From Pseudomonadota bacterium (GTDB lineage: Bacteria > Pseudomonadota > Gammaproteobacteria > CALCKW01), in the NCBI GenBank assembly GCA_039196715.1, contig JBCCUP010000020.1, forward strand, positions 1-64,000: a DNA stretch of 64,000 nt, written 5' to 3'. The translations under genes and the position numbers were made by a program. The notes under the pieces were generated by a model, which saw only the letters and a list, made by a program, of their open reading frames with translations, did not search any database and was not told where the DNA came from. How positions within the stretch are numbered: position 1 is the stretch's first letter; each line of letters starts with the position of its first letter. This document shows, in pieces, positions 1 to 64,000 of this stretch.

Positions 1-204
1 CCAGTCGCCAATGACGGTTTCGGAGCGGCCCATGCCGTAGACATTGGCCGTGTCGACATGGGTGATACCGAGCTCGACACACGCGTCCAGAATGGCCATG
101 GAGCCGTCGTCGGTCGCGGGGCCGTAGAAATTGCTGAACGACATCGCGCCGTATCCCAGGACGCTGACCGTCGGGCCGTTCTGGCCCAGGGTTCTCTGTT
201 GCAT
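1..204 (-). CDS. aldo/keto reductase, N-terminal part (cut by window edge)
   Basis: The minus strand encodes 68 residues from an ATG at 202-204, and the frame is still open at base 1. The fragment has the beta1-alpha1 region of the aldo/keto reductase TIM barrel: a start of type RTLG..GP.VS.LGYGAMS, then GITHVDTANVYGMGRSE, which contains the conserved Asp and the catalytic-tetrad Tyr (D..NVYG). Family members reduce aldehydes and ketones with NADPH in the cytoplasm. The substrate cannot be inferred from this fragment. It faces away from bioY across a 250-bp gap. Confidence 0.85.
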   Translation of the reverse strand, partial: MQQRTLGQNGPTVSVLGYGAMSFSNFYGPATDDGSMAILDACVELGITHVDTANVYGMGRSETVIGDW

Positions 205-457
205 TGCCTCGCCTTGCTCGTTTCTTGGGGTGTCGGGTGCGTGCGGTCTGCCAACGGCCACGTGCGTCGATGGCACACGTCAGCGCCAATCGGCGTCGCC
301 ACCATACCACCCGGTCCAGTCCGGTTGGCCGAATCGGCGGCTCAACTGCTGCCGGGCTGCCACAGGATTATGTATGGGTTTGATACAATAATTCGTTTGG
401 CGTCCCGATCACGCGGGGCGCGTGCAAACCCTTCCCGATACCCTACAACGAGCTGAC

Positions 458-1069
458 ATGACCGCATCTGCCTTCACCCATCCCACACAGGTACACCCCA
501 CCCTCGCCCGCGCCCTGTGGCCCTCCGACAACGCGCGGCTGCGCAACGGCGTGCTTGCCGTACTCGGCAGTCTGGCGTTGTGGGTGTCGGCCAAGATCAG
601 CATCCCCTTCTGGCCCGTGCCGCTGACGATGCAGACCCTGGTCGTGCTCGCGCTCGGCATGGCTTTCGGCGCGAAATTGGGCACTGCGACAGTGCTCCTG
701 TACCTCGCGCAAGGGGCCGCGGGCCTGCCGGTGTTCTCCGGCACGCCGGAAAAGGGCATCGGCATCGCCTACATGGTTGGGCCGACCGGCGGTTACCTGC
801 TTGGTTTTGTCCTGGCCGCGGGCGTGGTCGGCTTTCTGGCCGAGCGCGGCTGGGACCGCACCCTGCTGACCGCCGCCGCCGCGATGCTGATCGGCAACGT
901 CATCATCTACGCGCCGGGACTCGCCTGGTTGGGCGCGGTCGTGGGCTGGGACAAGCCGGTGTTGGCCTGGGGCCTCACGCCGTTCCTTGCCGGGGACGCG
1001 ATCAAGCTGGTGATCGCAGCCGTCGCCCTGCCCGGTCTCTGGCGCCTGCTCGACCGCTGGAAAGCGTGA
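458..1069 (+). CDS. bioY: BioY biotin transporter (substrate-binding S component)
   Basis: This is a 203-residue integral membrane protein with about six hydrophobic segments. It carries BioY-family signatures: an early P-W-P-V-P-L-T-M-Q-T loop (biotin site), YLAQGAAGLPVFSG and GPTGGYLLGF. BioY imports biotin alone or with an energy-coupling-factor module; no ecfA or ecfT gene is nearby, so it acts alone or with a module elsewhere. The ATG at 458 gives the normal family N-terminus; an in-frame GTG at 422 would add 12 residues. It is followed on the same strand by msrA after 111 bp, with no obvious functional link. Confidence 0.92.
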   Translation: MTASAFTHPTQVHPTLARALWPSDNARLRNGVLAVLGSLALWVSAKISIPFWPVPLTMQTLVVLALGMAFGAKLGTATVLLYLAQGAAGLPVFSGTPEKGIGIAYMVGPTGGYLLGFVLAAGVVGFLAERGWDRTLLTAAAAMLIGNVIIYAPGLAWLGAVVGWDKPVLAWGLTPFLAGDAIKLVIAAVALPGLWRLLDRWKA

Positions 1070-1180
1070 CCGGCCGGTCCCTGTGCAACGGTCGGCCCTC
1101 GACACCTGCGCGCCAGGCGCTGGTCCCCGCGTCCAGCTGCGGTGTTCCGCACGGCAATGCCACACGCGCTCGGAGGTGTG

Positions 1181-1681
1181 ATGAGCGGTACGGATGAGGT
1201 GTATGTCGCGGGTGGTTGCCTCTGGGGCGTACAGGAGTTCTTTCGCCATGTCCCCGGGGTGATCACAACCGAGGCCGGCCGTGCCAACGGCACCGCTGAC
1301 ACCACCGACGCACCCTACGACGGATACGCGGAATGCGTTCGCCTCACGTTTGACCCGAACCAGCAGTCGGTCGCGGGCCTGATGCCGTACCTCTTTGAGA
1401 TCATCGATCCGTACAGCGTCAACCGGCAAGGCGACGACGTGGGCCCGAAGTACCGCACCGGGGTGTACAGCCGGTGCGCATCACACCTCGACGCGGCCCG
1501 CGCCTACATCGACGGCCGCGCCGACCGAGACCGCATCGTCGTCGAGGTACGCCCGCTGCACCACTACGTGCGCAGCGACGCCGAGCACCAGGATCGCTTG
1601 ACGCGGTGCCCTGACGAGGTCTGCCACATTGCGCCGGCGCTGTTGCACAAATACAAAGCCGTTGGTCACTCGAACGGCTGA
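1181..1681 (+). CDS. msrA: peptide methionine sulfoxide reductase MsrA family
   Basis: This 166-residue protein has the MsrA fold signatures: GGCLWGVQEFF around the nucleophilic Cys, then the DPYSVNRQGDDVGPKYRTGVY block that binds the sulfoxide. MsrA reduces methionine-S-sulfoxide in proteins using thioredoxin. The ATG at 1181 is preceded by GGAGGTG, which decides the start over upstream in-frame codons. The active-site motif reads GCLWG where most MsrA proteins have GCFWG; the Cys, Trp and Gly are kept. Several C-terminal Cys residues (RCPDEVC) could act as recycling cysteines, which is inference. Confidence 0.86.
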   Translation: MSGTDEVYVAGGCLWGVQEFFRHVPGVITTEAGRANGTADTTDAPYDGYAECVRLTFDPNQQSVAGLMPYLFEIIDPYSVNRQGDDVGPKYRTGVYSRCASHLDAARAYIDGRADRDRIVVEVRPLHHYVRSDAEHQDRLTRCPDEVCHIAPALLHKYKAVGHSNG

Positions 1682-2134
1682 GTCTCCTGCTTGGTGAGTG
1701 CCAGCGCTTTGGGAGCCTCTCACTGACGTGGCAGCGACGCGTTGCGGGCGAATGGGATTTCCACGGCGACCGTGATCGTGCGAGGTGGTGAGGACTCGGC
1801 CTCATCGGCGCCATCATGCCTTCGGTCTGACGTCCGGTTGACTGTCTGAGCAAAACCGAAAAACGGTCTCTTCGGTGGCCGTGGCGCGCCCGGGCGGCTC
1901 GACTGTTTCCATGTGAGACAACACCCCACCCATCGGCATGGGCGTATCCCCACCGGTTTCGGTGAGAGCCCACGGGGCGCAACCGATGACCGCGCTGAGG
2001 CCCGGCATCCACTGCAGACGGGTGTTGATAGCTCAACCGCGCAGTGCGAGCAGCCGCGAGCGGGGACGAGAGATCATGCTGCGACGGGTTGGGCCCAGTC
2101 GAGCCAGGCTGCACTCGGTGAGGGATCGGCGTCT
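1682..2134. other. 453-bp intergenic region without a convincing gene
   Basis: This lies between the msrA stop and the tautomerase stop. Short open frames occur on both strands, but none resembles a known family or has a ribosome-binding site. It contains the first copy of a 58-bp repeat (2050-2107). Confidence 0.5.
2050..2107. repeat. 58-bp direct repeat, copy 1
   Basis: It is identical at 56 of 58 positions to 3264-3321 in the same orientation; the two differences are both C/T transitions. Similarity stops sharply at both ends. It lies 27 bp beyond the 3' end of the tautomerase gene. The two copies bracket the tautomerase-HxlR gene pair. I do not recognise the sequence as a known element. 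Confidence 0.85.
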
Positions 2135-2560
2135 CTACGCGACGTTCAAGATGCCCTTGATGGCCTCCGTTTGGAAGACCTGTCCCATCGCCCCCCACTT
2201 GCCGCTCGGCACCTCGGTGATAATCACCCAGTGGTTCATGCCCCCTTCGATTTCCCCGAGTATGTCGTTGACCGCGTCGTTGACTTCAGCGCAGAGCTGG
2301 GCTCTCGACGCCTCGGTCAGGAGGCCCTCGGGCGTGGTAAACGCAATGTGCAGCGGCGTCTGAGACTTCACCTCGCCGTAGACAAATAGGTTGCCCCTCG
2401 GCAGTTCATGAATGTGACCCCAGGTCATGGCCTGTGGACCGGCATCGGCCGGGGATGCGCCTTCTGCGCGAATCACGGCATCGGACAGCCGCGAGATCAG
2501 GGTTTGCTTGGCATCATCAGACAACTGACCGGCTTCGGCCGTGACAGAGACGAATGGCAT
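2135..2560 (-). CDS. tautomerase superfamily protein (cis-CaaD/4-OT-like)
   Basis: This 141-residue protein begins Met-Pro, giving the N-terminal catalytic Pro of the 4-oxalocrotonate tautomerase superfamily once Met is removed. Its length, the P.GNLFVYGEV segment in the middle and a late HWVIITEVP.G.W (Glu near residue 120) resemble the two-domain cis-3-chloroacrylic acid dehalogenase subgroup. The Arg pair that cis-CaaD uses for carboxylate binding is not evident (PEGLLTE stands there), so dehalogenase activity is doubtful and tautomerisation or hydration of a small keto/enol acid is more likely. The start at 2560 is chosen because Pro must follow Met, and GGAG lies just upstream. It diverges from the hxlR gene, which probably controls it. 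Confidence 0.8.
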   Translation of the reverse strand: MPFVSVTAEAGQLSDDAKQTLISRLSDAVIRAEGASPADAGPQAMTWGHIHELPRGNLFVYGEVKSQTPLHIAFTTPEGLLTEASRAQLCAEVNDAVNDILGEIEGGMNHWVIITEVPSGKWGAMGQVFQTEAIKGILNVA

Positions 2561-2672
2561 AATGGCGCTCCTCGAAAGCAAAGTGATGTGTCGCCCGAGC
2601 CGCGAATTGACGGTTGCTGCGCGGGTGCCGTCGGCCCAACACGGCCAACGAATCAACTTTATAGATTAAAGT

Positions 2673-2689
2673 AGTTGTAAATTGCAACT
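2673..2689. promoter_or_regulatory. 17-bp palindromic operator between tautomerase and HxlR genes
   Basis: The sequence AGTTGTAA-A-TTGCAACT is a dyad with 7 of 8 matching pairs, sitting 12 bp before the hxlR start codon. Read on the minus strand, a TTGCAA within it and a TATAAA 18 bp further on form a plausible sigma-70 promoter for the tautomerase gene. The position suggests that HxlR binding would block both genes. The site is seen directly; the regulator assignment is inference. Confidence 0.6.
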
Positions 2690-2701
2690 GGATAAATCGT
2701 T

Positions 2702-3196
2702 TTGGCAAACCGCAAGCGCACCGGCCCGAGGTCACTCTGTCCGATCAACCGATTCGTCGAGCTCTTCGGGGATCCGTGGAGCCTCGTCGTGCTGCGCGAC
2801 ATCATGTTTGGTGGCAAACGGCACTACCTCGACCTGCTAGAGCACTCCGAGGAGGGCATTTCAACGAGCGTGTTGGTGGACCGCTTGAAAAAGCTGACGC
2901 TGGCGGGCGTCATCCGACAAATCGACGACGACACCCACAAGCAGCGTACGCTCTACGCGCTGACTGACGACGGCGTCGCGCTCGCCCCGACCGTGGTCGC
3001 ATTGAGCACCTGGTCGTCAGCGTGGCAACCGCCCTCGGCCAAACACGCGGTGCGCACGCGAATGCTCGTTGAGGGCGGCGAGGAGATCCTGTCCCGACTG
3101 CTCGACGACCTGCGGGCAACGCACCTGGATCAGGCGCGACGCTTGCCCGGGCCGTCGGTGCTCGACGCCCTGCAACAGGCGTTTGACACAGCCTGA
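2702..3196 (+). CDS. HxlR-family winged-helix transcriptional regulator
   Basis: This 164-residue protein has an N-terminal HxlR DNA-binding domain: CPINRFVELFGDPWSLVVLRDIMFG, then the recognition region EEGISTSVLVDRLKKLTLAGVI and the wing ..RTLYALTDDG. HxlR proteins are dimeric local regulators, often answering to aldehydes, quinones or redox signals. The N-terminal Cys near residue 13 is the family's typical sensing position. The only usable start is a TTG at 2702, with no clear ribosome-binding site. It diverges from the tautomerase gene across a 141-bp gap with a palindromic operator. Confidence 0.88.
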   Translation: MANRKRTGPRSLCPINRFVELFGDPWSLVVLRDIMFGGKRHYLDLLEHSEEGISTSVLVDRLKKLTLAGVIRQIDDDTHKQRTLYALTDDGVALAPTVVALSTWSSAWQPPSAKHAVRTRMLVEGGEEILSRLLDDLRATHLDQARRLPGPSVLDALQQAFDTA

Positions 3197-3559
3197 TTCG
3201 GCGTCGTATCGCTGTTTTACAAGCCGTTTTACACCGTATCCACTTCGGTGGTCGTGGACCTTTGCAGCCGCGAGCGGGGATGAGAGATCACGCTGCGACG
3301 GGTTGGGCCCAGTCGAGCCAGACGTCCCAAACTGTACCGCGGGACACGGTTGTCAAGCGGTCCCCTCGGATAGTGCGTATGGTGGAACACGGTAACGAGC
3401 CCGTGCTGCGCCGACCCTGTTCGGTAAAAACCGGGTAAGCGAACATTCGCCCACCTGCACTGTGTCGACTGAATTGGATCCCGCTGCGGTGTGGGCCACA
3501 ATCTGTCGGCCTGCGCCTGTGTGGTGCCGCCCCGACTCACCGAGCTCGTTGGAGGGCCC
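3197..3559. other. 363-bp intergenic region with repeat copy 2
   Basis: No coding sequence is supported here. It holds the second 58-bp repeat copy (3264-3321) and the upstream region of the NYN gene. A short sequence TTTTACAAGCCG occurs here (about 3215) and again just after the NYN gene (about 4349). Confidence 0.5.
3264..3321. repeat. 58-bp direct repeat, copy 2
   Basis: This is the partner of 2050-2107, with 56 of 58 bases identical and the same orientation. It starts 67 bp after the hxlR stop codon. Together the copies delimit a 1.2-kb segment that holds exactly the tautomerase and hxlR genes. Confidence 0.85.
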
Positions 3560-4345
3560 GTGACAGACAACAACCTCGCCCTCTTCTGCGATTTCGAGAA
3601 TGTGGCGCTCGGTGTCCGAGACGAGAAATTTCCGAAGTTCGATATTGCCCTTGTGCTTGAACGCCTGTTGGTCAAAGGCAACGTGGTGGTCAAGAAAGCC
3701 TACTGCGACTGGGATCGATACAAGGACTTCAAGCCCGCGATGCACGATGCGGCGTTCGAGTTGATCGAAATTCCCCACACCCGCCAATCAGGCAAGAATT
3801 CGGCGGACATTCGCATGGTTGTCGACGCGCTCGACCTCTGTTACACGAAAGACCACATCGACACCTTCGTCATCATGAGCGGTGATTCGGATTTCTCCCC
3901 GCTGGTGAGCAAGCTGCGAGAGAACGCGAAACTGGTGATCGGTGTCGGCGTTCGCAGCAGCACCTCCGATCTGCTGATGAGCAATTGCGATGAGTTCATT
4001 TTCTACAACGACCTCGTGACCGAGCAGAACACCCAGAAAAAACGCCGATCACGTGCCAAGAAGAAAAGCACGCCGAAAGCGAAAACCCCTGCAGATGCGC
4101 ACGAGGACGGCATTCAGCACGTCTTGGACACCGCTGAAGCCCTGATCGCCGAGCGCGGAGATCGCGTGTTCGGCTCGATGGTGAAACAGACGCTGAAACG
4201 GCGGCGCCCCGAGTTCAACGAAACGGCATTTGGGTTCTCGTCATTCAATGAACTGCTTGAAACCGCGCATGCACGCGGTTACCTGGACATCGACGCGGAT
4301 GAACGGTCGGGTGGGTACGTTGTGCGATCAGTGCGAAGAGACTAG
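3560..4345 (+). CDS. NYN-domain RNase with C-terminal LOTUS/OST-HTH-like domain (LabA type)
   Basis: This is a 261-residue protein. The NYN (PIN-like) nuclease domain spans about residues 5-155, with acidic metal-binding motifs: LFCDFENVA near the N-terminus, KNSADIRMVVDALDL in the middle and VIMSGDSDFSPLV. A basic linker rich in Lys and Arg (about 160-180) joins a C-terminal HTH/LOTUS-like domain (about 185-258). LabA-type NYN proteins are believed to process or degrade RNA, and the LOTUS domain to bind RNA. The GTG at 3560 is preceded by GGAGGG at good spacing and starts right before the domain; an upstream in-frame ATG at 3491 would add an unconserved stretch. It stands alone. Confidence 0.85.
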   Translation: MTDNNLALFCDFENVALGVRDEKFPKFDIALVLERLLVKGNVVVKKAYCDWDRYKDFKPAMHDAAFELIEIPHTRQSGKNSADIRMVVDALDLCYTKDHIDTFVIMSGDSDFSPLVSKLRENAKLVIGVGVRSSTSDLLMSNCDEFIFYNDLVTEQNTQKKRRSRAKKKSTPKAKTPADAHEDGIQHVLDTAEALIAERGDRVFGSMVKQTLKRRRPEFNETAFGFSSFNELLETAHARGYLDIDADERSGGYVVRSVRRD

Positions 4346-4370
4346 CGGTTTTACAAGCCGGTTCTGTACA

Positions 4371-5291
4371 CTAACCCCGACGGCAGTCAGCGTCCGCGGC
4401 GGCCACAAGCAACTTCTCGCGCCAGTGCCGGTGCCGCGCCGAGTGGTGGTTGCGCTCGTGCCAGAAGAGCATGAGCCGTGTGGTGCGCGTTGACCACGGT
4501 GAGTCGCAATGCCGGATCCGATCACCGGCAATGTGTACCAAGTGAGATGGCAGTGTCGCGATCAAGGGTGTGCCTTCGATGTGCTTGAACACGCTGTCGA
4601 AATCCGGCACCTGCAGCGACACATGCCGCTTGCGGCCGAGTTTGGCCAGGCGTTTATCGAGACCGTATCCGGTGTCGCCACTGAGCACGACCCGCACGTG
4701 CGGACGGGCACAGTAGGTGTCCAGATCACCCGCTTCGATGGGGTGGTCGGCATCGAAGAACACGTGGTTGTCGAATTCCAACAGGCTGCGTTGCCGAAGT
4801 CCCTCCCCGACCAGGCTGCCCTCCGGCAAGAGGGTGAAATCCGACACGCCGTCGCGCAAGTCCTGGGCCGCGTTCGCAGGCGAGCCCGTCGGACGGATCT
4901 CGATTCGGACGCCTGGCGCCGTTCGAATGGCGTCACGGACGAACCGGGTCAGCAGCAGGTCGCGTTCGAACATGGTGGCAGCGATGCGCACGCTGCGCGT
5001 TTCCGTCATCGGATCGTAGACCTCTGCCTCGGTCATGACCTGCAGTTGGTGTAGCACCGCTTCGGCCAGGGGCACCAGGGCCTCGGACCTTTTGGTCGGT
5101 CGCACGCCGTTTCCCTCACGCACGAACAAGGGGTCCTGCAAGCGCTTTCGCAACTGCTCGAGCCGGTAGCTGACGGTGGACTGGTTGAGGTCGAGAACCT
5201 TGCCGGCGTTGCTCAGCGAGCCCGCGCGGTGGATGGCCAGAAACAGTGCCAGCTGGTTGCCGTCGATGGACAGGTAATCCGTTTTTTCCAT
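4371..5291 (-). CDS. LysR-family transcriptional regulator
   Basis: This 306-residue protein has an N-terminal winged HTH (about 8-70: LALFLAIHRAGSLSNAGKVL, then NQSTVSYRLEQLRKRL and PLFVREG) followed by a LysR substrate-binding domain of two alpha/beta lobes. It diverges from the haloalkane dehalogenase gene across 91 bp, the usual layout for a LysR activator of its neighbour, so a halogenated or esterified compound or its product may be the inducer. That link is inference from position. The C-terminus is rich in His and Arg and poorly conserved. Confidence 0.88.
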   Translation of the reverse strand: MEKTDYLSIDGNQLALFLAIHRAGSLSNAGKVLDLNQSTVSYRLEQLRKRLQDPLFVREGNGVRPTKRSEALVPLAEAVLHQLQVMTEAEVYDPMTETRSVRIAATMFERDLLLTRFVRDAIRTAPGVRIEIRPTGSPANAAQDLRDGVSDFTLLPEGSLVGEGLRQRSLLEFDNHVFFDADHPIEAGDLDTYCARPHVRVVLSGDTGYGLDKRLAKLGRKRHVSLQVPDFDSVFKHIEGTPLIATLPSHLVHIAGDRIRHCDSPWSTRTTRLMLFWHERNHHSARHRHWREKLLVAAADADCRRG

Positions 5292-5382
5292 AGCGACTAT
5301 CGAGTGACTGCCATTTTCTGAGAGTTATGCCTCCCCCAGACTCGTCGTGCAAGTCAACCCGTTCGCATCGGAGATGCACACC

Positions 5383-6333
5383 ATGACCACGTCATCCCTC
5401 GCCCTGGCCCTCACGGCCACCCTCACCGCCGCAGTCGCTGTATCGGCGACGCCGGTGCCAACCGCGATGCCCTACGACCACAAGCGCACCGACGTGCTCG
5501 GACTCGAGATGGCCTACGTCGACGAGGGTGCCGGCGATCCGGTGGTGTTTCTGCACGGCAACCCCACCTCGTCCTACCTCTGGCGCAACATCATGCCGGC
5601 CGTCGCCGACACCCACCGTGTGATCGCCCCGGACCTGATCGGTATGGGCCTGAGCGAAAAGCCCGATGTGGCGTTCAGCTACGCGTTTCACCGCGACCAC
5701 CTTTTTGCCTTTCTCGACGCCTTGAACCTGAGCAACGCGACGCTGGTCGTGCACGACTGGGGCTCCGGACTGGGTCTGGATTGGGCACAGGCCAACGCAG
5801 ACCGCCTGAGCAGCATCGTGATGATGGAGGCGATCCTGCCGCCGATCTGGCCCGTGGCCGGCTTTGACGAGATGGGTGAGATGGGTGAACACTTCAAGGC
5901 CTTCCGCACGCCGGGCGTGGGTGAGCAGCTGATCGTTGAGCAGAACGCGATGATCGAGCCAGGGCTTTCTCGCCAATACGTGATCCATCCCTTGCCGGAC
6001 GCGGCGGTTGACACCTACAAAGGCTACTACAGCGAGCCCGGGCAACGGCAGGTCATCCTCGATTGGACGCGCAGTGTGCCGATTGGTGGTGAGCCCGCCG
6101 ACGTGGTCAGCACGGTTGAGCGGTATTCGCATTGGCTGCAGGAAAGCAACCTGCCGAAGATGCTGATCCACGCCCAGCCGGGTGTGTTGGTGCCACCCGC
6201 GGCCGTGGAATGGCTCGAAGCGCGGGTGCCAAATCTCACCACCGTGGACATCGGTCCGGGATTGCATTTTCTGCAAGAAGACAACCCGAGTGCCATCGCC
6301 GCCGCACTCGAGACCTGGGTCGCGCACCACTGA
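5383..6333 (+). CDS. exported haloalkane dehalogenase, subfamily II (DhaA/LinB type)
   Basis: This 316-residue alpha/beta-hydrolase aligns with DhaA/LinB almost throughout. Visible parts are HGNPTSSYLWRNI (halide-stabilising Asn60), VVHDWGSG (nucleophile Asp125 and halide-stabilising Trp126), MMEAILPPIW (Glu149, 24 residues after the nucleophile as in DhaA) and GPGLHFLQEDNP (catalytic His295). The full catalytic pentad of subfamily II is therefore present. It would hydrolyse haloalkanes to alcohol plus halide. Unlike DhaA and LinB it starts with a signal peptide (hydrophobic residues 6-20, likely cleavage near 22-28), so it should act in the periplasm. The ATG at 5383 is chosen because GGAGA precedes it. 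A LysR gene diverges from it. Confidence 0.9.
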   Translation: MTTSSLALALTATLTAAVAVSATPVPTAMPYDHKRTDVLGLEMAYVDEGAGDPVVFLHGNPTSSYLWRNIMPAVADTHRVIAPDLIGMGLSEKPDVAFSYAFHRDHLFAFLDALNLSNATLVVHDWGSGLGLDWAQANADRLSSIVMMEAILPPIWPVAGFDEMGEMGEHFKAFRTPGVGEQLIVEQNAMIEPGLSRQYVIHPLPDAAVDTYKGYYSEPGQRQVILDWTRSVPIGGEPADVVSTVERYSHWLQESNLPKMLIHAQPGVLVPPAAVEWLEARVPNLTTVDIGPGLHFLQEDNPSAIAAALETWVAHH

Positions 6334-6424
6334 CCGTATGTCGCCCTCATCGCGCATTGCCCCATGCCACCGGGTCGGGTGGGTCGGTGTAGCCGTCAGT
6401 CCCCGGCCCCATCGGAGAACTTCC

Positions 6425-7381
6425 ATGTCACAGATCACTCGTCGCCAGTTCGGTATCACCACCCTCCTCGGTGCCACCGGCCTGCTCTCGCCGGCCGCGC
6501 TGGCAGCGGCCAGCACCGCGCGCCCGGCGGTCACACCGGCCCTGGTGGACCTGCCCCTCGGGCGCTACACGCTGACCGCCCTGCTCGACGGCATCTTCTA
6601 CATGCCAAGCCACCTGTATTCGGGCGACGATCCGGCCGCCATTGCCGCCCTGGCCCGGAAGACGGCCGGTGGGCCCGACGCCTTTCCGTTCCCGGTTACC
6701 GCCTACTTGCTGCAATCCGCAGAGCGGACGATCCTGATCGACGCGGGTTTCGGCGATCTCGAGGCCTTCGGTCCCGGTTTTGGTCGAGCCAGGACCGCAC
6801 TGGCCGCGACCGGTGTGACACCTGAGGACGTGGATACGGTGATCGTCACGCACTTGCACCCCGATCACATTCCCGGTTTGCTGGCGGGCCAGGCGCCGGC
6901 CTTCCCGAACGCTGAGTTGATCATCTACGAGACCGAAGTGCAGCACTGGACCGATGACAGCCGCATGGGACACGCGCCGGAACCGATGCGCCTCTGGTTT
7001 CGATTGGCCAACGAGGTATTGGGCGCCTACGGCGATCAAGTGACGCGGGTACAGGACGGCTTTGAAGCTGCCCCGGGTGTACGGCTGGAAAGCTCGCCCG
7101 GGCACACGCCCGGGCACTCGCTGGTGCACATTGACGGCGGCGAGCACGAGCTGCTCATGCTCGCCGATACCGTCAGTCACATCGACCTCGCCACCGCCCT
7201 GCCGCGCACGCGCTTCGCGTTTGAAACCGACACCGTTCAGGCGGTCGAGTCTCGGTTGCGGGTATTTGACAAGGTCGCAGCTGACCAGGTGTTGATTGCG
7301 GGCAGCCACATTCACTTCCCTGGCTTCGGGCGCATCGTCAGAGACGGTGGTGCCTACCGCTATACCCCTGTCACGGTGTGA
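6425..7381 (+). CDS. exported metallo-beta-lactamase-fold hydrolase (Tat signal)
   Basis: This is a 318-residue protein. A twin-arginine signal (TRRQFG plus a hydrophobic stretch ending in Ala-rich residues near 30) predicts Tat export. The mature part has the MBL zinc motif THLHPDHIPG (near residues 140-149), a downstream SSPGHTPGHSL and MLADTVSHID, and a late GSHIHFPGFG. Relatives include methyl parathion hydrolase and N-acyl-homoserine lactonases, so hydrolysis of a lactone, ester or phosphotriester is plausible; the substrate is unknown. It follows the dehalogenase gene on the same strand after 91 bp, also exported, so they may be co-expressed. The start at 6425 gives the intact Tat motif. 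Confidence 0.85.
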   Translation: MSQITRRQFGITTLLGATGLLSPAALAAASTARPAVTPALVDLPLGRYTLTALLDGIFYMPSHLYSGDDPAAIAALARKTAGGPDAFPFPVTAYLLQSAERTILIDAGFGDLEAFGPGFGRARTALAATGVTPEDVDTVIVTHLHPDHIPGLLAGQAPAFPNAELIIYETEVQHWTDDSRMGHAPEPMRLWFRLANEVLGAYGDQVTRVQDGFEAAPGVRLESSPGHTPGHSLVHIDGGEHELLMLADTVSHIDLATALPRTRFAFETDTVQAVESRLRVFDKVAADQVLIAGSHIHFPGFGRIVRDGGAYRYTPVTV

Positions 7382-7513
7382 TGTCAGTCAGGGCCGCTCA
7401 GGTCGTCCGGACCGCTGGGTTGACCACGGTCCCCTGGGTTCTGCCGCGCTGCCTCGACGCTTCGCGTGGCAGGCTCGGTGCACAAACGTCAGTGCCCGTC
7501 AGGGAAGCGTCGC

Positions 7514-8323
7514 CTAGCGGAACGGCACACCGCCGGTCTCGGCGCGTCGCCGGTCGTGTGGCACTGCCCAGGTGTCCGGGTCGAGGATCAGGCGCGCAAG
7601 GGCGTTTGCACCGGCCTCGAGCATCAACTCCCCTTTCTCGGCGCTTGCGCGGGCCGGGTTGCCGGCGAGCCCGTTCTCGGTCACGTGGGCAAACGGGCGC
7701 CAGCGGTACGACCCCTGCCCCGCGGCGAGAAATGTACCGGCGTCCATCGGGCTTGCTATCTCGCCGAGCTGTGAGGTGTCGACGAGCGCCGGCTCGCACA
7801 CCAGCATCATCGACGTCTCGGCCTCGCCGGCGTGCATCACGCCGGGCTGATCCTGCAGGTGTTGGGACAGGTCGTCACCCGCTTCGGTCACGTACGTGGT
7901 AGCGACCAGCGTCGCCTCGGCCGTCGGTGACAGCTCGTCGAGGATCTGCTGCATGGCGATGATGTTGCCGCCGTGCGAGTTGGCGATCAGGATGTCGCGA
8001 AAGCCCTGTCGCGTCAGGGCGTCAATCACGTCCCGCAGCACCCGCCTGAAGGTGTCGTGGCTGAGGGTGAGTGTGCCCCCGAACGGCATGTGGTGCTCCG
8101 ACAGGCCGGACCAGACGACCGGCGTCACGACGACCGGCCGTGTCTCGCACGCCTTGCGTGCAGCCCGCAAGGCAATCTCGTGGCCGAGGCGCGTGTCGGT
8201 CATCACCGGCAAGTGCGGGCCGTGCTGTTCGATCGAGGCGATCGGCAGAATGACAACCGCATTGTCGTTGGCGAGTTGTCGCAGTTCGTGCGCTTTGAGG
8301 CGCGACCAGTCCACGTCTGCCAT
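7514..8323 (-). CDS. creatininase-family amidohydrolase
   Basis: This 269-residue protein has the creatininase metal-site pattern: VILPIASIEQHGPHLPVMTD near residues 18-38 (Glu, His and Asp ligands), ILIANSHGGN near 120 and HAGEAETS near 180. Members hydrolyse cyclic or simple amides (creatinine, formamides), and others act in peptide-cofactor maturation. The genuine substrate cannot be told from sequence, and no creatine-pathway genes are nearby. The ATG at 8323 is preceded by AGGAG. It is followed downstream on its strand only by unrelated genes; a LysE-type exporter gene lies upstream in the same direction. Confidence 0.86.
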   Translation of the reverse strand: MADVDWSRLKAHELRQLANDNAVVILPIASIEQHGPHLPVMTDTRLGHEIALRAARKACETRPVVVTPVVWSGLSEHHMPFGGTLTLSHDTFRRVLRDVIDALTRQGFRDILIANSHGGNIIAMQQILDELSPTAEATLVATTYVTEAGDDLSQHLQDQPGVMHAGEAETSMMLVCEPALVDTSQLGEIASPMDAGTFLAAGQGSYRWRPFAHVTENGLAGNPARASAEKGELMLEAGANALARLILDPDTWAVPHDRRRAETGGVPFR

Positions 8324-8395
8324 CGGGGCTCCTGGGTGTGCATTGGTGCGGCATGGCCGGGCGGTGATCATCGGCCGGTCAGCGCGACAGCGGTG

Positions 8396-8998
8396 TCACA
8401 CGATACCACCGAGGGCAACGCCGACCGAGACGACCAACAGCATGGCGAAGCCGACGTTGATCCGCCGGCCCCACCCTGGCGAGTGCAAGACGCGCGCGAA
8501 CAGCGAACCGAAGCCGAGCCAGACGGCATTGAGGGAGACGATAGCGCTCACCAGCGCCAGGCACTTGGCCACCGTGTCGACGACCAGGTCGTCGGGCACC
8601 AGGCTGTGGCCTGTGTAAACCGCGCCGATGGCCGCGAAGGCCTTGGGGTTGGCCAGTGCCAACACCAGGCCCGAGCCGAAGGCCGGGACCGGGGCCACCG
8701 CCTCTGCCGTGGCGCCGACCGGTGCCGAGCCGATTCGCCAGGCCAGGTAGAGGATGTAGACGGCGGCCACCGCGCTGAGGACGCGAACGAGCACGGGCTG
8801 GGCCAGCACCACGACGGTCACACCGCTAGCGATCAGCGCGAGCACGCCGCAGGTGCCCGCGACAATGCCACACAGGTAGGGCACACCCGCCCGGAAACCG
8901 TAGGCGGAACCGACGCCCGCGAGGCTCAGCGTGGCCGGGCCCGGGCTGCCCATCAAGGGCAAGGCCGTGAGCCACAGCAGCAAGAGGTTCTGGGTCAT
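8396..8998 (-). CDS. LysE/RhtB-family amino-acid exporter
   Basis: This 200-residue membrane protein has about six hydrophobic segments and the family's N-terminal signature PLMGSPGPATLSLAGVGSAYGFRAGVPYLCGI. LysE/RhtB proteins export amino acids or small metabolites by proton antiport across the inner membrane. It precedes the creatininase gene by 72 bp on the same strand, so the two may be cotranscribed, but no shared substrate is evident. Confidence 0.87.
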   Translation of the reverse strand: MTQNLLLLWLTALPLMGSPGPATLSLAGVGSAYGFRAGVPYLCGIVAGTCGVLALIASGVTVVVLAQPVLVRVLSAVAAVYILYLAWRIGSAPVGATAEAVAPVPAFGSGLVLALANPKAFAAIGAVYTGHSLVPDDLVVDTVAKCLALVSAIVSLNAVWLGFGSLFARVLHSPGWGRRINVGFAMLLVVSVGVALGGIV

Positions 8999-9094
8999 GA
9001 TCGCGGCGCGTGCCTGTGCGACGCGTCATCATAGCCTGCGCAGGGCTGCGGGCCATCGTGCGTCAGCGGTCGGCCTGTCTGCGGGCAGCGCCGC

Positions 9095-9642
9095 TCAGGG
9101 CCCGTCGGGATCGATGCCGGTCGGTTTGCCGTCCACCGTGAAGCGGTTCTTTCGCCGCCAAAAGGCCGCGACGCCCTCGGGCCCCATGTCCTCGTAGAAC
9201 GGGACGAGTTCGGTTTCGCCACGGCTGCGCTTGAATGCCATCTCCGGCACACCGGAGCCACACGAGGTCTGGACCCGCTCGATGGCGAGGTCGAACACTT
9301 GCCGGCGATCGACGGAAACGCGGCCAGTGCGGCTGTCCACGCGGCGTCGCGCGGGTGCAGTACCCTCGCCTGCCCGTACACGCGCAGGATGTGGGCGCCC
9401 CCGGTGAAGGCGCAAAACAGCAGCGTCATGCGGCCGGTCGCGGCCACGTGCGCCGCAGTTTCGTTGCCGCTGCCGCTGAGGTTCAACCAGCGGATGGCCG
9501 AGTCCGACACCACACGGAGCGTGTCCATGCCCTTCGGTGAGAGATTGACGTGGCCGCCGGTGTCGGCGGTGGCCACAAAGAACAACGGCTGGGCCGTGAT
9601 GAAGTCGCGGTGTTTGCGGGACAAGCGGGCTGTGGCGGCCAT
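9095..9642 (-). pseudogene. pyridoxamine 5'-phosphate oxidase-like FMN-binding protein, frameshifted
   Basis: Residues 1-115 (from the ATG at 9642) match the PNPOx-like family: LSRKHRDFI..QPLFFVATAD, VNLSPKGMDTLRV, RWLNLSGSGNETAAH. After FPSIAG the reading frame loses similarity. The expected C-terminus (VFDLAIERVQTSCG.GVPEMAF ... FWRRKNRFTVDG) continues in the neighbouring frame to a stop at 9095. One missing base near 9298-9301, probably in a short A run of the coding strand, explains the break. The rest of the gene is clean on both sides, so this is either a recent mutation or a sequencing error. The intact product would be about 182 residues, a cytoplasmic flavoprotein of unknown substrate. 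Confidence 0.85.
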
Positions 9643-9659
9643 GGGCGGTGGCTCTGCTG

Positions 9660-9690
9660 GGGGTGCCCGCCGAGACTACCGTGGCACCCC
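9660..9690 (-). terminator. hairpin after the methyltransferase gene
   Basis: GGGGTGCC (9660-9667) pairs perfectly with GGCACCCC (9683-9690) around a 15-base loop, 23 bp beyond the methyltransferase stop codon. There is no T run, so it may only be a weak or Rho-assisted terminator. Confidence 0.35.
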
Positions 9691-9713
9691 TGACAACGGG
9701 GTGGCAGTGACCG

Positions 9714-10544
9714 CTACGGCACGTTCGCTTTCTGCGCCGACACGACTGCCGCGGGCAACGGCACGCGCGTCTTGCCGCTGACAGCATCACGGCTGCCCGT
9801 CGCGTGGACCCAATCGATGACGGCGCGCCGAATGGCGTGGTGGTGCGCTGCGGGTTGCGCACGCAGCAACCCGGCGCCGCGCACCGTGCCCTCGGCGAAA
9901 AACCGCAGCGGGTCGTCGGGTGCGCTGCACAACCAGTGACTCTCCACGCTGTCGATGCAGATATCGGCAAATCCGGCCTGCACGAGCATCGCCTCGGCGT
10001 TCTCGCGCTGGGCGTAGTACGGTGCAGGCTTGGCCGGCGGCAACGTGATGCGCGGGTCGCCGTGTGCCGCAATTGCCTCAAACACCGCCGGCAGCGCACT
10101 CGCTCGCTCGGCCCCGTGCCAACAGCTGTAGGCAAAGCAACCTCCGGGCTTGAGCACCCGCGCCGCCTCGACGGCCGCCGCCTCGGCATCCGGTACGTGC
10201 AGGATGCCAAAGCCCATGACCACCGCGTCGGCGCTGGCATCGTCAAACGGCAGGTCGAGGGCATCGCCTTCAATGAACTCGGCTGTCGGCGCGTTCTCAC
10301 GCGCCATGCGGATCATCGCCGGGGAGAAATCCACGCCTGTCGCGTGTGCGCCCCGTTGCACGGCGCGGCGGGACACGATGCCGTGACCACAACACACATC
10401 CAATACACGCATGCCGGCTGCGACGTTGGCCGCGTCCAGGAGAGTCTCGACGGACTGCTCCGCGGCGTAGGCAAAGTCCGATGCGTAGGACGCGGCGGTT
10501 TCCGGATCCGACCATCCGGCTCGCTCCATCTCGTTGAAGTCCAC
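9714..10544 (-). CDS. class I SAM-dependent methyltransferase
   Basis: This protein of about 276 residues has a Rossmann methyltransferase core. Motif I is MRVLDVCCGHGIVSR, followed by GVDFSPAMI, the acidic EGDALDLPF and a post-III segment ARVLKPGGCFAYSCW. It resembles UbiE/Methyltransf_11 enzymes that methylate small molecules or lipids; the acceptor is unknown. The GTG at 10544 has AAGGGCGG upstream and gives VDFNEMERAGW; an in-frame ATG at 10577 would add 11 residues but lacks a ribosome-binding site. It stands alone between the frameshifted flavoprotein and an AraC regulator. Confidence 0.85.
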   Translation of the reverse strand: MDFNEMERAGWSDPETAASYASDFAYAAEQSVETLLDAANVAAGMRVLDVCCGHGIVSRRAVQRGAHATGVDFSPAMIRMARENAPTAEFIEGDALDLPFDDASADAVVMGFGILHVPDAEAAAVEAARVLKPGGCFAYSCWHGAERASALPAVFEAIAAHGDPRITLPPAKPAPYYAQRENAEAMLVQAGFADICIDSVESHWLCSAPDDPLRFFAEGTVRGAGLLRAQPAAHHHAIRRAVIDWVHATGSRDAVSGKTRVPLPAAVVSAQKANVP

Positions 10545-10647
10545 GCGACCGCCCTTCGATTGCCCTGTCGGGCACATCGTATCAACGGCGCCTCGGCCTG
10601 GCGATTGTCAGACTGCTGCCACGGCGGCGCGCCCGTTCGAGCGCGAA

Positions 10648-11475
10648 CTACCGGCTGCTTTCTGCGGCGAGCCATGCGCGCGGGCTCGTGCCCGTCTTCT
10701 GTTTGAACGCGCGCGCCAGGGCGGTCGCGTTGGCGTAGCCTACGGCCCGGGCGACGCTCTTCAGGGGGCGGCCCTGGCGCAGCGCGTCCTGCGCCAGGCT
10801 GACCCGGAGCGAGGTCAGGTATTCGCCGGGCGGCACGCCGACCGTGTCCTTGAAGTGGGCGGCGAAGCGCGCACGCGACATCAGCGCGACAGCGGCGAGC
10901 GATTCAAGCGTCCAGGCCTCGGCGGGCGTGTTGTGCATCGCCAACACGCTCGGTGCGAGCTGCGGGTGCGCGAGGCCCGCCAACAAGCCCGGCTGCAGGC
11001 TGTGCGCGTCCAGGCAGTAGCGCAGCAACAGCACCAGCAGCAGGTCCATCAGCCGGTTGGTGGCAGCCCGGTGGCCCTGGCGTTCGGCCGACGCTTCGTC
11101 GAACAACGTGTCGAGCGTGGCCTTGAGTCCGGGGGCCTCGGCCGTCGGCACGATCAGCGGGTTGGGTAAGCCGAGCGGCAGGGCGTTTGCGGCGCCCTGC
11201 CCGAGCCCGAGTTCGGCGCACACCAGCATGGCCCCGTCGGCGGCGCTGGCTTCGAGTCGGTGTTCGATTGCCGGTAAGACAAGGATGGCACAGGGCCCGG
11301 TGGCCGCGATGGGGTTGTGGCCGTCCACGTGCACGCGAAGCGTCCCTGCCTGCAGATAGTGGAGGTGGCCGGGGCCGGGGGCGCCGTCGAACGGTGAGGT
11401 ACCGCAGAGTGTGCCGTTGAAGAAGGTGTTGGCCGAGAGTGCCAGTTTGTCGACAGCGGGCGAGAGTGTGTCCAT
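10648..11475 (-). CDS. AraC-family regulator with cupin-like sensor domain
   Basis: This is a 275-residue protein. The N-terminal part (about 1-160) is a cupin-type ligand-binding domain with HLHYLQAGTLRVHVDG and a proline-rich CAILVLPAIEHRL. The C-terminal part (about 175-272) holds two HTH motifs: WTLESLAAVALMSRARFAAHFKD and RPLKSVARAVGYANATALARAFKQKTG. This is the standard AraC activator layout. The nearest divergent neighbour is not obvious, so the target is unknown. Confidence 0.88.
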   Translation of the reverse strand: MDTLSPAVDKLALSANTFFNGTLCGTSPFDGAPGPGHLHYLQAGTLRVHVDGHNPIAATGPCAILVLPAIEHRLEASAADGAMLVCAELGLGQGAANALPLGLPNPLIVPTAEAPGLKATLDTLFDEASAERQGHRAATNRLMDLLLVLLLRYCLDAHSLQPGLLAGLAHPQLAPSVLAMHNTPAEAWTLESLAAVALMSRARFAAHFKDTVGVPPGEYLTSLRVSLAQDALRQGRPLKSVARAVGYANATALARAFKQKTGTSPRAWLAAESSR

Positions 11476-11564
11476 GCCGGGGCCCGAGGGGGTTCACCCG
11501 TCATGATACGGCAACTGTGCGGTGCCGAGCGCTCGCACCCGCCCAGGGCGCGGTGACACACGAC

Positions 11565-11588
11565 CGCGGGTGCCCGAAGGCACCCGCG
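11565..11588 (-). terminator. 10-bp perfect hairpin with CGAA loop after the YHS gene
   Basis: CGCGGGTGCC (11565-11574) and GGCACCCGCG (11579-11588) form a perfect stem with a four-base loop, 17 bp past the YHS-protein stop codon at 11606. It lacks a T tract. The stability and position fit a transcription terminator or mRNA 3'-end stabiliser. Confidence 0.5.
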
Positions 11589-11605
11589 TCGCAGGCAGTG
11601 GTGCC

Positions 11606-12121
11606 TTACTGTGCGCCGATGGTCACGCCTTCGGGCGTGTTGCTCGCCAGTTCGGCGTCGGCAATCGACTCGATGATCGCCCAGTTGTTGTCCGCGCCCT
11701 TGATGAAGCCCGGCACGTCGCCAAGCCAGCGCTTCTGAACCTTCTTGCTGTTGTTCAGGTAGAGCTTGTTGTCTACAACTTTGAAGGCCTTCGGGTCGAT
11801 TTCAAACTTGCGGCCCATCGCCGCGCCGAAGGCGCAGTAGCCACCGTACTGCGGCGCGTAGGCCGCCGGGTCCGCGGCGAACAGGTCGCGGTTGGCCACA
11901 CTGCTGAAGTGGTATTCGGCGCCGTTGTAGGACGCGGTGAACTCGGCGTCGCCTTTCACCGGTGCGCTCTCGGTGAAGTACGAGACCACGTCGAAGCCTT
12001 GGACGGCAACGCCGCCGGCGACATTGACCTCATCCTCGCTGTGCGCCAAACCGGGCAACAACAGCAACCCCAACACGCCGCCCATGACGCGACTCCACAC
12101 TGACGAATGCCTGCTTTTCAT
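11606..12121 (-). CDS. exported YHS-domain protein
   Basis: This 171-residue protein starts with a signal peptide (charged start, hydrophobic VMGGVLGLLLLPGLAHS, cleavage near residue 24). The YHS region has GFDVVSYFTESAPVKGDAEF, then FAADPAAYAPQYGGYCAFGAAMG with the single conserved Cys, and FKVVDNKLYLN. YHS domains are small metal-associated modules, and the exported single-domain form is common in marine Proteobacteria with no assigned role. AGGAGAG precedes the ATG at 12121, which excludes the longer frame. Located in the periplasm by prediction. Confidence 0.85.
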   Translation of the reverse strand: MKSRHSSVWSRVMGGVLGLLLLPGLAHSEDEVNVAGGVAVQGFDVVSYFTESAPVKGDAEFTASYNGAEYHFSSVANRDLFAADPAAYAPQYGGYCAFGAAMGRKFEIDPKAFKVVDNKLYLNNSKKVQKRWLGDVPGFIKGADNNWAIIESIADAELASNTPEGVTIGAQ

Positions 12122-12341
12122 GTTTCTCTCCTGTGAACGTGATTGTGCAGTGTCGTGATCCACGCTGTGCGCTTTACCGCCACCGTACGCAGTTGGGCAA
12201 GTGCCCGCGCAATCCGTTCACGCCCATTGCGACCCCAACGTCTCGAAAACCACACCGGACGTCTCGATCTTGCGGTGCGGGCCGGTCGGCACGTCAGTGT
12301 CTCGCGGTGCGCCGCGGGTCTGCGGTCCGACGCGTGGACCG

Positions 12342-12695
12342 TCAGCTTGCCTCAGGCGGCTTCGGGCAGGACAACGCGATCCCCCGGTGTTCGACCACCG
12401 GTTTGATCGCGGTGCAAGAGAAACCGGTGTCGATGCCAACGCCGCGGTGTTCAGCGAGCGTCACCGCTGTGGCCACCGCCTCGTGCCGGGTGATCGCGCC
12501 CGGGTTGATCACGGCGCTGCAGTTGGCAATGACCTCGGCCTTCTCGAGGCGTTTGCCGCGTTGCAAGCACGGTCTCGGGGACAGGCCGACGCGTTCGGCC
12601 AGGCGCACGTTCGTGAGATTGCCGTCGCGTTGCAGGGAGGCGACGATCTGAATGTCGATCCGGTCGGGTTTGTCCTGCGACGCGCGAGGCCCGCT
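12342..12695 (-). pseudogene. broken Lrp/AsnC-family regulator (N-terminal HTH remnant)
   Basis: Directly after the HAD stop codon, and in the same frame, the sequence reads DRIDIQIVASLQRDGNLTNVRLAERVGL then SPRPCLQRGKRLEKAEVI. This is the classic Lrp/AsnC helix-turn-helix. No ATG, GTG or TTG lies between the HAD stop and the HTH; the first in-frame GTG (12608) falls inside it. After INPGAITRHEAVATAVTLAEHRG the similarity to the sensing (RAM) domain fades, and the frame stops at 12342, some 50 residues short of normal. Loss of start and truncated C-terminus indicate a pseudogene. Lrp genes often sit beside the amino-acid gene they regulate; here the neighbour is the HAD gene. Confidence 0.7.
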
Positions 12696-13418
12696 TCAAC
12701 CTCGGCTCTCGGCCTGGTGAGCGCGTACCATGTCCTGCATGCTGTTGAAGCGGAACGCGGTGGTCGGCGTGTCGCCCGGGTCCATGGTGGCGCCGAAGCC
12801 CGCTTGGTCGTGTCGACGGTAGATCCAGCAATTGGCGATGCCGTGCCGGTTGGCGGGCTGGTGGTCGTGGAACAGGCTCTCGGCGGTGTGCAGAATCTCG
12901 TGTTTGGCAATACCGCGTCGTGCCAGGGTGTCGAGCATGTAGTCGAAGTTGCGGTCGTCGGGCTTGTAGCTGCCGATGTCCTCGGCCGTGTAAACACCGT
13001 CGAAGGCGACGCCCAGTCGGGTGTTCGAGCCCTGAAAGCTGAGGTTGTCGGTGTTGGTCAGCACGATCAGCAGGTAGTGCGCCTTGAGGTAGTCGAGCGC
13101 GGCCCGGCTGTCCGCGAAGGCCGGCCACTGTCGCACCGACAGCCCGTAGGCCTGGCACGCCTCCCAGCTGACAGCGACGCCCCATTCCTCGGCGAGCCGG
13201 CGGTACACCACGGCGAGCAGCTCGCTGTAGCGCTTTGCTGGTGTCATCCGTTGTGTGGTCGACTCGTGGAAGGCGTGAGCCTGCAGGATGTCGTCCCGGC
13301 TCAGGTGTTGGCCCACCTGATCCGTCAGCGGCTTGAGCGCCGCAACCATGCCGCTCTCCCAGTCGATCAGAGTGCCGTAGACGTCGAAGGTGAGCGCCTT
13401 GAAGTCGCGTAGTTTCAT
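12696..13418 (-). CDS. HAD-superfamily hydrolase annotated as haloacid dehalogenase type II
   Basis: This is a 240-residue protein. Motif I is FDVYGTLIDWESG with nucleophile Asp12, motif II LIVLTNTDN, motif III ..DIGSYKPDDRNFDYML with the Lys, and motif IV is the variant HTAESLFHDHQPANRHG. This pattern defines a subgroup usually named haloacid dehalogenase type II. The classical L-2-haloacid dehalogenase contact residues are not all recognisable, so phosphatase activity is an equal possibility. The ATG at 13418 with AGGA upstream fits the family start. Together with the haloalkane dehalogenase at 5383 it is the second potential dehalogenase in 8 kb, though not in the same operon. Confidence 0.8.
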   Translation of the reverse strand: MKLRDFKALTFDVYGTLIDWESGMVAALKPLTDQVGQHLSRDDILQAHAFHESTTQRMTPAKRYSELLAVVYRRLAEEWGVAVSWEACQAYGLSVRQWPAFADSRAALDYLKAHYLLIVLTNTDNLSFQGSNTRLGVAFDGVYTAEDIGSYKPDDRNFDYMLDTLARRGIAKHEILHTAESLFHDHQPANRHGIANCWIYRRHDQAGFGATMDPGDTPTTAFRFNSMQDMVRAHQAESRG

Positions 13419-13609
13419 CGGGTGCGGTCCTGTTCTCGGGGGACTCGATTCGGCAGAGGCCGGGCCTGCCATGATACCGGCCTCCTCCCGCTCGGCGTTG
13501 CGTGTTTCGGCGGGAGGCGGGCGATGGTGCGGAACTGCACCCCGTGACGGCAGATCCGGCAGCCAAAGCGCGGCACTGCCACGGTGGCTGGCCGTACGTT
13601 GATGCGTGG

Positions 13610-14668
13610 TCAGCCGGTGCCGTTGGCTGGCAGCAGACCACAGCTGCGCAACAGCGGCTGCAAGGTCGCAACGTGCTCGCGCGCGGCCTCTGCAAAGGCG
13701 GCGAGCTGTGTGTCGCGGGTGGCGGCCCAGAGCCGGTAGGCAGCCGGCTGCACCGGGTCGAGTTCGGATTCGAGCTGTTGGTGCAGCGGCATCACGCGGT
13801 ACAACACCCGATTGATCGATGACGCCCACACCTGCACGTCACCAACGAAGTAGCCTTGCACCACGTTGAGCACGATACGCGCTTGCTGGTTGGCCTTGCC
13901 ATCGAAACACAGCGGACGACCGGCCAGGCGGCGCTCGACGGTGTCGCCCGCGGCGCGCAGCTGCGATTGGGTCAGCGCGGCGGCGCGCAGCCAGTACCCG
14001 GCGTTGCCGTGGCGCACCGCGCCGAGCGCCAGCTCGAACGCCTCGGCGTCGTAGCGGTGGTCGCCGTTCAGCCAACGTGTCACCCAGCTGCCGAGCGTCG
14101 TGAGCGGGGCCTCCAGTGCAAAGTCGGCTTCGGCGTCGTAGTCGCCGAGTGCAAGCGGGACGTGCCAGAGCTGCTCGAACTCCTCGCCGCCGAGCGTTGC
14201 CTGCCAGATGCGGATGGGCAGTTCGTCCCGTTTGATATCGAGTGCGGTCGAGAGTTGGTCCGCGAGGGCGTCTTCGCCGCGCGCCGTGAGGGTGTCGATG
14301 CAGTCCGGCGCGAGGCGGAGAAAATCCAGCTCGGTGAACAACCGCTGCGATGCCGTGGCCACTTTGCCCAGCGCGCTGTTGCGCTCACCGACCGTTTTCC
14401 ACAACGCACAGTCGTAGAGCTTCAGAAAGCCGAGAAGCCCGATGCTCTGATCAGTGGCCTCGAGCGCCAGTGAGCGGCGCGGTGGCCTGTCGGTCGGTTC
14501 GACCGGGGTGACGTCGACCGGGTCGAGCTTGATACTGCGGGCGAGCCGTTCACGGTAGTTTTCGAAGCGCGCCACGCTCGGGTCGCCGCTGCAGCCGAGC
14601 AACGGGATGACGAGAGCCGCCAGCAACCACCGACAGCGTGACCTCGCAAGCCACACCGACGCCCTCAC
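13610..14668 (-). CDS. DUF3080-family lipoprotein
   Basis: This is a 352-residue protein with a lipoprotein signal: basic start, hydrophobic WLLAALVIPLLGC with the lipobox Cys near residue 26, then SGDPSVARFENYRERLAR. The rest is helical and soluble-looking (LLGFLKLYDCALWKTVGERNSALGKVA). It matches my memory of the DUF3080 family, known mainly from gammaproteobacteria and without assigned function. It should be anchored at the outer membrane. It stands alone. Confidence 0.75.
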   Translation of the reverse strand: MRASVWLARSRCRWLLAALVIPLLGCSGDPSVARFENYRERLARSIKLDPVDVTPVEPTDRPPRRSLALEATDQSIGLLGFLKLYDCALWKTVGERNSALGKVATASQRLFTELDFLRLAPDCIDTLTARGEDALADQLSTALDIKRDELPIRIWQATLGGEEFEQLWHVPLALGDYDAEADFALEAPLTTLGSWVTRWLNGDHRYDAEAFELALGAVRHGNAGYWLRAAALTQSQLRAAGDTVERRLAGRPLCFDGKANQQARIVLNVVQGYFVGDVQVWASSINRVLYRVMPLHQQLESELDPVQPAAYRLWAATRDTQLAAFAEAAREHVATLQPLLRSCGLLPANGTG

Positions 14669-14823
14669 GGGCGCGTTCTTCGGGTTGGGGCTGCGTGTGG
14701 CACCGGTTCAGGTCCTCGGATTGGCTGCGGCATCAGCGCTCTGATGCGCTGGCACAGCGTGAGTTTCACCGTGGCACGTGCGCGGGCGTTGCCGGAGTCG
14801 GTGCGTTGCACCCGAGGCGTCGT

Positions 14824-15516
14824 TCAGGCCGGCGCACACGCGGACTCCATCGCCCAGTAGTCGGCCAGGGTGGCGCCTGGCGTGTCCACGAACGGCGTGC
14901 CGGTCGGTTCGAGTGCGCCGATGCGGTCGAGCCGAAAGTGGCGGAAACCGCGACGGTGCTCACACCAGCCGACCAACAACCAGGCGGGTGCGAAGAACAC
15001 CAGCGCAAGCGGACGCACCCGGCGTTGTGTCACTGCGCCAGCGGCGTCGGTGTAGCGCAGCGCAAGGGTGTCGCGTGCGCGGATGTGGGCGCGCAGGTCA
15101 GACAAACCGACCTCCCAGGGCGGTTCCGGGTCACCCGGCCCGGCGTAGGTCGTGAGTTGCTCGAGCTCGGTTTGCAACTCGGCGGGCAACACGGCGTGAA
15201 TCTTCGCCATGGCGCTGTCGGCCTTGGCCGCGAAGCGCTCATCCGACCACTGGCGCACCATGCTCATACCGAGTGCGATGGCATCGAGCTCGTCGGCGTC
15301 GAAGGTCACCGGTGGCAGGTAATAGCGTTTGTCGATCACGTAGCCGACACCCGCCTCGCCGGCGATCGGCACACCGGCGTCCATCAGCGCCTGGATATCC
15401 CGGTAGACGGTGCGCGCACTGACGTCGAACACGGCGCCGATCTGTTGTGCGGTCACGGCACGGCGACGGCGGCGCAGGTGGTGCACGATCTTCATCAGGC
15501 GGTCGGCTCGGCGCAT
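14824..15516 (-). CDS. YafY-type HTH/WYL-domain transcriptional regulator
   Basis: This is a 230-residue protein. The N-terminal HTH (about 3-60: RADRLMKIVHHLRRRRRAVTA.. and VSARTVYRDIQALMDAGVPI) is followed by a WYL ligand-sensing domain (about 135-215: RVRPLALVFFAPAWLLVGWCEHRRGFRHFRLDRI). YafY-like regulators are usually autoregulated and control a divergent gene. Here the divergent partner is a RidA-family gene, with a perfect inverted repeat between them. Confidence 0.88.
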   Translation of the reverse strand: MRRADRLMKIVHHLRRRRRAVTAQQIGAVFDVSARTVYRDIQALMDAGVPIAGEAGVGYVIDKRYYLPPVTFDADELDAIALGMSMVRQWSDERFAAKADSAMAKIHAVLPAELQTELEQLTTYAGPGDPEPPWEVGLSDLRAHIRARDTLALRYTDAAGAVTQRRVRPLALVFFAPAWLLVGWCEHRRGFRHFRLDRIGALEPTGTPFVDTPGATLADYWAMESACAPA

Positions 15517-15562
15517 GCGGGATTCGGCTCGGTTCCGGGGGTGTGCGCAGTATGCGTCAAGT

Positions 15563-15586
15563 CTGCTGACACCATGCTGTCAGCAG
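15563..15586. promoter_or_regulatory. perfect inverted repeat between WYL regulator and ridA-like gene
   Basis: CTGCTGACA (15563-15571) and TGTCAGCAG (15578-15586) form a perfect 9-bp dyad with a 6-bp spacer. A further GGTGTCAG follows at 15587-15594. It lies midway between the divergent starts (15516 and 15633) and is the likely operator of the WYL regulator. Confidence 0.65.
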
Positions 15587-15632
15587 GGTGTCAGTACCCT
15601 GTCCTCACACCTTCAAACGGAAGCACGACAGC

Positions 15633-16028
15633 ATGACACGCACAGCGATCAATCCCTGGACCTGGTCCCTCCCGCTTGGCTACAACCAGGCCGAGCGCGT
15701 TGAGGGCGCGACGGCGCAGCTCTTCTGTGCGGGCCAGACCGCCGTGGACGCCGACGGCACACCCTGCCATGACGGTGACATGCGAGCGCAACTTGCGCTC
15801 GCCCTCGACAACCTCGAAGCGACCCTGACTGCAGGCGGCATGGGCTTCGCCGATGTCGTGCGGTTGACGGTGTACTCAACCGACGTCGATGCAACACTCG
15901 CCGGTTTCGACCTGCTCGGTGCGCGGCTCGGTCCGCTGCAGGCCAGACCGCCGATGTCGTTGATCGGCGTCACCCGCCTCGCCATGCCGACGCTGCTGGT
16001 CGAGCTCGAAGCCACTGCCCTGCGCTGA
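15633..16028 (+). CDS. RidA-family protein
   Basis: This 131-residue protein has the YjgF/RidA fold signatures: LFCAGQTAVDADGTPCHDGDMRAQLALALDNLEATL, VVRLTVYSTDVD, and a C-terminal RPPMSLIGVTRLAMPTLLVELEATA, where the first Arg matches the catalytic Arg of imine deaminases. RidA proteins hydrolyse reactive enamines and imines made by PLP enzymes; many divergent members act in catabolic pathways. The ATG at 15633 keeps the normal N-terminus. It diverges from the WYL regulator. Confidence 0.87.
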   Translation: MTRTAINPWTWSLPLGYNQAERVEGATAQLFCAGQTAVDADGTPCHDGDMRAQLALALDNLEATLTAGGMGFADVVRLTVYSTDVDATLAGFDLLGARLGPLQARPPMSLIGVTRLAMPTLLVELEATALR

Positions 16029-16060
16029 CGCGAACGGGCCACGGCGCAACCCGGTCTGCC

Positions 16061-16519
16061 TCAGTGGTCCGGGTTGCGCTCGGCCTGGATTGCCTTGATC
16101 TCGTCCGGCCAGGTCGACCGGATGAACGCCAGCACCGCCCAGATGGCGTCGTCGTCCAGCACCGTGCCGAATGCCGGCATACCCGAGCGCATGTCGTCGA
16201 AACCCAGGCGCGCCATCACGGCAGCGCCGCCGAACTTCGTGTACGTGAACAGGTAGGCGTTGTCGTGGTGCCAGGTGTGGCCGGTCTCGTCGTGCGGCGG
16301 GGCCGGCAGGCTGCCGTCGGCCTTGCGGACGCGCCAGTCCGGCTGCACCTCGAGCAGCGCGCCGTGGCAGACGGCGCAATTCGTCACGTACACTGACTCG
16401 CCGAACCGGGTATCCCGACCGTCGAGTTCGTGTTCCGCGAGCGCTGGCGTGTGGGACAGCGTGAAGTTGAGCCACGCCACGGCAATCACGCTCAGGCACG
16501 GGCGACGTGGCTGTGTCAT
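16061..16519 (-). CDS. exported c-type monohaem cytochrome
   Basis: This is a 152-residue protein. A signal peptide spans residues 1-28, followed by a mature class I cytochrome c with haem motif CAVCH (Cys48, Cys51, His52) and a distal Met in RSGMPAFG near residue 115, the axial-ligand loop. The last helix is DDDAIWAVLAFIRSTW. It would carry electrons in the periplasm. It resembles small cytochromes found beside copper enzymes, and the copper module begins 190 bp further on, but it is not part of that operon by spacing. Confidence 0.87.
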   Translation of the reverse strand: MTQPRRPCLSVIAVAWLNFTLSHTPALAEHELDGRDTRFGESVYVTNCAVCHGALLEVQPDWRVRKADGSLPAPPHDETGHTWHHDNAYLFTYTKFGGAAVMARLGFDDMRSGMPAFGTVLDDDAIWAVLAFIRSTWPDEIKAIQAERNPDH

Positions 16520-16712
16520 GGTCGAGCCGGATTCGGGTCGTGTCGGATTCGCACTCGGGTGTGGTTGTCGCTACACACCGAGTCAGCGCGCTCGGCTCTC
16601 GCACGCGCCCCACCGACCTCACTCCTCAACGGGTCACCTGCGTGCGCCAGGCGCCGAAGCGGCGACGTACCAGACACGGCGTAGAGTCCGCGTTGCTTCC
16701 GGCCCCGGGCGA

Positions 16713-17102
16713 TCACGTCGCACCCGAAAGGTCGGTCAGGATGGGACAGTCCGGTCGGCTGTCGCCGTGGCAGGCCTCGACCAGTGCCGAGAGCGTGGTG
16801 TGCATGGCTTGCAATTGCGCCATCTTGTCTTCGATTGCGCGCAAGTGTCCCTGGGCCACCGCTTTCACCTGGGCGCTTTCGCGCGATTGGTCTTCGTACA
16901 GGCCAAGCAGGGTACGGCAGTCCTCGATTGAAAAGCCGAGCGTGCGGGCACGACCGAGGAAAGTCAGTTTGTGCACATCGCTTTCGGCAAAGCTGCGGTA
17001 CCCGTTGGCGCCGCGCTCGGGTTTCACCAGGCCGATGTCTTCGTAATAGCGAATCGTCTTTGCCGGAAGCCCGGACAGCGTCGCAACGTCCCCGATGTTC
17101 AT
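16713..17102 (-). CDS. cueR: CueR, copper-responsive MerR-family regulator
   Basis: This is a 129-residue protein. The MerR HTH is [35 protein letters not shown], followed by the dimerisation helix. A C-terminal metal loop has Cys111 and Cys119 in CHGDSRPDC, equivalent to Cys112 and Cys120 that bind Cu(I) in E. coli CueR. The ATG overlaps the copA stop by 4 bp, so cueR is translated after copA in the same transcript and is itself copper-induced. The operator is the dyad in the copA promoter at 19619-19637. Confidence 0.93.
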
Positions 17103-19582
17103 GGTCTGGCGCCCTCCTCTGCCCTGTCGTTTTCACCTGCAGCGATGCGTCGCAGGCGCAGCGCGTTGGTCAACACCGACACCGACGACAAGGCCATGGC
17201 GCCGGCCGCAAACATCGGCGACAGCAGCACGCCGAACAGCGGGTACAGGGCGCCGGCTGCCACCGGGATCAGCGCCACGTTGTAACCGAAAGCCCAGGCC
17301 AGGTTCTGGCGTATGTTGGCCATGGTGGCCGCAGACACACGGTGCGCCGTGCACACCCTGAACGGGTCACCGGACATCAGGACCACGTCGGCCGCCTCGA
17401 CCGCGACGTCGGTGCCAGTGCCGATTGCCACGCCGACGTCCGCGTGCGCGAGCGCCGGTGCGTCGTTGATGCCGTCGCCGACAAAAGCCACCGTGCCGTG
17501 GGTCCCCTGCAAGGCCGTCAGCGCCTCGACCTTGCCGTCGGGCATCACCTCGGCAACCACCCGGTCAACCCCGAGTGCCCGCGCAATCGCCGTGGCGGTT
17601 GGCTGGTTGTCGCCGGTGATCATGGCCGTCTCGATGCCCCGCGCGTGCATGGCCGCAATGGTCGCGGCCGCGTTCGCCTTGATCGGGTCTGCGATCCCGA
17701 TCAAGGCAGCCAGCTCGCCGTCGACCGCCACGTACAGGACCGTCTTGCCCGCGTTCGAGAGCGACTGCGCCTCGGCATGGAAGTCGCCGATATCCAGGCC
17801 TTCGCTCAGCATGAATCGGCTGGAACCGACCCTCACCGCCGCGCCGTTGACAGTGCCCGAGACGCCCTGGCCGGTGTGCGTTTGAAACCCCACAACCGCG
17901 CGCTGGGTGATCGCGTGTGTGCTGGCATGCAGGCGGAACGCCTCCGCCAAGGGGTGCTCGGAGTGCGACTCGACCGAGGCCGCGAGCGCGATGACCGTGT
18001 CCTCGACGAATCCGGGCGATAGCCTCACGTCGGTCACCGCCGGTCGTCCTTGGGTGAGCGTGCCGGTCTTGTCAAAAGCGACAAGGCTGATCTCCGCCAG
18101 CTGTTGCAATGCGTCGCCCTTGCGAAACAGCACACCGAGTTCGGCGGCACGGCCGCTACCAACCATGATCGAGGTCGGCGTCGCGAGGCCCATGGCGCAC
18201 GGGCAGGCGATGATCAAGACCGACACCCCGGCCACCAGGGCCAGAGAGACGGCATCGGCGCCGCCGACCGCAAGCCACACCGCCACGGTGAGGACAGCGG
18301 CGGCCAGGACGGCAGGCACGAACCAGGTGGTGACCCGGTCGATCAGGCTCTGCACTGGCAGTTTGGCGCCTTGTGCGTCTTGAACCAGGCGGATGATGTG
18401 CGCGAGTGTGGTGTCGGCACCCACGCCCGTGACGTCGACCGTCAGCGCGCCAGCGCCGTTGACCGTACCACCCGTGACGGTGGACCCGCCGGCCTTCGCC
18501 ACCGGGTGTGACTCGCCGGTGAGCATGCTCTCGTCGACAACGCTCTCGCCGTCGATGACAGTCCCGTCGACCGGAACACGTTCGCCCGGTCGCACCAGAA
18601 TGACGTCGCCCACGGTCAAGTCGTCCACGTCCACATCGACGATGTCCGTCCCGGCCACGCGGTGTGCGGTGCGTTCCTGCAAGCCCAAGAGCGCCTGGAT
18701 GGCGGCACCGGTTCGGCCGCGCGCACGCGCTTCGAGCCACCGTCCGACCAGGATCAACAGCACGATGACCGCTGCCGCTTCGAAATAGACAGCCTGGGTG
18801 TTGGACGGCAATACACCCGGCAGCAACAGGGCCACCATCGAGAAACCCCACGCGGCACCGGCGCCGAGCGCCACCAGGCTGTTCATGTCGGGTGCGCGGC
18901 GCGCCAGGGCACGTAAACCGTGGGTGAAGAACCGCCGGCCCGGAAATGCCAGGATCAGGGTGGTCAGCAGAGCCTGGATCGCCCAGTTCAGCGGCTGTCC
19001 CAAGGTGTTCTCGACGAACGCGGCAACGCCCGGCACCGCATGGGCGCCCATTTCGAGCACGACGACGGGCAGGGCCAACACGGCCGCCAAGAAGACCTCG
19101 CGCTGCAGTTCACGCGTCTCGGCGTGTTGGCGCTTCGCGTGGCTCAGCCCGGTCTCGTGGCTGGCGACGTGCGCGGGGTAGCCCGCATCGACAACAGCGT
19201 TGATCAGCGCCTGGGGGTCAACCGTGTCGCCGAGCACTTGCACAGTGGCGCGTTCGGTGGCGAGGTTGACCGAGGCGTTGACGACCCGGGGTACTGCCTC
19301 CAGTGCCGATTCGACCCGGGCCACACAGGAGGCGCAGCTCAGCGTGCTCAGCGCCAGCTCGACGGTCCGATGCCGCGGCGGGTAGCCCGCCGCCGTCAAC
19401 GCCGCCGAGGCGTTGGCCAGGGCCGCGTTGGAGCTGACGGTCAGGGACGCTGTTTCCGTCGCGAGGTTCACGGTGGCATCGCGAACGCCGTCGACGTCGC
19501 CGAGCACACGTTCCACGCGACCCACGCAGCCGCCGCACGACAGGCCTTGTATGCCAAGCTGAATGTCCATCTGTGTGCTCAT
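17099..19582 (-). CDS. copA: CopA, Cu(I)-exporting P1B-type ATPase
   Basis: This is an 827-residue protein. Two N-terminal heavy-metal domains carry CxxC pairs (LSCGGC at residues 14-19 and LSCASC near residue 87). Eight membrane segments follow, with the Cu site [13 protein letters not shown]. Then come the P-type ATPase motifs: TGES (actuator), DKTGTLTQG (phosphorylated Asp), SEHPLAEA and [17 protein letters not shown]. It pumps Cu(I) out of the cytoplasm. The ATG at 19582 is chosen because it directly precedes the first metal domain. The gene forms an operon with cueR, and its promoter is MerR-type. copC is transcribed in the opposite direction. Confidence 0.95.
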
Positions 19583-19610
19583 GAAGCCAGGTCGTGTGGA
19601 TGCCCTCGAC

Positions 19611-19641
19611 CTTATAATGCTTCCAGTCACTGGAAGCTCAA
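19611..19641 (-). promoter_or_regulatory. CueR-type copA promoter with 19-bp spacer
   Basis: On the minus strand, TTGAGC (-35, 19636-19641) and TATAAG (-10, 19611-19616) are separated by 19 bp, the overlong spacer required for MerR/CueR activation. The spacer contains a perfect dyad, GCTTCCAGT-C-ACTGGAAGC (19619-19637), which matches the CueR box style. It lies 29 bp upstream of the copA start. Confidence 0.9.
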
Positions 19642-19984
19642 GGGGGCGGCACCGCATTTTCCTGCTGTTAGGACCTCACAGGTGGCATTCGACAGGGGTT
19701 CGATCGCCATGCGACCGCGCCGTCTGGGCCACGTATCCCCCTTCGCGGCTGTTCGGCCGGCCGCTGATACGGGTCTTCAAGCGGGCTCCGCCGCCCGATC
19801 GCGCAGTTGACCTCGCCAAAACGCCACCACCTCGGGTGCAGCGGAATGCGGAACCCGACCGACGGACCGACAGTCGTCTCCGTGGACTGTGGCGGTCTGT
19901 TGTGGCTCGCCGGCGCTGGACAGGCCGACGTGGCACGAATCACGGGTACAGTGGTGAACTGAGGCGGAAGAACGGCAGTGTCTG
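19642..19984. other. 343-bp region between copA promoter and copC, no gene seen
   Basis: Both strands have short frames here, but none has a family signature. It presumably contains the copC promoter; I see no second CueR-type dyad in it. Confidence 0.4.
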
Positions 19985-20341
19985 ATGAAGCGAAATCAAA
20001 CGATCCGAGCTCTGGTTGGTGCGTCGGTGTTCTCGTTGTCCGTGGCGGCGCACGCGCATTCGCCACTCCAATCCACGGTGCCGCCCGAAGGGGCGACGCT
20101 CGATACTGCTCCGAAGGTCATCACACTGAGCTTCACACGGGACTTCCGCGTGACACGCGTCACCGCGACACGTGTCAGCGAGCAACCCGTCGTGCTGAAT
20201 ACCGGCCACATCACGGCATTCACACGGTCTGTCGACGTGCCACTGGAGTCCACGGGCGTCGGAGACTACCGGATCGAGTGGCGTGGTCTCAGCGGTGACG
20301 GCCATGTCCAGACGGGCGCGTTCACGTTCACCGTGAGGTGA
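19985..20341 (+). CDS. CopC-domain periplasmic copper-binding protein
   Basis: This is a 118-residue protein. A signal peptide (about 1-24, ending AHA) leads to a mature start with His (HSPLQSTVPPEGATLDTAPKVITLSF), the CopC hallmark where the N-terminal His forms part of the Cu(II) site. The C-terminal beta strands YRIEWRGLSGDGHVQTGAFTFTV hold the second conserved Asp-His pair. No CopD membrane partner follows, so it may act as a free copper carrier. It diverges from copA. Confidence 0.85.
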   Translation: MKRNQTIRALVGASVFSLSVAAHAHSPLQSTVPPEGATLDTAPKVITLSFTRDFRVTRVTATRVSEQPVVLNTGHITAFTRSVDVPLESTGVGDYRIEWRGLSGDGHVQTGAFTFTVR

Positions 20342-20549
20342 TACAGGCGCGGCTCAACCGCACTCACGCGAATTCAGCGCAATGTACCGAGAGCGGAGAG
20401 CAAACACGTGACTCGGGCTGCGCACCGGGACAGCTGTTCCGGGGCACGAAAGCGCACACCCCACCGCTCAACCGCGTCGGTGTGTTGAAGCGGATGCGCC
20501 CGCAAACCCGTTGGCGCCCGCGCGGGTGTGCAGTGGTGTGTGCCCGTGC

Positions 20550-22823
20550 TCAGCGATCGTCGGTGGAGCCGCCCGCGCCGTCCTGGGCCGCCTGCGCGCC
20601 GGCGGCGGCAATGGCTGTTTTCTGCTCCTCGCTCAGCGTGTCCTTGTCCTCGAGACTCGGTATGGCCACCCGCACCTCGCGCCGCGCAAAGTCGATTCCG
20701 GCGGCGTCGAACTCGGCTTTGACACGGTTGTAGATCTCCTTGCGAATCATGAACTGCTTGCCGGGTTTGGCCATGTACTTGCCACGCACCACGATACCGA
20801 CATCGTCGATGCCGAAGACGCCCTGCGACTTGAAGGGCTGCAGGAAGTCCTGTCCGAGGGTCTCGTGTTCGAGCATCTCCTGGCCAATGCGCTTGAAGAT
20901 CTTCTTGACCTTGTTCGGGTCGGTGTCGAACGGCACGGTGAACTTGAGCTTCATGATCACCCAGTCGCGCGAGTAGTTCGTGAGTTTCGGGATTTCGCCG
21001 TACGGAATCGTGTGAATCGGCCCCTTGTGGTGGCGAAGCTGCATGGAGCGGATCGAAATCCGCTCCACTGTGCCCATGGTGCCCTCGACTTCGACGTACT
21101 CGCCGGTGCGAAAGGCGTCGTCAACCAAAAAGAAGATGCCCGAGACCACGTCGGTGACGAGCTTCTGGGCGCCGAAGCCGATAGCCAGACCGACAATACC
21201 GGCACCGGCCAGGAGCGGCGTGGTGTCGATGCCGACGTTGCTCAGGCCGAGCAGCACGAAGAGCACAACGATCGCCACGCGCGCCACGGCGAGCACCAGC
21301 GGCAGCACGGTGGACAGACGCGACCCGCCCGAGCCACCGCCGTCGCCGCCGAAGTCGGCGTTGTCCGGGTCGTAGCCGGAGGCCGTGATCTCCGCAGCCA
21401 GCTTCTGGTTGATGTAGAGCGAGACCACCTCGTAGATCAGGTAGCCGACGGAGAGGATCATGAGGAACTGGACCAACGCCGCCGCGACCCGTTCGCCAAC
21501 CCCGGCACTCGCGATGGTTGTCGGTGACATGCCCCAGAAGCTCGCCACAGCAATCAACACGCAGCCGAAGATGATCACCCGACCAATCCGGATGTAGGAA
21601 CGCGTGGCGGCGCGGTGGGCGCGCTCGGCCACCGTGCCTTCACCCGTCATGGCGGGCGCGAGGTGCCGAACCAGGCCACGAATCAGCGTGTCCAGCGCCG
21701 GAGCAAACAGCAGCAGGGCCATGGTCTTGTAGTGCGGTGAGGTCACCAGCAGCGCAAAGTTCTTGTAACTGACCAGGATGTTCACCACCCACCAGGTGCC
21801 GATGGACACGGCGATGGCGAAGGCCGGGAACGCGCGGGCGACGCGGGCCTCCATGGGCGTCACCTCGCCCGCACCGCGCATCATCGCGACCATGCCGTCC
21901 CAGTACCGCCAGACCACCAGGGCGACGTACACGTGGACCGCGAGGTTCAGCCAGAACCCCAGGCGGGTTTCGCCGAGCGGGACACCGTTGAGCTGATTGA
22001 AGTTCAGCAGCACGGTCGACACGCCGATCAGCACGGCGAACCAGAACATGTGAAAGACGGAGGCCCGGGCCACCGTGTCCGAGGCGTGCACCAGGCGGAA
22101 TGCCGGGAGCTTCGGCGCCATGAGGAAACGCGCGACCGCGGTGGCGATGCGCGGGATGGCAATCAGGTTCGACCCGATCAGGCCGGCGTAAATCAACAGC
22201 GGTTCGGCGATGAGCAGCGGGCCAAGCTGTCGCGCCACGAAAATGAACACCAGCACGCCCGCGACGTCCCGAAACAGGCGGGCGGTCAGCAGCGACACCG
22301 TCTCCCGCAAGGTGTTGGTCTCGGAGACCGTTTCTGGCATGGTGAACCGACGCGCGACGAAGAGGCGGAACAGCCACTCCACCGCCGCCGCGATCGCGAT
22401 CAGCGCGAGGAACGCCAGCACAAAGCGCCCGAGTTGGTCGGCGCCGTGGGCGGTGTAGAAGGTGCGGAACGCCTCGGCCTGTTTGGTGAACAGGATGGGC
22501 ACTCGCTCTATCGACGTCACCACACCGGCGAACGCACCGGATGTCAGGTGGTGAACGAAATCCTTGACCTCCGCACCCTGATCTTCAACGGCCTCTTCGG
22601 CTTTGGTCGCCAGCTGCTCGAGCAGGATGGTGCGGACAGCCTCGTCGGAAAGCCGGGAGATCAGCGCAGTCGCCTGCGCTTCGGTCAACGGCCCCTCGAT
22701 GACCGGGCTCTGCGGGGCCGAGCCGCTCTGGCCTTGGGGGATGACACCTTCGGCCGATGCGGTGCCCCAGACCCCTGCGCCGAGCAGTGTGATCGCCAGT
22801 GCAAGAGAGCGAAGCAGTCTCAT
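20550..22823 (-). CDS. large MscS-family mechanosensitive channel
   Basis: This is a 757-residue protein. A signal peptide (1-24) is followed by a periplasmic helical segment, five to six additional membrane segments, and then the conserved MscS core. That core has a pore helix region with GAGIVGLAIGFGAQKLVTDVVSGIFFLVDDAF, the beta domain YVEVEGTMGTVERISIRSMQLR, and the cytoplasmic domain up to about 735. The tail is Ala/Gly-rich. It should open on hypo-osmotic stress to release solutes. The ATG at 22823 with AGGGA upstream gives the signal peptide. It stands alone. Confidence 0.9.
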   Translation of the reverse strand: MRLLRSLALAITLLGAGVWGTASAEGVIPQGQSGSAPQSPVIEGPLTEAQATALISRLSDEAVRTILLEQLATKAEEAVEDQGAEVKDFVHHLTSGAFAGVVTSIERVPILFTKQAEAFRTFYTAHGADQLGRFVLAFLALIAIAAAVEWLFRLFVARRFTMPETVSETNTLRETVSLLTARLFRDVAGVLVFIFVARQLGPLLIAEPLLIYAGLIGSNLIAIPRIATAVARFLMAPKLPAFRLVHASDTVARASVFHMFWFAVLIGVSTVLLNFNQLNGVPLGETRLGFWLNLAVHVYVALVVWRYWDGMVAMMRGAGEVTPMEARVARAFPAFAIAVSIGTWWVVNILVSYKNFALLVTSPHYKTMALLLFAPALDTLIRGLVRHLAPAMTGEGTVAERAHRAATRSYIRIGRVIIFGCVLIAVASFWGMSPTTIASAGVGERVAAALVQFLMILSVGYLIYEVVSLYINQKLAAEITASGYDPDNADFGGDGGGSGGSRLSTVLPLVLAVARVAIVVLFVLLGLSNVGIDTTPLLAGAGIVGLAIGFGAQKLVTDVVSGIFFLVDDAFRTGEYVEVEGTMGTVERISIRSMQLRHHKGPIHTIPYGEIPKLTNYSRDWVIMKLKFTVPFDTDPNKVKKIFKRIGQEMLEHETLGQDFLQPFKSQGVFGIDDVGIVVRGKYMAKPGKQFMIRKEIYNRVKAEFDAAGIDFARREVRVAIPSLEDKDTLSEEQKTAIAAAGAQAAQDGAGGSTDDR

Positions 22824-23198
22824 GTGTGGTTCCCTCTGGACCTGAAAGGCCGGTTTGGCGACATTGGGCACGCCCACACACCGTTGCCTCACCGCGGTGA
22901 CTCCGACCGGATAAGCCGCTCGGATTTTCGCGCAAGCAGGATAGTGCAACTAGGGGGGCAAAGCGTAAATTTGTGTAAACGCCAGGCACGTTGCGCGGCG
23001 TCATCGCTCTCACGCGCGCTGCGGCGACAGCGGGTGGAGGTTGTGAGGCGCCTCGGCGTGACATGCAGCCTGCCGGGCCTGCGTTTGGGCTGCACCCACC
23101 GATGCTGTGCCGCCGATTCGGGCTTCGAGTGCCCCGGGGCGTGCGTGTCCCAGGGCTCGTATTTCTCGGGGTGTTGCGCAGCGGGTCGCCGGTTGCCG
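22824..23198. other. 375-bp intergenic region, nothing recognised
   Basis: This lies between the MscS gene start and the DUF4386-like gene stop. It holds an A/T-richer patch near 22950-22980 suitable for the channel promoter, and no supported coding sequence. Confidence 0.4.
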
Positions 23199-23921
23199 TC
23201 AGCGCGACGGTGACGCGGTCTCTGCCCGGCCGCGGGTGCCGAACCAGACCAAGACGACACCGGCCACCATGAGCCAGGTGTGCAGCGCGCTGGTCGCCAA
23301 GGCGATGCTGGCGGTGAAACCGAACAGCTCGACCACCGGGGTGGCGAGCAGCCCGGCTGCCAAGAGGCCCGTGGCGCCGAGCCAACGCGGCAGGCTGCGC
23401 TGGCGCAACAACAGTACCGACACGCAGACGAGCCAGCCGGCGGCGAACAGGGACACACCGAGCAGTTCGCCGACGGCCCCGCCCCAGGCATTGACAGCGC
23501 TCTGGATCAGCTCGATGGTCCGCGCCGCTTCGGGTGTTGCAGACGGGTACGCCTCGGCGAGCACGGTCGAGGCGGTCAGCCAGCGGATGATGCCGACTGC
23601 CCGAGCGAGTGCCGAGACTGTGATCAACGCGATCGCGGTCACGGCGAGCGGACCGAGCGCGCTGTGGTTGTCGCGTACCGCCCAGACCAGACCGGCGCCG
23701 ACCGCGACCCAGGCCACCGAGTAAAAGAGGTACACCCCGTAGCCGAGGCGCACCGCCGGCAACTGCTCGAGGATCAGCGGCAACGCGACCGCGGGCGCGA
23801 AATCCAGGCTGTTTGGCCAATCAATGGCGTTGCCGAGGATCACCATCGGCACGAAGATCAGGACGGATTGAATCAACGTGATGACACCAATCCAGGTGGT
23901 TGCGGAGGGTGACGCGCGCAT
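23199..23921 (-). CDS. DUF4386-like integral membrane protein
   Basis: This 240-residue protein is almost entirely hydrophobic, with six to seven predicted membrane helices (VITLIQSVLIFVPMVILG, YGVYLFYSVAWVAVGAGLVW and so on). The distribution of helices and the LRQRSLPRWLG segment resemble DUF4386-type proteins of unknown function. The ATG at 23921 is preferred to a longer upstream frame, which overlaps the promoter region. It diverges from the LysR gene at 24001, which may regulate it. Confidence 0.65.
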   Translation of the reverse strand: MRASPSATTWIGVITLIQSVLIFVPMVILGNAIDWPNSLDFAPAVALPLILEQLPAVRLGYGVYLFYSVAWVAVGAGLVWAVRDNHSALGPLAVTAIALITVSALARAVGIIRWLTASTVLAEAYPSATPEAARTIELIQSAVNAWGGAVGELLGVSLFAAGWLVCVSVLLLRQRSLPRWLGATGLLAAGLLATPVVELFGFTASIALATSALHTWLMVAGVVLVWFGTRGRAETASPSR

Positions 23922-24000
23922 CGTGGGGCCTGTTGCGTTGGAGTGTGGGCAACAGGTATAACAATTCCGAAAATGCATCGATACAGCTAAAATTGGAATC

Positions 24001-24936
24001 ATGAATTCCGTTAATGAAACGATTACGGCGGCTGCCACGCCCGACCTCACCCGGGTCCAGTCTTTTTGTGCGGTTGCTCACGCCGGCACTCTGGCTGTCG
24101 CGGCCACGGCAACGGGGCGCAGCCCGGCGACGCTGAGCCGACACGTCTCGGCCCTGGAGTCCGAACTCGCGGTGAGCCTGTTCGAACGGCGCGGCGACGG
24201 CATGGCGTTGACCGAGACGGGCGTGCGGTTGCTGGAGTACGCCGACGCCATCGCGGCCGCCGGTCACCGTTTTGCGGCAGCGGCGTCGGGTCAACAGGAC
24301 AGCTTGTCCGGTACGGTGCGACTCACTGCCAGTCGCGGTGTTGCCGCCGGGCTGTTACCCCCGGTGCTGGCGGCGTTGCGCACGGCCCAGCCTGACATCG
24401 AGATCGAGCTCGTGGTCACCGACGCCACCGCGAACCTGTTGCAGCGCGAGGCAGACATCGCGGTGCGCATGTTTCGACCCGAGCAGGCGAACCTCATCAC
24501 CCGTCACCTCGGTGTGCTCGAGTTCGGTGCCTTTGCCTCGCACGCGTACCTGTCGGAGCGCGGTGAGCCCGGGTCGCTCGCCGCGTTGGCGGACCACGAC
24601 CTGATCGGCGACGACCGCGACGACCAGATCCGCACGAGCCTCGAAGCGCTGGGCGTGCCCGTCCGACGCGAGATGTTCCGTGTGCGCTGCGACGACAGCG
24701 CGACGTCCTGGGCCCTGGTGCTGGCCGGATGCGGGATCGGGCTGACGCACGTGCGCCGCGGCCGGGATGAGCCTCGCGTCCGGCAAGTGCTGAGCGCGGT
24801 GCCGCCGCTCACCATGCCGGTGTGGTTGACGTCCCACAGCGAGCTGCGCACCAGCGCTCGGGTCCGTGTGGTGTTCGATTTTCTCGCCACAACACTTGCC
24901 GGTCAGCTGAAACCGGCGGGTGGGCTGTGCCGTTGA
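24001..24936 (+). CDS. LysR-family transcriptional regulator
   Basis: This 311-residue protein has an HTH (about 16-75: VQSFCAVAHAGTLAVAATATGRSPATLSRHVSALE and SLFERRGDGMALTETG) and a substrate-binding domain of the CrgA/ArgP-like type with GTVRLTASRGVAAGLLPPVLAALR. It diverges from the membrane protein gene over 79 bp. This gap is A/T-rich and contains ATTCC and GGAAT half-sites about 30 bp apart. Confidence 0.88.
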   Translation: MNSVNETITAAATPDLTRVQSFCAVAHAGTLAVAATATGRSPATLSRHVSALESELAVSLFERRGDGMALTETGVRLLEYADAIAAAGHRFAAAASGQQDSLSGTVRLTASRGVAAGLLPPVLAALRTAQPDIEIELVVTDATANLLQREADIAVRMFRPEQANLITRHLGVLEFGAFASHAYLSERGEPGSLAALADHDLIGDDRDDQIRTSLEALGVPVRREMFRVRCDDSATSWALVLAGCGIGLTHVRRGRDEPRVRQVLSAVPPLTMPVWLTSHSELRTSARVRVVFDFLATTLAGQLKPAGGLCR

Positions 24937-25051
24937 ATGGCCGCCGGCATGCGCGACTGTTCGCAAAAGCCGAATACGCTGTTCGGTCGTGATGCGCTTG
25001 TGAATGCGATCGGCGGCACCCACTCTACTGTCTCAATTCGGGAGATATGGC

Positions 25052-25870
25052 ATGAGCGTAATGAAGCGTGTAGGCGATGCGGTCAAGCGGCGAGTGGCCG
25101 GGCGCGGTCCGCGCATCCTGACCGTGAAAGCGTCGCAGTACCTGACGCCGAACATGATCCGTGTGACTTTCGCAGGTCCGGAACTGACGGGAATCCCCGC
25201 TGGCTGTGAAGGCGGCAACTGCAAACTGCTGATTCCGGCAGCGGACGAGCCGCGCGACGCGTTCGTTGCACGCGTCTCCGACGGGCCGGCCCCGGTTCGG
25301 CGGACGTACACCGTGCGCCATTTTCGCGAGGACGCACTCGAACTCGACATCGACTTCGTTGCGCACGGGGACAACGGACCGGCATCGCGGTGGGCAAGTC
25401 AGGCCACAGCCGGTGACTTTCTCGGTTTCATGGGGCCCAGCGGGCCCAAGGTCACGCATTTTGAAGCCGATTGGTACCTCGTTGCGGCCGATCCATCGGC
25501 GCTTCCGGTGGCGGCGGCGACCTTGGAGGCAATGCCACGTGACGCGAAAGGCGTTGCCATCTTCGAAGTCACTGCCGCGGAGGACGAGCAGACAATCGAT
25601 GCGCCCGCAGGCGTGGAGATTCATTGGCTGGTGCACCCGGATCCGCAGGTGCATTCGACCCAGCAGGAAGACTTGATCCGCAACCTGCCCCGGCCGACAG
25701 GTCGCGTGCAGACCTGTGTTGCGGGCGAGTCGGGTGTGATCAAGTCGCTGCGCGGTTTCCTGCGCGATGAGCTCGGTGTTTCCCGCGAGGATCAGTATCT
25801 GTCGGGGTACTGGAAAATCGGTTTGGTCGAAGACGAGCACCAGGCATTCAAGCGCGCCGAGTCGGGCTGA
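25052..25870 (+). CDS. siderophore-interacting FAD/NAD(P)H flavoprotein (SIP/ViuB type)
   Basis: This is a 272-residue protein. The FAD-binding domain has RRTYTVRHF (flavin motif), then ASQATAGDFLGFMGPSG and a NAD(P)-binding half WYLVAADPSALPVAAATLEAMP. The C-terminus is the SIP signature YLSGYWKIG. Such proteins reduce Fe(III)-siderophore complexes in the cytoplasm to release iron. GGGAG precedes the ATG at 25052. No siderophore receptor or Fur-regulated gene is adjacent, so it may serve a distant uptake system. Confidence 0.88.
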   Translation: MSVMKRVGDAVKRRVAGRGPRILTVKASQYLTPNMIRVTFAGPELTGIPAGCEGGNCKLLIPAADEPRDAFVARVSDGPAPVRRTYTVRHFREDALELDIDFVAHGDNGPASRWASQATAGDFLGFMGPSGPKVTHFEADWYLVAADPSALPVAAATLEAMPRDAKGVAIFEVTAAEDEQTIDAPAGVEIHWLVHPDPQVHSTQQEDLIRNLPRPTGRVQTCVAGESGVIKSLRGFLRDELGVSREDQYLSGYWKIGLVEDEHQAFKRAESG

Positions 25871-25946
25871 GCCGCACGCCGGCACCGGCCTGGTGATCTC
25901 GGGCGTTTGCTATGCTCCACAGCCTCGCCCACGACCCGAGCACCGC

Positions 25947-27098
25947 ATGCCCGTCCCCGCGCTGATTCCCGCCAGCGAATTCCATGGCCTCGACGGGGTC
26001 GCCCACTTCGCCACCGGCGGCGAGGCACCCACCTTGCGGTCGCACGCGGTAGCCTTGCAGCAGTTCCTGTTCGACAAGAGCCAGGGCGAGCCCGCGCGCG
26101 GGCTGCAGCACGCGGTGTTCGAGGCGGCGCGGGCGAAATGCGCCCGACTCTTCAAGGTGCCGAACGACGAGCTCACCTTCCTGTCCTCGGCAACCGAGGG
26201 CATCAACGTGCTCTGCTATGCGCTCGACTGGCGCGCCGGTGACAACGTCGTGGTCACCGACGTCGAGTTCCCGTCCGACATCCTGCCCTGGACCACCTTG
26301 CAAGCCCGCGGCGTGGAGGTGCGTGTGGTTCGCCACACCGCGTGGCTCATCGAGGAAGACGCGCTGCTTGCCCAGGTCGACGCGCGCACACGGGTCGTTG
26401 CGCTCAGCCAGGTGAGCATGTTCACGGGCCAACGCATGGACATCGCCTACCTGTCCGAACGCATCCGAGCCACGGGCGCCCTCTTTCTTGTCGACGCCAC
26501 ACACGCGGCCGGTGTGGTGCCGGTGGACGCCTCGCTTGCGGACATCACGGTGTCAAGTTGCTACAAGTGGCTGCTCGGCACCCACGGCACGGCCGTGTTC
26601 TGCTGGAACCGCGCGCGCCTGCCCGAGTTGCAACCGCCCTTTCTCGGCTGGGCCAGCGTGGCCACGAGCGGCGGTTGGCAATCGCCACTCGACTTCAGCC
26701 TGCCAACCACGGCCGACCGCTTCCTGCCGGCCAACCCGGCTTACGTCAGCCTGTACATGCTGAACAACGCACTCGACGCGCTGCTCGCACTCGGCGAAGC
26801 GCGTATCGAAGCCCACTCACTGGCGCTCGGCGCCGCCATTCGCGCGGGCCTCGAACCCCTTGGTCTCGAGCTCATGACACCCGCCGAAGACCCCCGGCGC
26901 GCCGGCAACACCTGCTTCATGGTCGAACACGTCGAGCGCCTGCGGGCGGATCTTGCCGCGCGCGGTGTGCAGGTCTGGGGGGCCTACGGCCAGTTCGGAC
27001 GGGTTCGGATCTCGGCGCACGTGCACAACGAGAGTGCCGATGTCGACAGACTGTTGACAGCCTTGCACGCCTACTTCGATGGGGATCCGCGCGACTGA
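25947..27098 (+). CDS. class V aminotransferase / cysteine desulfurase-like PLP enzyme
   Basis: This is a 383-residue protein of PLP fold type I. Visible motifs are SSATEGINVLCYALDW (PLP-phosphate region), VVALSQVSMFTGQRMDIAYL, FLVDATHAAGVVPVD (conserved Asp and His) and SSCYKWLLGTHGTAVF with the Schiff-base Lys. The family includes cysteine desulfurases, kynureninase and isopenicillin epimerase-like proteins; the loop Cys needed for desulfurase is not obvious, so an aminotransferase or lyase role is more likely. It is monocistronic and convergent with the peroxiredoxin gene. Confidence 0.85.
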   Translation: MPVPALIPASEFHGLDGVAHFATGGEAPTLRSHAVALQQFLFDKSQGEPARGLQHAVFEAARAKCARLFKVPNDELTFLSSATEGINVLCYALDWRAGDNVVVTDVEFPSDILPWTTLQARGVEVRVVRHTAWLIEEDALLAQVDARTRVVALSQVSMFTGQRMDIAYLSERIRATGALFLVDATHAAGVVPVDASLADITVSSCYKWLLGTHGTAVFCWNRARLPELQPPFLGWASVATSGGWQSPLDFSLPTTADRFLPANPAYVSLYMLNNALDALLALGEARIEAHSLALGAAIRAGLEPLGLELMTPAEDPRRAGNTCFMVEHVERLRADLAARGVQVWGAYGQFGRVRISAHVHNESADVDRLLTALHAYFDGDPRD

Positions 27099-27205
27099 CC
27101 GTGTTGTGCCGTTCGGGTTCGGAACGCGAAGTTCGGTACGCGCAGCCCGCGTCATGCTGCCCGGGACGCGCAGTCCGACGTCCACGTGGGCCGTCGCACG
27201 GGCCG

Positions 27206-27236
27206 GGCGCGAACGGACCGGGCGTCCGTTCGCGCC
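27206..27236. terminator. strong 12-bp hairpin between convergent genes
   Basis: GGCGCGAACGGA (27206-27217) pairs perfectly with TCCGTTCGCGCC (27225-27236) around a 7-base loop. It sits between the plus-strand aminotransferase (ends 27098) and the minus-strand peroxiredoxin (ends 27252), where it could terminate both. No T tract follows on either strand. Confidence 0.6.
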
Positions 27237-27251
27237 GCTCGGCGTCGAAAG

Positions 27252-27788
27252 CTACACCGGGCCGGTGTACTCACCGCGTGCCGGGTAGTTGTTCGGAATG
27301 GCGAAGTCCAGTGCTCCGACCAACTCGGAGAAGTGGGGGCGCACGAACGGCATGGTTTGCACCGATCCGTAATACAAGGCGCGATCCGGGCTGACGAGGA
27401 ACAGGCCAGGCTCCGAAAACAGGGCCGGCTCCTCGATGCCGATGGAGGTCTTGCCGCGCGACGTCGAGATGTAGAGGCCCCACTCGCGCGCCTTCTCCAG
27501 TGACAGGCCGTAGCCGATGCGCATCTTGCTGGCGTTGATGTTGTCTGCCATCGCCTGGGCGCGCTCTTCGCTGTCCGAGCTCACGGCGATCACGCCGACA
27601 CCGCGCTCGGCGAAATCGTCGACCTTCTTTTCGAGTTCGGTCAGGTACTTCGCGCAGATCGGACAGTGAAGGCCGCGGTAGAAACACACGACCGTGCCGC
27701 GTTCGCTGGTTTCGTCGCTGAGGTTGAAGGCGCCGTGCGACAAGGTGTCGACAGCAAGTTCCGGTGTTTTCTGACGGGGAATGAGCAT
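27252..27788 (-). CDS. peroxiredoxin-like AhpC/TSA-family protein
   Basis: This 178-residue thioredoxin-fold protein has TVVCFYRGLHCPICAKYLTELEKK. The CPIC pair takes the place of the usual T..C peroxidatic loop, as in a widespread redoxin subgroup. Later segments are VGVIAVSSDSEERAQAMA and EPGLFLVSPDRALYYGSVQTMPF. It probably reduces peroxides or disulfides in the cytoplasm. It diverges from the AraC-P450 operon across a 93-bp gap with a palindromic site. Confidence 0.85.
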   Translation of the reverse strand: MLIPRQKTPELAVDTLSHGAFNLSDETSERGTVVCFYRGLHCPICAKYLTELEKKVDDFAERGVGVIAVSSDSEERAQAMADNINASKMRIGYGLSLEKAREWGLYISTSRGKTSIGIEEPALFSEPGLFLVSPDRALYYGSVQTMPFVRPHFSELVGALDFAIPNNYPARGEYTGPV

Positions 27789-27835
27789 CCTGGGGTCTCC
27801 GATTGAAAGCTTGATGCGAACACTATCAGAGATTA

Positions 27836-27864
27836 TGATCAAGAAATTACTGAATAATTGATCA
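27836..27864. promoter_or_regulatory. inverted repeat TGATCAA-N15-TTGATCA between peroxiredoxin and AraC genes
   Basis: TGATCAA (27836-27842) and TTGATCA (27858-27864) form a perfect 7-bp inverted repeat in an A/T-rich stretch midway between the divergent genes. A single AraC dimer could contact both halves. The right half contains a TTG that could be misread as an AraC start codon. Confidence 0.6.
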
Positions 27865-27881
27865 AAACAATCGAATTCTGC

Positions 27882-28655
27882 ATGGACAGACCGGACCGCC
27901 TCTCTGCACTGGTGTCGCGCTTTGCGCTCGATGTGCAGCCCACACCGTGCCCTGAGGCCAACCTCGTCGTCGTCGAGCACCGGTATGGGCCGGTGCGCTT
28001 GCGCGTGCTGTTCGCCCCGTCGGGCGACGCCGTTTCCGCCAGTCGGACGGCGTTGTGCGAGGGTGCGCGAACGGTGTTTTCCGCGCGCGCCTCGCTCGGC
28101 GGCGCGGGCAACCCGTTGACGCGTGCCCTGCCACCGTTGATCGAGCTGCCGATCGATGCGGACACCGAAATGCAAAGCCTGGTCAACTTGTTGGTGACCG
28201 AGAGCCGAGAGGGACGCTGCGGTGCCGGCTCGGTCGTCAACCGCCTGGGCGAGGTGCTGCTGGTGCGGCTGCTGCGCGCACTGCTGTCCGCTGGCAGCAC
28301 CGACACCGGGTTGCTCGCGGGCCTGGCGGACCCCCGGCTCTGCCATGCCATTGTCGCGATCCATGAACGTCCCGGGCACGCGTGGCGTATCGATGACCTC
28401 GCTGCCGAGGCGGGCTTGTCCACCAGCCGCTTTGCCACGCGCTTCGTCGAACTCGTCGGCCAATCGCCGATGAGTTACTTGCGTCACTGGCGCATGGTAC
28501 TCGCCCGTCAGGACATCGAACGGGGCGATCGGGTGCAGACGGTGGCGGGCCGGTACGGCTACGCCTCCACCGAAGCGCTGTCCCGCGCCTTCCGCAAGCA
28601 CTATGGCCACAACCCGCTCGCCGTGCGTGGCGCACTGCCGCAGGTGAGCGTGTGA
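27882..28655 (+). CDS. AraC-family regulator with cupin sensor, coupled to P450
   Basis: This is a 257-residue protein. An N-terminal cupin_6-type sensor (about 1-145) is followed by the AraC DNA-binding domain (about 160-250): WRIDDLAAEAGLSTSRFATRFVELVGQSPMSYLRHWRM and QTVAGRYGYASTEALSRAFRKHYG. The ATG at 27882 is preferred because an upstream in-frame TTG (27858) lies inside the palindromic operator. The stop overlaps the P450 start (GTGA), so the two genes are translationally coupled. It probably controls both this operon and the divergent peroxiredoxin. Confidence 0.87.
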   Translation: MDRPDRLSALVSRFALDVQPTPCPEANLVVVEHRYGPVRLRVLFAPSGDAVSASRTALCEGARTVFSARASLGGAGNPLTRALPPLIELPIDADTEMQSLVNLLVTESREGRCGAGSVVNRLGEVLLVRLLRALLSAGSTDTGLLAGLADPRLCHAIVAIHERPGHAWRIDDLAAEAGLSTSRFATRFVELVGQSPMSYLRHWRMVLARQDIERGDRVQTVAGRYGYASTEALSRAFRKHYGHNPLAVRGALPQVSV

Positions 28656-29863
28656 GCGCGTCTGCCACGCCGCCGGTGCCGTTTCTCGACCCGACGCGCC
28701 CGGACTTCTCCATGCGCTCGGACGCGGTGCGCGCAGCGCGTGAGCAAAGCTGGTACGCGACCACACCCTACGGTCTTGCGGTGTTGCAATACGACGCGGT
28801 CAAGGAACTCGTCAGACACCCTGCTCTGCGGCAGGGGTCCGGTCAATGGCCGGACCACAACCAGGCCGAAGGCGACTGGGCGCGCTGGTGGAAACGCAGC
28901 ATGCTGAACAAGGAAGGTGAAGACCACGCCCGCCTGCGTCGGCTCGCGCAACCCGCGTTCGCGCCGCGTCAGGTCACGGCGCTGCGGCCCCGATTCGAGC
29001 GCCTGGCCACCACGCTCATCGATGACATTGTCGACCGCGGCCGGTGCGAGTTCATGGCTGACTTTGCCGAACCCTACGCCAGTCAGATTGTTTGTGAGCT
29101 GATCGGCATCGACACCGCGCAGTGGCGCGATGTCGCTGACCACGCAATCGACATGGGCTACGCCCTGAGCGTGAACTACAAACACGACGAGGCCCGCTCG
29201 GACGCTGCGCTGAACGCGCTCATGGCCATCGCAGGCGAACTGGTCGCTGAACGGCGGCGGGTACCGGCTGACGATTTCGTTGGCAGCCTGATCACCGCGC
29301 ACGACGCACACGGTTCGCTCAGTGAGCAGGAAGTCCTCGACCTGATTGTGATCTCGATTTTCGGCGGGATCGACACGACCCGTGGCCAGATCGGTCTGGC
29401 GCTCGCCTGCTTCCTCGAGCACCCAGACCAGTGGGCGCTGCTCGGCAGCCGACCTGAACTCGCGCGCGCCGCCGTCGACGAGGTGATGCGCGTGCGGCCC
29501 ACCACCACCTGGGTGAGTCGGGAGGCGACGGTGGATTTCCGCTACCGGGACCTCGCGATAGCGGCCGGCACCACGGTACACCTCTTCGCTGCGGCCTCGG
29601 GCACCGACCCGGCGTATTTCGAGGCGGGGTTCGACATCACGGCCACGCGTAAACCACACTTTGCGTTCGGCGGCGGCAAGCACCACTGCATCGGCTCGCC
29701 GGTGGCCCGGAGTGACATGATGGTGGCTCTCACCTGCCTGTCACAACGGCTTCATGCGCCGCGCCTCGCAGGCCCGGCGCGGTGGCTACCCGACAGTGGC
29801 AACACCGGACCGCTGAGCTTGCCGATTGCGTTCGATCGCGCGTGTTTTCACAACCCACAATGA
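28652..29863 (+). CDS. cytochrome P450
   Basis: This is a 403-residue soluble bacterial P450. The haem-binding loop FAFGGGKHHCIGSPVAR has Cys346 as the iron ligand. The I-helix has FGGIDTTRGQ with the oxygen-activating Asp-Thr-Thr, and the K-helix ExxR is EVMRVRPTTTW. It would hydroxylate or epoxidise a small molecule with electrons from a ferredoxin and reductase. Neither redox partner is encoded nearby. It overlaps the araC stop by 4 bp, which suggests substrate-induced expression. The CYP family cannot be assigned by eye. Confidence 0.93.
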   Translation: MSASATPPVPFLDPTRPDFSMRSDAVRAAREQSWYATTPYGLAVLQYDAVKELVRHPALRQGSGQWPDHNQAEGDWARWWKRSMLNKEGEDHARLRRLAQPAFAPRQVTALRPRFERLATTLIDDIVDRGRCEFMADFAEPYASQIVCELIGIDTAQWRDVADHAIDMGYALSVNYKHDEARSDAALNALMAIAGELVAERRRVPADDFVGSLITAHDAHGSLSEQEVLDLIVISIFGGIDTTRGQIGLALACFLEHPDQWALLGSRPELARAAVDEVMRVRPTTTWVSREATVDFRYRDLAIAAGTTVHLFAAASGTDPAYFEAGFDITATRKPHFAFGGGKHHCIGSPVARSDMMVALTCLSQRLHAPRLAGPARWLPDSGNTGPLSLPIAFDRACFHNPQ

Positions 29864-29906
29864 GGCTCAACGGGCTGACGGTCGGCCTGTGCACAGCGCT
29901 GCCGTC

Positions 29907-30683
29907 TCAGCATTTGATTGCGCTCATGCAGTAGTAGCTCAGGGAGAAGAAAAAACGGCCACGGCGTGCGAGATCCACCTGTTCGTCGAACCAGGCCTGT
30001 GCTTCAGCGTCGGAGACGTGTCCGTTTTCCAGTGCATAGCGCGACATCAGGTGCATCAGCATGAACGCAATGCCGTCGGGCCGCAGGGTCACATCGCAGT
30101 AGGTGAAGGGCTCGATGGACACGGCCTTGAAGCCCGCGGAGCGGACCCACTCGGACCACTGTGCGGCGACGTTTGCCTCGGCGTAGTGGTGTTCCCACGC
30201 CAATTGAATGCGTCGCATCCGCGCGGTGTCCTCGCTGTACCAGTCGAGGGTGTTGCAGCCGGTGTCGACAGCGACGAAACGGCCACCCGGTCGCAAGATG
30301 CGATAGGCTTCGCGCACGGCGGATTCAATCCGTGTCAGGTACTCCAGCACCTGGACAGCAACCACCGTGTCCGCATCCTGATCGTCCAGCGGCAACGCGT
30401 CTGCTGATCCGGCAACGATGGACACGGTGGTGTGATGGCTGCACCGGTCCACGGCATGCGCCCGCATGGCGTCGCTTGGGTCAACACCGACTACGCGCCC
30501 CTGCTCGCCCACCGCCCTGGCGATCTCCTCGGTGAGTAGCCCGTTTCCACAGCCGACGTCAACCACCGTGTCGCCCACTGACAAGTGCATCGCGTCGAAA
30601 GCCATGCGTCGGCGGCGACTGACATCCGCGCCCTGGTAGGCAATTTCGAGGAGTTCGGTGGTTTTCGCGTCGAACTGCAACAT
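29907..30683 (-). CDS. class I SAM-dependent methyltransferase
   Basis: This 258-residue protein has motif I TVVDVGCGNGLLTEEIA, then VVGVDPSDAM, SADALPLDDQDADTVVAVQVLEYL and RILRPGGRFVAVDTG. This is a Methyltransf_11/25-type enzyme. The ATG at 30683 starts just before the conserved region. The methyl acceptor is unknown. It follows the desaturase gene by 16 bp on the same strand, so the two are probably one operon, and a lipid acceptor is conceivable. Confidence 0.86.
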   Translation of the reverse strand: MLQFDAKTTELLEIAYQGADVSRRRRMAFDAMHLSVGDTVVDVGCGNGLLTEEIARAVGEQGRVVGVDPSDAMRAHAVDRCSHHTTVSIVAGSADALPLDDQDADTVVAVQVLEYLTRIESAVREAYRILRPGGRFVAVDTGCNTLDWYSEDTARMRRIQLAWEHHYAEANVAAQWSEWVRSAGFKAVSIEPFTYCDVTLRPDGIAFMLMHLMSRYALENGHVSDAEAQAWFDEQVDLARRGRFFFSLSYYCMSAIKC

Positions 30684-30699
30684 CGTAGGGTGCCCCGGG

Positions 30700-31893
30700 T
30701 CAGTTGTGTGGTGTCGAGCGCAACCCGTGAGGTGCCAGGTCGCCCAGTGAAGCAAAGGCGTCACTCTCGGTGCCGGCCGTGTCCGCGTCGTGTGGCGGTG
30801 GAATCGGGGTGTCGTAGCTGTAGTTCGGATCGGTCTGTTGGCGTCGCCAGGTCTCGCGCATTTCCCGCCAGGCGCCGGTCAGGCTGCGCGGTTCGGGCAT
30901 GTCCGGGGCGAGCTCGCGCGCCAGCGCGGGCAGGTTGTAGCACGGCACATTGGCGTACATGTGGTGCTCGGTGTGCCAGTTCATGTGCCAGTAGAGGAAC
31001 GCAAGCACCGGGTTGATGCGGATCGACCGTGTGTTCTTGCGAAAGTCGGTGCTATTCTCCACAAGGCCGCAGTGCTGGGTCACACCGACGAGGTAACTGC
31101 CGATGTTGGCGGTGAACGCCGCAGTGGTCAGCAACAGCGGCACGATCCAGGCGCCGCTGAGCACCGAGACCACCAGCACCCCGCCGTGAAGCGCGAGCAG
31201 TGTGCGGGACCACAGCACCGATTGACGGCGCAGATCGGGCTGGTCGGCGTGCAGGGCCGCGAGCCACTCCTGACTCGGAGCCTCCTCGGCGCGCACCGGG
31301 CGGTCGAACGCGGCGCGAACCGTCAGGCGCACCGCACTGAAAAAGCCGCCCTTGCTGAAATTGCGCCCGGGTCGGGAGAAGAGGTTCACGGTGAGCAGCT
31401 GGACGACCAGACCGGGCCGCAGGCTCGGCGTGATGGGCAGGCGGTTCTCGCGGTCGGCTTCGGGGTGTGTGGTGTAACGGTGGTGGTAGGTGTGGCTGGC
31501 CGCGTAGTCGAACGGGTCCCACCAACTGATCGCACTGAACACGTAGAGGAAGACCCGGTTCAAGCGGCGGGACCGGAACACCGTACCGTGGCCGAGTTCG
31601 TGCGGCGCTGTGCCGGAGAAGAAACTCGCGACGAAGCCATGGCACCAGAGTGCCACCAGCATGGCCCACCACAGTTCGGCGGCCCAGCACGCCAGTGTCA
31701 ACGCGGCGGTGGTGGCAAAGAGGCTGGCATGCCCGCCCGCCTGCCACCAGCCCTGCCGGTCGCTGCGTCTCGACAGCGCCCGCAAACGCGCCGGGTCGAT
31801 CGGGCTGCGGTACCAGCGCGGTCGGAGTGTCGCCCGCACGGTGGCGAGTGGCGGGAACGACGTGCCCTGGTCAACTGGTGCCGATACGCTCAC
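30700..31893 (-). CDS. membrane fatty-acid desaturase
   Basis: This 397-residue membrane protein has the three His boxes of di-iron desaturases: HELGH (98-102), HTYHH (134-138) and HTEHH near residue 305. Hydrophobic pairs separate them, in the topology of membrane acyl desaturases and related hydroxylases. The GTG at 31893 has GGAG 8 bp upstream. It probably introduces a double bond or hydroxyl into an acyl chain. An operon with the downstream methyltransferase is likely. Confidence 0.9.
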   Translation of the reverse strand: MSVSAPVDQGTSFPPLATVRATLRPRWYRSPIDPARLRALSRRSDRQGWWQAGGHASLFATTAALTLACWAAELWWAMLVALWCHGFVASFFSGTAPHELGHGTVFRSRRLNRVFLYVFSAISWWDPFDYAASHTYHHRYTTHPEADRENRLPITPSLRPGLVVQLLTVNLFSRPGRNFSKGGFFSAVRLTVRAAFDRPVRAEEAPSQEWLAALHADQPDLRRQSVLWSRTLLALHGGVLVVSVLSGAWIVPLLLTTAAFTANIGSYLVGVTQHCGLVENSTDFRKNTRSIRINPVLAFLYWHMNWHTEHHMYANVPCYNLPALARELAPDMPEPRSLTGAWREMRETWRRQQTDPNYSYDTPIPPPHDADTAGTESDAFASLGDLAPHGLRSTPHN

Positions 31894-31974
31894 GGTGCAT
31901 GCTCCGTCTGGTGACCCGAGCGGCGCCCGATCGGGTGCGCGCTCGGTGCCATGGTAGGCCGTTGCGTTGGCAAA

Positions 31975-32961
31975 TCAAGTGGGGGGCTCAGTTGCACCTG
32001 TGGCCCGGGCGGGCCCGATGCGCTCGATTGTGTTGGTCCAGACGAAGCCGCCAAAGCCCGTCGGCACCCTGTCCAGGGTTGCCCTGTCGTCGATACCGCT
32101 TGAAAAGCCCGAGCCGTCGTACGGACCCCAGAGGATCAGCTCGCTGCCGGCGCGGCGCAGACGGGCCGTGAGCCGGTGTGGCCACCCCCACAGCATCGGC
32201 GCCATGTCGAGTGGAATGGCCAGCAGACGGTCGCGGCACGCCGGTGGCACCCAGCCGCTCCAGCCGACCAGCGCGTACAGGCCCCAGCAGCGTACGAGCA
32301 CCCGCTTGTCAAATCCGCGCAAGCCTGGCACTAAAGCCAATGTTGCATTCACGGGTGGCCCGCCGCCGTACACCGCAAACGCCGTGGCTGCGCCGTCGAG
32401 CGCGTTGAGGCGTTTCGCGAGCTCCCTGCCTTCGCGCGCGTCGCGGCTCTTGAGGTTGATCAGGATCCGCCCCGGGAACCGCGCGAGCACGTCGTCGAGC
32501 CGTGGCATCAGCCCGACGCCCTGCCCGCGCAGCGGAAAGGTCTCGCCGTCTGCGGTGATCCGGAAGCCGAGGTCGAGCCGTGCGAGCGCGTCGAAGCGGT
32601 GTGAACGGGTCACGCCGTGGCCGTCGGTCTGGCAGTCGAGCGTCCAGTCGTGGAAAACCGCAAACACCCCGTCCACGGTGAGGTGCACATCGACCTCGAC
32701 CACCGCCGCACCGGCCGCAAACGCGGCCTCCATCGACGGTACCGTGTTCTCGATGTAGCCGTGGGTGATGGGTTCGACCTGGCTTGCACGGCAGGTGTCG
32801 TTGCCGCGTTGCGTGCCGGTGTACACGTGGTGCACGCCCCGGTGCGCGATCAGCCGCAGAGGTGCCTCGGTGTCGACGGTGGTGAACACGCTGGTGTTGT
32901 TGAGCCAGAGCGCAGCGATCGCCGAGATACACACCACACTGGCGCGTGTGCATCGGGTCAT
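31975..32961 (-). CDS. glycerophosphodiester phosphodiesterase family protein
   Basis: This is a 328-residue protein with an N-terminal hydrophobic segment (about 6-20, a signal or anchor). The GDPD motifs are LIAHRGVHH, ENTVPSMEAAFAAGAAVVEVDVHLTVDGVFAVFHDWTLD, and a late ILWGPYDGSG. The catalytic His pair and metal-binding Glu and Asp are visible. It hydrolyses glycerophosphodiesters or related phosphodiesters, probably outside the cytoplasm. It overlaps the tetR gene by 4 bp and is the last gene of the NicX-like operon. Confidence 0.88.
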   Translation of the reverse strand: MTRCTRASVVCISAIAALWLNNTSVFTTVDTEAPLRLIAHRGVHHVYTGTQRGNDTCRASQVEPITHGYIENTVPSMEAAFAAGAAVVEVDVHLTVDGVFAVFHDWTLDCQTDGHGVTRSHRFDALARLDLGFRITADGETFPLRGQGVGLMPRLDDVLARFPGRILINLKSRDAREGRELAKRLNALDGAATAFAVYGGGPPVNATLALVPGLRGFDKRVLVRCWGLYALVGWSGWVPPACRDRLLAIPLDMAPMLWGWPHRLTARLRRAGSELILWGPYDGSGFSSGIDDRATLDRVPTGFGGFVWTNTIERIGPARATGATEPPT

Positions 32962-33641
32962 CGTGCGGGTCGCCGGCGCGCCGGACCGGCGTCGATCAGC
33001 CTGGTCAGGGTGTCCAGCGCGGGTTTCGGCTCGCGTGCGTAGGCCGTCAGGAACACCCGCAAGCCGTTGTGGATATAGCGGGCGAGCGCGCGCTCCGTGA
33101 GGCGCACCTCCGGTCGGTAGAGCGCCTGGGTACGCGGTGCGGACAGGATCAGGCCCCAGAGGTCTTCGGCGGCCAGCTCGGCGTCGTCGAACACCAAGGC
33201 GCCGGCGTCGCGTTGCGCCTGCAGGTAGTCGACCAGGCCGGCGCGCACCGTGTCCGGGCCGACCGACTGGAAGAGTGCGCCGATGCCGGGTTGCCGTGCC
33301 GCTTCGCCGATGATCAAGCGTGCGAGCGACAGCATGTCCGGCCGCAACACGGCCTTGGCGTAGCGCCAGGCGAAGGCGTGCAGCACGGTCACCGTGTCGC
33401 GCCCCTCGACCTGGCTCAGCGGTGCAAGCATGCCCTCGCGCTCGGTGTCGAGCATCGCGGTGAACAGCGCCTGCTTGTTGCCAAAGTACTGGTAGAGCGT
33501 CGGTTTGGAGACACCGGCCTCACGCGCAATGGCATCCATGCTGGCGCCGTCGTAGCCCTGATCGGCGAACACCTGCAGGGCGGCGTCGAGGATGCGCCCG
33601 GCCTTGGCTTGTCGGTTCTGCTCGCGTCGCGACACGCTCAT
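32958..33641 (-). CDS. TetR-family transcriptional regulator
   Basis: This 227-residue protein has an N-terminal TetR HTH (about 12-60: RILDAALQVFADQGYDGASMDAIAREAGVSKPTLYQYFGNKQALF) and an all-helical ligand-binding domain of the AefR type (HAFAWRYAKAVLRPDMLSLARLIIGEA). It overlaps both neighbours by 4 bp, so it is cotranscribed with the dioxygenase operon it probably represses. The A/T-rich stretch before 37281 is the candidate operator. Confidence 0.9.
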   Translation of the reverse strand: MSVSRREQNRQAKAGRILDAALQVFADQGYDGASMDAIAREAGVSKPTLYQYFGNKQALFTAMLDTEREGMLAPLSQVEGRDTVTVLHAFAWRYAKAVLRPDMLSLARLIIGEAARQPGIGALFQSVGPDTVRAGLVDYLQAQRDAGALVFDDAELAAEDLWGLILSAPRTQALYRPEVRLTERALARYIHNGLRVFLTAYAREPKPALDTLTRLIDAGPARRRPAR

Positions 33642-34918
33642 GCCGACGCGATGCCGCCGAGGAAGTCCCGAAGCTGTGCGGTGTAATCATCCGGCTGTTC
33701 GAGATTGCAGACATGGCCCGCGCCCGGCACCACCTCGAAGCGCACGCTGGCGTGCGCGGCGGCCCGCTCGATGCGGTCAGCCACACCGCGCAGCTCGTCA
33801 GGCGGCGCGAGCCGGTCGTGTTCGCCGGTCATCAGCAACACCGGCAGGTTGAGCGGCGCGAAATCGAAGCGCTCGGGCGGATTGGCAAAGCAGGTGATCG
33901 CGTCGCGGTAGCACGCCACCGAAATCGCCGCCATGGAATCGTGCAGCGCGCGCCGTGTGGCCGTGCTGGCGTGCGGACCGGCAATCAGGTCGACGACCTC
34001 GCCGGCGAAGTCGGCGGGCGTGCGGCCCGCGTCGAGCGGGGCCTGGCGGGCGCTGAGAAAACGGCCACGTTCGTCGGCGTCGGCCTCGGACAGGCCCGTG
34101 CACCCGCCCGAGAGCACGAGGCCCGCGAGCGCCTCCGGGTGTCGGTGGGCAAAGCTCGCGGCGAGCCAGGCACCGTAGGACAATCCGCAGAGCACGAGGC
34201 GCGTGCCACCGAGCGCCGCGTGCACGCGCGCGATGTCCTCGCAGTGGTCATCGACCGTGCTCTGCGCCTCACCGAGGGCACTCTCGCCGTACCCGCGCAG
34301 GTCGAGGGCGGCGCAGCGGGCCGGCAGCGGCGACAGCAGTTGCGGCTGCCAGTTGTGCCGTTGGCCGCCGATGCCGTGCAGAAAAAGGCACAGCGTGTCG
34401 CTGTCGGTGTCGTTGACCGTCACCGCCAATCGGGGCGATCCGTCGATGTGCACCGTGCGGGTCGTTGGCGGTGGGAGAGTCGCGCCAGTCTGCACAGGCG
34501 CCGGCGTGTCAGGCGCTGCCACCAACACTGCTACGCCGGCCTCGAAGACTGCGCGCGTGCCGGCCGCGATGGCCTCGACCCGATCCGGGCGGGCGTCGAT
34601 CTCGGCGCGCCACACCACGCGGCAGCCGCCCTCTGTCAGCGGTGTGACGCGGAGACTGGCGCGGTAGGCCTCGAGGCCCTCGACACCGGCCAACAGCCGG
34701 TAACGGAGGCAGCGGTCGGTGTCGCTGAACCCGCTCAGGCGTTCGCGGTAGAGGCTGTCGTCGCCGTGCACGTGAAAGGCGCGCACCGTGCCGCCCTGCT
34801 CGGCCCGGACGGTTCGGATAGCCGGGTGCCAGTCGGACACGAACTGGCGCGCCGTGCGCCAGACGCGGTCGGCGTCGAGGGCACTCTGTCCCACCACCTC
34901 CACCCGTTGGCGTGCCAC
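33638..34918 (-). CDS. SRPBCC-alpha/beta-hydrolase fusion protein
   Basis: This is a 426-residue two-domain protein. Residues about 1-140 form an SRPBCC (START-like) domain of the MxaD/polyketide-cyclase type (RVWRTARQFVSDWHPAI ... SGFSDTDRCLRYRL). Residues about 155-426 form an alpha/beta-hydrolase: LFLHGIGGQRHNW (oxyanion), LVLCGLSYGAWLA (nucleophile Ser in GLSYG), LLMTGEHDRLAPP (acid) and VPGAGHVCNLEQP (His). The complete triad predicts hydrolysis of an ester, amide or C-C bond, with the SRPBCC part perhaps holding a ring substrate. In this operon it takes the place that NicD-type deformylases hold in nicotinate catabolism. Confidence 0.88.
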   Translation of the reverse strand: MARQRVEVVGQSALDADRVWRTARQFVSDWHPAIRTVRAEQGGTVRAFHVHGDDSLYRERLSGFSDTDRCLRYRLLAGVEGLEAYRASLRVTPLTEGGCRVVWRAEIDARPDRVEAIAAGTRAVFEAGVAVLVAAPDTPAPVQTGATLPPPTTRTVHIDGSPRLAVTVNDTDSDTLCLFLHGIGGQRHNWQPQLLSPLPARCAALDLRGYGESALGEAQSTVDDHCEDIARVHAALGGTRLVLCGLSYGAWLAASFAHRHPEALAGLVLSGGCTGLSEADADERGRFLSARQAPLDAGRTPADFAGEVVDLIAGPHASTATRRALHDSMAAISVACYRDAITCFANPPERFDFAPLNLPVLLMTGEHDRLAPPDELRGVADRIERAAAHASVRFEVVPGAGHVCNLEQPDDYTAQLRDFLGGIASA

Positions 34919-34921
34919 GGC

Positions 34922-36238
34922 TCAAGCCACCGACGGGGGCAGCAGCACATCGGCGTGGCCGCGCCACAATGAATTGCGGCTGGTGTCCGGGTCGCCCGGT
35001 GCGGTGTCGAGCTCGTCCAGGTCGTAGAGCGTCAGCACCGACAGGTAGTCTTCCATGATCTCCGAGGTGTACGGCAGCATGAGCGCGCCGCACCGGCTGT
35101 CGCGGTAGATGCGCTCGAGCGGCAACGACTTCAACATCGCCTGGCCGCCACAGGTGCGGATCGCCATCGCGGCGATCTCCTGCACGCCCTCCATGACGTT
35201 GTACTGGGCCGCGTACATGCGCAGGACCTGCGCTTTCGACGGAAAGCCCCGAGCCTCCATGAACGCCTGCCACCAGAGCGCGCGCACACTCGACAAACGG
35301 GCGTACATCTGGGCCACGGCCTGGCGCTTGGTGGCGTACAGGCGGCGGTCGGCCGGTGGCTGCCCCGGTACCTCGCCACGCAGGTAGGCGACGGTTAAAT
35401 CGAACGCCGCCTGGGCCACCCCCATGTAAGTGGGCGAGAGCGTGGCCATCACGTGCGGCCAGTGTGGCAGTGTCTTGATGAAGATGCCGCGCGGCATCAT
35501 CAGGTCGTCTTCGCTGACGAACACGTCTTTGAGCACGAGGTCGCGGCTGTGGGTGCCGCGCATGCCGAGCGGATCCCAGTCGCCCTGCACCGACAGACCG
35601 GGCGCGTCCTTGGGCACGACGAAGATCATGGTGTCCTCGTGCCGGGGTTCGACGCCCTCGACGTGCTCGGTGCACACGATCGAGTAGTAGTCGCAGTGGC
35701 CCGCGAGGCTTGCGAACTTCTTGAAACCGTTGATGCGCCACCCGCCCTCGACCTTCTCGCAGCGGGTTTGCGCGGGTTTGGAGGTCCAGTTCTGCCCGGC
35801 CTCGGAGATGGGTTGCGAGTAGATGCCCTGCTCCTCCACGGCACGCCTAAACTGCCGTTCGCGCAAGGGCGCAAAAGCCGCACGTTCGGCGTCCGTCAGG
35901 TGCGGCATCTCGTACATGAACCGCGACCACATCATCGACGAGTTGTGCATGTTGAAAGTCAGGGCGGTTGCGCCGCAGTACTTGCCGATCTCCGCACCGA
36001 CCATGGCGTACTCACCGAGGCTGAAGCCGTGGCCGCCGAAGGCCTCCGGCACCGTGAGCGTCAGCAGGCCCTCGGCCGCGAGGTCACGGTAGTTGTCGAC
36101 CGGGAAGCTCGCGTCGTCGTCGATCGCCTTGGCGCGCGGCGCGAAGCGCTCCGCGCCGAGGGTGTTGATGCGCTCGAGCACGGTTTGCACGTCGGGCCGA
36201 ACGCGTGACAGGTCGTAGTAGTCCCCGATCTGGCTCAC
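34922..36238 (-). CDS. acyl-CoA-dehydrogenase-fold flavoprotein lacking the catalytic Glu
   Basis: This 438-residue protein has the full acyl-CoA dehydrogenase architecture: an N-terminal helical part, a beta domain with FKKFASLAGHCDYYSIVC and DPLGMRGTHSRDLVL, and a C-terminal helical bundle (RTCGGQAMLKSLPLERIYRDSRCGALMLPYTSEIMEDYL). Where dehydrogenases have YEGT with the alpha-proton-abstracting Glu, this protein has LPYT, so the catalytic base is missing. That loss is typical of ACAD-fold monooxygenases such as HsaA or DszC. A flavin hydroxylase is therefore as likely as a dehydrogenase. The GTG at 36238 overlaps the dioxygenase stop by 4 bp. Confidence 0.85.
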   Translation of the reverse strand: MSQIGDYYDLSRVRPDVQTVLERINTLGAERFAPRAKAIDDDASFPVDNYRDLAAEGLLTLTVPEAFGGHGFSLGEYAMVGAEIGKYCGATALTFNMHNSSMMWSRFMYEMPHLTDAERAAFAPLRERQFRRAVEEQGIYSQPISEAGQNWTSKPAQTRCEKVEGGWRINGFKKFASLAGHCDYYSIVCTEHVEGVEPRHEDTMIFVVPKDAPGLSVQGDWDPLGMRGTHSRDLVLKDVFVSEDDLMMPRGIFIKTLPHWPHVMATLSPTYMGVAQAAFDLTVAYLRGEVPGQPPADRRLYATKRQAVAQMYARLSSVRALWWQAFMEARGFPSKAQVLRMYAAQYNVMEGVQEIAAMAIRTCGGQAMLKSLPLERIYRDSRCGALMLPYTSEIMEDYLSVLTLYDLDELDTAPGDPDTSRNSLWRGHADVLLPPSVA

Positions 36239-37281
36239 GCGAGCTCTCCCTGAAGGGCGCCGTCGACCACCACGGCGGTGCCGTCGAGAGTGATCGTACA
36301 ACCGCGCATCGGCAGGTCGAAGTGCCCCTCGGTGAAACGGTCGGCGTACTGGTTTGCGCCGGTTGACCAGAGGAAGTTGCCGGCCCAGGCGCGGAACTCC
36401 ACGGCCTGCATGTCGCGCTTGTCGTACAACGCACCAGACACCCAGCGCGCGTGCGGGTTCATGCCCCAGCCGACGTGCGAGAGGCCGTAGGCTTTGGGGT
36501 CATCCCAGGCGGCCATGTACTCGCGGAACAGCTTTGCATCGAGGCCGTCGCCGCGGATGCCGGTGACAAAGTCGTCTTCAATCGTGATGTCGATCGGGCT
36601 GGCGAGGTAGGTCTTGAAGGTGAGGTTCATGTCGCCAACGTCCATGACGATCCGGCCGTTGACGGTGCCCGGTCCGGGAAAGGCCAGGCACAGGCCGCCT
36701 GGCCAGTGCGCGACATGCCCGGGCGTGGTGCCGAAACCGGGGGTGCCACCACAGGGCGCGCCGCGGACGTCGATGAGGAGGTCGGTGCCGGCGGCGGAGG
36801 TGACACGCATCTCCGACGCGGCCTTCAGCATCTCGACACCCAGCGCGACCTTCGGGCCGAGCTCGGCGCGCGGCTCGGTGCGCTCGAGGATTTCGGGGTG
36901 CTCGTTGGTCACGACCAGGATGCGCGCACCGGCTGCCTCGACTTCGGGCCACTCGGGCGAGTGGATCATGCCCTCGACGGTGCAATCGACCACCACCTCA
37001 CACTGTTTCATCGCCTCGATGGCAGCGCGGTTGTGGGCAATCGCGAGCGAGGTGCCGGTGCCTTTGACCGGCACCGGTGCGGTTTGCTCGGGCGTCGGCA
37101 TGCAGAGCATGCAGAAGTTGGCGCCAAGGTCACAGAGCGCCAGCTCGGCGAGGTGCACCAGCACCGGCCGCGACTGCGTTTCGGACACCAGTGCCACGGT
37201 GGTGCCCTGCACGATGCCGTTCAGCGTAAACACGCGTCGAAACGACGCCAGCCATTTTCCCTCGACGCGTTCCTGCAGCAC
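36235..37281 (-). CDS. NicX-like (2,5-dihydroxypyridine 5,6-dioxygenase/M29-like) protein
   Basis: This is a 348-residue protein, the length of Pseudomonas NicX (about 350). From memory of NicX, the C-terminal half aligns closely: HWPGGLCLAFPGP..NGRIVMDVGD, KAYGLSHVGWGMNPHARW and GHFDLPMRGC. The iron ligands of NicX (two His and an Asp) map to His269, His320 and Asp322, all present. NicX opens the pyridine ring of 2,5-dihydroxypyridine to N-formylmaleamate. The fold is shared with M29 aminopeptidases, but the ligands favour the dioxygenase. The GTG at 37281 with GGAG upstream is the best start. It leads a five-gene operon. Confidence 0.85.
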   Translation of the reverse strand: MLQERVEGKWLASFRRVFTLNGIVQGTTVALVSETQSRPVLVHLAELALCDLGANFCMLCMPTPEQTAPVPVKGTGTSLAIAHNRAAIEAMKQCEVVVDCTVEGMIHSPEWPEVEAAGARILVVTNEHPEILERTEPRAELGPKVALGVEMLKAASEMRVTSAAGTDLLIDVRGAPCGGTPGFGTTPGHVAHWPGGLCLAFPGPGTVNGRIVMDVGDMNLTFKTYLASPIDITIEDDFVTGIRGDGLDAKLFREYMAAWDDPKAYGLSHVGWGMNPHARWVSGALYDKRDMQAVEFRAWAGNFLWSTGANQYADRFTEGHFDLPMRGCTITLDGTAVVVDGALQGELA

Positions 37282-37295
37282 GGTCTGCGCTCCGT

Positions 37296-37321
37296 TCAAA
37301 ACTTTACTATACAGTTTAGTT
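37296..37321 (-). promoter_or_regulatory. A/T-rich promoter/operator region of the NicX-like operon
   Basis: A 26-bp A/T-rich stretch in a GC-rich setting contains an imperfect dyad, CTTTACT and AGTTTAG around TATAC. On the minus strand this gives TAAACTGTATAGTAAAG-like elements suited to a -10 box and a TetR operator, 15 bp before the GTG start. The TetR encoded in the operon is the natural candidate ligand. Confidence 0.45.
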
Positions 37322-37325
37322 AAGC

Positions 37326-37562
37326 TTGACGCCAAAGGCCCAACCCGTGGCACGCAAAGCCGTGTGCGCTGTGGCACGGATCACCGAGGTGCGTCCGACG
37401 AGGAGCGATCCCGCTCCCCTCACGCTGTCCACGCTGCGGTGCCCGGACTGCGGACACCGGGCAGACGAGACCGTGCCGACCAACGCCTGCCCGTTTTTCA
37501 CTGAGTGTGCTGGCTGTGGCACGGTGCTGATCCCCCTGCCCGACAACGGTTGCACGCGTTGA
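37326..37562 (+). CDS. small zinc-ribbon protein resembling the GDCCVxC family, lacking that motif
   Basis: Up to 78 residues, with an uncertain start (TTG at 37326 or GTG at 37347 or 37389). The end STLRCPDCGHRADETVPTNACPFFTECAGCGTVL closely matches small Cys-rich proteins whose C-terminus normally continues PKPGDCCVFCS. Here the frame ends PLPDNGCTR, so the terminal GDCC motif is missing and no other frame restores it. Four Cys in two CxxC pairs could still bind zinc. It is divergent from the NicX-like operon. Confidence 0.5.
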   Translation: MTPKAQPVARKAVCAVARITEVRPTRSDPAPLTLSTLRCPDCGHRADETVPTNACPFFTECAGCGTVLIPLPDNGCTR

Positions 37563-37698
37563 TCCTGCTGCACCGTCGCCTGTCCCGCGATTCAGGTTGC
37601 CGGGCCGACGGGCGCGACTGCGGCCTGTTGCGGGCCTGCGCCTGACGGGCATTGATACGCAGCGAGCTGACGTGAGGTTCGTCGCGCGCAACGCGGGT

Positions 37699-38205
37699 TC
37701 AGTACTCGTAACCCTTGAACCGGTTGGGGGTGTCGAGCGCGCTGTCGTCGCCGATGAAGCGGGCCCAGACACCACCCGGGCGCCAGATACCGTCCATGCG
37801 CGCGAAGGCGGTGTCCACCGTTTCACCGATGGTGTCGCCCCGGCACTCCCGGGCGTGTCGGTAGAAGAACGCCGAGACCCGTGCGTTGTAGAGGCAATGG
37901 ACGTGAATGCGCTCGCCGTCCAACCGCGCGAGTGTGTCGCAGAAGGCGTCGAAATCGGCGTCGCGCGGGTCTTGGAAGTCGACCGGCAGGTAGACGTAGG
38001 TCATCCCCAGCGCTGCCACACTGCCGGCCTCGTCCTCGAGCGCGCCGTCGTTGTCGTGCGGGCCGAGGTTGACGACGTGGCTGACACCGCCCGCCGCGAG
38101 GTCGGCCAGTTGGCTTTCGGTCGGTTGGCCGGAGGTGGAGATCTGCGCCGAGACGCGGCGCCAGTTCAACACCTCGGTGAGCTCGCGCGGGCTGTCGTGG
38201 GTCAC
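37699..38205 (-). CDS. dual-specificity-phosphatase-like protein
   Basis: This is a 168-residue protein. The N-terminal SAQISTSGQPTESQLADLAAGGVSHVVNL and the signature VHCLYNARVSAFFYRH place it among DUF442/DSP-like phosphatases. The P-loop is HC-x4-R (Cys-Leu-Tyr-Asn-Ala-Arg), one residue shorter than the canonical CX5R; this form recurs in a bacterial subfamily and its activity is unproven. It precedes the transglutaminase-DUF2126 gene in the opposite sense of transcription order (it lies downstream, 14 bp after its stop), so it may be the last gene of that operon. Confidence 0.8.
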   Translation of the reverse strand: MTHDSPRELTEVLNWRRVSAQISTSGQPTESQLADLAAGGVSHVVNLGPHDNDGALEDEAGSVAALGMTYVYLPVDFQDPRDADFDAFCDTLARLDGERIHVHCLYNARVSAFFYRHARECRGDTIGETVDTAFARMDGIWRPGGVWARFIGDDSALDTPNRFKGYEY

Positions 38206-38219
38206 GGCCGAGCCTGCTC

Positions 38220-41200
38220 TCAGATCGACCGCACCCGCCGCAGGTCGGCGGTGCAGGGGTAGTCGGTGTTTTGCCGGATCACCCGGCTGCGGTGTGCGCG
38301 GCTCGGCTCGGTGCTCTGGAAGCGGGAACCGGCGTCGGCGCGCGCATGCTGGAACGCCGGGGCCGGGGTGTGCATATCGGCGTCGAAACGGGTCAATCGC
38401 CGCGTTTCGGCCACGTTCGCGTTGACCGGCTTGTCCTCGAAGTTTCGCCCGCCCGGGTCGCTCACGTGGTAGGCGCAGCCGCCGAGGCTGCGGTCGTTCC
38501 AGGTGTCGATCAGGTCGAATACCAGCGGCACATCCACCGGCAGGTCCGGGTGCAGGCAGAATGGCGGCTGCCAGGCCCGGTAGCGCACACCCACGACGTA
38601 TTCGCCAGGTGTGCCGGTGTTGACCAGTGGCAGCTCGTAGCCGTTGCAGGTGACGATGTGGCGCGACGCGGTCAGGCCGCTGACGCGCAACTGCAGGCGT
38701 TCGACCGAGGAGTCGACGTAGCGTGACATGCCGCTGGCGGTCGCCTCCTCGCCGAGCACGTGCCAGGGCTCGATGGCCGCGCGCAGCTGCAGCTGCACAT
38801 CGCCGATTGCGCGCTCGCCGTAGACCGGAAAGCGAAATTCGAAAAAGGCGTCGAGCCAGCTCGCGTCGAAGGCGTAGCCGTGGGTGTTGAGGTCGGCAAC
38901 GACGTCTTCGAGGTCCCGCCAGAGGTAGTGCGGCAGCATGAACCTGTCGTGCAACTCCGTCCCCCAGCGCACCAGCTCACCGGTGTAGGGCGCATTCCAG
39001 AAGCGGCTGATCAGGCAGCGGATCAGCAGCGCCTGTACCACGCTCATTCGCGCGTGCGGTGGCATCTCGAAGGCACGCAGCTCGACGATGCCCAGGCGAC
39101 CCGTCGGCCCGCTGGGCGCGTACAGTTTGTCGATGCAGATTTCAGCGCGGTGGGTGTTGCCGGTCAGGTCCACCAGCATGTTGCGCAACAGCCGGTCGAC
39201 CAGCCACGGCGTGTCGCTCTCGCCCCGCGGAAGGCGGGCGAGCGCCATCTCAAGCTCGTACAGCGTCTCGCTGCGTGCTTCGTCCGCGCGCGGTGCCTGG
39301 CTGGTCGGACCGACGAACAGGCCCGAGAACAGGTACGACAGGCTCGGGTGGTGCTGCCAGTAGCGGATCACGCTGCCGAGCAGGTCCGGTCGACGCAGGA
39401 ACGGACTGTCTGCTGGGGTCAGGCCACCGAGGGTCACGTGGTTGCCACCGCCTGTGCCGGTGTGTCGGCCGTCGACGTTGAACTTTTCGGCAGCGAGTTT
39501 GCAGTGCGCAGCGGCGTCGTACAGCGTCTCGGTACGCGCGACCAGCTCGTCAAACGACACCGAGGGGTGGATGTTGACTTCGATCACACCGGGGTCGGGC
39601 GTGATGCGAAAGGACGTCAAACGGGCGTCGTGTGGCGGCTCATAGCCTTCGATCACGCACGGCGTGCCGGTGCGCGCGACCGCGTGTTCCAGCGCGCACA
39701 TGAGGTCCAGCCAGTGCGCGGCGGACGTGACCGGTGGCAGGAACACGTACAGCGTGTCGTCGCGCACTTCGGCAACCAGCGTGGTGCGGATCACACCGCC
39801 GGCCTCGGTTGTGCCGCCCTCATCAGCGGCGTCGTGGCGCTGTGCGAGCGTGTTGTAGCCGGGCAGTGCGTCGCCCCAGTAGATCGGGTCCTCGGGCACC
39901 TGGCGGGCCTCGCGGTCGACGGCGGTGTCGGGCGGCAGCGAGTCGAGCGGTAGCCGCATGCCGGCGGGCGAGTCACCCGGAATCAGGAAGACTTCGTCAC
40001 GGCGCAACGGCCAGCGTTGGCTCACCCAGCGCTGGCCGGTGTGCTCGAGCGGGAGGATCCAGCCAACCGGCGCGTCGAGGCCCCGATCGATCTGCCGCAC
40101 CGTCTCGGCGCGCGCGTCCGGGTCCGAGAGCGTGAGATCGCGCAGTGCGGTCTCGACCGGTAACAGGGACTCGAGGTGCACGTGGTGCAGCGGGTCTTCA
40201 TACACCGCCCGCGCACAACCGGCATCGAGCCCGAGCTGCGTGCACAAGCCTTTCACCACCTGCTCGGCATCCGCAGGGGTGGCCCCGCCCTGCCCCGGGC
40301 GTGCGAGCCGCGTCGGGTCGCGCCAGATCGGTTCGCCGTCGCGACGCCAGTGGCAGATCATGGCCCAGCGCGGCGTCGGTTCGCCCGGGTACCACTTGCC
40401 TTGGGCGAAGGCCGTGACACCCGCCGGTGCGAACGCCGTGCGCAGGCGCGCCATCAGTGCCGCAGCGCGCTCGGTTTTGTGTTCGCCGAGTGCCGCTTCG
40501 TTCCACTCGGGGCTCTCGAGGTTCTCCGTGGAGACGAAGGTCGGCTCGCCGCCCATGCTCAGGCGCACGTCGTCCTCCGAGAGCTGGCGGTCGACCCGCT
40601 CGCCGAGTGCGAGCACGTCGGCCCAGACGGCGTCGGTGTAGGGCTTGGTCACGCGCGGGCGTTCGTCAAAACGGGACACCCGGTTGTGAAAATAAAAGTC
40701 GTCTGCCGCGGCGCTCGCGGCGCCCGAGATCGGTGCTGCACTCGACGGTTGCGGGGTGCACGCCAGCGGGATGTGCCCTTCCCCGGCGAAGAGGCCCGAG
40801 GTCGGGTCCAGGCCCACCCAACCGGCGCCCGGCAGGTAGGCTTCGACCCAGGCGTGCAGGTCGGTGAAGTCCGCTGCTGCACCCACCGGGCCGTCGATCG
40901 CCTTGATGTCCGGGGTGAGCTGCACCAGGTAGCCTGATACGAAGCGCGCGGCAATGCCGTAGTGCCGCAGGATCTCGACCAGCAGCCAACTGCTGTCGCG
41001 GCAGGACCCACTCGCCTTGCGCAGGGTGTCCTCGGAGGACTGTACGCCGGGCTCCATGCGCACGTTGTACGTGATGTCGCGTTGGACGGCCTGATTGATT
41101 TCGACCAGCGCGTCGATCACCTTGCGGCGGTCCGGGCGATTCGCTTTCAACCAGGCGTGCAATCTGGGCCCGGCAGGCTCGACATCGCGGTACGGCGCGA

Positions 41201-41540
41201 CCTCGTCCAGCGTGCTCGCGTCGTAGTCGAAGGGGAACTGCTCGGCGCTGTCCTCGACAAAGAAATCGAAGGGGTTGATCACGTCGAGACGGGCAACGAG
41301 GTCGACCGTGACCGTCAACTCACGGCAGGGTTCCGGGAACACCAGCCGTGCGAGGTAGTTCCCGAACGGGTCCTGCTGCCAGTTGATGAAATGCGCCGCG
41401 GGCGTCACGTTGAGGCTGTAGCTCAGGATCGGTGTGCGGCAATGCGCGGCGGGCTTCAGCCGGATGATGTGGGGACCGAGCGTAACGGGTTTGTCGTAGC
41501 GGTAGGTCGTGGTGTGGTCGAGCGCGACCTTGATGCTCAT
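38220..41540 (-). CDS. transglutaminase-like/DUF2126 two-domain protein
   Basis: This is an 1106-residue protein. An N-terminal bacterial transglutaminase beta domain (1-100) and a transglutaminase-like cysteine protease core follow, with Cys180 (GSCRDSS), His229 (DLHAWVEA) and Asp245 (GLDPTSG), a complete triad. From about 290 to the end is DUF2126, with repeated ..MGGEPTFVS and the HTGTGGGNHVTLGG motif; this part resembles glutamate-cysteine-ligase/amidoligase-like folds. It would cut or transfer an isopeptide-type bond. It overlaps the Alpha-E gene by 4 bp and belongs to the five-gene amidoligase locus. Confidence 0.9.
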   Translation of the reverse strand: MSIKVALDHTTTYRYDKPVTLGPHIIRLKPAAHCRTPILSYSLNVTPAAHFINWQQDPFGNYLARLVFPEPCRELTVTVDLVARLDVINPFDFFVEDSAEQFPFDYDASTLDEVAPYRDVEPAGPRLHAWLKANRPDRRKVIDALVEINQAVQRDITYNVRMEPGVQSSEDTLRKASGSCRDSSWLLVEILRHYGIAARFVSGYLVQLTPDIKAIDGPVGAAADFTDLHAWVEAYLPGAGWVGLDPTSGLFAGEGHIPLACTPQPSSAAPISGAASAAADDFYFHNRVSRFDERPRVTKPYTDAVWADVLALGERVDRQLSEDDVRLSMGGEPTFVSTENLESPEWNEAALGEHKTERAAALMARLRTAFAPAGVTAFAQGKWYPGEPTPRWAMICHWRRDGEPIWRDPTRLARPGQGGATPADAEQVVKGLCTQLGLDAGCARAVYEDPLHHVHLESLLPVETALRDLTLSDPDARAETVRQIDRGLDAPVGWILPLEHTGQRWVSQRWPLRRDEVFLIPGDSPAGMRLPLDSLPPDTAVDREARQVPEDPIYWGDALPGYNTLAQRHDAADEGGTTEAGGVIRTTLVAEVRDDTLYVFLPPVTSAAHWLDLMCALEHAVARTGTPCVIEGYEPPHDARLTSFRITPDPGVIEVNIHPSVSFDELVARTETLYDAAAHCKLAAEKFNVDGRHTGTGGGNHVTLGGLTPADSPFLRRPDLLGSVIRYWQHHPSLSYLFSGLFVGPTSQAPRADEARSETLYELEMALARLPRGESDTPWLVDRLLRNMLVDLTGNTHRAEICIDKLYAPSGPTGRLGIVELRAFEMPPHARMSVVQALLIRCLISRFWNAPYTGELVRWGTELHDRFMLPHYLWRDLEDVVADLNTHGYAFDASWLDAFFEFRFPVYGERAIGDVQLQLRAAIEPWHVLGEEATASGMSRYVDSSVERLQLRVSGLTASRHIVTCNGYELPLVNTGTPGEYVVGVRYRAWQPPFCLHPDLPVDVPLVFDLIDTWNDRSLGGCAYHVSDPGGRNFEDKPVNANVAETRRLTRFDADMHTPAPAFQHARADAGSRFQSTEPSRAHRSRVIRQNTDYPCTADLRRVRSI

Positions 41541-42487
41541 GCGGTCTCCGGAACCGGCGGAAAGTAGGCTCGCGTGATCGCGTCGCCGATGTCGAGCAGA
41601 TCACTCTGGACCGCGTCGAGAAAGCGGTGCCGTGCTAGGGCGTCGGCTGCCAGGGCGTCGGTGTCGACAGCGTCGATGCGCGCGTGCAGCGACGCCACGA
41701 GCGCGCGCGCGTCGTCGTGGTTGGGAAAGTGCTCGAGACAGCGGTCGAGCCGAACCAGACAAAACAGGCAGGCCGCCGGCAATTGCGCGTCCTTGAGCAG
41801 GAAGTCGAGGCAGCCGGTCGCGTTGACCGGTTGCCGCACGTGCCGGCGGTACATCTGCATGGCCGACACCGAGCGCAGCGCGGCCATCCAGTCGCGGTGG
41901 TCGTTCGAGGCAAAGTCGGTGTCACCGTCCGGTGTGGTCACACTCTTTGGCACATCGAGCACCCGGGTGGTCATGTCGGCGCGCTCGAGGTAGCAGGCCA
42001 TGCGGGTGAAGCGGTAGGCCTGATCGTGACGCAGGCTGCCGTGGATAGCCCCCGAGATTTCGAGCACCTGCCGTTCGATCGCCTCGAGGACCTGGCGGCG
42101 GTTGGCCAGCGTTACGCCCTGCTCGCAGGCGCTGCGCACGTAGCGCACCAGGGTGCTGATACGCTGGTAGAGCTGTTTCGGAAACACGTCGCGCGCACTG
42201 CGCAGGTTGTTGCGGATGGCAATCGACGCGTTGATGATCGAGCCCGGGTTACGCTCGTCGGCGACCAGAAAGGTGGTGACATCCTGGGCACTGGCCTCGG
42301 CGTAGTGCTTGAGGTAGAGCGCGTCGAGGCCAGTGATCGAGATCAGCGGCATCCAGCCGTCGTGCGACTGCACGTCGGGCAGGTCCATCAGCGAGCGGCT
42401 GTAGACGTTGATCAGCCGCGCGGAGTTTTCGATTCGCTCGAGGTAGCGACTCAGCCAGTAGACGTTCTCTGCAACGCGGGACAGCAT
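41537..42487 (-). CDS. Alpha-E domain protein
   Basis: This 316-residue all-helical protein begins MLSRVAENVYWLSRYLERIENSARLINVY, the highly conserved Alpha-E start, followed by NPGSIINASIAIRNNLRSARD and a Tyr/Arg-rich helix YRFTRMACYLERADMTTRVL. Its biochemical role is unknown. It always occurs with circularly permuted ATP-grasp and transglutaminase genes, as here, so it probably completes or positions the ligase. It lies in the middle of the operon. Confidence 0.92.
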   Translation of the reverse strand: MLSRVAENVYWLSRYLERIENSARLINVYSRSLMDLPDVQSHDGWMPLISITGLDALYLKHYAEASAQDVTTFLVADERNPGSIINASIAIRNNLRSARDVFPKQLYQRISTLVRYVRSACEQGVTLANRRQVLEAIERQVLEISGAIHGSLRHDQAYRFTRMACYLERADMTTRVLDVPKSVTTPDGDTDFASNDHRDWMAALRSVSAMQMYRRHVRQPVNATGCLDFLLKDAQLPAACLFCLVRLDRCLEHFPNHDDARALVASLHARIDAVDTDALAADALARHRFLDAVQSDLLDIGDAITRAYFPPVPETA

Positions 42488-42523
42488 GGGCTCAGACTCG
42501 TGCCGAGGTGGGTTCGGGTCGCG

Positions 42524-43993
42524 TCACGACGGCGCACCCTCGACGCCGTCCTCGACGATCCAGGTGTCCTTGCTGCCGCCGCCCTGCGAGGAGTTCACCA
42601 CCAGGGACCCGGGCACCAGGGCGACGCGGGTCAAGCCGCCGGTGGTGACGGTGATGTCATCGCCCTGCAAGACGAAAGGCCGGAGGTCGACGTGGCGCGC
42701 GGCCAGGCTCAAGGGGTCCTCGCCGCCCCCGCACAGGGTCGGCGAGGTCGAGATCGACAGAGTCGGCTGGGCGATGTAATTGCGCGGGTTGGCGCGGATG
42801 TTGTCGGCCATCGCCGCCTGCTGCTCGGCGGTGCTGTGCGGGCCGATCAGCATGCCGTAGCCACCGGATTCGTTGGCGGGCTTGACCACCAGCGCGTCGA
42901 GGTTGTCCAGCACATGCGCCAAGCTGTCCGGGTCGCTGCACCGGTAGGTCGGGACGTTGGCGAGCGTCGGTGTCTCGTTCAGGTAATAACGGATGATGTC
43001 CGGCACGTAGGAGTACACGACCTTGTCGTCGGCGACGCCGGCACCCGGCGCGTTGGCGATCGCCACGTTGCCGGCGCGCCAGGCGTCCATGAGGCCGGCC
43101 ACGCCGAGCTTCGAATCGGGGTTGAAGCAGCTCGGGTCGAGGAAGGCGTCGTCGACGCGGCGGTAGAGCACGTCGACCTTGATCAGGCCGTTGACGTCGC
43201 GCATGTAGACGGTGTCGTCCTGCACCACGAGGTCGCGGCCCTCGACCAGTTCCGCGCCGATCTCCTGGGCGAGAAACGCGTGTTCAAAATAGGCCGAGTT
43301 GAACACCCCGGGGGTCAGCACGCAGAGCGTCGGGTTGGGCACCGGGCTGAGCGAGGCCAGCATGCGCCGCAGGTTGCTGGTGTAGTTGTCGACCGGGCGC
43401 ACCCGACAACGGCTGAACAACTCCGGCACCGTGCGTTTCATGATCTCGCGGTTCTCGATCATGTAGGACACGCCCGACGGCACGCGCAGGTTGTCTTCGA
43501 GCACGTAGACCGTGCCGTCCTTGTCGCGCACCAGATCGCTGCCGCAGATGTGCGCCCACACGCTGTGCGGCGGGGTCAGCCCGAGGCATTCAGGTCGAAA
43601 ATTGGTAGACGTTTCAATCAGGTCGCGCGGCACCACGCCGTCGTTGAAAATTGCCTGTTCGTTGTAGACGTCATGGATGAAGCAATTGAGCGCACGGATG
43701 CGCTGTTTCAGTCCGGCTTCGACCGCGCGCCATTCTCGGTCACTGATGATGCGCGGGATGATGTCGAAGGGCCACTCACGGTCGATGTTGCCCTTGTCGG
43801 AGTACACCGTGAAGGTGATACCCATCTGCTGGATGGCAAGTTCTGCGGCGTCACGACGTTGGATCAGTGCGTCGTCGTCGAGGTCGTCGAGCCAGCTGGC
43901 GACGTCGGTGGCGAAGTCGCGCGCTGACCCATTTTGGTGCATCAGCTCGTCGTGACAGGGACTGGTGTAATCACGCCATCGACTGCTGTGCAT
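42524..43993 (-). CDS. circularly permuted type 2 ATP-grasp protein
   Basis: This 489-residue protein has PFDIIPRIISDREWRAVEAGLKQRIRALNCFIHDVY (conserved N-terminal block), HICGSDLVRDKDGTVYVLEDNLRVPSGVSYMIENRE (nucleotide/Mg site), and NVAIANAPGAGVADDKVVYSYVPDIIRYYL. The order of ATP-grasp lobes is permuted. It should catalyse ATP-dependent amide bond formation between a carboxylate and an amine; substrates are unknown. AGGGAC precedes the ATG at 43993. It is 36 bp upstream of the Alpha-E gene. Confidence 0.92.
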   Translation of the reverse strand: MHSSRWRDYTSPCHDELMHQNGSARDFATDVASWLDDLDDDALIQRRDAAELAIQQMGITFTVYSDKGNIDREWPFDIIPRIISDREWRAVEAGLKQRIRALNCFIHDVYNEQAIFNDGVVPRDLIETSTNFRPECLGLTPPHSVWAHICGSDLVRDKDGTVYVLEDNLRVPSGVSYMIENREIMKRTVPELFSRCRVRPVDNYTSNLRRMLASLSPVPNPTLCVLTPGVFNSAYFEHAFLAQEIGAELVEGRDLVVQDDTVYMRDVNGLIKVDVLYRRVDDAFLDPSCFNPDSKLGVAGLMDAWRAGNVAIANAPGAGVADDKVVYSYVPDIIRYYLNETPTLANVPTYRCSDPDSLAHVLDNLDALVVKPANESGGYGMLIGPHSTAEQQAAMADNIRANPRNYIAQPTLSISTSPTLCGGGEDPLSLAARHVDLRPFVLQGDDITVTTGGLTRVALVPGSLVVNSSQGGGSKDTWIVEDGVEGAPS

Positions 43994-44003
43994 CAGGGGT
44001 CCC

Positions 44004-44897
44004 TTATTCCGAAACGAGCCTCGGTTGCCCAATACGGTTGACGTCCACTTCGACGGTCAGTGTATGCGCACCGCCACCATAGACTACTCCCTTGACCGGA
44101 ACAACATCGCTGTAGTCGCGTCCCCAACCCACCGTGACGTACTGCGAATCGGGGCGTTTGTTGTTGGTTGGATCGAAGTCGAACCAACCGGATTCGGTCG
44201 AAAACACCGAGAACCACGCGTGCGACGCGTCGGCGCCCTGCAGTTTCTCAACGCCGGGGGGCGGCAGGGTTTCGAGGTAGCCACTGACGTAGCGCGCCGG
44301 CACACCCTGGGTCCGCAGCACGGCGATGGCGAGGTGGGCAAAATCCTGGCACACCCCCTTGCGTGCGGCGACCACGGTCGAGAGCGGAGTCAACACGGTC
44401 GAGAAGCCCGATGTGTACTGGAAGGTGCCGTAGATGTGCTGCATCAGGCGTTCGGCATACGCCAAGACCGGTTCGTCGCCGATGGGCAACTCCTCGACAA
44501 TCGGTGCCGCGCTTGCGTCTTTCGGAATCGACGGAGACGGCAACAGGCAGTCGCGTGCCATCAGCGCATCGGGGTCGCGGCGCGACTGCAGCGTGGCGCC
44601 GTTGGCTGCGGCGGTCGATGATTGCGGCAGCGGGTCAAGCGCGTCGGCCGTTTCGATCAGCGAGTCGACAACGATGTCACATGCCGTGTGCGCCGTGTGC
44701 AGGTCGAACAGCGCGACCGTGTTGCCGAACTGGTCGACCCGGCTGTCAATGCGGTTAGGCCGTGGGCTCACCACAAGGTCGGTTTGCAGGCACCGTTGCT
44801 GCGGGGTGTCGCGCGGCAGCAGGCACACCTGGTTGATCGACTGGCTCGCCGACGCCGTGTAGTTGTAGAGGGTCCGGTGCCGAACGGTCAGTTTCAT
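44004..44897 (-). CDS. transglutaminase-like cysteine protease
   Basis: This is a 297-residue protein. A beta-sandwich N-terminal domain (1-85) begins MKLTVRHRTLYNYTASASQSIN. The transglutaminase core has Cys183 (GVCQDFAH), His226 (SHAWFSVF) and Asp242 (FDPTNN), a full triad. It has no signal peptide, so it acts in the cytoplasm. In this locus it probably cleaves a peptide or isopeptide product of the ATP-grasp ligases. It overlaps the ATP-grasp-Alpha-E fusion gene by 4 bp. Confidence 0.92.
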   Translation of the reverse strand: MKLTVRHRTLYNYTASASQSINQVCLLPRDTPQQRCLQTDLVVSPRPNRIDSRVDQFGNTVALFDLHTAHTACDIVVDSLIETADALDPLPQSSTAAANGATLQSRRDPDALMARDCLLPSPSIPKDASAAPIVEELPIGDEPVLAYAERLMQHIYGTFQYTSGFSTVLTPLSTVVAARKGVCQDFAHLAIAVLRTQGVPARYVSGYLETLPPPGVEKLQGADASHAWFSVFSTESGWFDFDPTNNKRPDSQYVTVGWGRDYSDVVPVKGVVYGGGAHTLTVEVDVNRIGQPRLVSE

Positions 44898-47476
44898 CGG
44901 GCGTCGTCGCGCTGCGGTGGCAGCGCCGAGCGTGCCATGTTGCCGATCGGGAGCCGGTTCAAGCCGAACGAACGGCTGGCCTCGGTGTGGCTGAAGTAGA
45001 CGCCGTTGATCGCGTCCGCCATCGACTCGGTGAGGTCCTGCACGCCCTTGAGGAACTTCTGCAGGCTCTGCCAGTTGTCACGGTCGTCGCTCAGCAACCG
45101 GTTCGGGTCGGCCAGCCGCACCTGGCTGACCGCGGCGATGGCGAGCTTGCCGAGTGCGTCGTGGCCGGCCACGGCGCGCCGCTCGGGCAGCCGCTCGATC
45201 ACGTCGTGCGCGGCGGCGAGCTGGTAGGCGAGTGAGCGCGGGTTGATCTCGTCGAGCAACAGCAATTGCACGACGCGCCGCAGATCGAGGTCGCTGCGGT
45301 AACGGCTGCGGTAGGTCATCACGCTGTCGAACAGGCGCAACAGGTTTTCCATCAGCCGCGCGTTGTAGCGGTCGGACGAGAGCGCGGCGGCCACGGTAAC
45401 GGCGATCTGGTTGGCGCGTTCGATTCGGCGACCGAGCTGGGTGAACAACCAGTCGTCGCTGTGGGTGATGTTCTCGTGGCCGAGTCCAGTGCTTGCGGCG
45501 GTCAACAGCAGCAACTCGTCGAGCACGTGCAAGGTGTTGCCCAGGTGCTCGTCGTGTGAGCTGAAATCCGCCGGCAAGGCCAGCGTGTCGAGCAGGCCCT
45601 GGGTGTCGCGCAGGCGGTTGAACACGCGCACCTGCTCGCCCGACAACCGGTCGTTCAATGCGGTTGCGCTGCTGTGCAGCTGTTGCAAGGCGTTGGCGAG
45701 CGTGCCGACCCGCGTCGCGTCTTGCAGCAGCGAAAGCAGCTCACGGTCCGGTTGTGCCATGCGGCGCTTTGCGCCACGGCCGAGAAAGCCCGGCGCGGTG
45801 CCGGTCGCCGCGGTGGTGGCGCGCAACAGACCTTGCATCCCGGGTGTCGACAGGCTGATGTCGCGCGGCCGGTCGTCGTCGAGCAAGGCGTTGAGCGTCG
45901 TGCGCACCAGACGCAGCACGCTGTCGAGGCGCTCGCTGTAGCGGCCGAGCCAGAACACGTTCTCCGCCAGGCGGCTGGGCAGGTCGCCCGTCTCGGCGCG
46001 CACCGGCTCGCTGTCGCGCGGCTGCAACAGGGTGTCTTCGTCGATGAAATCGGCCGCCAGCACCCAGGTGTCCTTGCAGGCCACATCCGGCGCGGTGCCG
46101 GTCTCGACCGTCGGGCTGTCGTGCAGCAGGCACCACCCCCCCGGCAGGCTCTCGTAGCCGCCTGCGTCGTCTGCGATGTGAAAGGTTCGCAGCGTCAGCG
46201 CGCGCGACACCATCTCTGTGCCGAGCAGGCTGGGTGCGAACGACGCAGCCAGCGGCGCCTGGGCGACGTACTCGGCAGGGTTGTTCTCAAGCACCGCGAC
46301 GCGGGCGCGCCAGGCGGCCTCATCCAGCGCGCGTGGCGAAAACACATCTTCGGGTGCATTGATCGACCAGAAATCGAATCCGCTGGCGTCGTTCAGCGCG
46401 GTCGCGCGCTGCGCGGCGTCGCCGAGCCAAAGCGTGCGCGGCGCGGCGACTGCCAGCGTCTCGCCGAGCAGGGCTTCACACAGTGCCGGCAGGATCGACT
46501 CGAGCGCGGTGTTGTCGAGCACGCCGGCGCCGAGTGGGTTGATGACCGTGACGCCGCCGCGGCGCGCGGCGTCGACCAGACCCGGCACGCCGCCGCCGAC
46601 CACCTTGCCCTCGACCAGCGGGTCGACGGTGTCGTCGTCCATGAAGCGCAGCACTGTCCTGACCGGTTGCAGCCCGGTGATGGTCTTGAGGAACACGAGG
46701 CCGTCGCGCACGGTGAGGTCGGCCGGCTCGACCATCGCGTAGCCGAGGTACTTCGACAACCACGCGTATTCGAAGTAGTCCGGGTGCGTCGATGCGTGGC
46801 ACAACATCACGCACTGGGCGTTGCTGCTCACCTGAGCCGCCACGGTCTGCTGCAGGCGCCTGAAAAACGCAGCCACCCGCCGCACGCGGTAGGACTTGAA
46901 GGCACTGGGCAACACACGCGAGAGCACCATGCGGTTCTCCAGCGTGTAGCCGAGGCCGGTTGGGTACTGGCTGCGCTCGCGCAACGCCAGCCAGTCGCCG
47001 GTCACGCTGCGGCGAAGGTCGCAACTGAACAGCGGCAACGGCAGCATCGCCGGCGTGGAAGCCTCCGACGAGACGAGATCGCGCAGGTAACCCCGGTGTG
47101 CATAGAGCATCTCGGCTGGCAGCACCCCCTCCGACACCAGCCGCTGTGCACCGTAGATGTCCCGGAACAGCGCGGCCTTGAGCCGCGCACGCTGCTGCAC
47201 CCCGTGCACGAGCGCGTTCCACGCGGCCTCGTCGAACACCATCGGTATCGTGTCCAGCGCACGACCGCTCGGGTTGCCCCCGGCCGCCGGGTCGTAGGCG
47301 AGCCCGTTGGCGCGGAACTGGCGGTCGATCTCGCGCTGGCGGCTGGCGAGCTGGTCGGGCGAATACGCCGTGATGTGCGACAGTAACGCGGTCCACTCCC
47401 GGCGGACACCGCCGTCGGTGTGCCGGGTCTCGTCGTAGTGGGCTGGAGGCGCTGTCTGTGGTGCTGCGCCGGTCAT
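44894..47476 (-). CDS. circularly permuted ATP-grasp-Alpha-E fusion protein
   Basis: This is an 860-residue protein. Residues about 60-490 are a second permuted ATP-grasp domain (YLRDLVSSEAS..., LPLFSCDLRRSVTGDWLALRERSQYPTGLGYTLENRMVLSRVLP, GVTVINPLGAGVLDN). Residues about 520-850 are an Alpha-E domain (LPSRLAENVFWLGRYSERLDSVLRLVRTTLNALL). In the ATP-grasp half the motifs differ from the separate enzyme at 42524, so the pair is likely a catalytic-divergent set. The fusion shows that the two domains work together. It is the first gene of the operon. Confidence 0.92.
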   Translation of the reverse strand: MTGAAPQTAPPAHYDETRHTDGGVRREWTALLSHITAYSPDQLASRQREIDRQFRANGLAYDPAAGGNPSGRALDTIPMVFDEAAWNALVHGVQQRARLKAALFRDIYGAQRLVSEGVLPAEMLYAHRGYLRDLVSSEASTPAMLPLPLFSCDLRRSVTGDWLALRERSQYPTGLGYTLENRMVLSRVLPSAFKSYRVRRVAAFFRRLQQTVAAQVSSNAQCVMLCHASTHPDYFEYAWLSKYLGYAMVEPADLTVRDGLVFLKTITGLQPVRTVLRFMDDDTVDPLVEGKVVGGGVPGLVDAARRGGVTVINPLGAGVLDNTALESILPALCEALLGETLAVAAPRTLWLGDAAQRATALNDASGFDFWSINAPEDVFSPRALDEAAWRARVAVLENNPAEYVAQAPLAASFAPSLLGTEMVSRALTLRTFHIADDAGGYESLPGGWCLLHDSPTVETGTAPDVACKDTWVLAADFIDEDTLLQPRDSEPVRAETGDLPSRLAENVFWLGRYSERLDSVLRLVRTTLNALLDDDRPRDISLSTPGMQGLLRATTAATGTAPGFLGRGAKRRMAQPDRELLSLLQDATRVGTLANALQQLHSSATALNDRLSGEQVRVFNRLRDTQGLLDTLALPADFSSHDEHLGNTLHVLDELLLLTAASTGLGHENITHSDDWLFTQLGRRIERANQIAVTVAAALSSDRYNARLMENLLRLFDSVMTYRSRYRSDLDLRRVVQLLLLDEINPRSLAYQLAAAHDVIERLPERRAVAGHDALGKLAIAAVSQVRLADPNRLLSDDRDNWQSLQKFLKGVQDLTESMADAINGVYFSHTEASRSFGLNRLPIGNMARSALPPQRDDAR

Positions 47477-47564
47477 GGCTGGAGGCTCATAAAAAGTGGG
47501 GGGCTTCGGGGATTAGCGTAGCAAGATCGCCGTGCTGACAGGACCCGGCTGCACCGGGATCCGC

Positions 47565-48482
47565 TCAGCCGTGCTGGCCGGGCGCGGTTCGCAGTGTGGC
47601 GAGGCCCGCTAATACGATCAAGGCACAGCCGACGGCCATCACCGGGTCAATTCGCTCGCCGAACACCACCACACCGAGTGCGAGGCCGAACAACAGGCGG
47701 CTGTAGCGAAACGGCGTGACCGCCGAGACGTCGCCTGTGCGCATCGCCCGCATCAGGCTGCTGTAAGCGGCAACCCCGACGGCGACTGCAAGGGCGAGCA
47801 GCCCCACAGACCCGATCGATGGCCAGACGACAGGCTCCTGCGCCCAAAACCCGTAGAGGCCGCCTGCGACCGCGAGTGCCAGGAAACCGTACAGCCCGAG
47901 GATCGCCGTGCCGAGCGACGCCGGGGCGGCGCGGCTTGCGAGGTCGCGCCCGGCGAAGCCGATCATCCCGACAACCGCCAGCAACGAGAGTGCGCTGAAA
48001 TCCCCGCTCCCGGGTCGCACGATGCAGAGCACGCCGAGCAGACCGACACCGATGGCGCACCAACGCACCAAACCGACCCGTTCGCCGAGCAACACCGCCG
48101 CGCCGAACACCACCACCACCGGAGTCGCCTGCAGGATCGCGGTGGCGGACGACAGGGGTGTCAGCGCGATCGCCAGGCTGTAGAACAAGCGGCCCGCGAT
48201 TTCGAAGCCCGCACGCACCTGCATCACCCCGGTGAAGGCGGCCGGTGGGCACAATGCCAGGCCCTGTCGACGCGCGATCACCGCGAAGACGGCGGCACCG
48301 CCGAGCCCGAAGAGCAGCAACACCTGCGCGAGAGGCAGCGCGGTGGCAACCGCTTTGATCACCGCGTCCTCGAGCGCGAACAGGGCCATTGCGGCCAGCA
48401 TCCAGAGCATGCCGAGGCGGTTCTGCCCGGGGCGTTTCTGCCCGAGGCGGTTCGGTTGTCGTGTGCGGTCGGTCGCTGACAC
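47565..48482 (-). CDS. EamA/DMT-family transporter
   Basis: This 305-residue membrane protein has ten hydrophobic segments in two EamA repeats (about 25-155 and 165-295; for example LWMLAAMALFALEDAVIKAV and LAVAVGVAAYSSLMRAMRTGDVSAVTPFRYSRLLFGLALGVVVFGE). DMT transporters move small metabolites, often outward. The N-terminus has a short repetitive NRLGQKRPGQNRLG stretch from a small tandem DNA repeat. It is followed by the amidoligase locus on the same strand after 88 bp. Confidence 0.9.
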   Translation of the reverse strand: MSATDRTRQPNRLGQKRPGQNRLGMLWMLAAMALFALEDAVIKAVATALPLAQVLLLFGLGGAAVFAVIARRQGLALCPPAAFTGVMQVRAGFEIAGRLFYSLAIALTPLSSATAILQATPVVVVFGAAVLLGERVGLVRWCAIGVGLLGVLCIVRPGSGDFSALSLLAVVGMIGFAGRDLASRAAPASLGTAILGLYGFLALAVAGGLYGFWAQEPVVWPSIGSVGLLALAVAVGVAAYSSLMRAMRTGDVSAVTPFRYSRLLFGLALGVVVFGERIDPVMAVGCALIVLAGLATLRTAPGQHG

Positions 48483-48560
48483 AGTGGGTCTCGGTGAGTT
48501 GCGCCACGGTATGCCGCACGGGGCTCGGTGGCGACTGGCGCGTGGGCGGCAGCTGTGCCG

Positions 48561-49799
48561 TCAGACCGTGGTCTTGACGGTGCCGTCGGCCACCCAGACG
48601 TCGAACAGTGCAAGCGCGGCGTCGGCGAAAGCGTCGTCGTTGATGTGGCAATCGAGTTCGGTGAACCCGATCGGCGCCGTCATGACCGTCCGCATCTCGT
48701 CGCAGAACGCGGCAAAGGCCTCGGGGTCATGCGCCTCTCCGCCGGGACGGTCCCATTCCTCGATGCCGCCGTTGGGCAGGATCACATGCGCGGGCGCGGC
48801 GGATACCGAGAGTCGCTTGGCAAGCTCGCGCGCAGTCTCACGCCGCTCGTCGGCGTTCAGGCCACTGGATTTGATCAAGCGGTTGTGGGCATGAAACGGC
48901 CTGTCGCGGTAGCGCTCGGGGATGTTTTGCCAACCGGCAAAGTCGATCAGGTCCAGGCAGCCCGGTGCGACGAGTTGCGGGATACCGGCACGTCCGGCGT
49001 TCAGCATGCGCTCGGTGCCGGCATTGACCACCGAGCCCGCCAGCAGGTTGCCGATTTCGGGCAGGGCGAAGTCCATCACGCAGGCAAAACCGCCCTGTTT
49101 GGCGATGCTCTCGTAGGCCATGCCGCCCATACCGGTCGCGTGGAAGATCGCGACCTCGAAGCCGCGCTGCTCCAGCGCGGGTTTGAGACGCTTCATGTAG
49201 CGAAGGCAGGAGGACCCGAGCGAGGTCATGCCCACGGTCGGGCGGTCCCCGACCGGGGGTTCCACCGCCCGTGCGGCACCGAGCACCGCACCGGCGGCCT
49301 GCGACAGCGAGGCCTTGCACACCGAGTTCAGCCCGTACAGACCGCCGGCCCAGAGGATCATCTGCACGTCTGCCGACAGGCGTTCCGGTGGAATCAGCGG
49401 TGAGAAGGACACGGTCGACACCACGTATTTCGGCACACCGAGGGGCAAGGCGTTGCAGATGTCGAGCGCGGCGTCGGTGCCCATGGTACCGCCGAGCACC
49501 ACCACGCCGTCGCAGCGCCCGGCCGCCTGGTGGTCGCGCGCGAGGGTGCTCGCACCACGCGCCATGATTTGCATCGCGGTGTTCTCGTCGCCGCTGTCGA
49601 TCGCGGCCCGAATCGAGCTGCCCGCGGCCTCGGCCACAGCGTGCTTCGAGATGTCCGTGGGGGTGGCGGGGTCGCCAAGCACGGAGATGTCCATGGTCAT
49701 CACACCGCCGCCCAGTGCGCGGATGCGCTCGGCCATGTAGTCAAGTTCGTCGTTCTTGGTGTCGTAGGTGCCGACGATCAGGATGGTTTTGTCTGCCAC
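48561..49799 (-). CDS. UPF0261/Tm-1-like ATP-binding domain protein
   Basis: This 412-residue protein begins KTILIVGTYDTKNDELDYMAERIRALG and has the family blocks GVVVLGGTMGTDAALDICNALPLGVPKYVVSTV, VGMTSLGSSCLRYMKRLKPALEQRG..VAIFHATGMGGMAYE and FALPEIGNLLAGSVVNAGTERMLNAG. The family includes the plant virus-resistance protein Tm-1; bacterial members are uncharacterised and often sit in catabolic clusters. It is downstream of the dehydrogenase gene by 18 bp, so cotranscription is likely. Confidence 0.9.
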   Translation of the reverse strand: MADKTILIVGTYDTKNDELDYMAERIRALGGGVMTMDISVLGDPATPTDISKHAVAEAAGSSIRAAIDSGDENTAMQIMARGASTLARDHQAAGRCDGVVVLGGTMGTDAALDICNALPLGVPKYVVSTVSFSPLIPPERLSADVQMILWAGGLYGLNSVCKASLSQAAGAVLGAARAVEPPVGDRPTVGMTSLGSSCLRYMKRLKPALEQRGFEVAIFHATGMGGMAYESIAKQGGFACVMDFALPEIGNLLAGSVVNAGTERMLNAGRAGIPQLVAPGCLDLIDFAGWQNIPERYRDRPFHAHNRLIKSSGLNADERRETARELAKRLSVSAAPAHVILPNGGIEEWDRPGGEAHDPEAFAAFCDEMRTVMTAPIGFTELDCHINDDAFADAALALFDVWVADGTVKTTV

Positions 49800-49817
49800 G
49801 GGGTGCCTCTTGTTGGC

Positions 49818-52307
49818 TCAAGCGCGCATGCGCGCGCCAGTGGGATCGTAGAACGGCTTGAGTTGAAGATCGATGGGCACGTGCTCGCCGGCGATCTGCA
49901 CGGTGCACGGTGCGTCGCCTAGCCAGACGTCCGTAACCCCCTGGTCTGCGTGCACGGCGGCGAGGCCGACCATGGCGTCGAGCCGGTGTCCCCAGTCGCC
50001 CGAGGTGATGTGTCCGATGCACTCGCCCGCGCGCCACACCGGCTCGTTGTGGATCAGGTAGGGTCCCCGCTCGGCGGTGAGCCCGGGCGCGCGCGCACAG
50101 ACCACCCGGTTCCGCGGTGCCCCGCCGTCCTCGGCGCGGTGTCGGTACAGCGCCTCGCGGCCGATGAAGTCGGCTTTGTCGAATCGAACGGTGAAGCCCA
50201 GCCCGGCCTCGAACGGGGTATCGTCCTCGCCGATGTCGTGGCCGAAGTGCAGGAAGCCTTTCTCGATCCGGCAGGCGTTGAGCGCGAACATGCCCATGTG
50301 TCGCAGGCCGTGGGCCTCGCCTGCAGCGCGCAGCGCGCTGTAGACGCCGCAGGTGAACTCGGTCGACAGCAGCAGCTCGAAACCGAGCTCGCCGACAAAG
50401 GACCGGCGAATGGCCCAGGCCCGCGCGTGTGCGATGTCGCATTCGGCAGCGGCGCCGAATGGCAGGTCGAGGTCGTCGTCCGAGAGCGATTGCAGCACCG
50501 CCCGTGCGGCCGGCCCGTGCACGCTCAGCAGGCCGTAGGCGGCAGTGGCATCGAACACCGCCACGCGCTGCCCGGGCGCGATGTGCTGGCGCAGCCAGGC
50601 GAGATCGCGTTGTTGGCTCGGGTGACCGGTGATGACGAGGAAGCGCTCGCTCGCGAGGCGAACGACCGTCAGGTCGGCTTCGATGCCGCCGCGCGCGTTC
50701 AAGAAGGGCGTGTACACGGAGGTGCCGACCGGCACATCGAGTTCCGCGCAGCATACGCGGTTCAGGGCGTGGACCGCATCCGCGCCCTGCACCTCGTACT
50801 TTGCGTACATCGACTGGTCGACCAGGACCGCGGCATCGCGGGCGGCCAGGCACTCGTCACGCACCGCGTTCGACCAGGGCTTCCAGCCGAGGCTCGGGGT
50901 GTCGGACCACGGCCGCGCCGGGCGGTGGTGGTCGAAATACATCGGCACTTCCCAACCCGCGCGTTCCGCCATGGCGGCACCGGCGTCCACGAGTTGTCTG
51001 TGCAGCGGCAGCGTGCGTATGCCCCGGGCTGAGTGGACCTGCCGCCCGGCCCAGGCGAGCCCGTAGTGAAACCCGACGCTCTCGGCTGCGCGCGTGCGGT
51101 TGTAGCGCGTGTTGCACTGGAACCGGTGGGCCCGGTTAGCCAGCAACGGTCCCATCGATCGCGAGGGGTGACCGTCAATCAGCCACTCGGCGAGTGTCAG
51201 GCCGACGCCGCCCGAGTTGAGGATGCCGTTGGAGTTCATGCCGGTGGCGACGAACACACCGCTGACCTCGGGCACGGGCCCGAGGTAGGGACGGCCGTCC
51301 GGCGTGAAACTCTCGGGTCCGTTGAAGAAGGTCCGGATGCCGAGGTCCGCGAGGGCCGGCATGCGTGCGAACATGCGCTCGAGTTCGGGTTCGACGTGCG
51401 CCATGTCGAACGGCAGCTCGTCGAATTCGAAGTCCGCCGGGATGCCGTCGACGGCCCAGGCCTTGCCGGCGGCTTCGAACCCGCCGATCAACAGCTTGCC
51501 GGCGTCTTCCTTCCAGTACGTGCGCTCTTCGCTGATGTTGAGAACGGGCTGGTCCGGGGCCAAGCCGGCCACCGGCTCGGTGACGATGTAGAAGTGTTCC
51601 GCGGCGTGCAGCGGCACCGTGATGCCGTGGGCCTTGGCAAACCGGTGCGACCACATGCCGGCCGCCAGCACCACCTGGTCGCAGCGAATCTCGCCGCGGT
51701 CGGTCACGACGCCGCGCACCCGGCCGCCGTCGATCTCGAGCCGCACGGCGGCGGTGTGTTCAGAGATCGTTGCGCCGTGCGCGCGCGCGCCCCGCGCCAG
51801 TGCGGTGGTCACGTCGAGGGGGTTGACCTGGCCGTTTGACGGCACGTGAAAGCCGGATACGACATCGTCGGTGCGAATGCCCGGCCAACGTTCCGCCACC
51901 TCCTCGGGTGACAGCAGGCGCGAGGGGATGCCCATGCGGGCCGCGTGGTCGTGGCTGCGTCGGAGTTGCTCGTGGCGGACGGCGCCGAGGGCGAGGTTGA
52001 TCGTGCCGTTTTGTCTGTACCCGGTCGCCTGGCCGGTTTCGACCTCGAGCTCGCGGAACAGCCGTGCTGTGTACTTGCCAAGCTCGGTCTGGGCCGAGCT
52101 GTCGCGCAGCTGCCCGACAATGCCGGCGGCGTGCCAGGTGGTGCCACTGCCGAGCTTTTTGCGCTCGAGCAGCATCGCCGACACGCCGCGTTGCGCGAGG
52201 TGGTAGAGGATGGACACGCCGATGATGCCGCCACCGACAATGACGACCGGCGCGTGGTCGGGGAGACGCGCGCGTGTGCGTGCGCGGACGGGTGGCGTCG
52301 TCGGCAT
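49818..52307 (-). CDS. FAD-dependent oxidoreductase with GcvT domains (dimethylglycine/sarcosine dehydrogenase type)
   Basis: This is an 829-residue protein. Residues about 18-380 form a DAO-type FAD domain with VVIVGGGIIGVSILYHLAQRGV and SGTTWHAAGIVGQLRDS, where the His is the usual flavin-linkage site in dimethylglycine dehydrogenase. An FAO middle domain and GcvT aminomethyltransferase domains (about 440-700 and 710-820) follow. It would oxidise a methylated amine such as dimethylglycine or sarcosine and pass the methyl to tetrahydrofolate. It diverges from the tctB operon and shares an intergenic region of 242 bp. The substrate is not certain. Confidence 0.9.
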   Translation of the reverse strand: MPTTPPVRARTRARLPDHAPVVIVGGGIIGVSILYHLAQRGVSAMLLERKKLGSGTTWHAAGIVGQLRDSSAQTELGKYTARLFRELEVETGQATGYRQNGTINLALGAVRHEQLRRSHDHAARMGIPSRLLSPEEVAERWPGIRTDDVVSGFHVPSNGQVNPLDVTTALARGARAHGATISEHTAAVRLEIDGGRVRGVVTDRGEIRCDQVVLAAGMWSHRFAKAHGITVPLHAAEHFYIVTEPVAGLAPDQPVLNISEERTYWKEDAGKLLIGGFEAAGKAWAVDGIPADFEFDELPFDMAHVEPELERMFARMPALADLGIRTFFNGPESFTPDGRPYLGPVPEVSGVFVATGMNSNGILNSGGVGLTLAEWLIDGHPSRSMGPLLANRAHRFQCNTRYNRTRAAESVGFHYGLAWAGRQVHSARGIRTLPLHRQLVDAGAAMAERAGWEVPMYFDHHRPARPWSDTPSLGWKPWSNAVRDECLAARDAAVLVDQSMYAKYEVQGADAVHALNRVCCAELDVPVGTSVYTPFLNARGGIEADLTVVRLASERFLVITGHPSQQRDLAWLRQHIAPGQRVAVFDATAAYGLLSVHGPAARAVLQSLSDDDLDLPFGAAAECDIAHARAWAIRRSFVGELGFELLLSTEFTCGVYSALRAAGEAHGLRHMGMFALNACRIEKGFLHFGHDIGEDDTPFEAGLGFTVRFDKADFIGREALYRHRAEDGGAPRNRVVCARAPGLTAERGPYLIHNEPVWRAGECIGHITSGDWGHRLDAMVGLAAVHADQGVTDVWLGDAPCTVQIAGEHVPIDLQLKPFYDPTGARMRA

Positions 52308-52380
52308 GGGCTGGGTCCTTGGGCGAATCCCGCGCTGGCATGGCGGTGTGTGCGCTACCTCGCGGCTTCAGTGCCAAAGC

Positions 52381-52437
52381 TTGACAGAGCCCGGTGCGGT
52401 TCACAATATAATGCACTTAGGGTGACAATAGTGAACC
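52381..52437 (+). promoter_or_regulatory. promoter and dyad operator of the tctBA-phospho-lyase operon
   Basis: A perfect TTGACA (52381-52386) and a perfect TATAAT (52407-52412) are separated by 20 bp, longer than optimal, which suggests an activated promoter. Overlapping the -10 are GGTTCAC (52398-52404) and GTGAACC (52431-52437), a perfect 7-bp inverted repeat with a 26-bp gap. The IclR gene at the operon's end is the candidate binder. Confidence 0.6.
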
Positions 52438-52549
52438 TGCCGGTGTTGCACAATGGCCCACCACGTGGGGTGCGCGAGGCGCAGCACGGGTGTCTGTGGC
52501 ACGATGCGCCGGTGCCCTACGCTGCGGCAACGCCGACCCGGGAGGGGCG

Positions 52550-53089
52550 ATGATCAAAGCACGCACGCTGCAAGACCTCTTCAGACGCTATCGCCGGCCA
52601 GGCGACCTGGTGTTTGGCTTGGCGTTTCTCGTCTTTGCCGTCTTCATCGTCTACTCGCTGCCCACCGAGGCCACGTTGTCCGGCCGCGGCAGCCTGTTTG
52701 CAAAACCGGCCTTCTATGTGCACGTGGCGGCCTACGCGATGCTGTTGTTTGCGGTGCTCCACGTGTTCAGCAGCCTGGTGTCCGAGGCACTCGAAGGCCG
52801 CTGGCGCGAGGTCTGGCTCTGGCTGCGCTCGATCGAATACGCCGTGTGGTTTCTCGCCTACGTTGTCATCGCGCCGGTGCTGGGTTACTTGCTTGCGACC
52901 CTGGTGTTCACGCTGAGCCTGACGGTCCGGCTCGGCTACCGCTCCCGCAGGGCACTGGCGCTGACCGCGTTCTTCTCGGTGTGTGTCGTGGTGGTGTTCA
53001 AGAGCTTTTTGCAGGTCAAGGTGCCCGGCGGGCAGCTCTACGAATACCTGCCATCGGCGCTGCGCACCCTCATGCTCACCTACTTCTGA
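52550..53089 (+). CDS. tctB: TctB-family tripartite tricarboxylate transporter small subunit
   Basis: This 179-residue protein has four hydrophobic segments (LVFGLAFLVFAVFIVYSL, FYVHVAAYAMLLFAVLHVF, LAYVVIAPVLGYLLATLVFTLSL and ALTAFFSVCVVVVF), the TctB topology. TctB and TctA form the membrane part of a TTT transporter, which needs a periplasmic TctC receptor; no tctC gene is in this window. GGAGGGG precedes the ATG at 52550. It is followed by tctA after 9 bp. Confidence 0.85.
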   Translation: MIKARTLQDLFRRYRRPGDLVFGLAFLVFAVFIVYSLPTEATLSGRGSLFAKPAFYVHVAAYAMLLFAVLHVFSSLVSEALEGRWREVWLWLRSIEYAVWFLAYVVIAPVLGYLLATLVFTLSLTVRLGYRSRRALALTAFFSVCVVVVFKSFLQVKVPGGQLYEYLPSALRTLMLTYF

Positions 53090-53098
53090 GGCCGATCG

Positions 53099-54622
53099 AT
53101 GGACGCGTTGCTCTCGGGGATCGAACTGCTTCTGCGCTGGGATGTGGCGCTGGCGCTGGTGGTCGGTTCGGTCGGTGGGGTCATCATTGGCGCGATCCCG
53201 GGTGTCGGCGCGGCTGTCGCCATCGCCATCCTGCTGCCCGCAACCTTCTCGATGGACCCCATCGTCGGTTTGACTCTGTTGCTCGGCATCTACGGTTCGT
53301 CGATGTACGGCGGGGCCATCCCTGCCATTCTCATCAACACGCCCGGCACTGCAGTCAACGCCCTGACCACCTACGACGGTTACCCGATGACCCGGCGCGG
53401 CGAGGCGCGGCGCGCGCTGTCGCTCGCTTATTCCGCGTCGTTTTGGGGGGGCTTGTTCGGCATTTCCTGTCTGATGTTTCTGTCGCCGCTGCTCGCGCTG
53501 GTGGCCCCGCACTTCGGCAGTCGCGAAATTTTCCTCGCCGCCCTGCTCGGGATCGTGCTGGTGGTGCTCGCGCACCGCGGGCAGGTCTTTGCCGCCGGCA
53601 TGCTGGCGGCCTTTGGCATGCTGCTCAACACGGTCGGCTTGAACCCCGTCACCTACCAGAAACAGATGACCTTCGGGCAGTCCTGGTTGACCGGCGGCTT
53701 CGACCTGATCGTCGTCGTGCTCGGCCTGTTTGCGCTGAGTCAGGCTTTCCTGTTGTTGGTCGAGGACGATCAGACGCCCAAGCCGCAACGCGTCGAAGGC
53801 AGCTTGTTCAGCGGGCTGAAGGACATCTGGTTGTTTCGGCGCATCGCCACCGTGGGCTCGAGTTTCGGCGTCATGATGGGGATGATCCCTGGCGTCGGCG
53901 AGTTCACCTCGCAATTCCTCTCCTACACCTATGCACGGCGCACCTCGAAGACCCCCGAGGCCTTCGGCGACGGCGCGCCGGAGGGGTTGGTCGCCTCCGA
54001 GGCCGCCAACAACTCGGTGCCACCGGCTGCCTTGATTCCCTTGCTCGCGCTTGGCATTCCAGGGGAGGCGCTGACCGCGATGATGTTGTCGGTCTTCTAC
54101 GTGCACAACGTCATCCCGGGGCCACAGCTGTTTGAGACTCAGCTCGATTTCGTCTACGCGCTCTACGTGTCGCTGATGATCCTGAACGTGATCGTCGTGC
54201 TCTTTCTGCTCTCGGCCACCAACCTCCTGACCAAGATCATCCAGATCCCGACCCGTTACCTCGGCATGATGATCCTGACGCTCGCGTTCATCGGGGTCTA
54301 CTCGATACGCAACTCGGTGATCGATTGCATGGTGGCGTCGAGTTTCGGCTTTCTCGGCCTGATTCTCCGCCGGCTCAACCTGCCAACCGTGCCGATCGTT
54401 CTCGGCATGGTGCTCGGTGGGATCATGGAAGCCAAGCTGCGCACGGCGATGATGCGGGTCAGTTCGCCGCTCGATTTCGTCAACCGCCCGATCGCCGCCC
54501 TGCTCTTTCTGGCGATCGTCTACGTCCTGGTGATGCACGTGGTGACGCTGCGGCGTGAGCACCGGCAGCGGCTGGCCAAGGCCGATCAGGACACCGACAT
54601 CCACGACACCCAGTTCAGGTGA
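53099..54622 (+). CDS. tctA: TctA-family transporter large subunit
   Basis: This 507-residue protein has about twelve membrane segments and the TctA signatures GGVIIGAIPGVGAAVAIAILLPATF, YGSSMYGGAIPAILINTPGTAVNALTTYDGYPM and GMIPGVGEFTSQFLSYTYARR..., with PPAALIPLLALGIPGEALTAMML. TctA is the substrate-translocating subunit of TTT transporters, which take up carboxylates and some amino acids. Its stop overlaps the aldehyde dehydrogenase start by 4 bp, so uptake and catabolism are coupled. Confidence 0.93.
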   Translation: MDALLSGIELLLRWDVALALVVGSVGGVIIGAIPGVGAAVAIAILLPATFSMDPIVGLTLLLGIYGSSMYGGAIPAILINTPGTAVNALTTYDGYPMTRRGEARRALSLAYSASFWGGLFGISCLMFLSPLLALVAPHFGSREIFLAALLGIVLVVLAHRGQVFAAGMLAAFGMLLNTVGLNPVTYQKQMTFGQSWLTGGFDLIVVVLGLFALSQAFLLLVEDDQTPKPQRVEGSLFSGLKDIWLFRRIATVGSSFGVMMGMIPGVGEFTSQFLSYTYARRTSKTPEAFGDGAPEGLVASEAANNSVPPAALIPLLALGIPGEALTAMMLSVFYVHNVIPGPQLFETQLDFVYALYVSLMILNVIVVLFLLSATNLLTKIIQIPTRYLGMMILTLAFIGVYSIRNSVIDCMVASSFGFLGLILRRLNLPTVPIVLGMVLGGIMEAKLRTAMMRVSSPLDFVNRPIAALLFLAIVYVLVMHVVTLRREHRQRLAKADQDTDIHDTQFR

Positions 54623-56112
54623 ACGCAGTGAAGCAAACCGACATCGACGCCTTGCGTGTCGAACCCGTGGCCCCGCGCGGGCTCTTGATCGACGGCCAGA
54701 TCGGGCCCAGCCAGGACGGTGGCGTGCACGAGGTGCTATCGCCGATCGACGGTCGCGTTCTGACGACCACCGCAGCAGGCACCGCCGGGGACGCGGCGCG
54801 GGCCGTTGCCGCCGCGCGGGCGGCCTTCGACGACGGCCGTTGGCGCAACCTGCCGCCGGCGGCCCGCAAGCGGATCATGCTGCGTTGGGCCGATCTGATC
54901 GAGGCCGAGGCGCTCGCCCTGACCGTGCTCGGAGTGCGCGACAACGGCACCGAGATCGGCATGGCGATCAAGGCCGAGGCCGGTTCGGCGGTGGCGACGC
55001 TGCGCTACTACGCCGAGGCAATCGACAAGCTGTACGGTGAGATCGCGCCGACCGATCCGGCTTTTCTCGGCCTGGTCCACCGCGAGCCTGTCGGCGTGGT
55101 CGCCGCCATCATCCCGTGGAATTTCCCGCTGATGATCGGTGCCTGGAAGCTCGGCCCGGCCTTGGCCGCCGGCAACTCGGTGGTGCTGAAACCCGCCGAG
55201 ACCGCGTCGCTGAGCGTGTTGCGCCTCGCGGAACTGGCACTGGAGGCCGGCGTGCCCCCGGGTGTGTTGAACGTGGTCACCGGTACGGGCGAAGTGGTGG
55301 GCGACACGCTGGCGCGCTCGATGGACGTCGACGTTGTGGTGTTCACCGGCTCGGGCGCCACGGGCCGTCGGCTGCTCACCGCGGCGGCTGAAAGCAACCT
55401 CAAGCGCTGTTACCTCGAACTCGGCGGCAAGTCGGCCAACGTGGTGTTCAACGACGCACGTGATCTCGATGACGCGGCACGCGTCAGCGCCGCCGGGATC
55501 TTTCGAAACGCCGGGCAGGTCTGCGTGGCCGGTTCCCGGCTGCTGGTGCAACGCGACATCCACGACGACTTTGTCGCTGCGCTTGGCGCGGCGAGCGCGG
55601 CCATGACCGTGGGCGACCCGCTCGACCTCGGCAGCCAGATCGGCGCGATCAACAACGCCGCCCAGCTCGAGCAAAACCTCGCGCGCGTCGAGACCGCCGT
55701 GCACGAGGGGGGCACGCTCTACCAGGGCGGTGACCGCTTGCACGCGGCGTCCGGCGGCTACTACATGGCACCGACCATCCTCACGGACGTCGCCGAGCAC
55801 CACAGTGTCGCCCAGCAGGAGGTGTTTGGCCCGGTGCTCGCCGTGACGCCGTTCGATACCGAGGACGAGGCAATTGCACTGGCCAACAGCACGGTTTACG
55901 GCCTGGCTGGTGGCGTCTGGACCGCCGACCTCGGGCGCGCCCACCGCCTGGTGCGCGCGATGAAAACCGGTGTGGTCCACGTCAACACATACGGTGGGCC
56001 CGACGTGACGGTGCCGCTGGGGGGCGTCAAGCAGTCGGGCAACGGACACGACAAGTCACTGCACGCCTTCGACAAGTTCGTCGACCTCAAGACCGCGTGG
56101 ATCAAACTGTGA
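54619..56112 (+). CDS. NAD(P)-dependent aldehyde dehydrogenase
   Basis: This is a 497-residue protein with the class 1/2-like ALDH motifs: VVAAIIPWNFPLMIGAWKLGPALAAGNSVVLKPAE, VFTGSGATGR, LELGGKSANVVF (Glu267) and FRNAGQVCVAGS (Cys302 nucleophile). It is closest in style to gamma-glutamyl-gamma-aminobutyraldehyde or betaine aldehyde dehydrogenases, and a general amino-aldehyde substrate fits. In the operon it would oxidise the aldehyde released by the phospho-lyase. The GTG at 54619 overlaps the tctA stop; a second GTG at 54628 is possible. Confidence 0.92.
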   Translation: MNAVKQTDIDALRVEPVAPRGLLIDGQIGPSQDGGVHEVLSPIDGRVLTTTAAGTAGDAARAVAAARAAFDDGRWRNLPPAARKRIMLRWADLIEAEALALTVLGVRDNGTEIGMAIKAEAGSAVATLRYYAEAIDKLYGEIAPTDPAFLGLVHREPVGVVAAIIPWNFPLMIGAWKLGPALAAGNSVVLKPAETASLSVLRLAELALEAGVPPGVLNVVTGTGEVVGDTLARSMDVDVVVFTGSGATGRRLLTAAAESNLKRCYLELGGKSANVVFNDARDLDDAARVSAAGIFRNAGQVCVAGSRLLVQRDIHDDFVAALGAASAAMTVGDPLDLGSQIGAINNAAQLEQNLARVETAVHEGGTLYQGGDRLHAASGGYYMAPTILTDVAEHHSVAQQEVFGPVLAVTPFDTEDEAIALANSTVYGLAGGVWTADLGRAHRLVRAMKTGVVHVNTYGGPDVTVPLGGVKQSGNGHDKSLHAFDKFVDLKTAWIKL

Positions 56113-57407
56113 CACGCGACACCGCTGCGCTGCTCGCCGACCGTGCACGGCTGCTCGGCCCGCGGGTCAGCACCTTCTACGACAATCCGGTGCACCTCGT
56201 GCGCGGCGAGGGCGTGTGGGTATGGGATGCCGACGGACGCCGCTACCTCGATTGCTACAACAACGTGCCGCACGTCGGCCACTGCCACCCGGCGGTGGTC
56301 GAGGCCATCGCGCGGCAGGCGGCGACGTTGAACACCCACACGCGCTACCTGCACGACGGCATCCTGCGCTACGTCGAGAAACTCACCGCCACCTTTGATG
56401 CGCGTCTCGGCACCGCGATCCTGACCTGCACCGGCTCGGAGGCCAACGACATCGCCCTGCGTATGGCCGAGTCGGTCAACGGCAAGCGCGGCGTCATTGC
56501 GACCGACCACACCTACCACGGCAACACGACCGCGGTGGCGCAACTCTCAATGACCAACCGACCCGAGACCGGGGTGGGTGACCACGTCGCCCACGTGCCT
56601 GCGCCGGACAGCTACCGGCCGCTCGGCGGCGAGGCGGGCCCGGCCCACGCGGCGGCCTTTGCGGCCGCGGTGAAACAGCAGATCGACGCACTCAACGCAA
56701 CCGAGCACGGGTTTTCGGCGCTGATCGTCTGCCCGTACTTCTGCAACGAGGGCTTTCCGGATCTGTGCGACGGCTTCCTCGCACCGGCGGTCGAACACGT
56801 GCACGAGGCGGGTGGTCTCGTGATCGCCGACGAGGTCCAACCGGGCTTCGGCCGCCTCGGCAGCCACTTCTGGGGTCACCAGAAAGCCGGCATCGCACCC
56901 GACATCGTGACCCTCGGCAAACCGATGGGCAACGGACACCCGGTGGCCGGTGTGGTCACCACGATCGACACCATGACCGCGTTTCGCGAGTCCGTTCGGT
57001 ACTTCAACACCTTTGGCGGCAACCCCGTGTCCTGCGCCGCCGCTGAGGCGGTGCTCGACGTGCTCGAGGCGGAGGGTCTGGTGGCGCAAGCGCACGAGGT
57101 GGGCAACTACGCGCGGGCGGGGTTGCGGGCGCTGGCCGACACGCATGCCTGCATCGGCGACGTGCGCGGCGCCGGCCTCTTCTTCGGCGCCGAGATGGTG
57201 TTGGACAGGTCCGCGAAGACCCCGGCGACCGCGTTCACCGACCGCGTCGCCAACGCCATGCGACAGGAGGGCGTGCTGCTCAACAAACTGGGGATCCACT
57301 ACAACACGCTCAAGATCCGGCCGAACTTGCAGTTCACACGCGCCGACGCAGACGTGCTGCTCGACACCCTCGACCGGGTGCTATCGGCTGTCGAGCTGCG
57401 CCCGTGA
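56109..57407 (+). CDS. class III PLP enzyme, probable phospho-lyase (AGXT2L/ETNPPL type)
   Basis: This 432-residue PLP protein has Lys271 in VTLGKPMGNGHP and Asp241 in ADEVQPGFGR. It matches, by memory, human ethanolamine-phosphate phospho-lyase through DCYNNVPHVGHCHPAVVEAI, LNTHTRYLHDGILRYVEKL, HFWGHQKAG..PDIVTLGKPMGNGHPVAGVVTT, YFNTFGGNPVSCAAAEAVLD and a KTPATAF stretch. Those enzymes remove phosphate and ammonia from O-phosphoethanolamine or 5-phosphohydroxylysine to give an aldehyde. A plain aminotransferase is the alternative. The GTG at 56109 overlaps the dehydrogenase stop (GTGA); another GTG at 56097 exists. Confidence 0.87.
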   Translation: MTRDTAALLADRARLLGPRVSTFYDNPVHLVRGEGVWVWDADGRRYLDCYNNVPHVGHCHPAVVEAIARQAATLNTHTRYLHDGILRYVEKLTATFDARLGTAILTCTGSEANDIALRMAESVNGKRGVIATDHTYHGNTTAVAQLSMTNRPETGVGDHVAHVPAPDSYRPLGGEAGPAHAAAFAAAVKQQIDALNATEHGFSALIVCPYFCNEGFPDLCDGFLAPAVEHVHEAGGLVIADEVQPGFGRLGSHFWGHQKAGIAPDIVTLGKPMGNGHPVAGVVTTIDTMTAFRESVRYFNTFGGNPVSCAAAEAVLDVLEAEGLVAQAHEVGNYARAGLRALADTHACIGDVRGAGLFFGAEMVLDRSAKTPATAFTDRVANAMRQEGVLLNKLGIHYNTLKIRPNLQFTRADADVLLDTLDRVLSAVELRP

Positions 57408-58348
57408 GCCTCGACACCGCGCACCGCGCGTTGACACAGTGGCCGCTGTCCGTCGCCGACCTGCGGCTGTTCGCGCAGCGGGAAAACGCGGTTTTCAGAG
57501 TACGGACAGACACCGGCACGTGTTTCGCGTTGCGCGTGCACCGCCAGGGCTACCAACGCACGGCGGCGTTGGCGTCGGAACTCCACTGGATGCAACACCT
57601 GCACGGCGCAGGCTTGCCCGTTCCGGTCCCGGTGCCGAGCGACGACGGACGCCTGCTGCGGCACCAGGACGGGTTCGCCGTGGACGTGCTGACCTGGCTC
57701 GACGGAGAGCCGCTCGGTCAAAGCGGCACACCGCTCGCCCACGCGGACCGAGAGGGGTGCTTCTTCCGCCTCGGACAGACGCTCGCCCGCGTGCACGCGG
57801 CGTCGGACGCGTGGGCCTTGCCGGGTGGCTTCGAACGCAGCGCCTGGGACCTCGACGGGCTGATCGGCGACGCGCCGCTCTGGGGGCCCTACCTCGACAG
57901 CCCGGCGCTCACCGCTGCGCAACGCGGCACGCTTGCCCGGGTGCGAGACGCCCTGCGGGCGGCGTTGGACGGATCGACGCTCGACTACGGGCTGATCCAC
58001 GCCGACGCGGTGCCCGAGAACGTGTTGCTCACACCCGACGGCGTGGCGCTGATCGACTTTGACGACAGCGGCTTCGGCTACCGTCTGTTCGATGTCGCGA
58101 CCGCCCTGCTCAAACACCGGGCCGAACCGGACTACCCGCGGCTGGAGGCCGCGTTGATCGCGGGTTACCGCGCGCTGCGTCCGATCGACACCGCGCACCT
58201 GGCGGCGTTCAGCGTGATGCGCGCGCAGACGTACATCGGCTGGATCCGGGCGCGCATCGACGAACCGGGTGCAGCCGTGCGCCAGCAACGCGTCATTGAC
58301 ACCGCGCTGTCGCTCGCGGTCGACTACCTCGAGCGCGCGCCCGCATGA
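57404..58348 (+). CDS. aminoglycoside-phosphotransferase-fold small-molecule kinase
   Basis: This 314-residue protein has the APH/HSK2 kinase layout: an N-terminal lobe with FRVRTDTGTCFALRVHRQGY, then GLIHADAVPENVLL (base Asp201, Asn206) and LIDFDDSGFGYRLFD (metal Asp219). The fold includes hydroxylysine kinase, choline/ethanolamine kinases and homoserine kinase II. It overlaps the phospho-lyase gene by 4 bp, and in mammals the same two families form the hydroxylysine pathway. It probably phosphorylates the hydroxyl of an imported amino alcohol to supply the lyase. Confidence 0.85.
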   Translation: MSLDTAHRALTQWPLSVADLRLFAQRENAVFRVRTDTGTCFALRVHRQGYQRTAALASELHWMQHLHGAGLPVPVPVPSDDGRLLRHQDGFAVDVLTWLDGEPLGQSGTPLAHADREGCFFRLGQTLARVHAASDAWALPGGFERSAWDLDGLIGDAPLWGPYLDSPALTAAQRGTLARVRDALRAALDGSTLDYGLIHADAVPENVLLTPDGVALIDFDDSGFGYRLFDVATALLKHRAEPDYPRLEAALIAGYRALRPIDTAHLAAFSVMRAQTYIGWIRARIDEPGAAVRQQRVIDTALSLAVDYLERAPA

Positions 58349-59109
58349 AAACCGTCGACAAGGCCATGACCGTGCTGGCCCAATTCACCACCGAGCGCAC
58401 CGAAGTCGGACTGACGGAGCTCGCACGCCTCGCGGACCTCGACAAAGCGGCAACGCGACGCTTGCTGGTTGCACTGATCAAGCACGGGTACGTCGAGCAG
58501 TCGACCGTGACGCGCGGCTACCGTCTCGGCCCGGGCTTTCTCGCGCTCGCACGCGTGCGCGAGGCCACTGTGCCACTCAAGCGCGCCGCGCAGGAGACGA
58601 CCGACTGGTTGACCCGGACCGTCGACGAGACCGCGCACATCAGCGTGCCGCTGCCGGATCACATGGCAACCCTCGCGTACACCCTGCCGAGCCGGGGCAA
58701 CATCATCAACATCGTGCCGTCGCAGCCCCTGCCGTTTCACGCGACAGCGTCGGGCATCGCCTACCTTGCGGCCTGCGATGCCGCTCGCCTCGAGGCGGCC
58801 TTGCGCACCCGACGCGCACGGATCACACCGCACACGCCGACATCCAAGGCGGCGACGCGCGCTGCCGTCGACGCCGCGACGTCGCACGGGTATGCGCATT
58901 GCCAGAGCACCTTCGAGTTGGGCGTGTCGAGCTTTGCAATGGCCTTCTTTACCGGCGACACCGCACCGGCGGGCACGGTGTCCGTTGCGTTGCCCGAGCA
59001 GCGGTTGGACGGGCCACGTCGCAAGCTGCTGTTGGCCGCCTTGCGCGACGCGGTCGAGCGCATCGAATGCGCGCTGACCGGTCAGCGACCGTCGGTGTCC
59101 CGTGCCTGA
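58345..59109 (+). CDS. IclR-family transcriptional regulator
   Basis: This 254-residue protein has a winged HTH (about 1-60: KAMTVLAQFTTERTEVGLTELARLADLDKAATRRLLVALIKHGYV) and an effector domain (about 75-245: HISVPLPDHMATLAYTLPSRGNII..., PFHATASGIAYLAAC). It overlaps the kinase stop by 4 bp (ATGA) and the next gene by 8 bp, so it is embedded in the operon it likely controls. The dyad near 52398-52437 is its candidate operator. Confidence 0.92.
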   Translation: MKTVDKAMTVLAQFTTERTEVGLTELARLADLDKAATRRLLVALIKHGYVEQSTVTRGYRLGPGFLALARVREATVPLKRAAQETTDWLTRTVDETAHISVPLPDHMATLAYTLPSRGNIINIVPSQPLPFHATASGIAYLAACDAARLEAALRTRRARITPHTPTSKAATRAAVDAATSHGYAHCQSTFELGVSSFAMAFFTGDTAPAGTVSVALPEQRLDGPRRKLLLAALRDAVERIECALTGQRPSVSRA

Positions 59110-60814
59110 GTTGCGGTTTTGGTCACTGGTGACCGCCCTCGTTGCGCTCATGCCGCTGTGCGTGCACGCCGCCGGGCCAGTGCAGGTGTTGTACAACGCC
59201 AGCGTCTACACCGCCGATGCCGAACAGCGGGTTGTGGAGGCGATCGCCTTTGACGCGGACGGCGTCATCCGCGCGGTCGGCGACAGCGACTCGTTGCGCG
59301 CCCGTTACGGTGGCGGCATCGACCTCGACGGCGCCACCGTGTTGCCGGGTTTTCACGATGTGCACCTGCACGCCGTCGAGGCCGGGGTCAACAGCGTGTT
59401 CTGCCCCGTGTCCCAGTTTGGAAGTGGCTCGCGTTACCGCACAGAGCTACGACGGTGCGCAGCCGACTGGGCGGCGGACGATTGGGTCATCGCCGCGGGT
59501 GTCAACATGGCGGCCTTGCTTCGGACGGTATCCGACCCGCGCGCGTTGGCGGATGCCGTGGTCGCCGACAAGCCACTGTTGGTGATTGATGACCTCGGCC
59601 ACGGTGCCTGGGCCAACTCGCGCGCGCTCGCGGCCGTGGGCTTCGACCGCATCACGGGCTCGCCGCCCGGCGGTCTGGTGCTGCGCGATGCGCGCGGGCA
59701 GCCCAACGGCGTGGTGCTCGAGTCTGCGGCGCAAACGCTGATTGACGCGGCGCTGCCGCAGGCTGAGTGGCTCGACACAACCACCGAGCTGTTTGCCGAC
59801 GCGCTGGCCGAGCTCGCACGCCACGGCATCACCTCCGTCAGCGACGCCGGCGGCTACTGGCCACGTGGCCACCACCGCGTGTGGCAACGCACCGAGGCGG
59901 CCGGAGGTCTGACCGTGCGGGCGAGCAACGCGCTCTACCTTTACCCGGATCGTGACCCGGACGCCCAGATTGCCCGCCTCAAGCAGCTCAAGACGGCCGG
60001 TGAGTCAGGCTTGCACCGCTTCGACCAGGTGAAGATCTACGTCGACGGTATCCTCTCGCAAACCACCGGACGCGTGGCCTCGCCCTATGCAGTCGACCTC
60101 GGGCTGTCGTTGCCGGGCGCGTCGGGCTTTGACTACTTTGACACGGCCGTGTTGCGGCGTTACGTGCGCGACTTGTCAGCGCTGGGGTTCAGCCTGCATT
60201 TTCACGCGACGGGCGAACTTGGCGTGCGCGCCGCGCTCGACGCCATCGCGGCGGCTGCAGACGGGTCGGCCCCGCACCGTGTGACCCACGTCTACCGGGT
60301 GCACCCGGCAGACCGTGACCGGTTTGCCGAGCTCGGCGTGTTTGCCGACTTCCAGATCGCGCCGAGCGCGCAATCGGGCAGCTACCAACGCTACATCGCG
60401 TCCCTGCTCGGCGTGCGGGCACCCGACCTCATGCCGCTGACTGCGTTGCACCGTGCCAAGGCGCCGATCACCCTCAGCAGCGACTGGGACGCCGACGTGC
60501 TCTCGCCGCTGGTCAAGCTCGCCACCGTGCTCGAGCAGCACCCGTCGCTGTCGCGCGCGGACGTGCTCGACATGATGACAATCAACGGGGCCAAGTTACT
60601 CCGCCAGGCCGACAAGACCGGCTCCCTTGAAGTCGGGAAGAGGGCGGACATCGCGATCATCGACGGCGATCTGCTGGACGCACAGCCACGCGACATCGCC
60701 GCGTTGGGCATCGTCGCGACCCTGTTGAGTGGCCGGGCGGTGTACCTCCGCGAGCCCGCGTGGCCACTTGACGACGCCGACAGCTGGCATCCCCGCGTTC
60801 AGATCGGCAATTGA
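59102..60814 (+). CDS. exported amidohydrolase (YtcJ-like, amidohydrolase_3)
   Basis: This is a 570-residue protein. A signal peptide (1-23, WSLVTALVALMPLCVHA) is followed by the amidohydrolase barrel: TVLPGFHDVHLHAVEAG (metal HxH), FSLHFHATGELGVRAALDAI, HRVTHVYRVHP and ITLSSDWDADVLSPL, ending MMTINGAKLLRQADKTGSLEVGKRADIAIID. It is predicted to hydrolyse an amide or related bond in the periplasm, and could release the amino alcohol that the pathway imports; this is inference. The GTG start at 59102 overlaps the IclR stop by 8 bp, which supports cotranscription. Confidence 0.88.
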   Translation: MPELRFWSLVTALVALMPLCVHAAGPVQVLYNASVYTADAEQRVVEAIAFDADGVIRAVGDSDSLRARYGGGIDLDGATVLPGFHDVHLHAVEAGVNSVFCPVSQFGSGSRYRTELRRCAADWAADDWVIAAGVNMAALLRTVSDPRALADAVVADKPLLVIDDLGHGAWANSRALAAVGFDRITGSPPGGLVLRDARGQPNGVVLESAAQTLIDAALPQAEWLDTTTELFADALAELARHGITSVSDAGGYWPRGHHRVWQRTEAAGGLTVRASNALYLYPDRDPDAQIARLKQLKTAGESGLHRFDQVKIYVDGILSQTTGRVASPYAVDLGLSLPGASGFDYFDTAVLRRYVRDLSALGFSLHFHATGELGVRAALDAIAAAADGSAPHRVTHVYRVHPADRDRFAELGVFADFQIAPSAQSGSYQRYIASLLGVRAPDLMPLTALHRAKAPITLSSDWDADVLSPLVKLATVLEQHPSLSRADVLDMMTINGAKLLRQADKTGSLEVGKRADIAIIDGDLLDAQPRDIAALGIVATLLSGRAVYLREPAWPLDDADSWHPRVQIGN

Positions 60815-60987
60815 ATGGCACCGTCCTGGCCGATCGGCTCTGCACGGCGCTTGCCGCTGCAGGACAACCCGGTGGGCGACGACCGGGGCCGCTTGCCCAC
60901 AGGCCCGGTACGGCCCGCACCGGGTGCGGTGTCCGACACGGCACTCCAGCCTCTTCGCCAAACGCCACACGGTTGATGCGGTTCAAT

Positions 60988-60999
60988 GTTACCGGTAAC
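60988..60999. promoter_or_regulatory. perfect palindrome GTTACCGGTAAC (LacI-family operator-like)
   Basis: This 12-bp perfect palindrome with central CG is the type recognised by GntR/IdnR-like LacI-family repressors (consensus of the form ATGTTACCGGTAACAT). It lies 36 bp before the ATG of the monooxygenase-like gene. No LacI gene is in the window, so the regulator would be elsewhere. Confidence 0.5.
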
Positions 61000-61034
61000 C
61001 TTTCGGGCGTTGTCTCACCGACCAGGGCCGCCAC

Positions 61035-61364
61035 ATGATCGTACGAACCGCGTATTTCGAGGGCGAGTTATCGGACGCGGACGCCGCTGCGTTCCAGGCG
61101 TACATGCGCACCACCGTCGCGCCGATCATCCGGACCTTCCCCGGCTGCCTCGGCGTGCAGATCAACGTCCCGGTCATGCTCGAGCCCGCTGCCCCGCAGC
61201 AGTCGCTGTTGATGATCCAGCACGGCTACGAGTCCGAAGCCGCGCTCGAGGCGGCGCTCGCCTCCGACCAGCGTCGTCAGAGCATGGAAGCCACGGTCAA
61301 GGCACTCGAGCGGTACGGGGTCACGGTGTTTCACATCAACCACCGGCGCGAAACGCTCGACTGA
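61035..61364 (+). CDS. small ABM/EthD-like dimeric alpha/beta-barrel protein
   Basis: This is a 109-residue protein. A ferredoxin-like fold is suggested by MIVRTAYFEGELSDADAAAFQAYMRTTVAPIIRTFPGCLGVQI, then SLLMIQHGYESEAALEAALASDQRR and GVTVFHINHR. It resembles small monooxygenase-like or stress-responsive barrels; no catalytic residue can be assigned. A LacI-type palindrome is just upstream. It lies alone between the amidohydrolase and the thiolase. Confidence 0.6.
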   Translation: MIVRTAYFEGELSDADAAAFQAYMRTTVAPIIRTFPGCLGVQINVPVMLEPAAPQQSLLMIQHGYESEAALEAALASDQRRQSMEATVKALERYGVTVFHINHRRETLD

Positions 61365-61507
61365 GTCTGCCGGTGCACAGCCCCGTGTCCAAAGGGGTTC
61401 GGTACACTGTGGCGAGGCGGTGATGGCCGCTGTGCCGCGCGTTCCCACAGCGCGGGGTGCGATGACGGTCCGTGCCACCCCGTGCCTCACTGTACCCGGA
61501 AACTGCC

Positions 61508-62716
61508 ATGCCTGAACCCGCCTACATTTTCGATGCGATCCGCACGCCCCGATCCAAGGGCAAGGCGGGCGGCAGCCTGCACGAGGTCAAGCCGATCAAC
61601 CTGGTGACCACCCTGCTCGACGCCATGCAGCAACGCCACGACCTCGACACTGCGCGGGTCGACGACGTGATGCTCGGCTGTGTGGCCCCGGTCATGGAGC
61701 AAGGCGCCGTGCTACCGAAGATTGCGCTGCAAAAGGCCGGCTGGGACGAGAGTGTGCCCGGTGCCCAGGTGAACCGGTTTTGCGCGTCGGGTCTCGATAC
61801 CTTCAACACCGCGGCGGCGAAGGTGGCCAGCGGCTGGGAAGACCTCGTCTGCGCAGGCGGTGTGGAGAGCATGAGCCGGGTGCCGATGGGTGCCGACGGT
61901 GGCCCGTTCGCGGAGGACCCGGAGACCGCAATCCAGACCGGCTTCGTGCCGCAAGGTATCGGCGCCGACCTCATCGCGACGATCGAGGGTTGGAACCGCG
62001 AGAACGTCGACGCCTTCGCCGTCGAAAGCCAGCGCCGCGCGGCGCACGCGCGGGACAGCGGTTGGTTCGACCGATCGGTTGTGCCGGTGCGCGACGACAA
62101 CGGCATCACCATCCTCGAGCGAGACGATTTCATCAAGCCTGACACCAGCATGCAGACGCTGGCGTCGCTGAAGCCGAGTTTCGAGGCGATGGGACACATG
62201 GCCTTTGATGCCGTGGCGTTGAAGAAATACCCCGAGGTCGAGGCGATCGAGCACGTGCACACTGCCGGCAACTCGTCGGGTATCGTTGACGGCGCCTCGC
62301 TGATCCTGCTCGGCAGCGAGCAGGCGGGGAAAGACATCGGCCTGGCACCGCGTGGCCGCGTGGTGGCCACGGCACTGACAGCGACCTGCCCCACCATCAT
62401 GCTCACCGGCCCCGGTCCGGCCGCAACCAAAGCGCTGGCCAAAGCCGGACTCACGCTGGACGACATCGACCTCGTGGAGATCAACGAAGCCTTTGCCTCG
62501 GTGGCACTGCGCCTGCAACGCGACCTCGGCGTGCCGGACGAGAAGCTCAATGTGGTGGGTGGCGCGATCGCCATGGGCCACCCGCTCGGTGCGACCGGAG
62601 GTTGCCTGGTATCGACCATGCTCGACGAGCTGGAGCGTCGCGACCAGAAGCGCGCATTGATCTGCATGTGCGTCGGCGGCGGCATGGGCATCGCCAGCAT
62701 CATCGAACGGGTCTGA
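61508..62716 (+). CDS. acetyl-CoA acyltransferase (thiolase)
   Basis: This 402-residue thiolase has nucleophile Cys92 (NRFCASGLD), His358 in [15 protein letters not shown] and Cys388 in [11 protein letters not shown], the complete triad. It would cleave 3-ketoacyl-CoA to acetyl-CoA in beta-oxidation or catalyse the reverse. The ATG at 61508 gives the normal start [14 protein letters not shown]. It is followed after 9 bp by the FadB/FadJ-type gene, its usual partner in a trifunctional complex. Confidence 0.92.
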
Positions 62717-62725
62717 GGCGGCGCC

Positions 62726-64000
62726 GTGCGTGACTTTCACTTCGAACCCGACGCCGACGGCATCGTCACCGTGACCCTCGACATGCAGGGTCAGTCGGCC
62801 AACACCATGAACGCGCGGTTCGTGCCGGCAATGGACGCCGTGCTCGCGCGACTGCGCGCGCTCGACACCCTGAGCGGCGTGGTATTCGCCTCGGCCAAGC
62901 ACACGTTCTTTGCCGGCGGCGATCTCACGCTGTTGTTGTCGATCGACACCGCCGACGCCGACACCTTGCACATGGTCGAGGAGAACAAACGGGCCTATCG
63001 CGAGCTCGAACGCCTGCCGGTGCCGGTGGTGGCCGCGATCAACGGCGCCGCGCTCGGCGGCGGCTACGAGCTGTGCCTCGCCTGCAACCACCGCGTGCTG
63101 TTGAATGCGCCACACGCGGTCGTCGGTTTGCCGGAAGTCGGCCTTGGCTTGTTGCCCGGTGCCGGCGGGGTCGTGCGGTTGCCTGCCCTGATTGGCCTCG
63201 AGGCCGCGTTGCCCCTGTTGCTCGAGGGCAAGCAACTCAAACCCGAGAAGGCGCTCGCCGCCGGTCTGGTCGATGCGCTGGTCGACGACCCCGACACGCT
63301 GATCGACACCGCCAAGGCGTGGATTCGCGCTAACCCCGACGCACACACCCAACCCTGGGACCAGAAAGGCTTCCGCTACCCGGGTGGAGGCGCTGTCTCG
63401 CCGAAGATTCGGCAGATCGCGACGGTGGCGAGCGCGCGCCTCGCGGCCAAGACTCGCGGCCTGCTGCCCGCACCGGAGAAGATTCTCGACATCGCCGTGA
63501 ACGCCATGCGCATGGATTTCGACACTGCGCTCCGGGTCGAGAGCCGCGGCATCTGTTCGTTGCTGACCACACCGGAGTGCAAGGCGGCCATCACCACCTT
63601 CTTCTTCGGCCAGCAGGCGATCAAGAGCGGCAAGGTGCGGCCCGAGGGCGAACGGTGGCGCGCGACACGCGGCGCGGTGCTCGGCGCCGGCATGATGGGC
63701 AGTGGCATCGCCTGGGCACAGGCCGTTCGTGGGCTGCACACCTGGCTCAACGACACGGACCTCGACAAGGCCGAACACGGCAAGGCCTACTCCGAAGGCC
63801 TCGCGGACAAACGCGTGGCACGTGGTCAACTGCGCGACGCCGACAAGGCGGCGCTGCTCGAGCGCATCGTGCCAGTCGATCACACCGATGCGATTGCCGG
63901 GGCCGACCTGATCATCGAGGCGGTGTACGAGGACGTCGCGCTGAAAGAGTGTGTGATTTCCGAGACCTTTGCCAAACTCGCGCCTGACGGTATCTACGGC
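62726..64000 (+). CDS. FadB/FadJ-type multifunctional enzyme, N-terminal part (cut by window edge)
   Basis: 425 residues are visible from a GTG at 62726, and the frame is open to base 64000. Residues about 1-190 are an enoyl-CoA hydratase: FFAGGDLTLL, INGAALGGGYELCLAC and GLPEVGLGLLPGAGGVVRLP, with both catalytic Glu present. A linker leads to the NAD-binding domain of a 3-hydroxyacyl-CoA dehydrogenase (GAVLGAGMMGSGIAWAQAV, then ADLIIEAVYEDVALKECV). The truncated remainder should complete the dehydrogenase. It forms the beta-oxidation pair with the thiolase. Confidence 0.9.
   Translation, partial: MRDFHFEPDADGIVTVTLDMQGQSANTMNARFVPAMDAVLARLRALDTLSGVVFASAKHTFFAGGDLTLLLSIDTADADTLHMVEENKRAYRELERLPVPVVAAINGAALGGGYELCLACNHRVLLNAPHAVVGLPEVGLGLLPGAGGVVRLPALIGLEAALPLLLEGKQLKPEKALAAGLVDALVDDPDTLIDTAKAWIRANPDAHTQPWDQKGFRYPGGGAVSPKIRQIATVASARLAAKTRGLLPAPEKILDIAVNAMRMDFDTALRVESRGICSLLTTPECKAAITTFFFGQQAIKSGKVRPEGERWRATRGAVLGAGMMGSGIAWAQAVRGLHTWLNDTDLDKAEHGKAYSEGLADKRVARGQLRDADKAALLERIVPVDHTDAIAGADLIIEAVYEDVALKECVISETFAKLAPDGIYG

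Follow-up and report, generated by a model that had tools for sequence, protein, structure and literature searches.

A conserved operon built around a NicX-like dioxygenase suggests a catabolic route for an N-heteroaromatic compound other than 2,5-dihydroxypyridine

What might be degraded by an operon that joins a relative of the ring-cleaving dioxygenase NicX to partners from outside the nicotinate pathway? The question is raised by five genes in the window, by which we mean the whole stretch of DNA that was analyzed (64,000 nucleotides of a gammaproteobacterial contig, JBCCUP010000020.1). The genes lie on the minus strand, from position 37281 down to 31975, and encode a NicX-like protein, a flavoprotein of the ACAD fold, an SRPBCC-hydrolase fusion, a TetR regulator and a GDPD phosphodiesterase. 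Successive genes overlap or nearly touch (gaps of -4, +3, -4 and -4 nt). The closest public relative is on a contig named uncultured Granulosicoccaceae, the NicX-like protein of which is 90% identical, and the unit is present in at least 80 other bacterial species. Across 80 related loci, NicX is found in 80, ACAD in 79, the SRPBCC-hydrolase in 76 and TetR in 70. The first four genes form an operon, and the GDPD gene (31975..32961, minus strand) is outside the conserved unit. The initial annotation had counted the SRPBCC-hydrolase fusion, TetR and the phosphodiesterase as partners of the dioxygenase. The first two are real domains and are conserved at the frequencies given above. Despite a 4-nt overlap with TetR in the window, the GDPD gene was found beside the unit in none of the 80 related loci; not being conserved with the unit, it was rejected as part of the pathway and is probably a bystander.

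The NicX-like protein (36235..37281, minus strand; 348 aa, GTG start) is about 35% identical to NicX. A phmmer search matched one solved structure, NicX 7cn3 (E 3.8e-56, 194 bits), and in a profile search of the PDB NicX was the sole match with E below 0.6. The AlphaFold model (pLDDT 89) superposes on NicX at Z 44.3 over 340 residues, versus Z 20-22 on M29 peptidases. Comparison against NicX and M29 enzymes, as proposed at the outset, places the protein with NicX (Z 44 versus 22), and an identity as an M29 aminopeptidase was rejected on the structural scores, the PDB profile result and the lack of a Pfam match. Canonical NicX also has no Pfam match.

Iron in NicX is bound via His265, Ser302, His318 and Asp320, the last of which is positioned by Arg293 (PMC7910607). 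In the window protein His269, His320 and Asp322, the pattern recognized in the initial annotation, align with His265, His318 and Asp320. The fourth ligand, which had been missed, is also kept: Ser306 aligns with Ser302, as does Arg297 with Arg293. We compared these residues in an alignment that comprised 84 proteins of clade A, 15 of clade B and 7 canonical ones (the clades are described below). The ligands and Arg293 are kept throughout with one exception, a clade A protein (1 of 84) that has Val at the position of Asp320. His105 and His189 of NicX are kept as well.

The substrate pocket is different. In NicX the pair Glu177-His189 holds the pyridone by its N and O, and 2.7% of activity is left in a Glu177 alanine mutant (PMC7910607). 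Glu177 is present in 7/7 canonical sequences and is replaced in all 99 sequences of clades A and B, while His189 is kept. The replacement is Thr in 84/84 clade A proteins (Thr180 in the window) and Val, Ile or Asn in clade B. At other positions in the two clades, Val or Leu replaces Trp187, Ala in most cases replaces Asp188, and Tyr, Phe or Val replaces Glu308; the window protein has Val, Ala and Tyr, respectively. Since the iron site and fold are kept and the pocket residues are altered, the chemistry is likely retained and the substrate changed. Assignment of the protein to the Fe(II) ring-cleavage class is well supported.

In a phylogenetic tree, clades A and B group together, apart from canonical NicX, with 100/100 support. 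The tree includes only seven canonical rows and has flagged long branches, and the split holds for A and B jointly, with B not established as a clade of its own. The window protein belongs to clade A, and the same genome carries one A and one B copy. The B copy (genome G000, contig C56, L083:7361-12934) consists of genes for a NicX-like protein, a hydrolase, an ACAD and an AMP-ligase, with a divergent flavin reductase-MarR fusion.

Gene neighborhoods differ among the groups. Canonical loci have nicD, nicE, nicF and usually a nicC-like gene. Clade B loci have a hydrolase without SRPBCC, an ACAD and an AMP-ligase, and in many of them there is also a MarR-domain flavin reductase. Clade A loci have the ACAD, SRPBCC-hydrolase and TetR genes and usually a glutamine-synthetase-like (GS) gene, a flavin reductase and an APC permease. 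A gentisate-dioxygenase-like (GDO-like) gene with a FAH gene is upstream in 29 of 60 well-flanked clade A loci; its product scores under the cut-off for gentisate dioxygenase and also under that for 5-aminosalicylate dioxygenase. The nicC/nicD/nicE/nicF set, present beside canonical NicX, was not seen beside clades A or B. Membership in a nic cluster is ruled out by these neighborhoods, the pocket residues and the tree split, and the distinction from the nicotinate pathway drawn earlier stands, with ACAD and hydrolase in place of nicC and nicD.

A monocyclic pyridine might nevertheless be the substrate. The ACAD would then hydroxylate a hydroxy- or carboxypyridine, the NicX-like enzyme would cleave a variant of dihydroxypyridine, its pocket fitting a differently substituted ring, and the hydrolase would be a deformylase of the NicD type. 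The NicX fold with its full iron site, the retention of His105 and His189, and a hydrolase adjoining NicX as in nic clusters are all consistent with this. We nonetheless consider it unlikely, given that Glu177 is absent from 84/84 clade A and 15/15 clade B proteins, that nicE/nicF-like maleamate genes are found beside neither clade, and that the linked aminobenzoyl-CoA genes described below would be left unexplained.

Hosts of clade A include marine Rhodobacteraceae, SAR116, many soil rhizobia and others. The marine hosts bring to mind N-methylpyridinium compounds such as homarine, and an N-methylated ring would be compatible with the loss of Glu177, which binds the N-H of the ring. Cleavage of homarine at the 5,6 bond followed by deformylation would give N-methyl dehydroglutamate, which could be reduced to N-methylglutamate; the ACAD would be the reductase or a hydroxylase. 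Mgd is reported to take part in homarine catabolism, according to the mention of a 2026 paper on the subject in PMC13390433. Such a role for the operon is improbable in view of the many soil rhizobia among the hosts and the aminobenzoyl-CoA linkage, which it does not explain. Also, in a sample of 385 Alphaproteobacteria, the matches include no genome under 2.5 Mb.

The ACAD-fold flavoprotein (34922..36238, minus strand; 438 aa) follows. The ORF list gives 34922-36301, owing to an upstream TTG start, and we used the shorter form. Where dehydrogenases have '(E)GTSEI' the window protein reads 'LMLPYTSEI', with no Glu at the catalytic place. This agrees with the initial annotation and extends to both clades: in the consensus drawn from 84 clade A and 14 clade B proteins, Glu is missing from the corresponding place near the C-terminus. 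The best sequence-profile matches are 5gj7 and 5z8t, the latter titled a flavin-containing monooxygenase, and ACAD-like proteins that oxidize indole are known (PMC6221969). Flavin reductases occur in 61 of 80 clade A loci and, as the fusion with MarR, in clade B; none is beside the unit in the window. Two loci, L194 and L195 (in each around 9000-13000), carry another NicX-like variant together with a hydrolase and a YciI-like protein, and there a class A FAD-dependent aromatic hydroxylase replaces the ACAD. The missing Glu, the monooxygenase match, the flavin reductases and this swap favor a hydroxylase role. Structure alone does not decide, as comparison gives Z 38 for dehydrogenases and Z 37.5 for monooxygenases and does not separate the two. 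We conclude that the protein is probably a two-component aromatic hydroxylase, and a dehydrogenase or CoA-ester role is kept as a rival only.

The third gene (33638..34918, minus strand) encodes an SRPBCC domain fused to an alpha/beta hydrolase. Its triad (Ser247-Asp368-His402) is conserved in relatives, and its similarity to NicD is weak and local. PcaD-type lactonases are among the best family matches. No HOD/QDO-type cofactor-free dioxygenase is among the 60 PDB matches listed. The protein is probably an N-formyl (amide) hydrolase.

These features leave room for a route through CoA thioesters, in which the ACAD would act on a CoA thioester, the NicX-like enzyme would cleave a CoA-bound or non-heterocyclic aromatic, and the hydrolase would be a thioesterase or, as the PcaD-type matches might suggest, a lactonase. 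The AMP/CoA-ligase adjoining the ACAD in clade B is in keeping with this, and tropone biosynthesis is known to involve a flavoprotein dioxygenase that acts on a CoA ester (PMC8283759). Clade A units, including that of the window, have no ligase, however, and at one clade B locus (L188) the ligase is directly followed by an aminobenzoyl-CoA enzyme, an order that suits a role after ring cleavage. We regard this route as quite improbable.

The fourth gene (32958..33641, minus strand) encodes a TetR/AefR-type protein, probably the regulator of the operon. In several loci the hydrolase gene is fused in frame to TetR, giving about 650 aa (L073:3917-5935, L079:3661-5661, L082:4502-6439, L148:11849-13810, and probably also L101:937-1944 and beyond). 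The domains were checked in L079 and L148, and the fusion joins an enzyme to its likely regulator. A promoter and a TetR operator would be expected in the intergenic region 5' of the NicX-like gene (37282..37698). It contains just one weak inverted repeat (37458-37467 / 37484-37493), which was set aside as a candidate operator; no close upstream sequence was found for footprinting.

The surroundings of the operon include several other gene sets. Genes for a P450, a methyltransferase and a fatty acid desaturase adjoin it (28652-31893). On the other side, at 38220-47476, there are two adjoining sets of genes which, judged by eye from their sequences, are transglutaminase-like, alpha-E and ATP-grasp-like; they may represent a duplicated cluster. 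TctB/TctA-like transporter genes occur with an aldehyde dehydrogenase and an aminotransferase at 52550-57407, and this TctA resembles the TctA near some clade A units.

In relatives, one neighbor of the unit is an aromatic monooxygenase fused to an old-yellow-enzyme domain, which we take to be a 2-aminobenzoyl-CoA monooxygenase/reductase, as in the Azoarcus enzyme. The 2-aminobenzoyl-CoA (anthranilate) route is known for Azoarcus evansii. At L188 the genes run on one strand in the order NicX, hydrolase, ACAD, AMP-ligase, monooxygenase/reductase, SDR, MarR, enoyl-CoA hydratase (ECH) and then ACAD gene(s), with a 2-nt gap between the ligase and the monooxygenase/reductase. The latter has 765 residues and scores 1290 bits against NF006101 (cut-off 1078), which NCBI names salicylyl-CoA 5-hydroxylase/oxidoreductase. 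In four bacterial families, one with clade A (f105) and three with clade B (f98, f56 and f213), the distance between this gene and the unit is 0-15 kb; for clade A such physical linkage is seen in two genomes, both from a single f105 genus.

Co-occurrence in genomes extends beyond the linked loci. Based on counts made by hand, the monooxygenase/reductase is present in 36 of 43 genomes with clade A or B, compared to 6 of 22 with neither (Fisher p 1.6e-5, relatedness ignored); for genomes that carry canonical NicX alone, the figure is 8 of 15. Within f105 it is found in 10 of 13 clade A genomes versus 59 of 182 without A or B (p 0.002, relatedness again ignored). Of 40 additional hosts of clade A, 37 have it. 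Beyond the linked loci, the association could come from a shared lifestyle. The window's own genome (96% complete) contains no full-length monooxygenase/reductase, no GDO, no close GS and no anthranilate 1,2-dioxygenase over the cut-off.

Carboxylate transporters (TRAP, TTT or ABC systems) are near several copies of the unit and seem to import carboxylates, which favors a carboxylated precursor and disfavors plain indole. At another locus a tryptophan 2,3-dioxygenase-like gene, recognized by eye (L193:16997-18112), follows a clade B unit and a TRAP transporter.

Taken together, we tentatively propose that the operon encodes the central enzymes of a route that degrades an N-heteroaromatic compound other than 2,5-dihydroxypyridine, most plausibly a benzo-fused one of the indole type, by way of anthranilate or a hydroxylated relative. 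Each reaction, substrate and product is one that we infer. The ACAD-fold flavoprotein, supplied with reduced flavin by a separate reductase, would hydroxylate the ring carbon beside the N-bearing CH. Using O2, the NicX-like Fe(II) enzyme would then split HO-C=CH-N, leaving a carboxylate and an N-formyl amine. NicX acts on the same type of bond at C5-C6, converting HO-C5=C6H-N into a carboxylate plus an N-formyl group (PMC7910607). In indoxyl, HO-C3=C2H-N has the same arrangement as this target of NicX; cleavage would give N-formylanthranilate, from which a NicD-like hydrolase would release anthranilate. Such a model joins the altered pocket, the hydrolase and the aminobenzoyl-CoA neighbors. 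The SRPBCC-hydrolase would take off the formyl group as NicD does, leaving anthranilate or its hydroxylated relative, and TetR would repress the operon until the substrate or an intermediate appears. In relatives the product could enter the 2-aminobenzoyl-CoA route or perhaps, at roughly half the well-flanked loci of clade A, a GDO-like/FAH route. The initial suggestion of a new route for an N-heterocycle or other aromatic thus holds in that a different substrate is likely, Glu177 being gone; the neighborhoods redirect it from a dihydroxypyridine to an indole-like ring and anthranilate.

Several observations weigh against the indole-type route. The clade B AMP-ligase could act earlier, the hydrolase resembles NicD weakly, the ACAD fits dehydrogenases equally by structure, and the window's own genome lacks any anthranilate sink that we could find.

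A more specific version, somewhat unlikely as a whole, is that of a pathway, widespread and so far undescribed, in which the enzyme opens a hydroxylated indole-type ring to N-formylanthranilate; the ring might be indoxyl, formed by hydroxylation of indole or by decarboxylating hydroxylation of indole-3-carboxylate. Where clade A loci have the GDO-like, CN-hydrolase and FAH genes, 5-hydroxyanthranilate (2-amino-5-hydroxybenzoate) might be cleaved by the GDO-like enzyme to a maleamyl-type amide, then deamidated and split. The amide left by such cleavage would give a role to the CN-hydrolase and FAH genes, which would be possible genes of an anthranilate-to-gentisate-type route. According to a 2018 review, gentisate has been seen during indole degradation, with genes unknown (PMC6221969).

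We found no description of the NicX-like/ACAD/SRPBCC-hydrolase gene set in the open literature; subscription papers were mostly outside this search, so this is weak evidence of novelty. In public plasmid records, annotated clade A genes are named 'peptidase M29' (plasmid hits H3-H6; L092 and L093), so that a ring-cleaving pathway may be hidden under a wrong name. The candidate pathway is spread over marine Rhodobacteraceae, SAR116, rhizobia and others, and several hosts are cultured strains. If our reading is true, NicX chemistry reaches beyond pyridines to benzo-fused N-heterocycles, and testable genes become available for the gap that separates indole-type compounds from anthranilate in environmental bacteria.

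Comparison with known systems places the operon between several of them. With NicX of Pseudomonas putida KT2440 (PDB 7cn3, 7cup), a 2,5-dihydroxypyridine 5,6-dioxygenase that forms N-formylmaleamate, the window protein shares the fold, the four Fe(II) ligands, Arg293, His105 and His189, but it differs in pocket residues, belongs to its own clade and is partnered by ACAD and SRPBCC-hydrolase instead of NicC, NicD, NicE and NicF. Like the nic-type nicotinate and hydroxypyridine clusters, the operon combines a NicX-family dioxygenase with a putative hydroxylase and an alpha/beta hydrolase, whereas this hydroxylase is of another family, its hydrolase is SRPBCC-fused, and maleamate amidase and maleate isomerase are lacking. 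The 2-aminobenzoyl-CoA route, which also serves in indole degradation by Cupriavidus, is a downstream module there and is fed in published indole clusters (iifA, iifB, iifC and iifD) via iif/ind genes, with no NicX-like enzyme (PMC6221969). Its monooxygenase/reductase, with SDR, ECH and ACAD genes, lies beside our unit in four families. Finally, the ACAD-fold flavin monooxygenases (PDB 5z8t, DszC/TdsC, and IacA and other indole-oxidizing ACAD-like proteins), compared via 5gj7 and 5z8t, share with the window protein an ACAD fold without the catalytic Glu, while the window protein falls in a family of its own, marked by the motif RTCGGQ...SRCGALMLP.

What the first reader, a model, noticed from the sequence alone, without database searches (positions are those of the whole stretch)
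52550..59109. Candidate kinase/phospho-lyase/dehydrogenase catabolic operon for an amino alcohol
A TTT transporter (tctB, tctA), an aldehyde dehydrogenase, a class III PLP enzyme of the AGXT2L/ETNPPL type, an APH-fold kinase and an IclR regulator form one operon with 4-bp overlaps throughout. The expected route is: import, phosphorylation of the hydroxyl, elimination of phosphate and ammonia to an aldehyde, then oxidation. In mammals the same kinase and lyase families degrade hydroxylysine, and the lyase family also acts on phosphoethanolamine. A bacterial operon with its own uptake system and regulator, and without a TctC receptor, appears undescribed as a unit.
Basis: partly seen in the sequence, partly recalled or inferred. 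Interest (0 to 1): 0.72.

Follow-up and report, generated by a model that had tools for sequence, protein, structure and literature searches.

The report
Phospho-route for aromatic amino alcohols
A set of genes shared by many soil and marine bacteria probably lets them eat octopamine- or adrenaline-like amines by adding a phosphate and then eliminating it together with ammonia; the enzyme types are well supported, the exact food molecule is inferred and untested.

Summary
The six genes are real and at the stated place. The PLP enzyme groups with phospho-lyases (PDB 5g4i 376 bits, human ETNPPL 369; next family 190), not with omega-transaminases. The kinase keeps its catalytic motifs. The window holds part of a conserved gene set. 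Relatives add a second class III aminotransferase, a Tm-1-like (UPF0261) protein, a HAD hydrolase and TctC; rhizobia carry an APC permease instead of Tct. Here the Tm-1-like gene and an N-demethylase-like flavoprotein lie divergently beside the operon; TctC, second aminotransferase and HAD lie on another contig, so 'no TctC' is not a property of the system. New clue to the substrate: linkage with homoprotocatechuate (hpa) genes. hpa-type genes lie in 21 of 80 loci. In 196 sampled Rhodobacterales, HpaE occurs in 20 of 23 genomes with the window-type lyase against 39 of 149 without lyase, and within 15.1 kb of it in 6 of those 20. This genome also encodes HpaB, HpaD and HpaE. I propose beta-hydroxyphenethylamines (octopamine, noradrenaline, N-methylated forms) as substrates, degraded to hydroxyphenylacetates. 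Ethanolamine and hydroxylysine remain possible. No activity is shown; the statistics are not corrected for ancestry.

The parts
52550..53089 (+). tctB, small membrane subunit of a tripartite tricarboxylate transporter (ATG at 52550)
   Evidence: PF07331 37.5 bits; TctB match in 15 of 84 loci
53099..54622 (+). tctA, large membrane subunit
   Evidence: PF01970 430.6 bits; TctA match in 19 of 84 loci
54619..56112 (+). aldehyde dehydrogenase (PuuC/KauB-like), proposed to oxidise the arylacetaldehyde
   Evidence: PF00171 532 bits; best NCBIfam PuuC 529 bits, below its 850 cut-off; best PDB match KauB 487 bits; match at 55% identity or more in 40 of 84 loci
56109..57407 (+). class III PLP phospho-lyase of the AGXT2L/ETNPPL type (longest ORF from 56097); PLP lysine in LGKPMGNG (motif role recalled)
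   Evidence: phmmer 375.6 bits to 5g4i ('phospholyase'), 369.3 to human-type ETNPPL 6tor, next 190; tree
57404..58348 (+). APH-fold small-molecule kinase; HADAVPEN at residue 199 and IDFDD at 217
   Evidence: PF01636 117.7 bits; motifs; kinase match in 77 of 84 loci
58345..59109 (+). IclR-family regulator (PcaR/PcaU/PobR-like, below cut-off)
   Evidence: PF01614, PF09339; TIGR02431 100.5 bits against a cut-off of 284.75; 61% identical IclR follows the kinase in the congener G003
49818..52307 (-). DAO + GCV_T flavoprotein of the dimethylglycine/sarcosine dehydrogenase type, proposed N-demethylase, divergent
   Evidence: PF01266 249, PF01571 231 bits; 65-69% identical copies in loci L019, L040, L043, L052, which also hold the Tm-1-like gene
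48561..49799 (-). Tm-1-like / UPF0261 protein, role unknown, conserved member of the set
   Evidence: PF06792 and PF23189; NF002676 618.7 bits, above its 556 cut-off; match in 40 of 84 loci
52308..52549 (.). divergent regulatory region; blocks 52376-52391, 52404-52417, 52421-52437 are largely conserved in the congener G003
   Evidence: one promoter-like site, not clearly above shuffles
59102..60814 (+). amidohydrolase (Amidohydro_3) with a signal-peptide-like start (by eye); possibly co-transcribed, doubtful member
   Evidence: PF07969 250.7 bits; the only match in the 84 relatives' loci is 25% identical, in L035

Best explanation
The operon is part of a conserved catabolic set for beta-hydroxyphenethylamines (octopamine, noradrenaline; synephrine or adrenaline after N-demethylation). 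Proposed steps: (1) uptake by TctABC, with TctC from contig C12. (2) If the amine is N-methylated, the divergent DAO/GcvT flavoprotein removes the methyl group. (3) The APH-fold kinase phosphorylates the side-chain hydroxyl. (4) The class III PLP phospho-lyase eliminates phosphate and, after hydrolysis of the enamine, ammonia, giving 4-hydroxy- or 3,4-dihydroxyphenylacetaldehyde. (5) The aldehyde dehydrogenase makes 4-hydroxyphenylacetate or homoprotocatechuate. (6) HpaBC, HpaD and HpaE elsewhere in the genome open and degrade the ring. The second aminotransferase (on C12) may feed non-hydroxylated amines such as tyramine or dopamine into the same aldehydes. IclR regulates. Shown here: gene content, family membership, conservation, linkage with hpa, presence of hpa genes in this genome. 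Inferred: every reaction and the substrate.
For: Lyase membership: bits and tree. Kinase motifs. hpa-type genes inside the locus: 21 of 80 (gene lists), in Rhizobium/Ensifer (downstream, same strand), Mesorhizobium (downstream, opposite strand), Rhodobacterales (several arrangements), Granulosicoccus/Granulosicoccaceae (L036, L053) and Marinobacterium (L083); at least 10 changes on the lyase tree. Of five annotated plasmid regions with the set, two show hpa genes (A. tumefaciens, R. leguminosarum) and three do not. 196 Rhodobacterales drawn by the tool: HpaE above cut-off in 20 of 23 with the window-type lyase, 2 of 7 with the second lyase clade, 2 of 17 low scorers not placed, 39 of 149 without lyase (Fisher p 3e-8, first against last). 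HpaE within 15.1 kb of the lyase in 6 of those 20 (binomial chance 7e-9 for 4-Mb genomes taken as independent, 4e-4 if counted as three events). A phenol 2-monooxygenase (NF006144, 836 bits, cut-off 560) directly follows the kinase in Phaeobacter porticola, with copies in L048, L125, L129. This genome: HpaB-1 522 (cut-off 480), HpaD 415 (321), HpaE 752 (638).
Against: No activity is shown. Co-occurrence is not corrected for ancestry; the tree-based independent-pairs test had no power (7 pairs, median p 1). hmgA, a control marker, is also enriched (23 of 23 against 108 of 149, p 0.0014), so part of the signal is general richness in aromatic catabolism; hmgA lies within 15.1 kb in 1 of 23. In the 80-locus list the second lyase clade also has hpaD or HpaE in 13 of its 22 genomes, so the contrast between clades rests on the Rhodobacterales sample. 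Four loci with the fuller set (L040, L043, L044, L060) come from genomes with neither HpaD nor HpaE. hpa genes are on other contigs than the operon in this genome. In Paracoccus, Rahnella, Pseudomonas and Sinorhizobium relatives (49-57% identity) kinase and lyase sit near ABC transporter and SDR genes and no hpa genes are annotated within 7 kb, so the enzyme pair has other substrates too. TctABC systems usually carry carboxylates (recalled).
Confidence: 0.52

Rival explanations
1. Hydroxylysine-type catabolism, as in mammals: kinase, 5-phosphohydroxylysine lyase, aldehyde dehydrogenase to 2-aminoadipate, with the second aminotransferase making 2-oxoadipate. Uptake by TctABC or an APC amino-acid permease.
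For: Same enzyme families as HYKK/PHYKPL (recalled; Veiga-da-Cunha 2012 seen as reference 31 of PMC8154272); a second class III aminotransferase in 39 of 84 loci and an APC permease in 18 of 84.
Against: hpa genes and, in a few loci, a phenol monooxygenase are the neighbours found. The second aminotransferase scores best with PRK07481 (757-758 bits); the 2-aminoadipate transaminase model is not among the best 25 of its 69 matches. I did not search for glutarate or 2-oxoadipate genes.
Confidence: 0.12
2. Ethanolamine or 1-amino-2-propanol degradation through the phosphate ester to acetaldehyde or propionaldehyde, then oxidation.
For: The second-best PDB match is ethanolamine-phosphate phospho-lyase (6tor), and the best (5g4i) is recalled to act on phosphoethanolamine too; the classical kinase/phospho-lyase/dehydrogenase pathway is recalled from 1970s enzymology.
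Against: It explains neither the hpa linkage, nor the second aminotransferase, nor the phenol hydroxylase. The aldehyde dehydrogenase scores higher with PuuC than with acetaldehyde dehydrogenase ExaC (529 against 366 bits, both below cut-off).
Confidence: 0.14
3. Only the second aminotransferase and the dehydrogenase serve aromatic amines (tyramine, dopamine); kinase and lyase handle an unrelated amino alcohol and share the cluster by convenience.
For: An aromatic aldehyde-forming transaminase would also explain the hpa linkage; loci without T, D or M have hpa-type genes in only 2 of 40 cases.
Against: Those 2 are L053 (lyase at the contig end, so T, D and M may be cut off) and L083, where lyase and kinase sit with hpa genes. 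Of six basal lyases, L079, L080, L083 and L087 come from genomes with HpaE, L084 and L088 do not. The kinase is the most constant partner of the lyase.
Confidence: 0.15
4. The PLP enzyme is an ordinary omega-transaminase and the kinase acts on something else.
For: Class III fold; database products say 'aspartate aminotransferase family protein'.
Against: Bit-score gap 376/369 against 190 and tree placement with ETNPPL and 5g4i.
Confidence: 0.05

Closest known systems
Ethanolamine-phosphate phospho-lyase ETNPPL/AGXT2L1 (PDB 6tor) and the phospholyase of PDB 5g4i (recalled as Arthrobacter A1RDF1)
   Same: Sequence family, PLP lysine context, expected 1,2-elimination of phosphate
   Different: A clade of its own, here mostly from Alpha- and Gammaproteobacteria, linked with hpa genes; Arg301 in 55 of 57 window-type rows (one gene counted twice), Gly in 15 of 22 of the second clade, Met in 5g4i, Glu in ETNPPL
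Hydroxylysine kinase plus PHYKPL of mammals (recalled; reference seen)
   Same: APH-fold kinase followed by AGXT2L-type lyase
   Different: Here in a bacterial operon with transporter, dehydrogenase and regulator; probable aromatic substrate
3,4-dihydroxyphenylacetic acid catabolon of Pseudomonas putida U for tyramine and dopamine (title seen in a reference list)
   Same: Biogenic amine funnelled into homoprotocatechuate
   Different: There the amine is oxidised (recalled); here phosphorylation and elimination would remove a side-chain hydroxyl and the amine together
PbfA, (R)-1-hydroxy-2-aminoethylphosphonate ammonia-lyase (PMC8154272, passages seen)
   Same: Class III PLP lyase acting on a beta-hydroxyamine with a linked catabolic route
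   Different: PbfA releases water, without prior phosphorylation; its model scores 202 bits on the window enzyme against a cut-off of 525
Octopamine dehydratase EC 4.2.1.87 and synephrine dehydratase EC 4.2.1.88 (recalled; neither name occurs in the 30 papers listed of 53)
   Same: Overall conversion of octopamine or synephrine to 4-hydroxyphenylacetaldehyde and amine
   Different: Described as hydro-lyases without assigned genes (recalled); the present proposal is ATP-dependent, in two steps

Membership tests
AGXT2L / phospho-lyase subfamily of class III PLP enzymes | Closer in sequence to known phospho-lyases than to aminotransferases | tested here: met
   375.6 (5g4i) and 369.3 (6tor) bits against 190 for the next PDB family; a 13-row group with both holds it at 90/94 support, a 15-row group at 99/97; the second aminotransferase and own-genome paralogues L004-L008 fall outside, own_L003 (= L095) inside the larger group
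AGXT2L / phospho-lyase subfamily of class III PLP enzymes | PLP-binding lysine and aspartate kept (motif roles recalled) | tested here: met
   LGKPMGNG from residue 273, ADEVQ from 244, GSEAND from 113
AGXT2L / phospho-lyase subfamily of class III PLP enzymes | Releases phosphate and ammonia from a phospho-amino alcohol | not testable with these tools
   needs enzyme assay
APH-fold small-molecule kinases | HxDxxxxN and DxD motifs intact (motifs recalled) | tested here: met
   HADAVPEN at 199, IDFDD at 217; PF01636 117.7 bits
Tripartite tricarboxylate transporter | TctA, TctB and a TctC receptor | tested here: met
   tctB, tctA in the window; tctC at L093:12643-13629 on contig C12, PF03401 57.7 bits, 77% identical over 287 residues to the cluster tctC of L010; that they work together is inferred
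Homoprotocatechuate (hpa) linked catabolic unit | Ring-cleavage genes of the 4-hydroxyphenylacetate pathway in the same genome | tested here: met
   HpaB-1, HpaD above cut-off, HpaE above cut-off, on contigs C23 and C108
Homoprotocatechuate (hpa) linked catabolic unit | hpa genes adjacent to this operon in this genome | tested here: not met
   hpa genes lie on C23 and C108, the operon on C20
Ethanolamine (eut) utilisation | EutBC ammonia-lyase and microcompartment genes | not tested
   no search made

The most novel reading that the evidence does not exclude
Bacteria remove the side-chain hydroxyl and amine of octopamine, noradrenaline and (after demethylation) synephrine or adrenaline by an ATP-dependent kinase plus PLP phospho-lyase, which would be the molecular identity of the 'octopamine/synephrine dehydratase' activities that (from recall) lack genes, and would give UPF0261/Tm-1-like proteins a pathway context.
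Probability: 0.33. Interest if true: 0.8.

Novelty: new variant of a known kind. Interest (0 to 1): 0.6.

Why it matters
If true, it assigns genes to the bacterial breakdown of octopamine- and adrenaline-like signalling amines, shows that the AGXT2L phospho-lyase family reaches aromatic substrates, and gives a simple marker (kinase plus lyase beside hpa) to find organisms that consume such amines in soil, rhizosphere and sea. It makes old reports of octopamine/synephrine dehydratase (recalled) testable with named genes. It would also correct database labels such as 'aspartate aminotransferase family protein', 'homoserine kinase' and 'phosphotransferase' given to these genes.

Tried and rejected
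Amidohydrolase 59102-60814 as part of the unit: only one distant match (25%) in the 84 relatives' loci, so left as doubtful. Palindrome GGTTCAC-N26-GTGAACC (52398-52404, 52431-52437) as IclR operator: the left arm is not conserved in G003, and a 7-base repeat of that kind is about what chance gives (my estimate), so rejected; only the linear footprint is kept. Rfam: no match in the window. Promoter and terminator scans: 1 site against a mean of 0.4 in shuffles and 8 against 4.9, not informative. Independent-pairs test of cluster against hpa: no power. The AU test is void: I left own_L003 out of the named group although it is the same protein as L095. VOC-type hpaD as sole hpa marker: it misses genomes with HpaE but no such hpaD (G002, L083 and others), so HpaE was used as well, run only on the genomes without hpaD and on the window's genus. 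Structure prediction and fold searches were not run: sequence already placed the enzyme, and a monomer model would not show a shared active site. The papers sought (10.1002/cbic.201600482; PMC3293546) are not held. Papers of which I saw passages only: PMC8154272, PMC10816480, PMC5897657, PMC12718150, PMC5028733, PMC2991359. Rows dropped: loci L089-L092 and own-genome loci were left out of the counts, 15 of 94 rows were left out of the two clade sets, L088, L094, L095 and L101-L104 were left out of the tree, and 17 of 47 lyases were not placed because no locus was fetched. L040 and L082 lie in one genome, so the 80 loci stand for 79 genomes.


Full report
WHAT IS THERE. The window (52550-59109, +) encodes TctB, TctA, an aldehyde dehydrogenase, a class III PLP enzyme, an APH-fold kinase and an IclR regulator. 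Four of five junctions overlap by 4 bp (the lyase one if GTG 56109 is its start); tctB and tctA are 9 bp apart. An amidohydrolase ORF (59102-60814) overlaps iclR by 8 bp. On the other strand, divergent from tctB, lie a DAO/GcvT flavoprotein (49818-52307) and a Tm-1-like UPF0261 protein (48561-49799).

THE PLP ENZYME. Against all PDB sequences the two best matches are 5g4i, deposited as a phospholyase (375.6 bits), and 6tor, ethanolamine-phosphate phospho-lyase (369.3); the third family, dialkylglycine decarboxylase, has 190. In a tree with own-genome class III paralogues and the second aminotransferase it groups with these two. The nearest NCBIfam models, PRK06148 and PRK06149, are called 'hypothetical protein' and 'aminotransferase' and score below cut-off.

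THE KINASE. PF01636 117.7 bits, motifs HADAVPEN and IDFDD, best PDB match 6ef6 at 120 bits, deposited as 'aminoglycoside phosphotransferase'. Its substrate cannot be read from sequence.

THE CONSERVED SET. At the thresholds they contain a match to: lyase 84, kinase 77, Tm-1-like 40, dehydrogenase 40, second aminotransferase 39, IclR 33, HAD 26, TctC 20, TctA 19, APC permease 18, TctB 15, amidohydrolase 1. Some loci are cut by contig ends. Annotated examples: Ruegeria pomeroyi megaplasmid, Agrobacterium and Rhizobium plasmids, Shinella, Phaeobacter porticola. The rhizobial loci carry an APC permease where many Rhodobacterales loci carry TctCBA.

THE OTHER HALF IN THIS GENOME. On contig C12 (L093) lie the second aminotransferase (67% identical to the Ruegeria one), HAD hydrolase, another IclR and, divergently, TctC. 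The only Tm-1-like match in the genome is the one in the window, 67% identical. So the set is split and the transporter is probably complete. In the congener G002 (whose contig C2 has the length and the lyase of L019's contig) the order is second aminotransferase, flavoprotein, Tm-1-like, a 725-residue Oxidored_FMN/Pyr_redox protein, lyase, kinase, with TctC and TctB divergent. In congener G003 the divergent region is followed by a 103-bp relic of the tctA end (70.9% identity, E 2e-8) and then lyase, kinase and IclR, so tctB, most of tctA and the dehydrogenase appear to have been lost from that place.

LINK WITH HPA GENES. In 21 of 80 loci at least one gene of the homoprotocatechuate/4-hydroxyphenylacetate pathway (hpaB, C, D, E, F, H, I, or the FAH and gabD genes of those clusters, at set identities) lies in the fetched stretch: 19 of 40 loci that also have T, D or M, and 2 of 40 without (gene lists). 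Arrangements differ: downstream on the same strand (Rhizobium, Ensifer), downstream on the opposite strand (Mesorhizobium), between dehydrogenase and lyase (L036), upstream (L041, L047), downstream of the kinase (L053). The lyase tree needs at least 10 changes. In the listing of families shared by five or more loci, what recurs beside the set itself is hpa genes, a chromosomal context of a second lyase clade (one family looks like nicotinate phosphoribosyltransferase, by eye), reading-frame shadows and a few unlabelled small groups. VOC-type hpaD occurs in the genomes of 53 of 80 loci; HpaE, searched only where hpaD was missing and in the window's genus, adds nine loci, together 62 of 80. The second lyase clade shares in this: 13 of its 22 loci have hpaD or HpaE in the genome. 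These 80 are the best matches to our query, not a fair sample.

A FAIRER SAMPLE. 196 Rhodobacterales genomes drawn by the tool: lyase in 47, HpaE in 63, both in 24. After placing 30 of the 47 lyases on a quick tree, the window-type group has HpaE in 20 of 23, the second clade in 2 of 7, the 17 unplaced low scorers in 2, and genomes without lyase in 39 of 149. HpaE lies within 15.1 kb of the lyase in 6 of the 20 (3.3, 7.0, 9.2, 11.4, 12.7, 15.1 kb). Control with homogentisate dioxygenase: 23 of 23 against 108 of 149 (p 0.0014), within 15.1 kb in 1 of 23. So these genomes are somewhat richer in aromatic pathways in general, but the hpa effect is much larger and shows in position as well. The tests are not corrected for ancestry. 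In 229 gammaproteobacterial genomes the lyase (E 1e-130 or better) occurs in 5, three of them in the window's genus.

MORE AROMATIC HINTS. In Phaeobacter porticola the gene after the kinase is a phenol 2-monooxygenase (PF07976; NF006144 836 bits, cut-off 560), with copies at L048, L125 and L129 (L125 is identical over the part seen, so perhaps the same or a near species). The window's own genome has HpaB-1, HpaD and HpaE above their cut-offs, with HpaR- and HpaC-like neighbours of HpaB (28-31% identity).

READING. A vicinal amino alcohol that ends in homoprotocatechuate is a beta-hydroxyphenethylamine. Kinase and lyase would turn octopamine or noradrenaline into the arylacetaldehyde, the dehydrogenase into the arylacetate, and Hpa enzymes would do the rest. 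The flavoprotein would demethylate synephrine or adrenaline first. All reactions are inferred. The main weaknesses: four fuller sets (L040, L043, L044, L060) come from genomes without HpaD or HpaE, the co-occurrence is partly shared with hmgA and with the second lyase clade, and related kinase-lyase pairs in Sinorhizobium, Rahnella, Pseudomonas and Paracoccus sit near ABC transporter and SDR genes instead.

KNOWN OR NEW. Each enzyme family is known. The classical kinase/phospho-lyase/dehydrogenase route for 1-aminopropan-2-ol and the orphan octopamine and synephrine dehydratases are recalled, not read. The tyramine/dopamine catabolon of Pseudomonas putida U was seen only as a title in a reference list. 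My ten searches of the open-access library listed no paper that by title or abstract start describes this gene set, within capped listings. I rate it a new variant of a known kind.

Noticed in passing
L094:9925-13008 (contig C11 of the window's genome): A 1027-residue fusion of APH kinase, peptidase M23 and class III phospho-lyase-like domains (PRK06148, 1477 bits, cut-off 1128): a second kinase-lyase system in the same genome, of unknown substrate.
   Followed up: partly
L095:3154-9368 (contig C9 of the window's genome): Two further DAO/GcvT flavoproteins (39% and 32% identical to the window's) followed by a lyase-like class III enzyme about 38% identical; possibly a pathway for another N-methylated amine.
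   Followed up: no
window 48561-49799 and 40 of 84 relatives' loci: UPF0261/Tm-1-like protein as a recurrent member of this set; no TBST partner domain was seen among the few genes I scanned. Its role is unknown (PMC5028733 describes family history, passages seen).
   Followed up: partly
L029, L042, L055, L062-L065, L067-L071, L073-L078, L081, L082, L085, L086: A second lyase clade in Rhodobacterales: a kinase match in the locus in 21 of 22, no T, D, M or hpa genes in the locus, and, for many of them, shared chromosomal neighbours: a sister system, perhaps with another substrate.
   Followed up: partly
L104:829-931 (congener G003): Relic of the tctA 3' end between the conserved promoter region and the lyase, a sign of loss of tctB, tctA and the dehydrogenase in a close relative.
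   Followed up: yes
window 41537-47476, minus strand: Neighbouring genes for circularly permuted ATP-grasp, Alpha-E and transglutaminase-like proteins; ATP-grasp and Alpha-E occur once as a fusion and once as two genes.
   Followed up: no
L138, L139, L140: Kinase plus lyase (49-51% identity) near ABC transporter genes, an SDR and a GntR regulator on Sinorhizobium, Rahnella and Pseudomonas plasmids: another probable catabolic unit of the same enzyme pair.
   Followed up: no
window 59102-60814: Amidohydrolase with signal-peptide-like start (by eye) overlapping iclR; could release an amine from an amide outside the cytoplasm, but is not conserved.
   Followed up: partly
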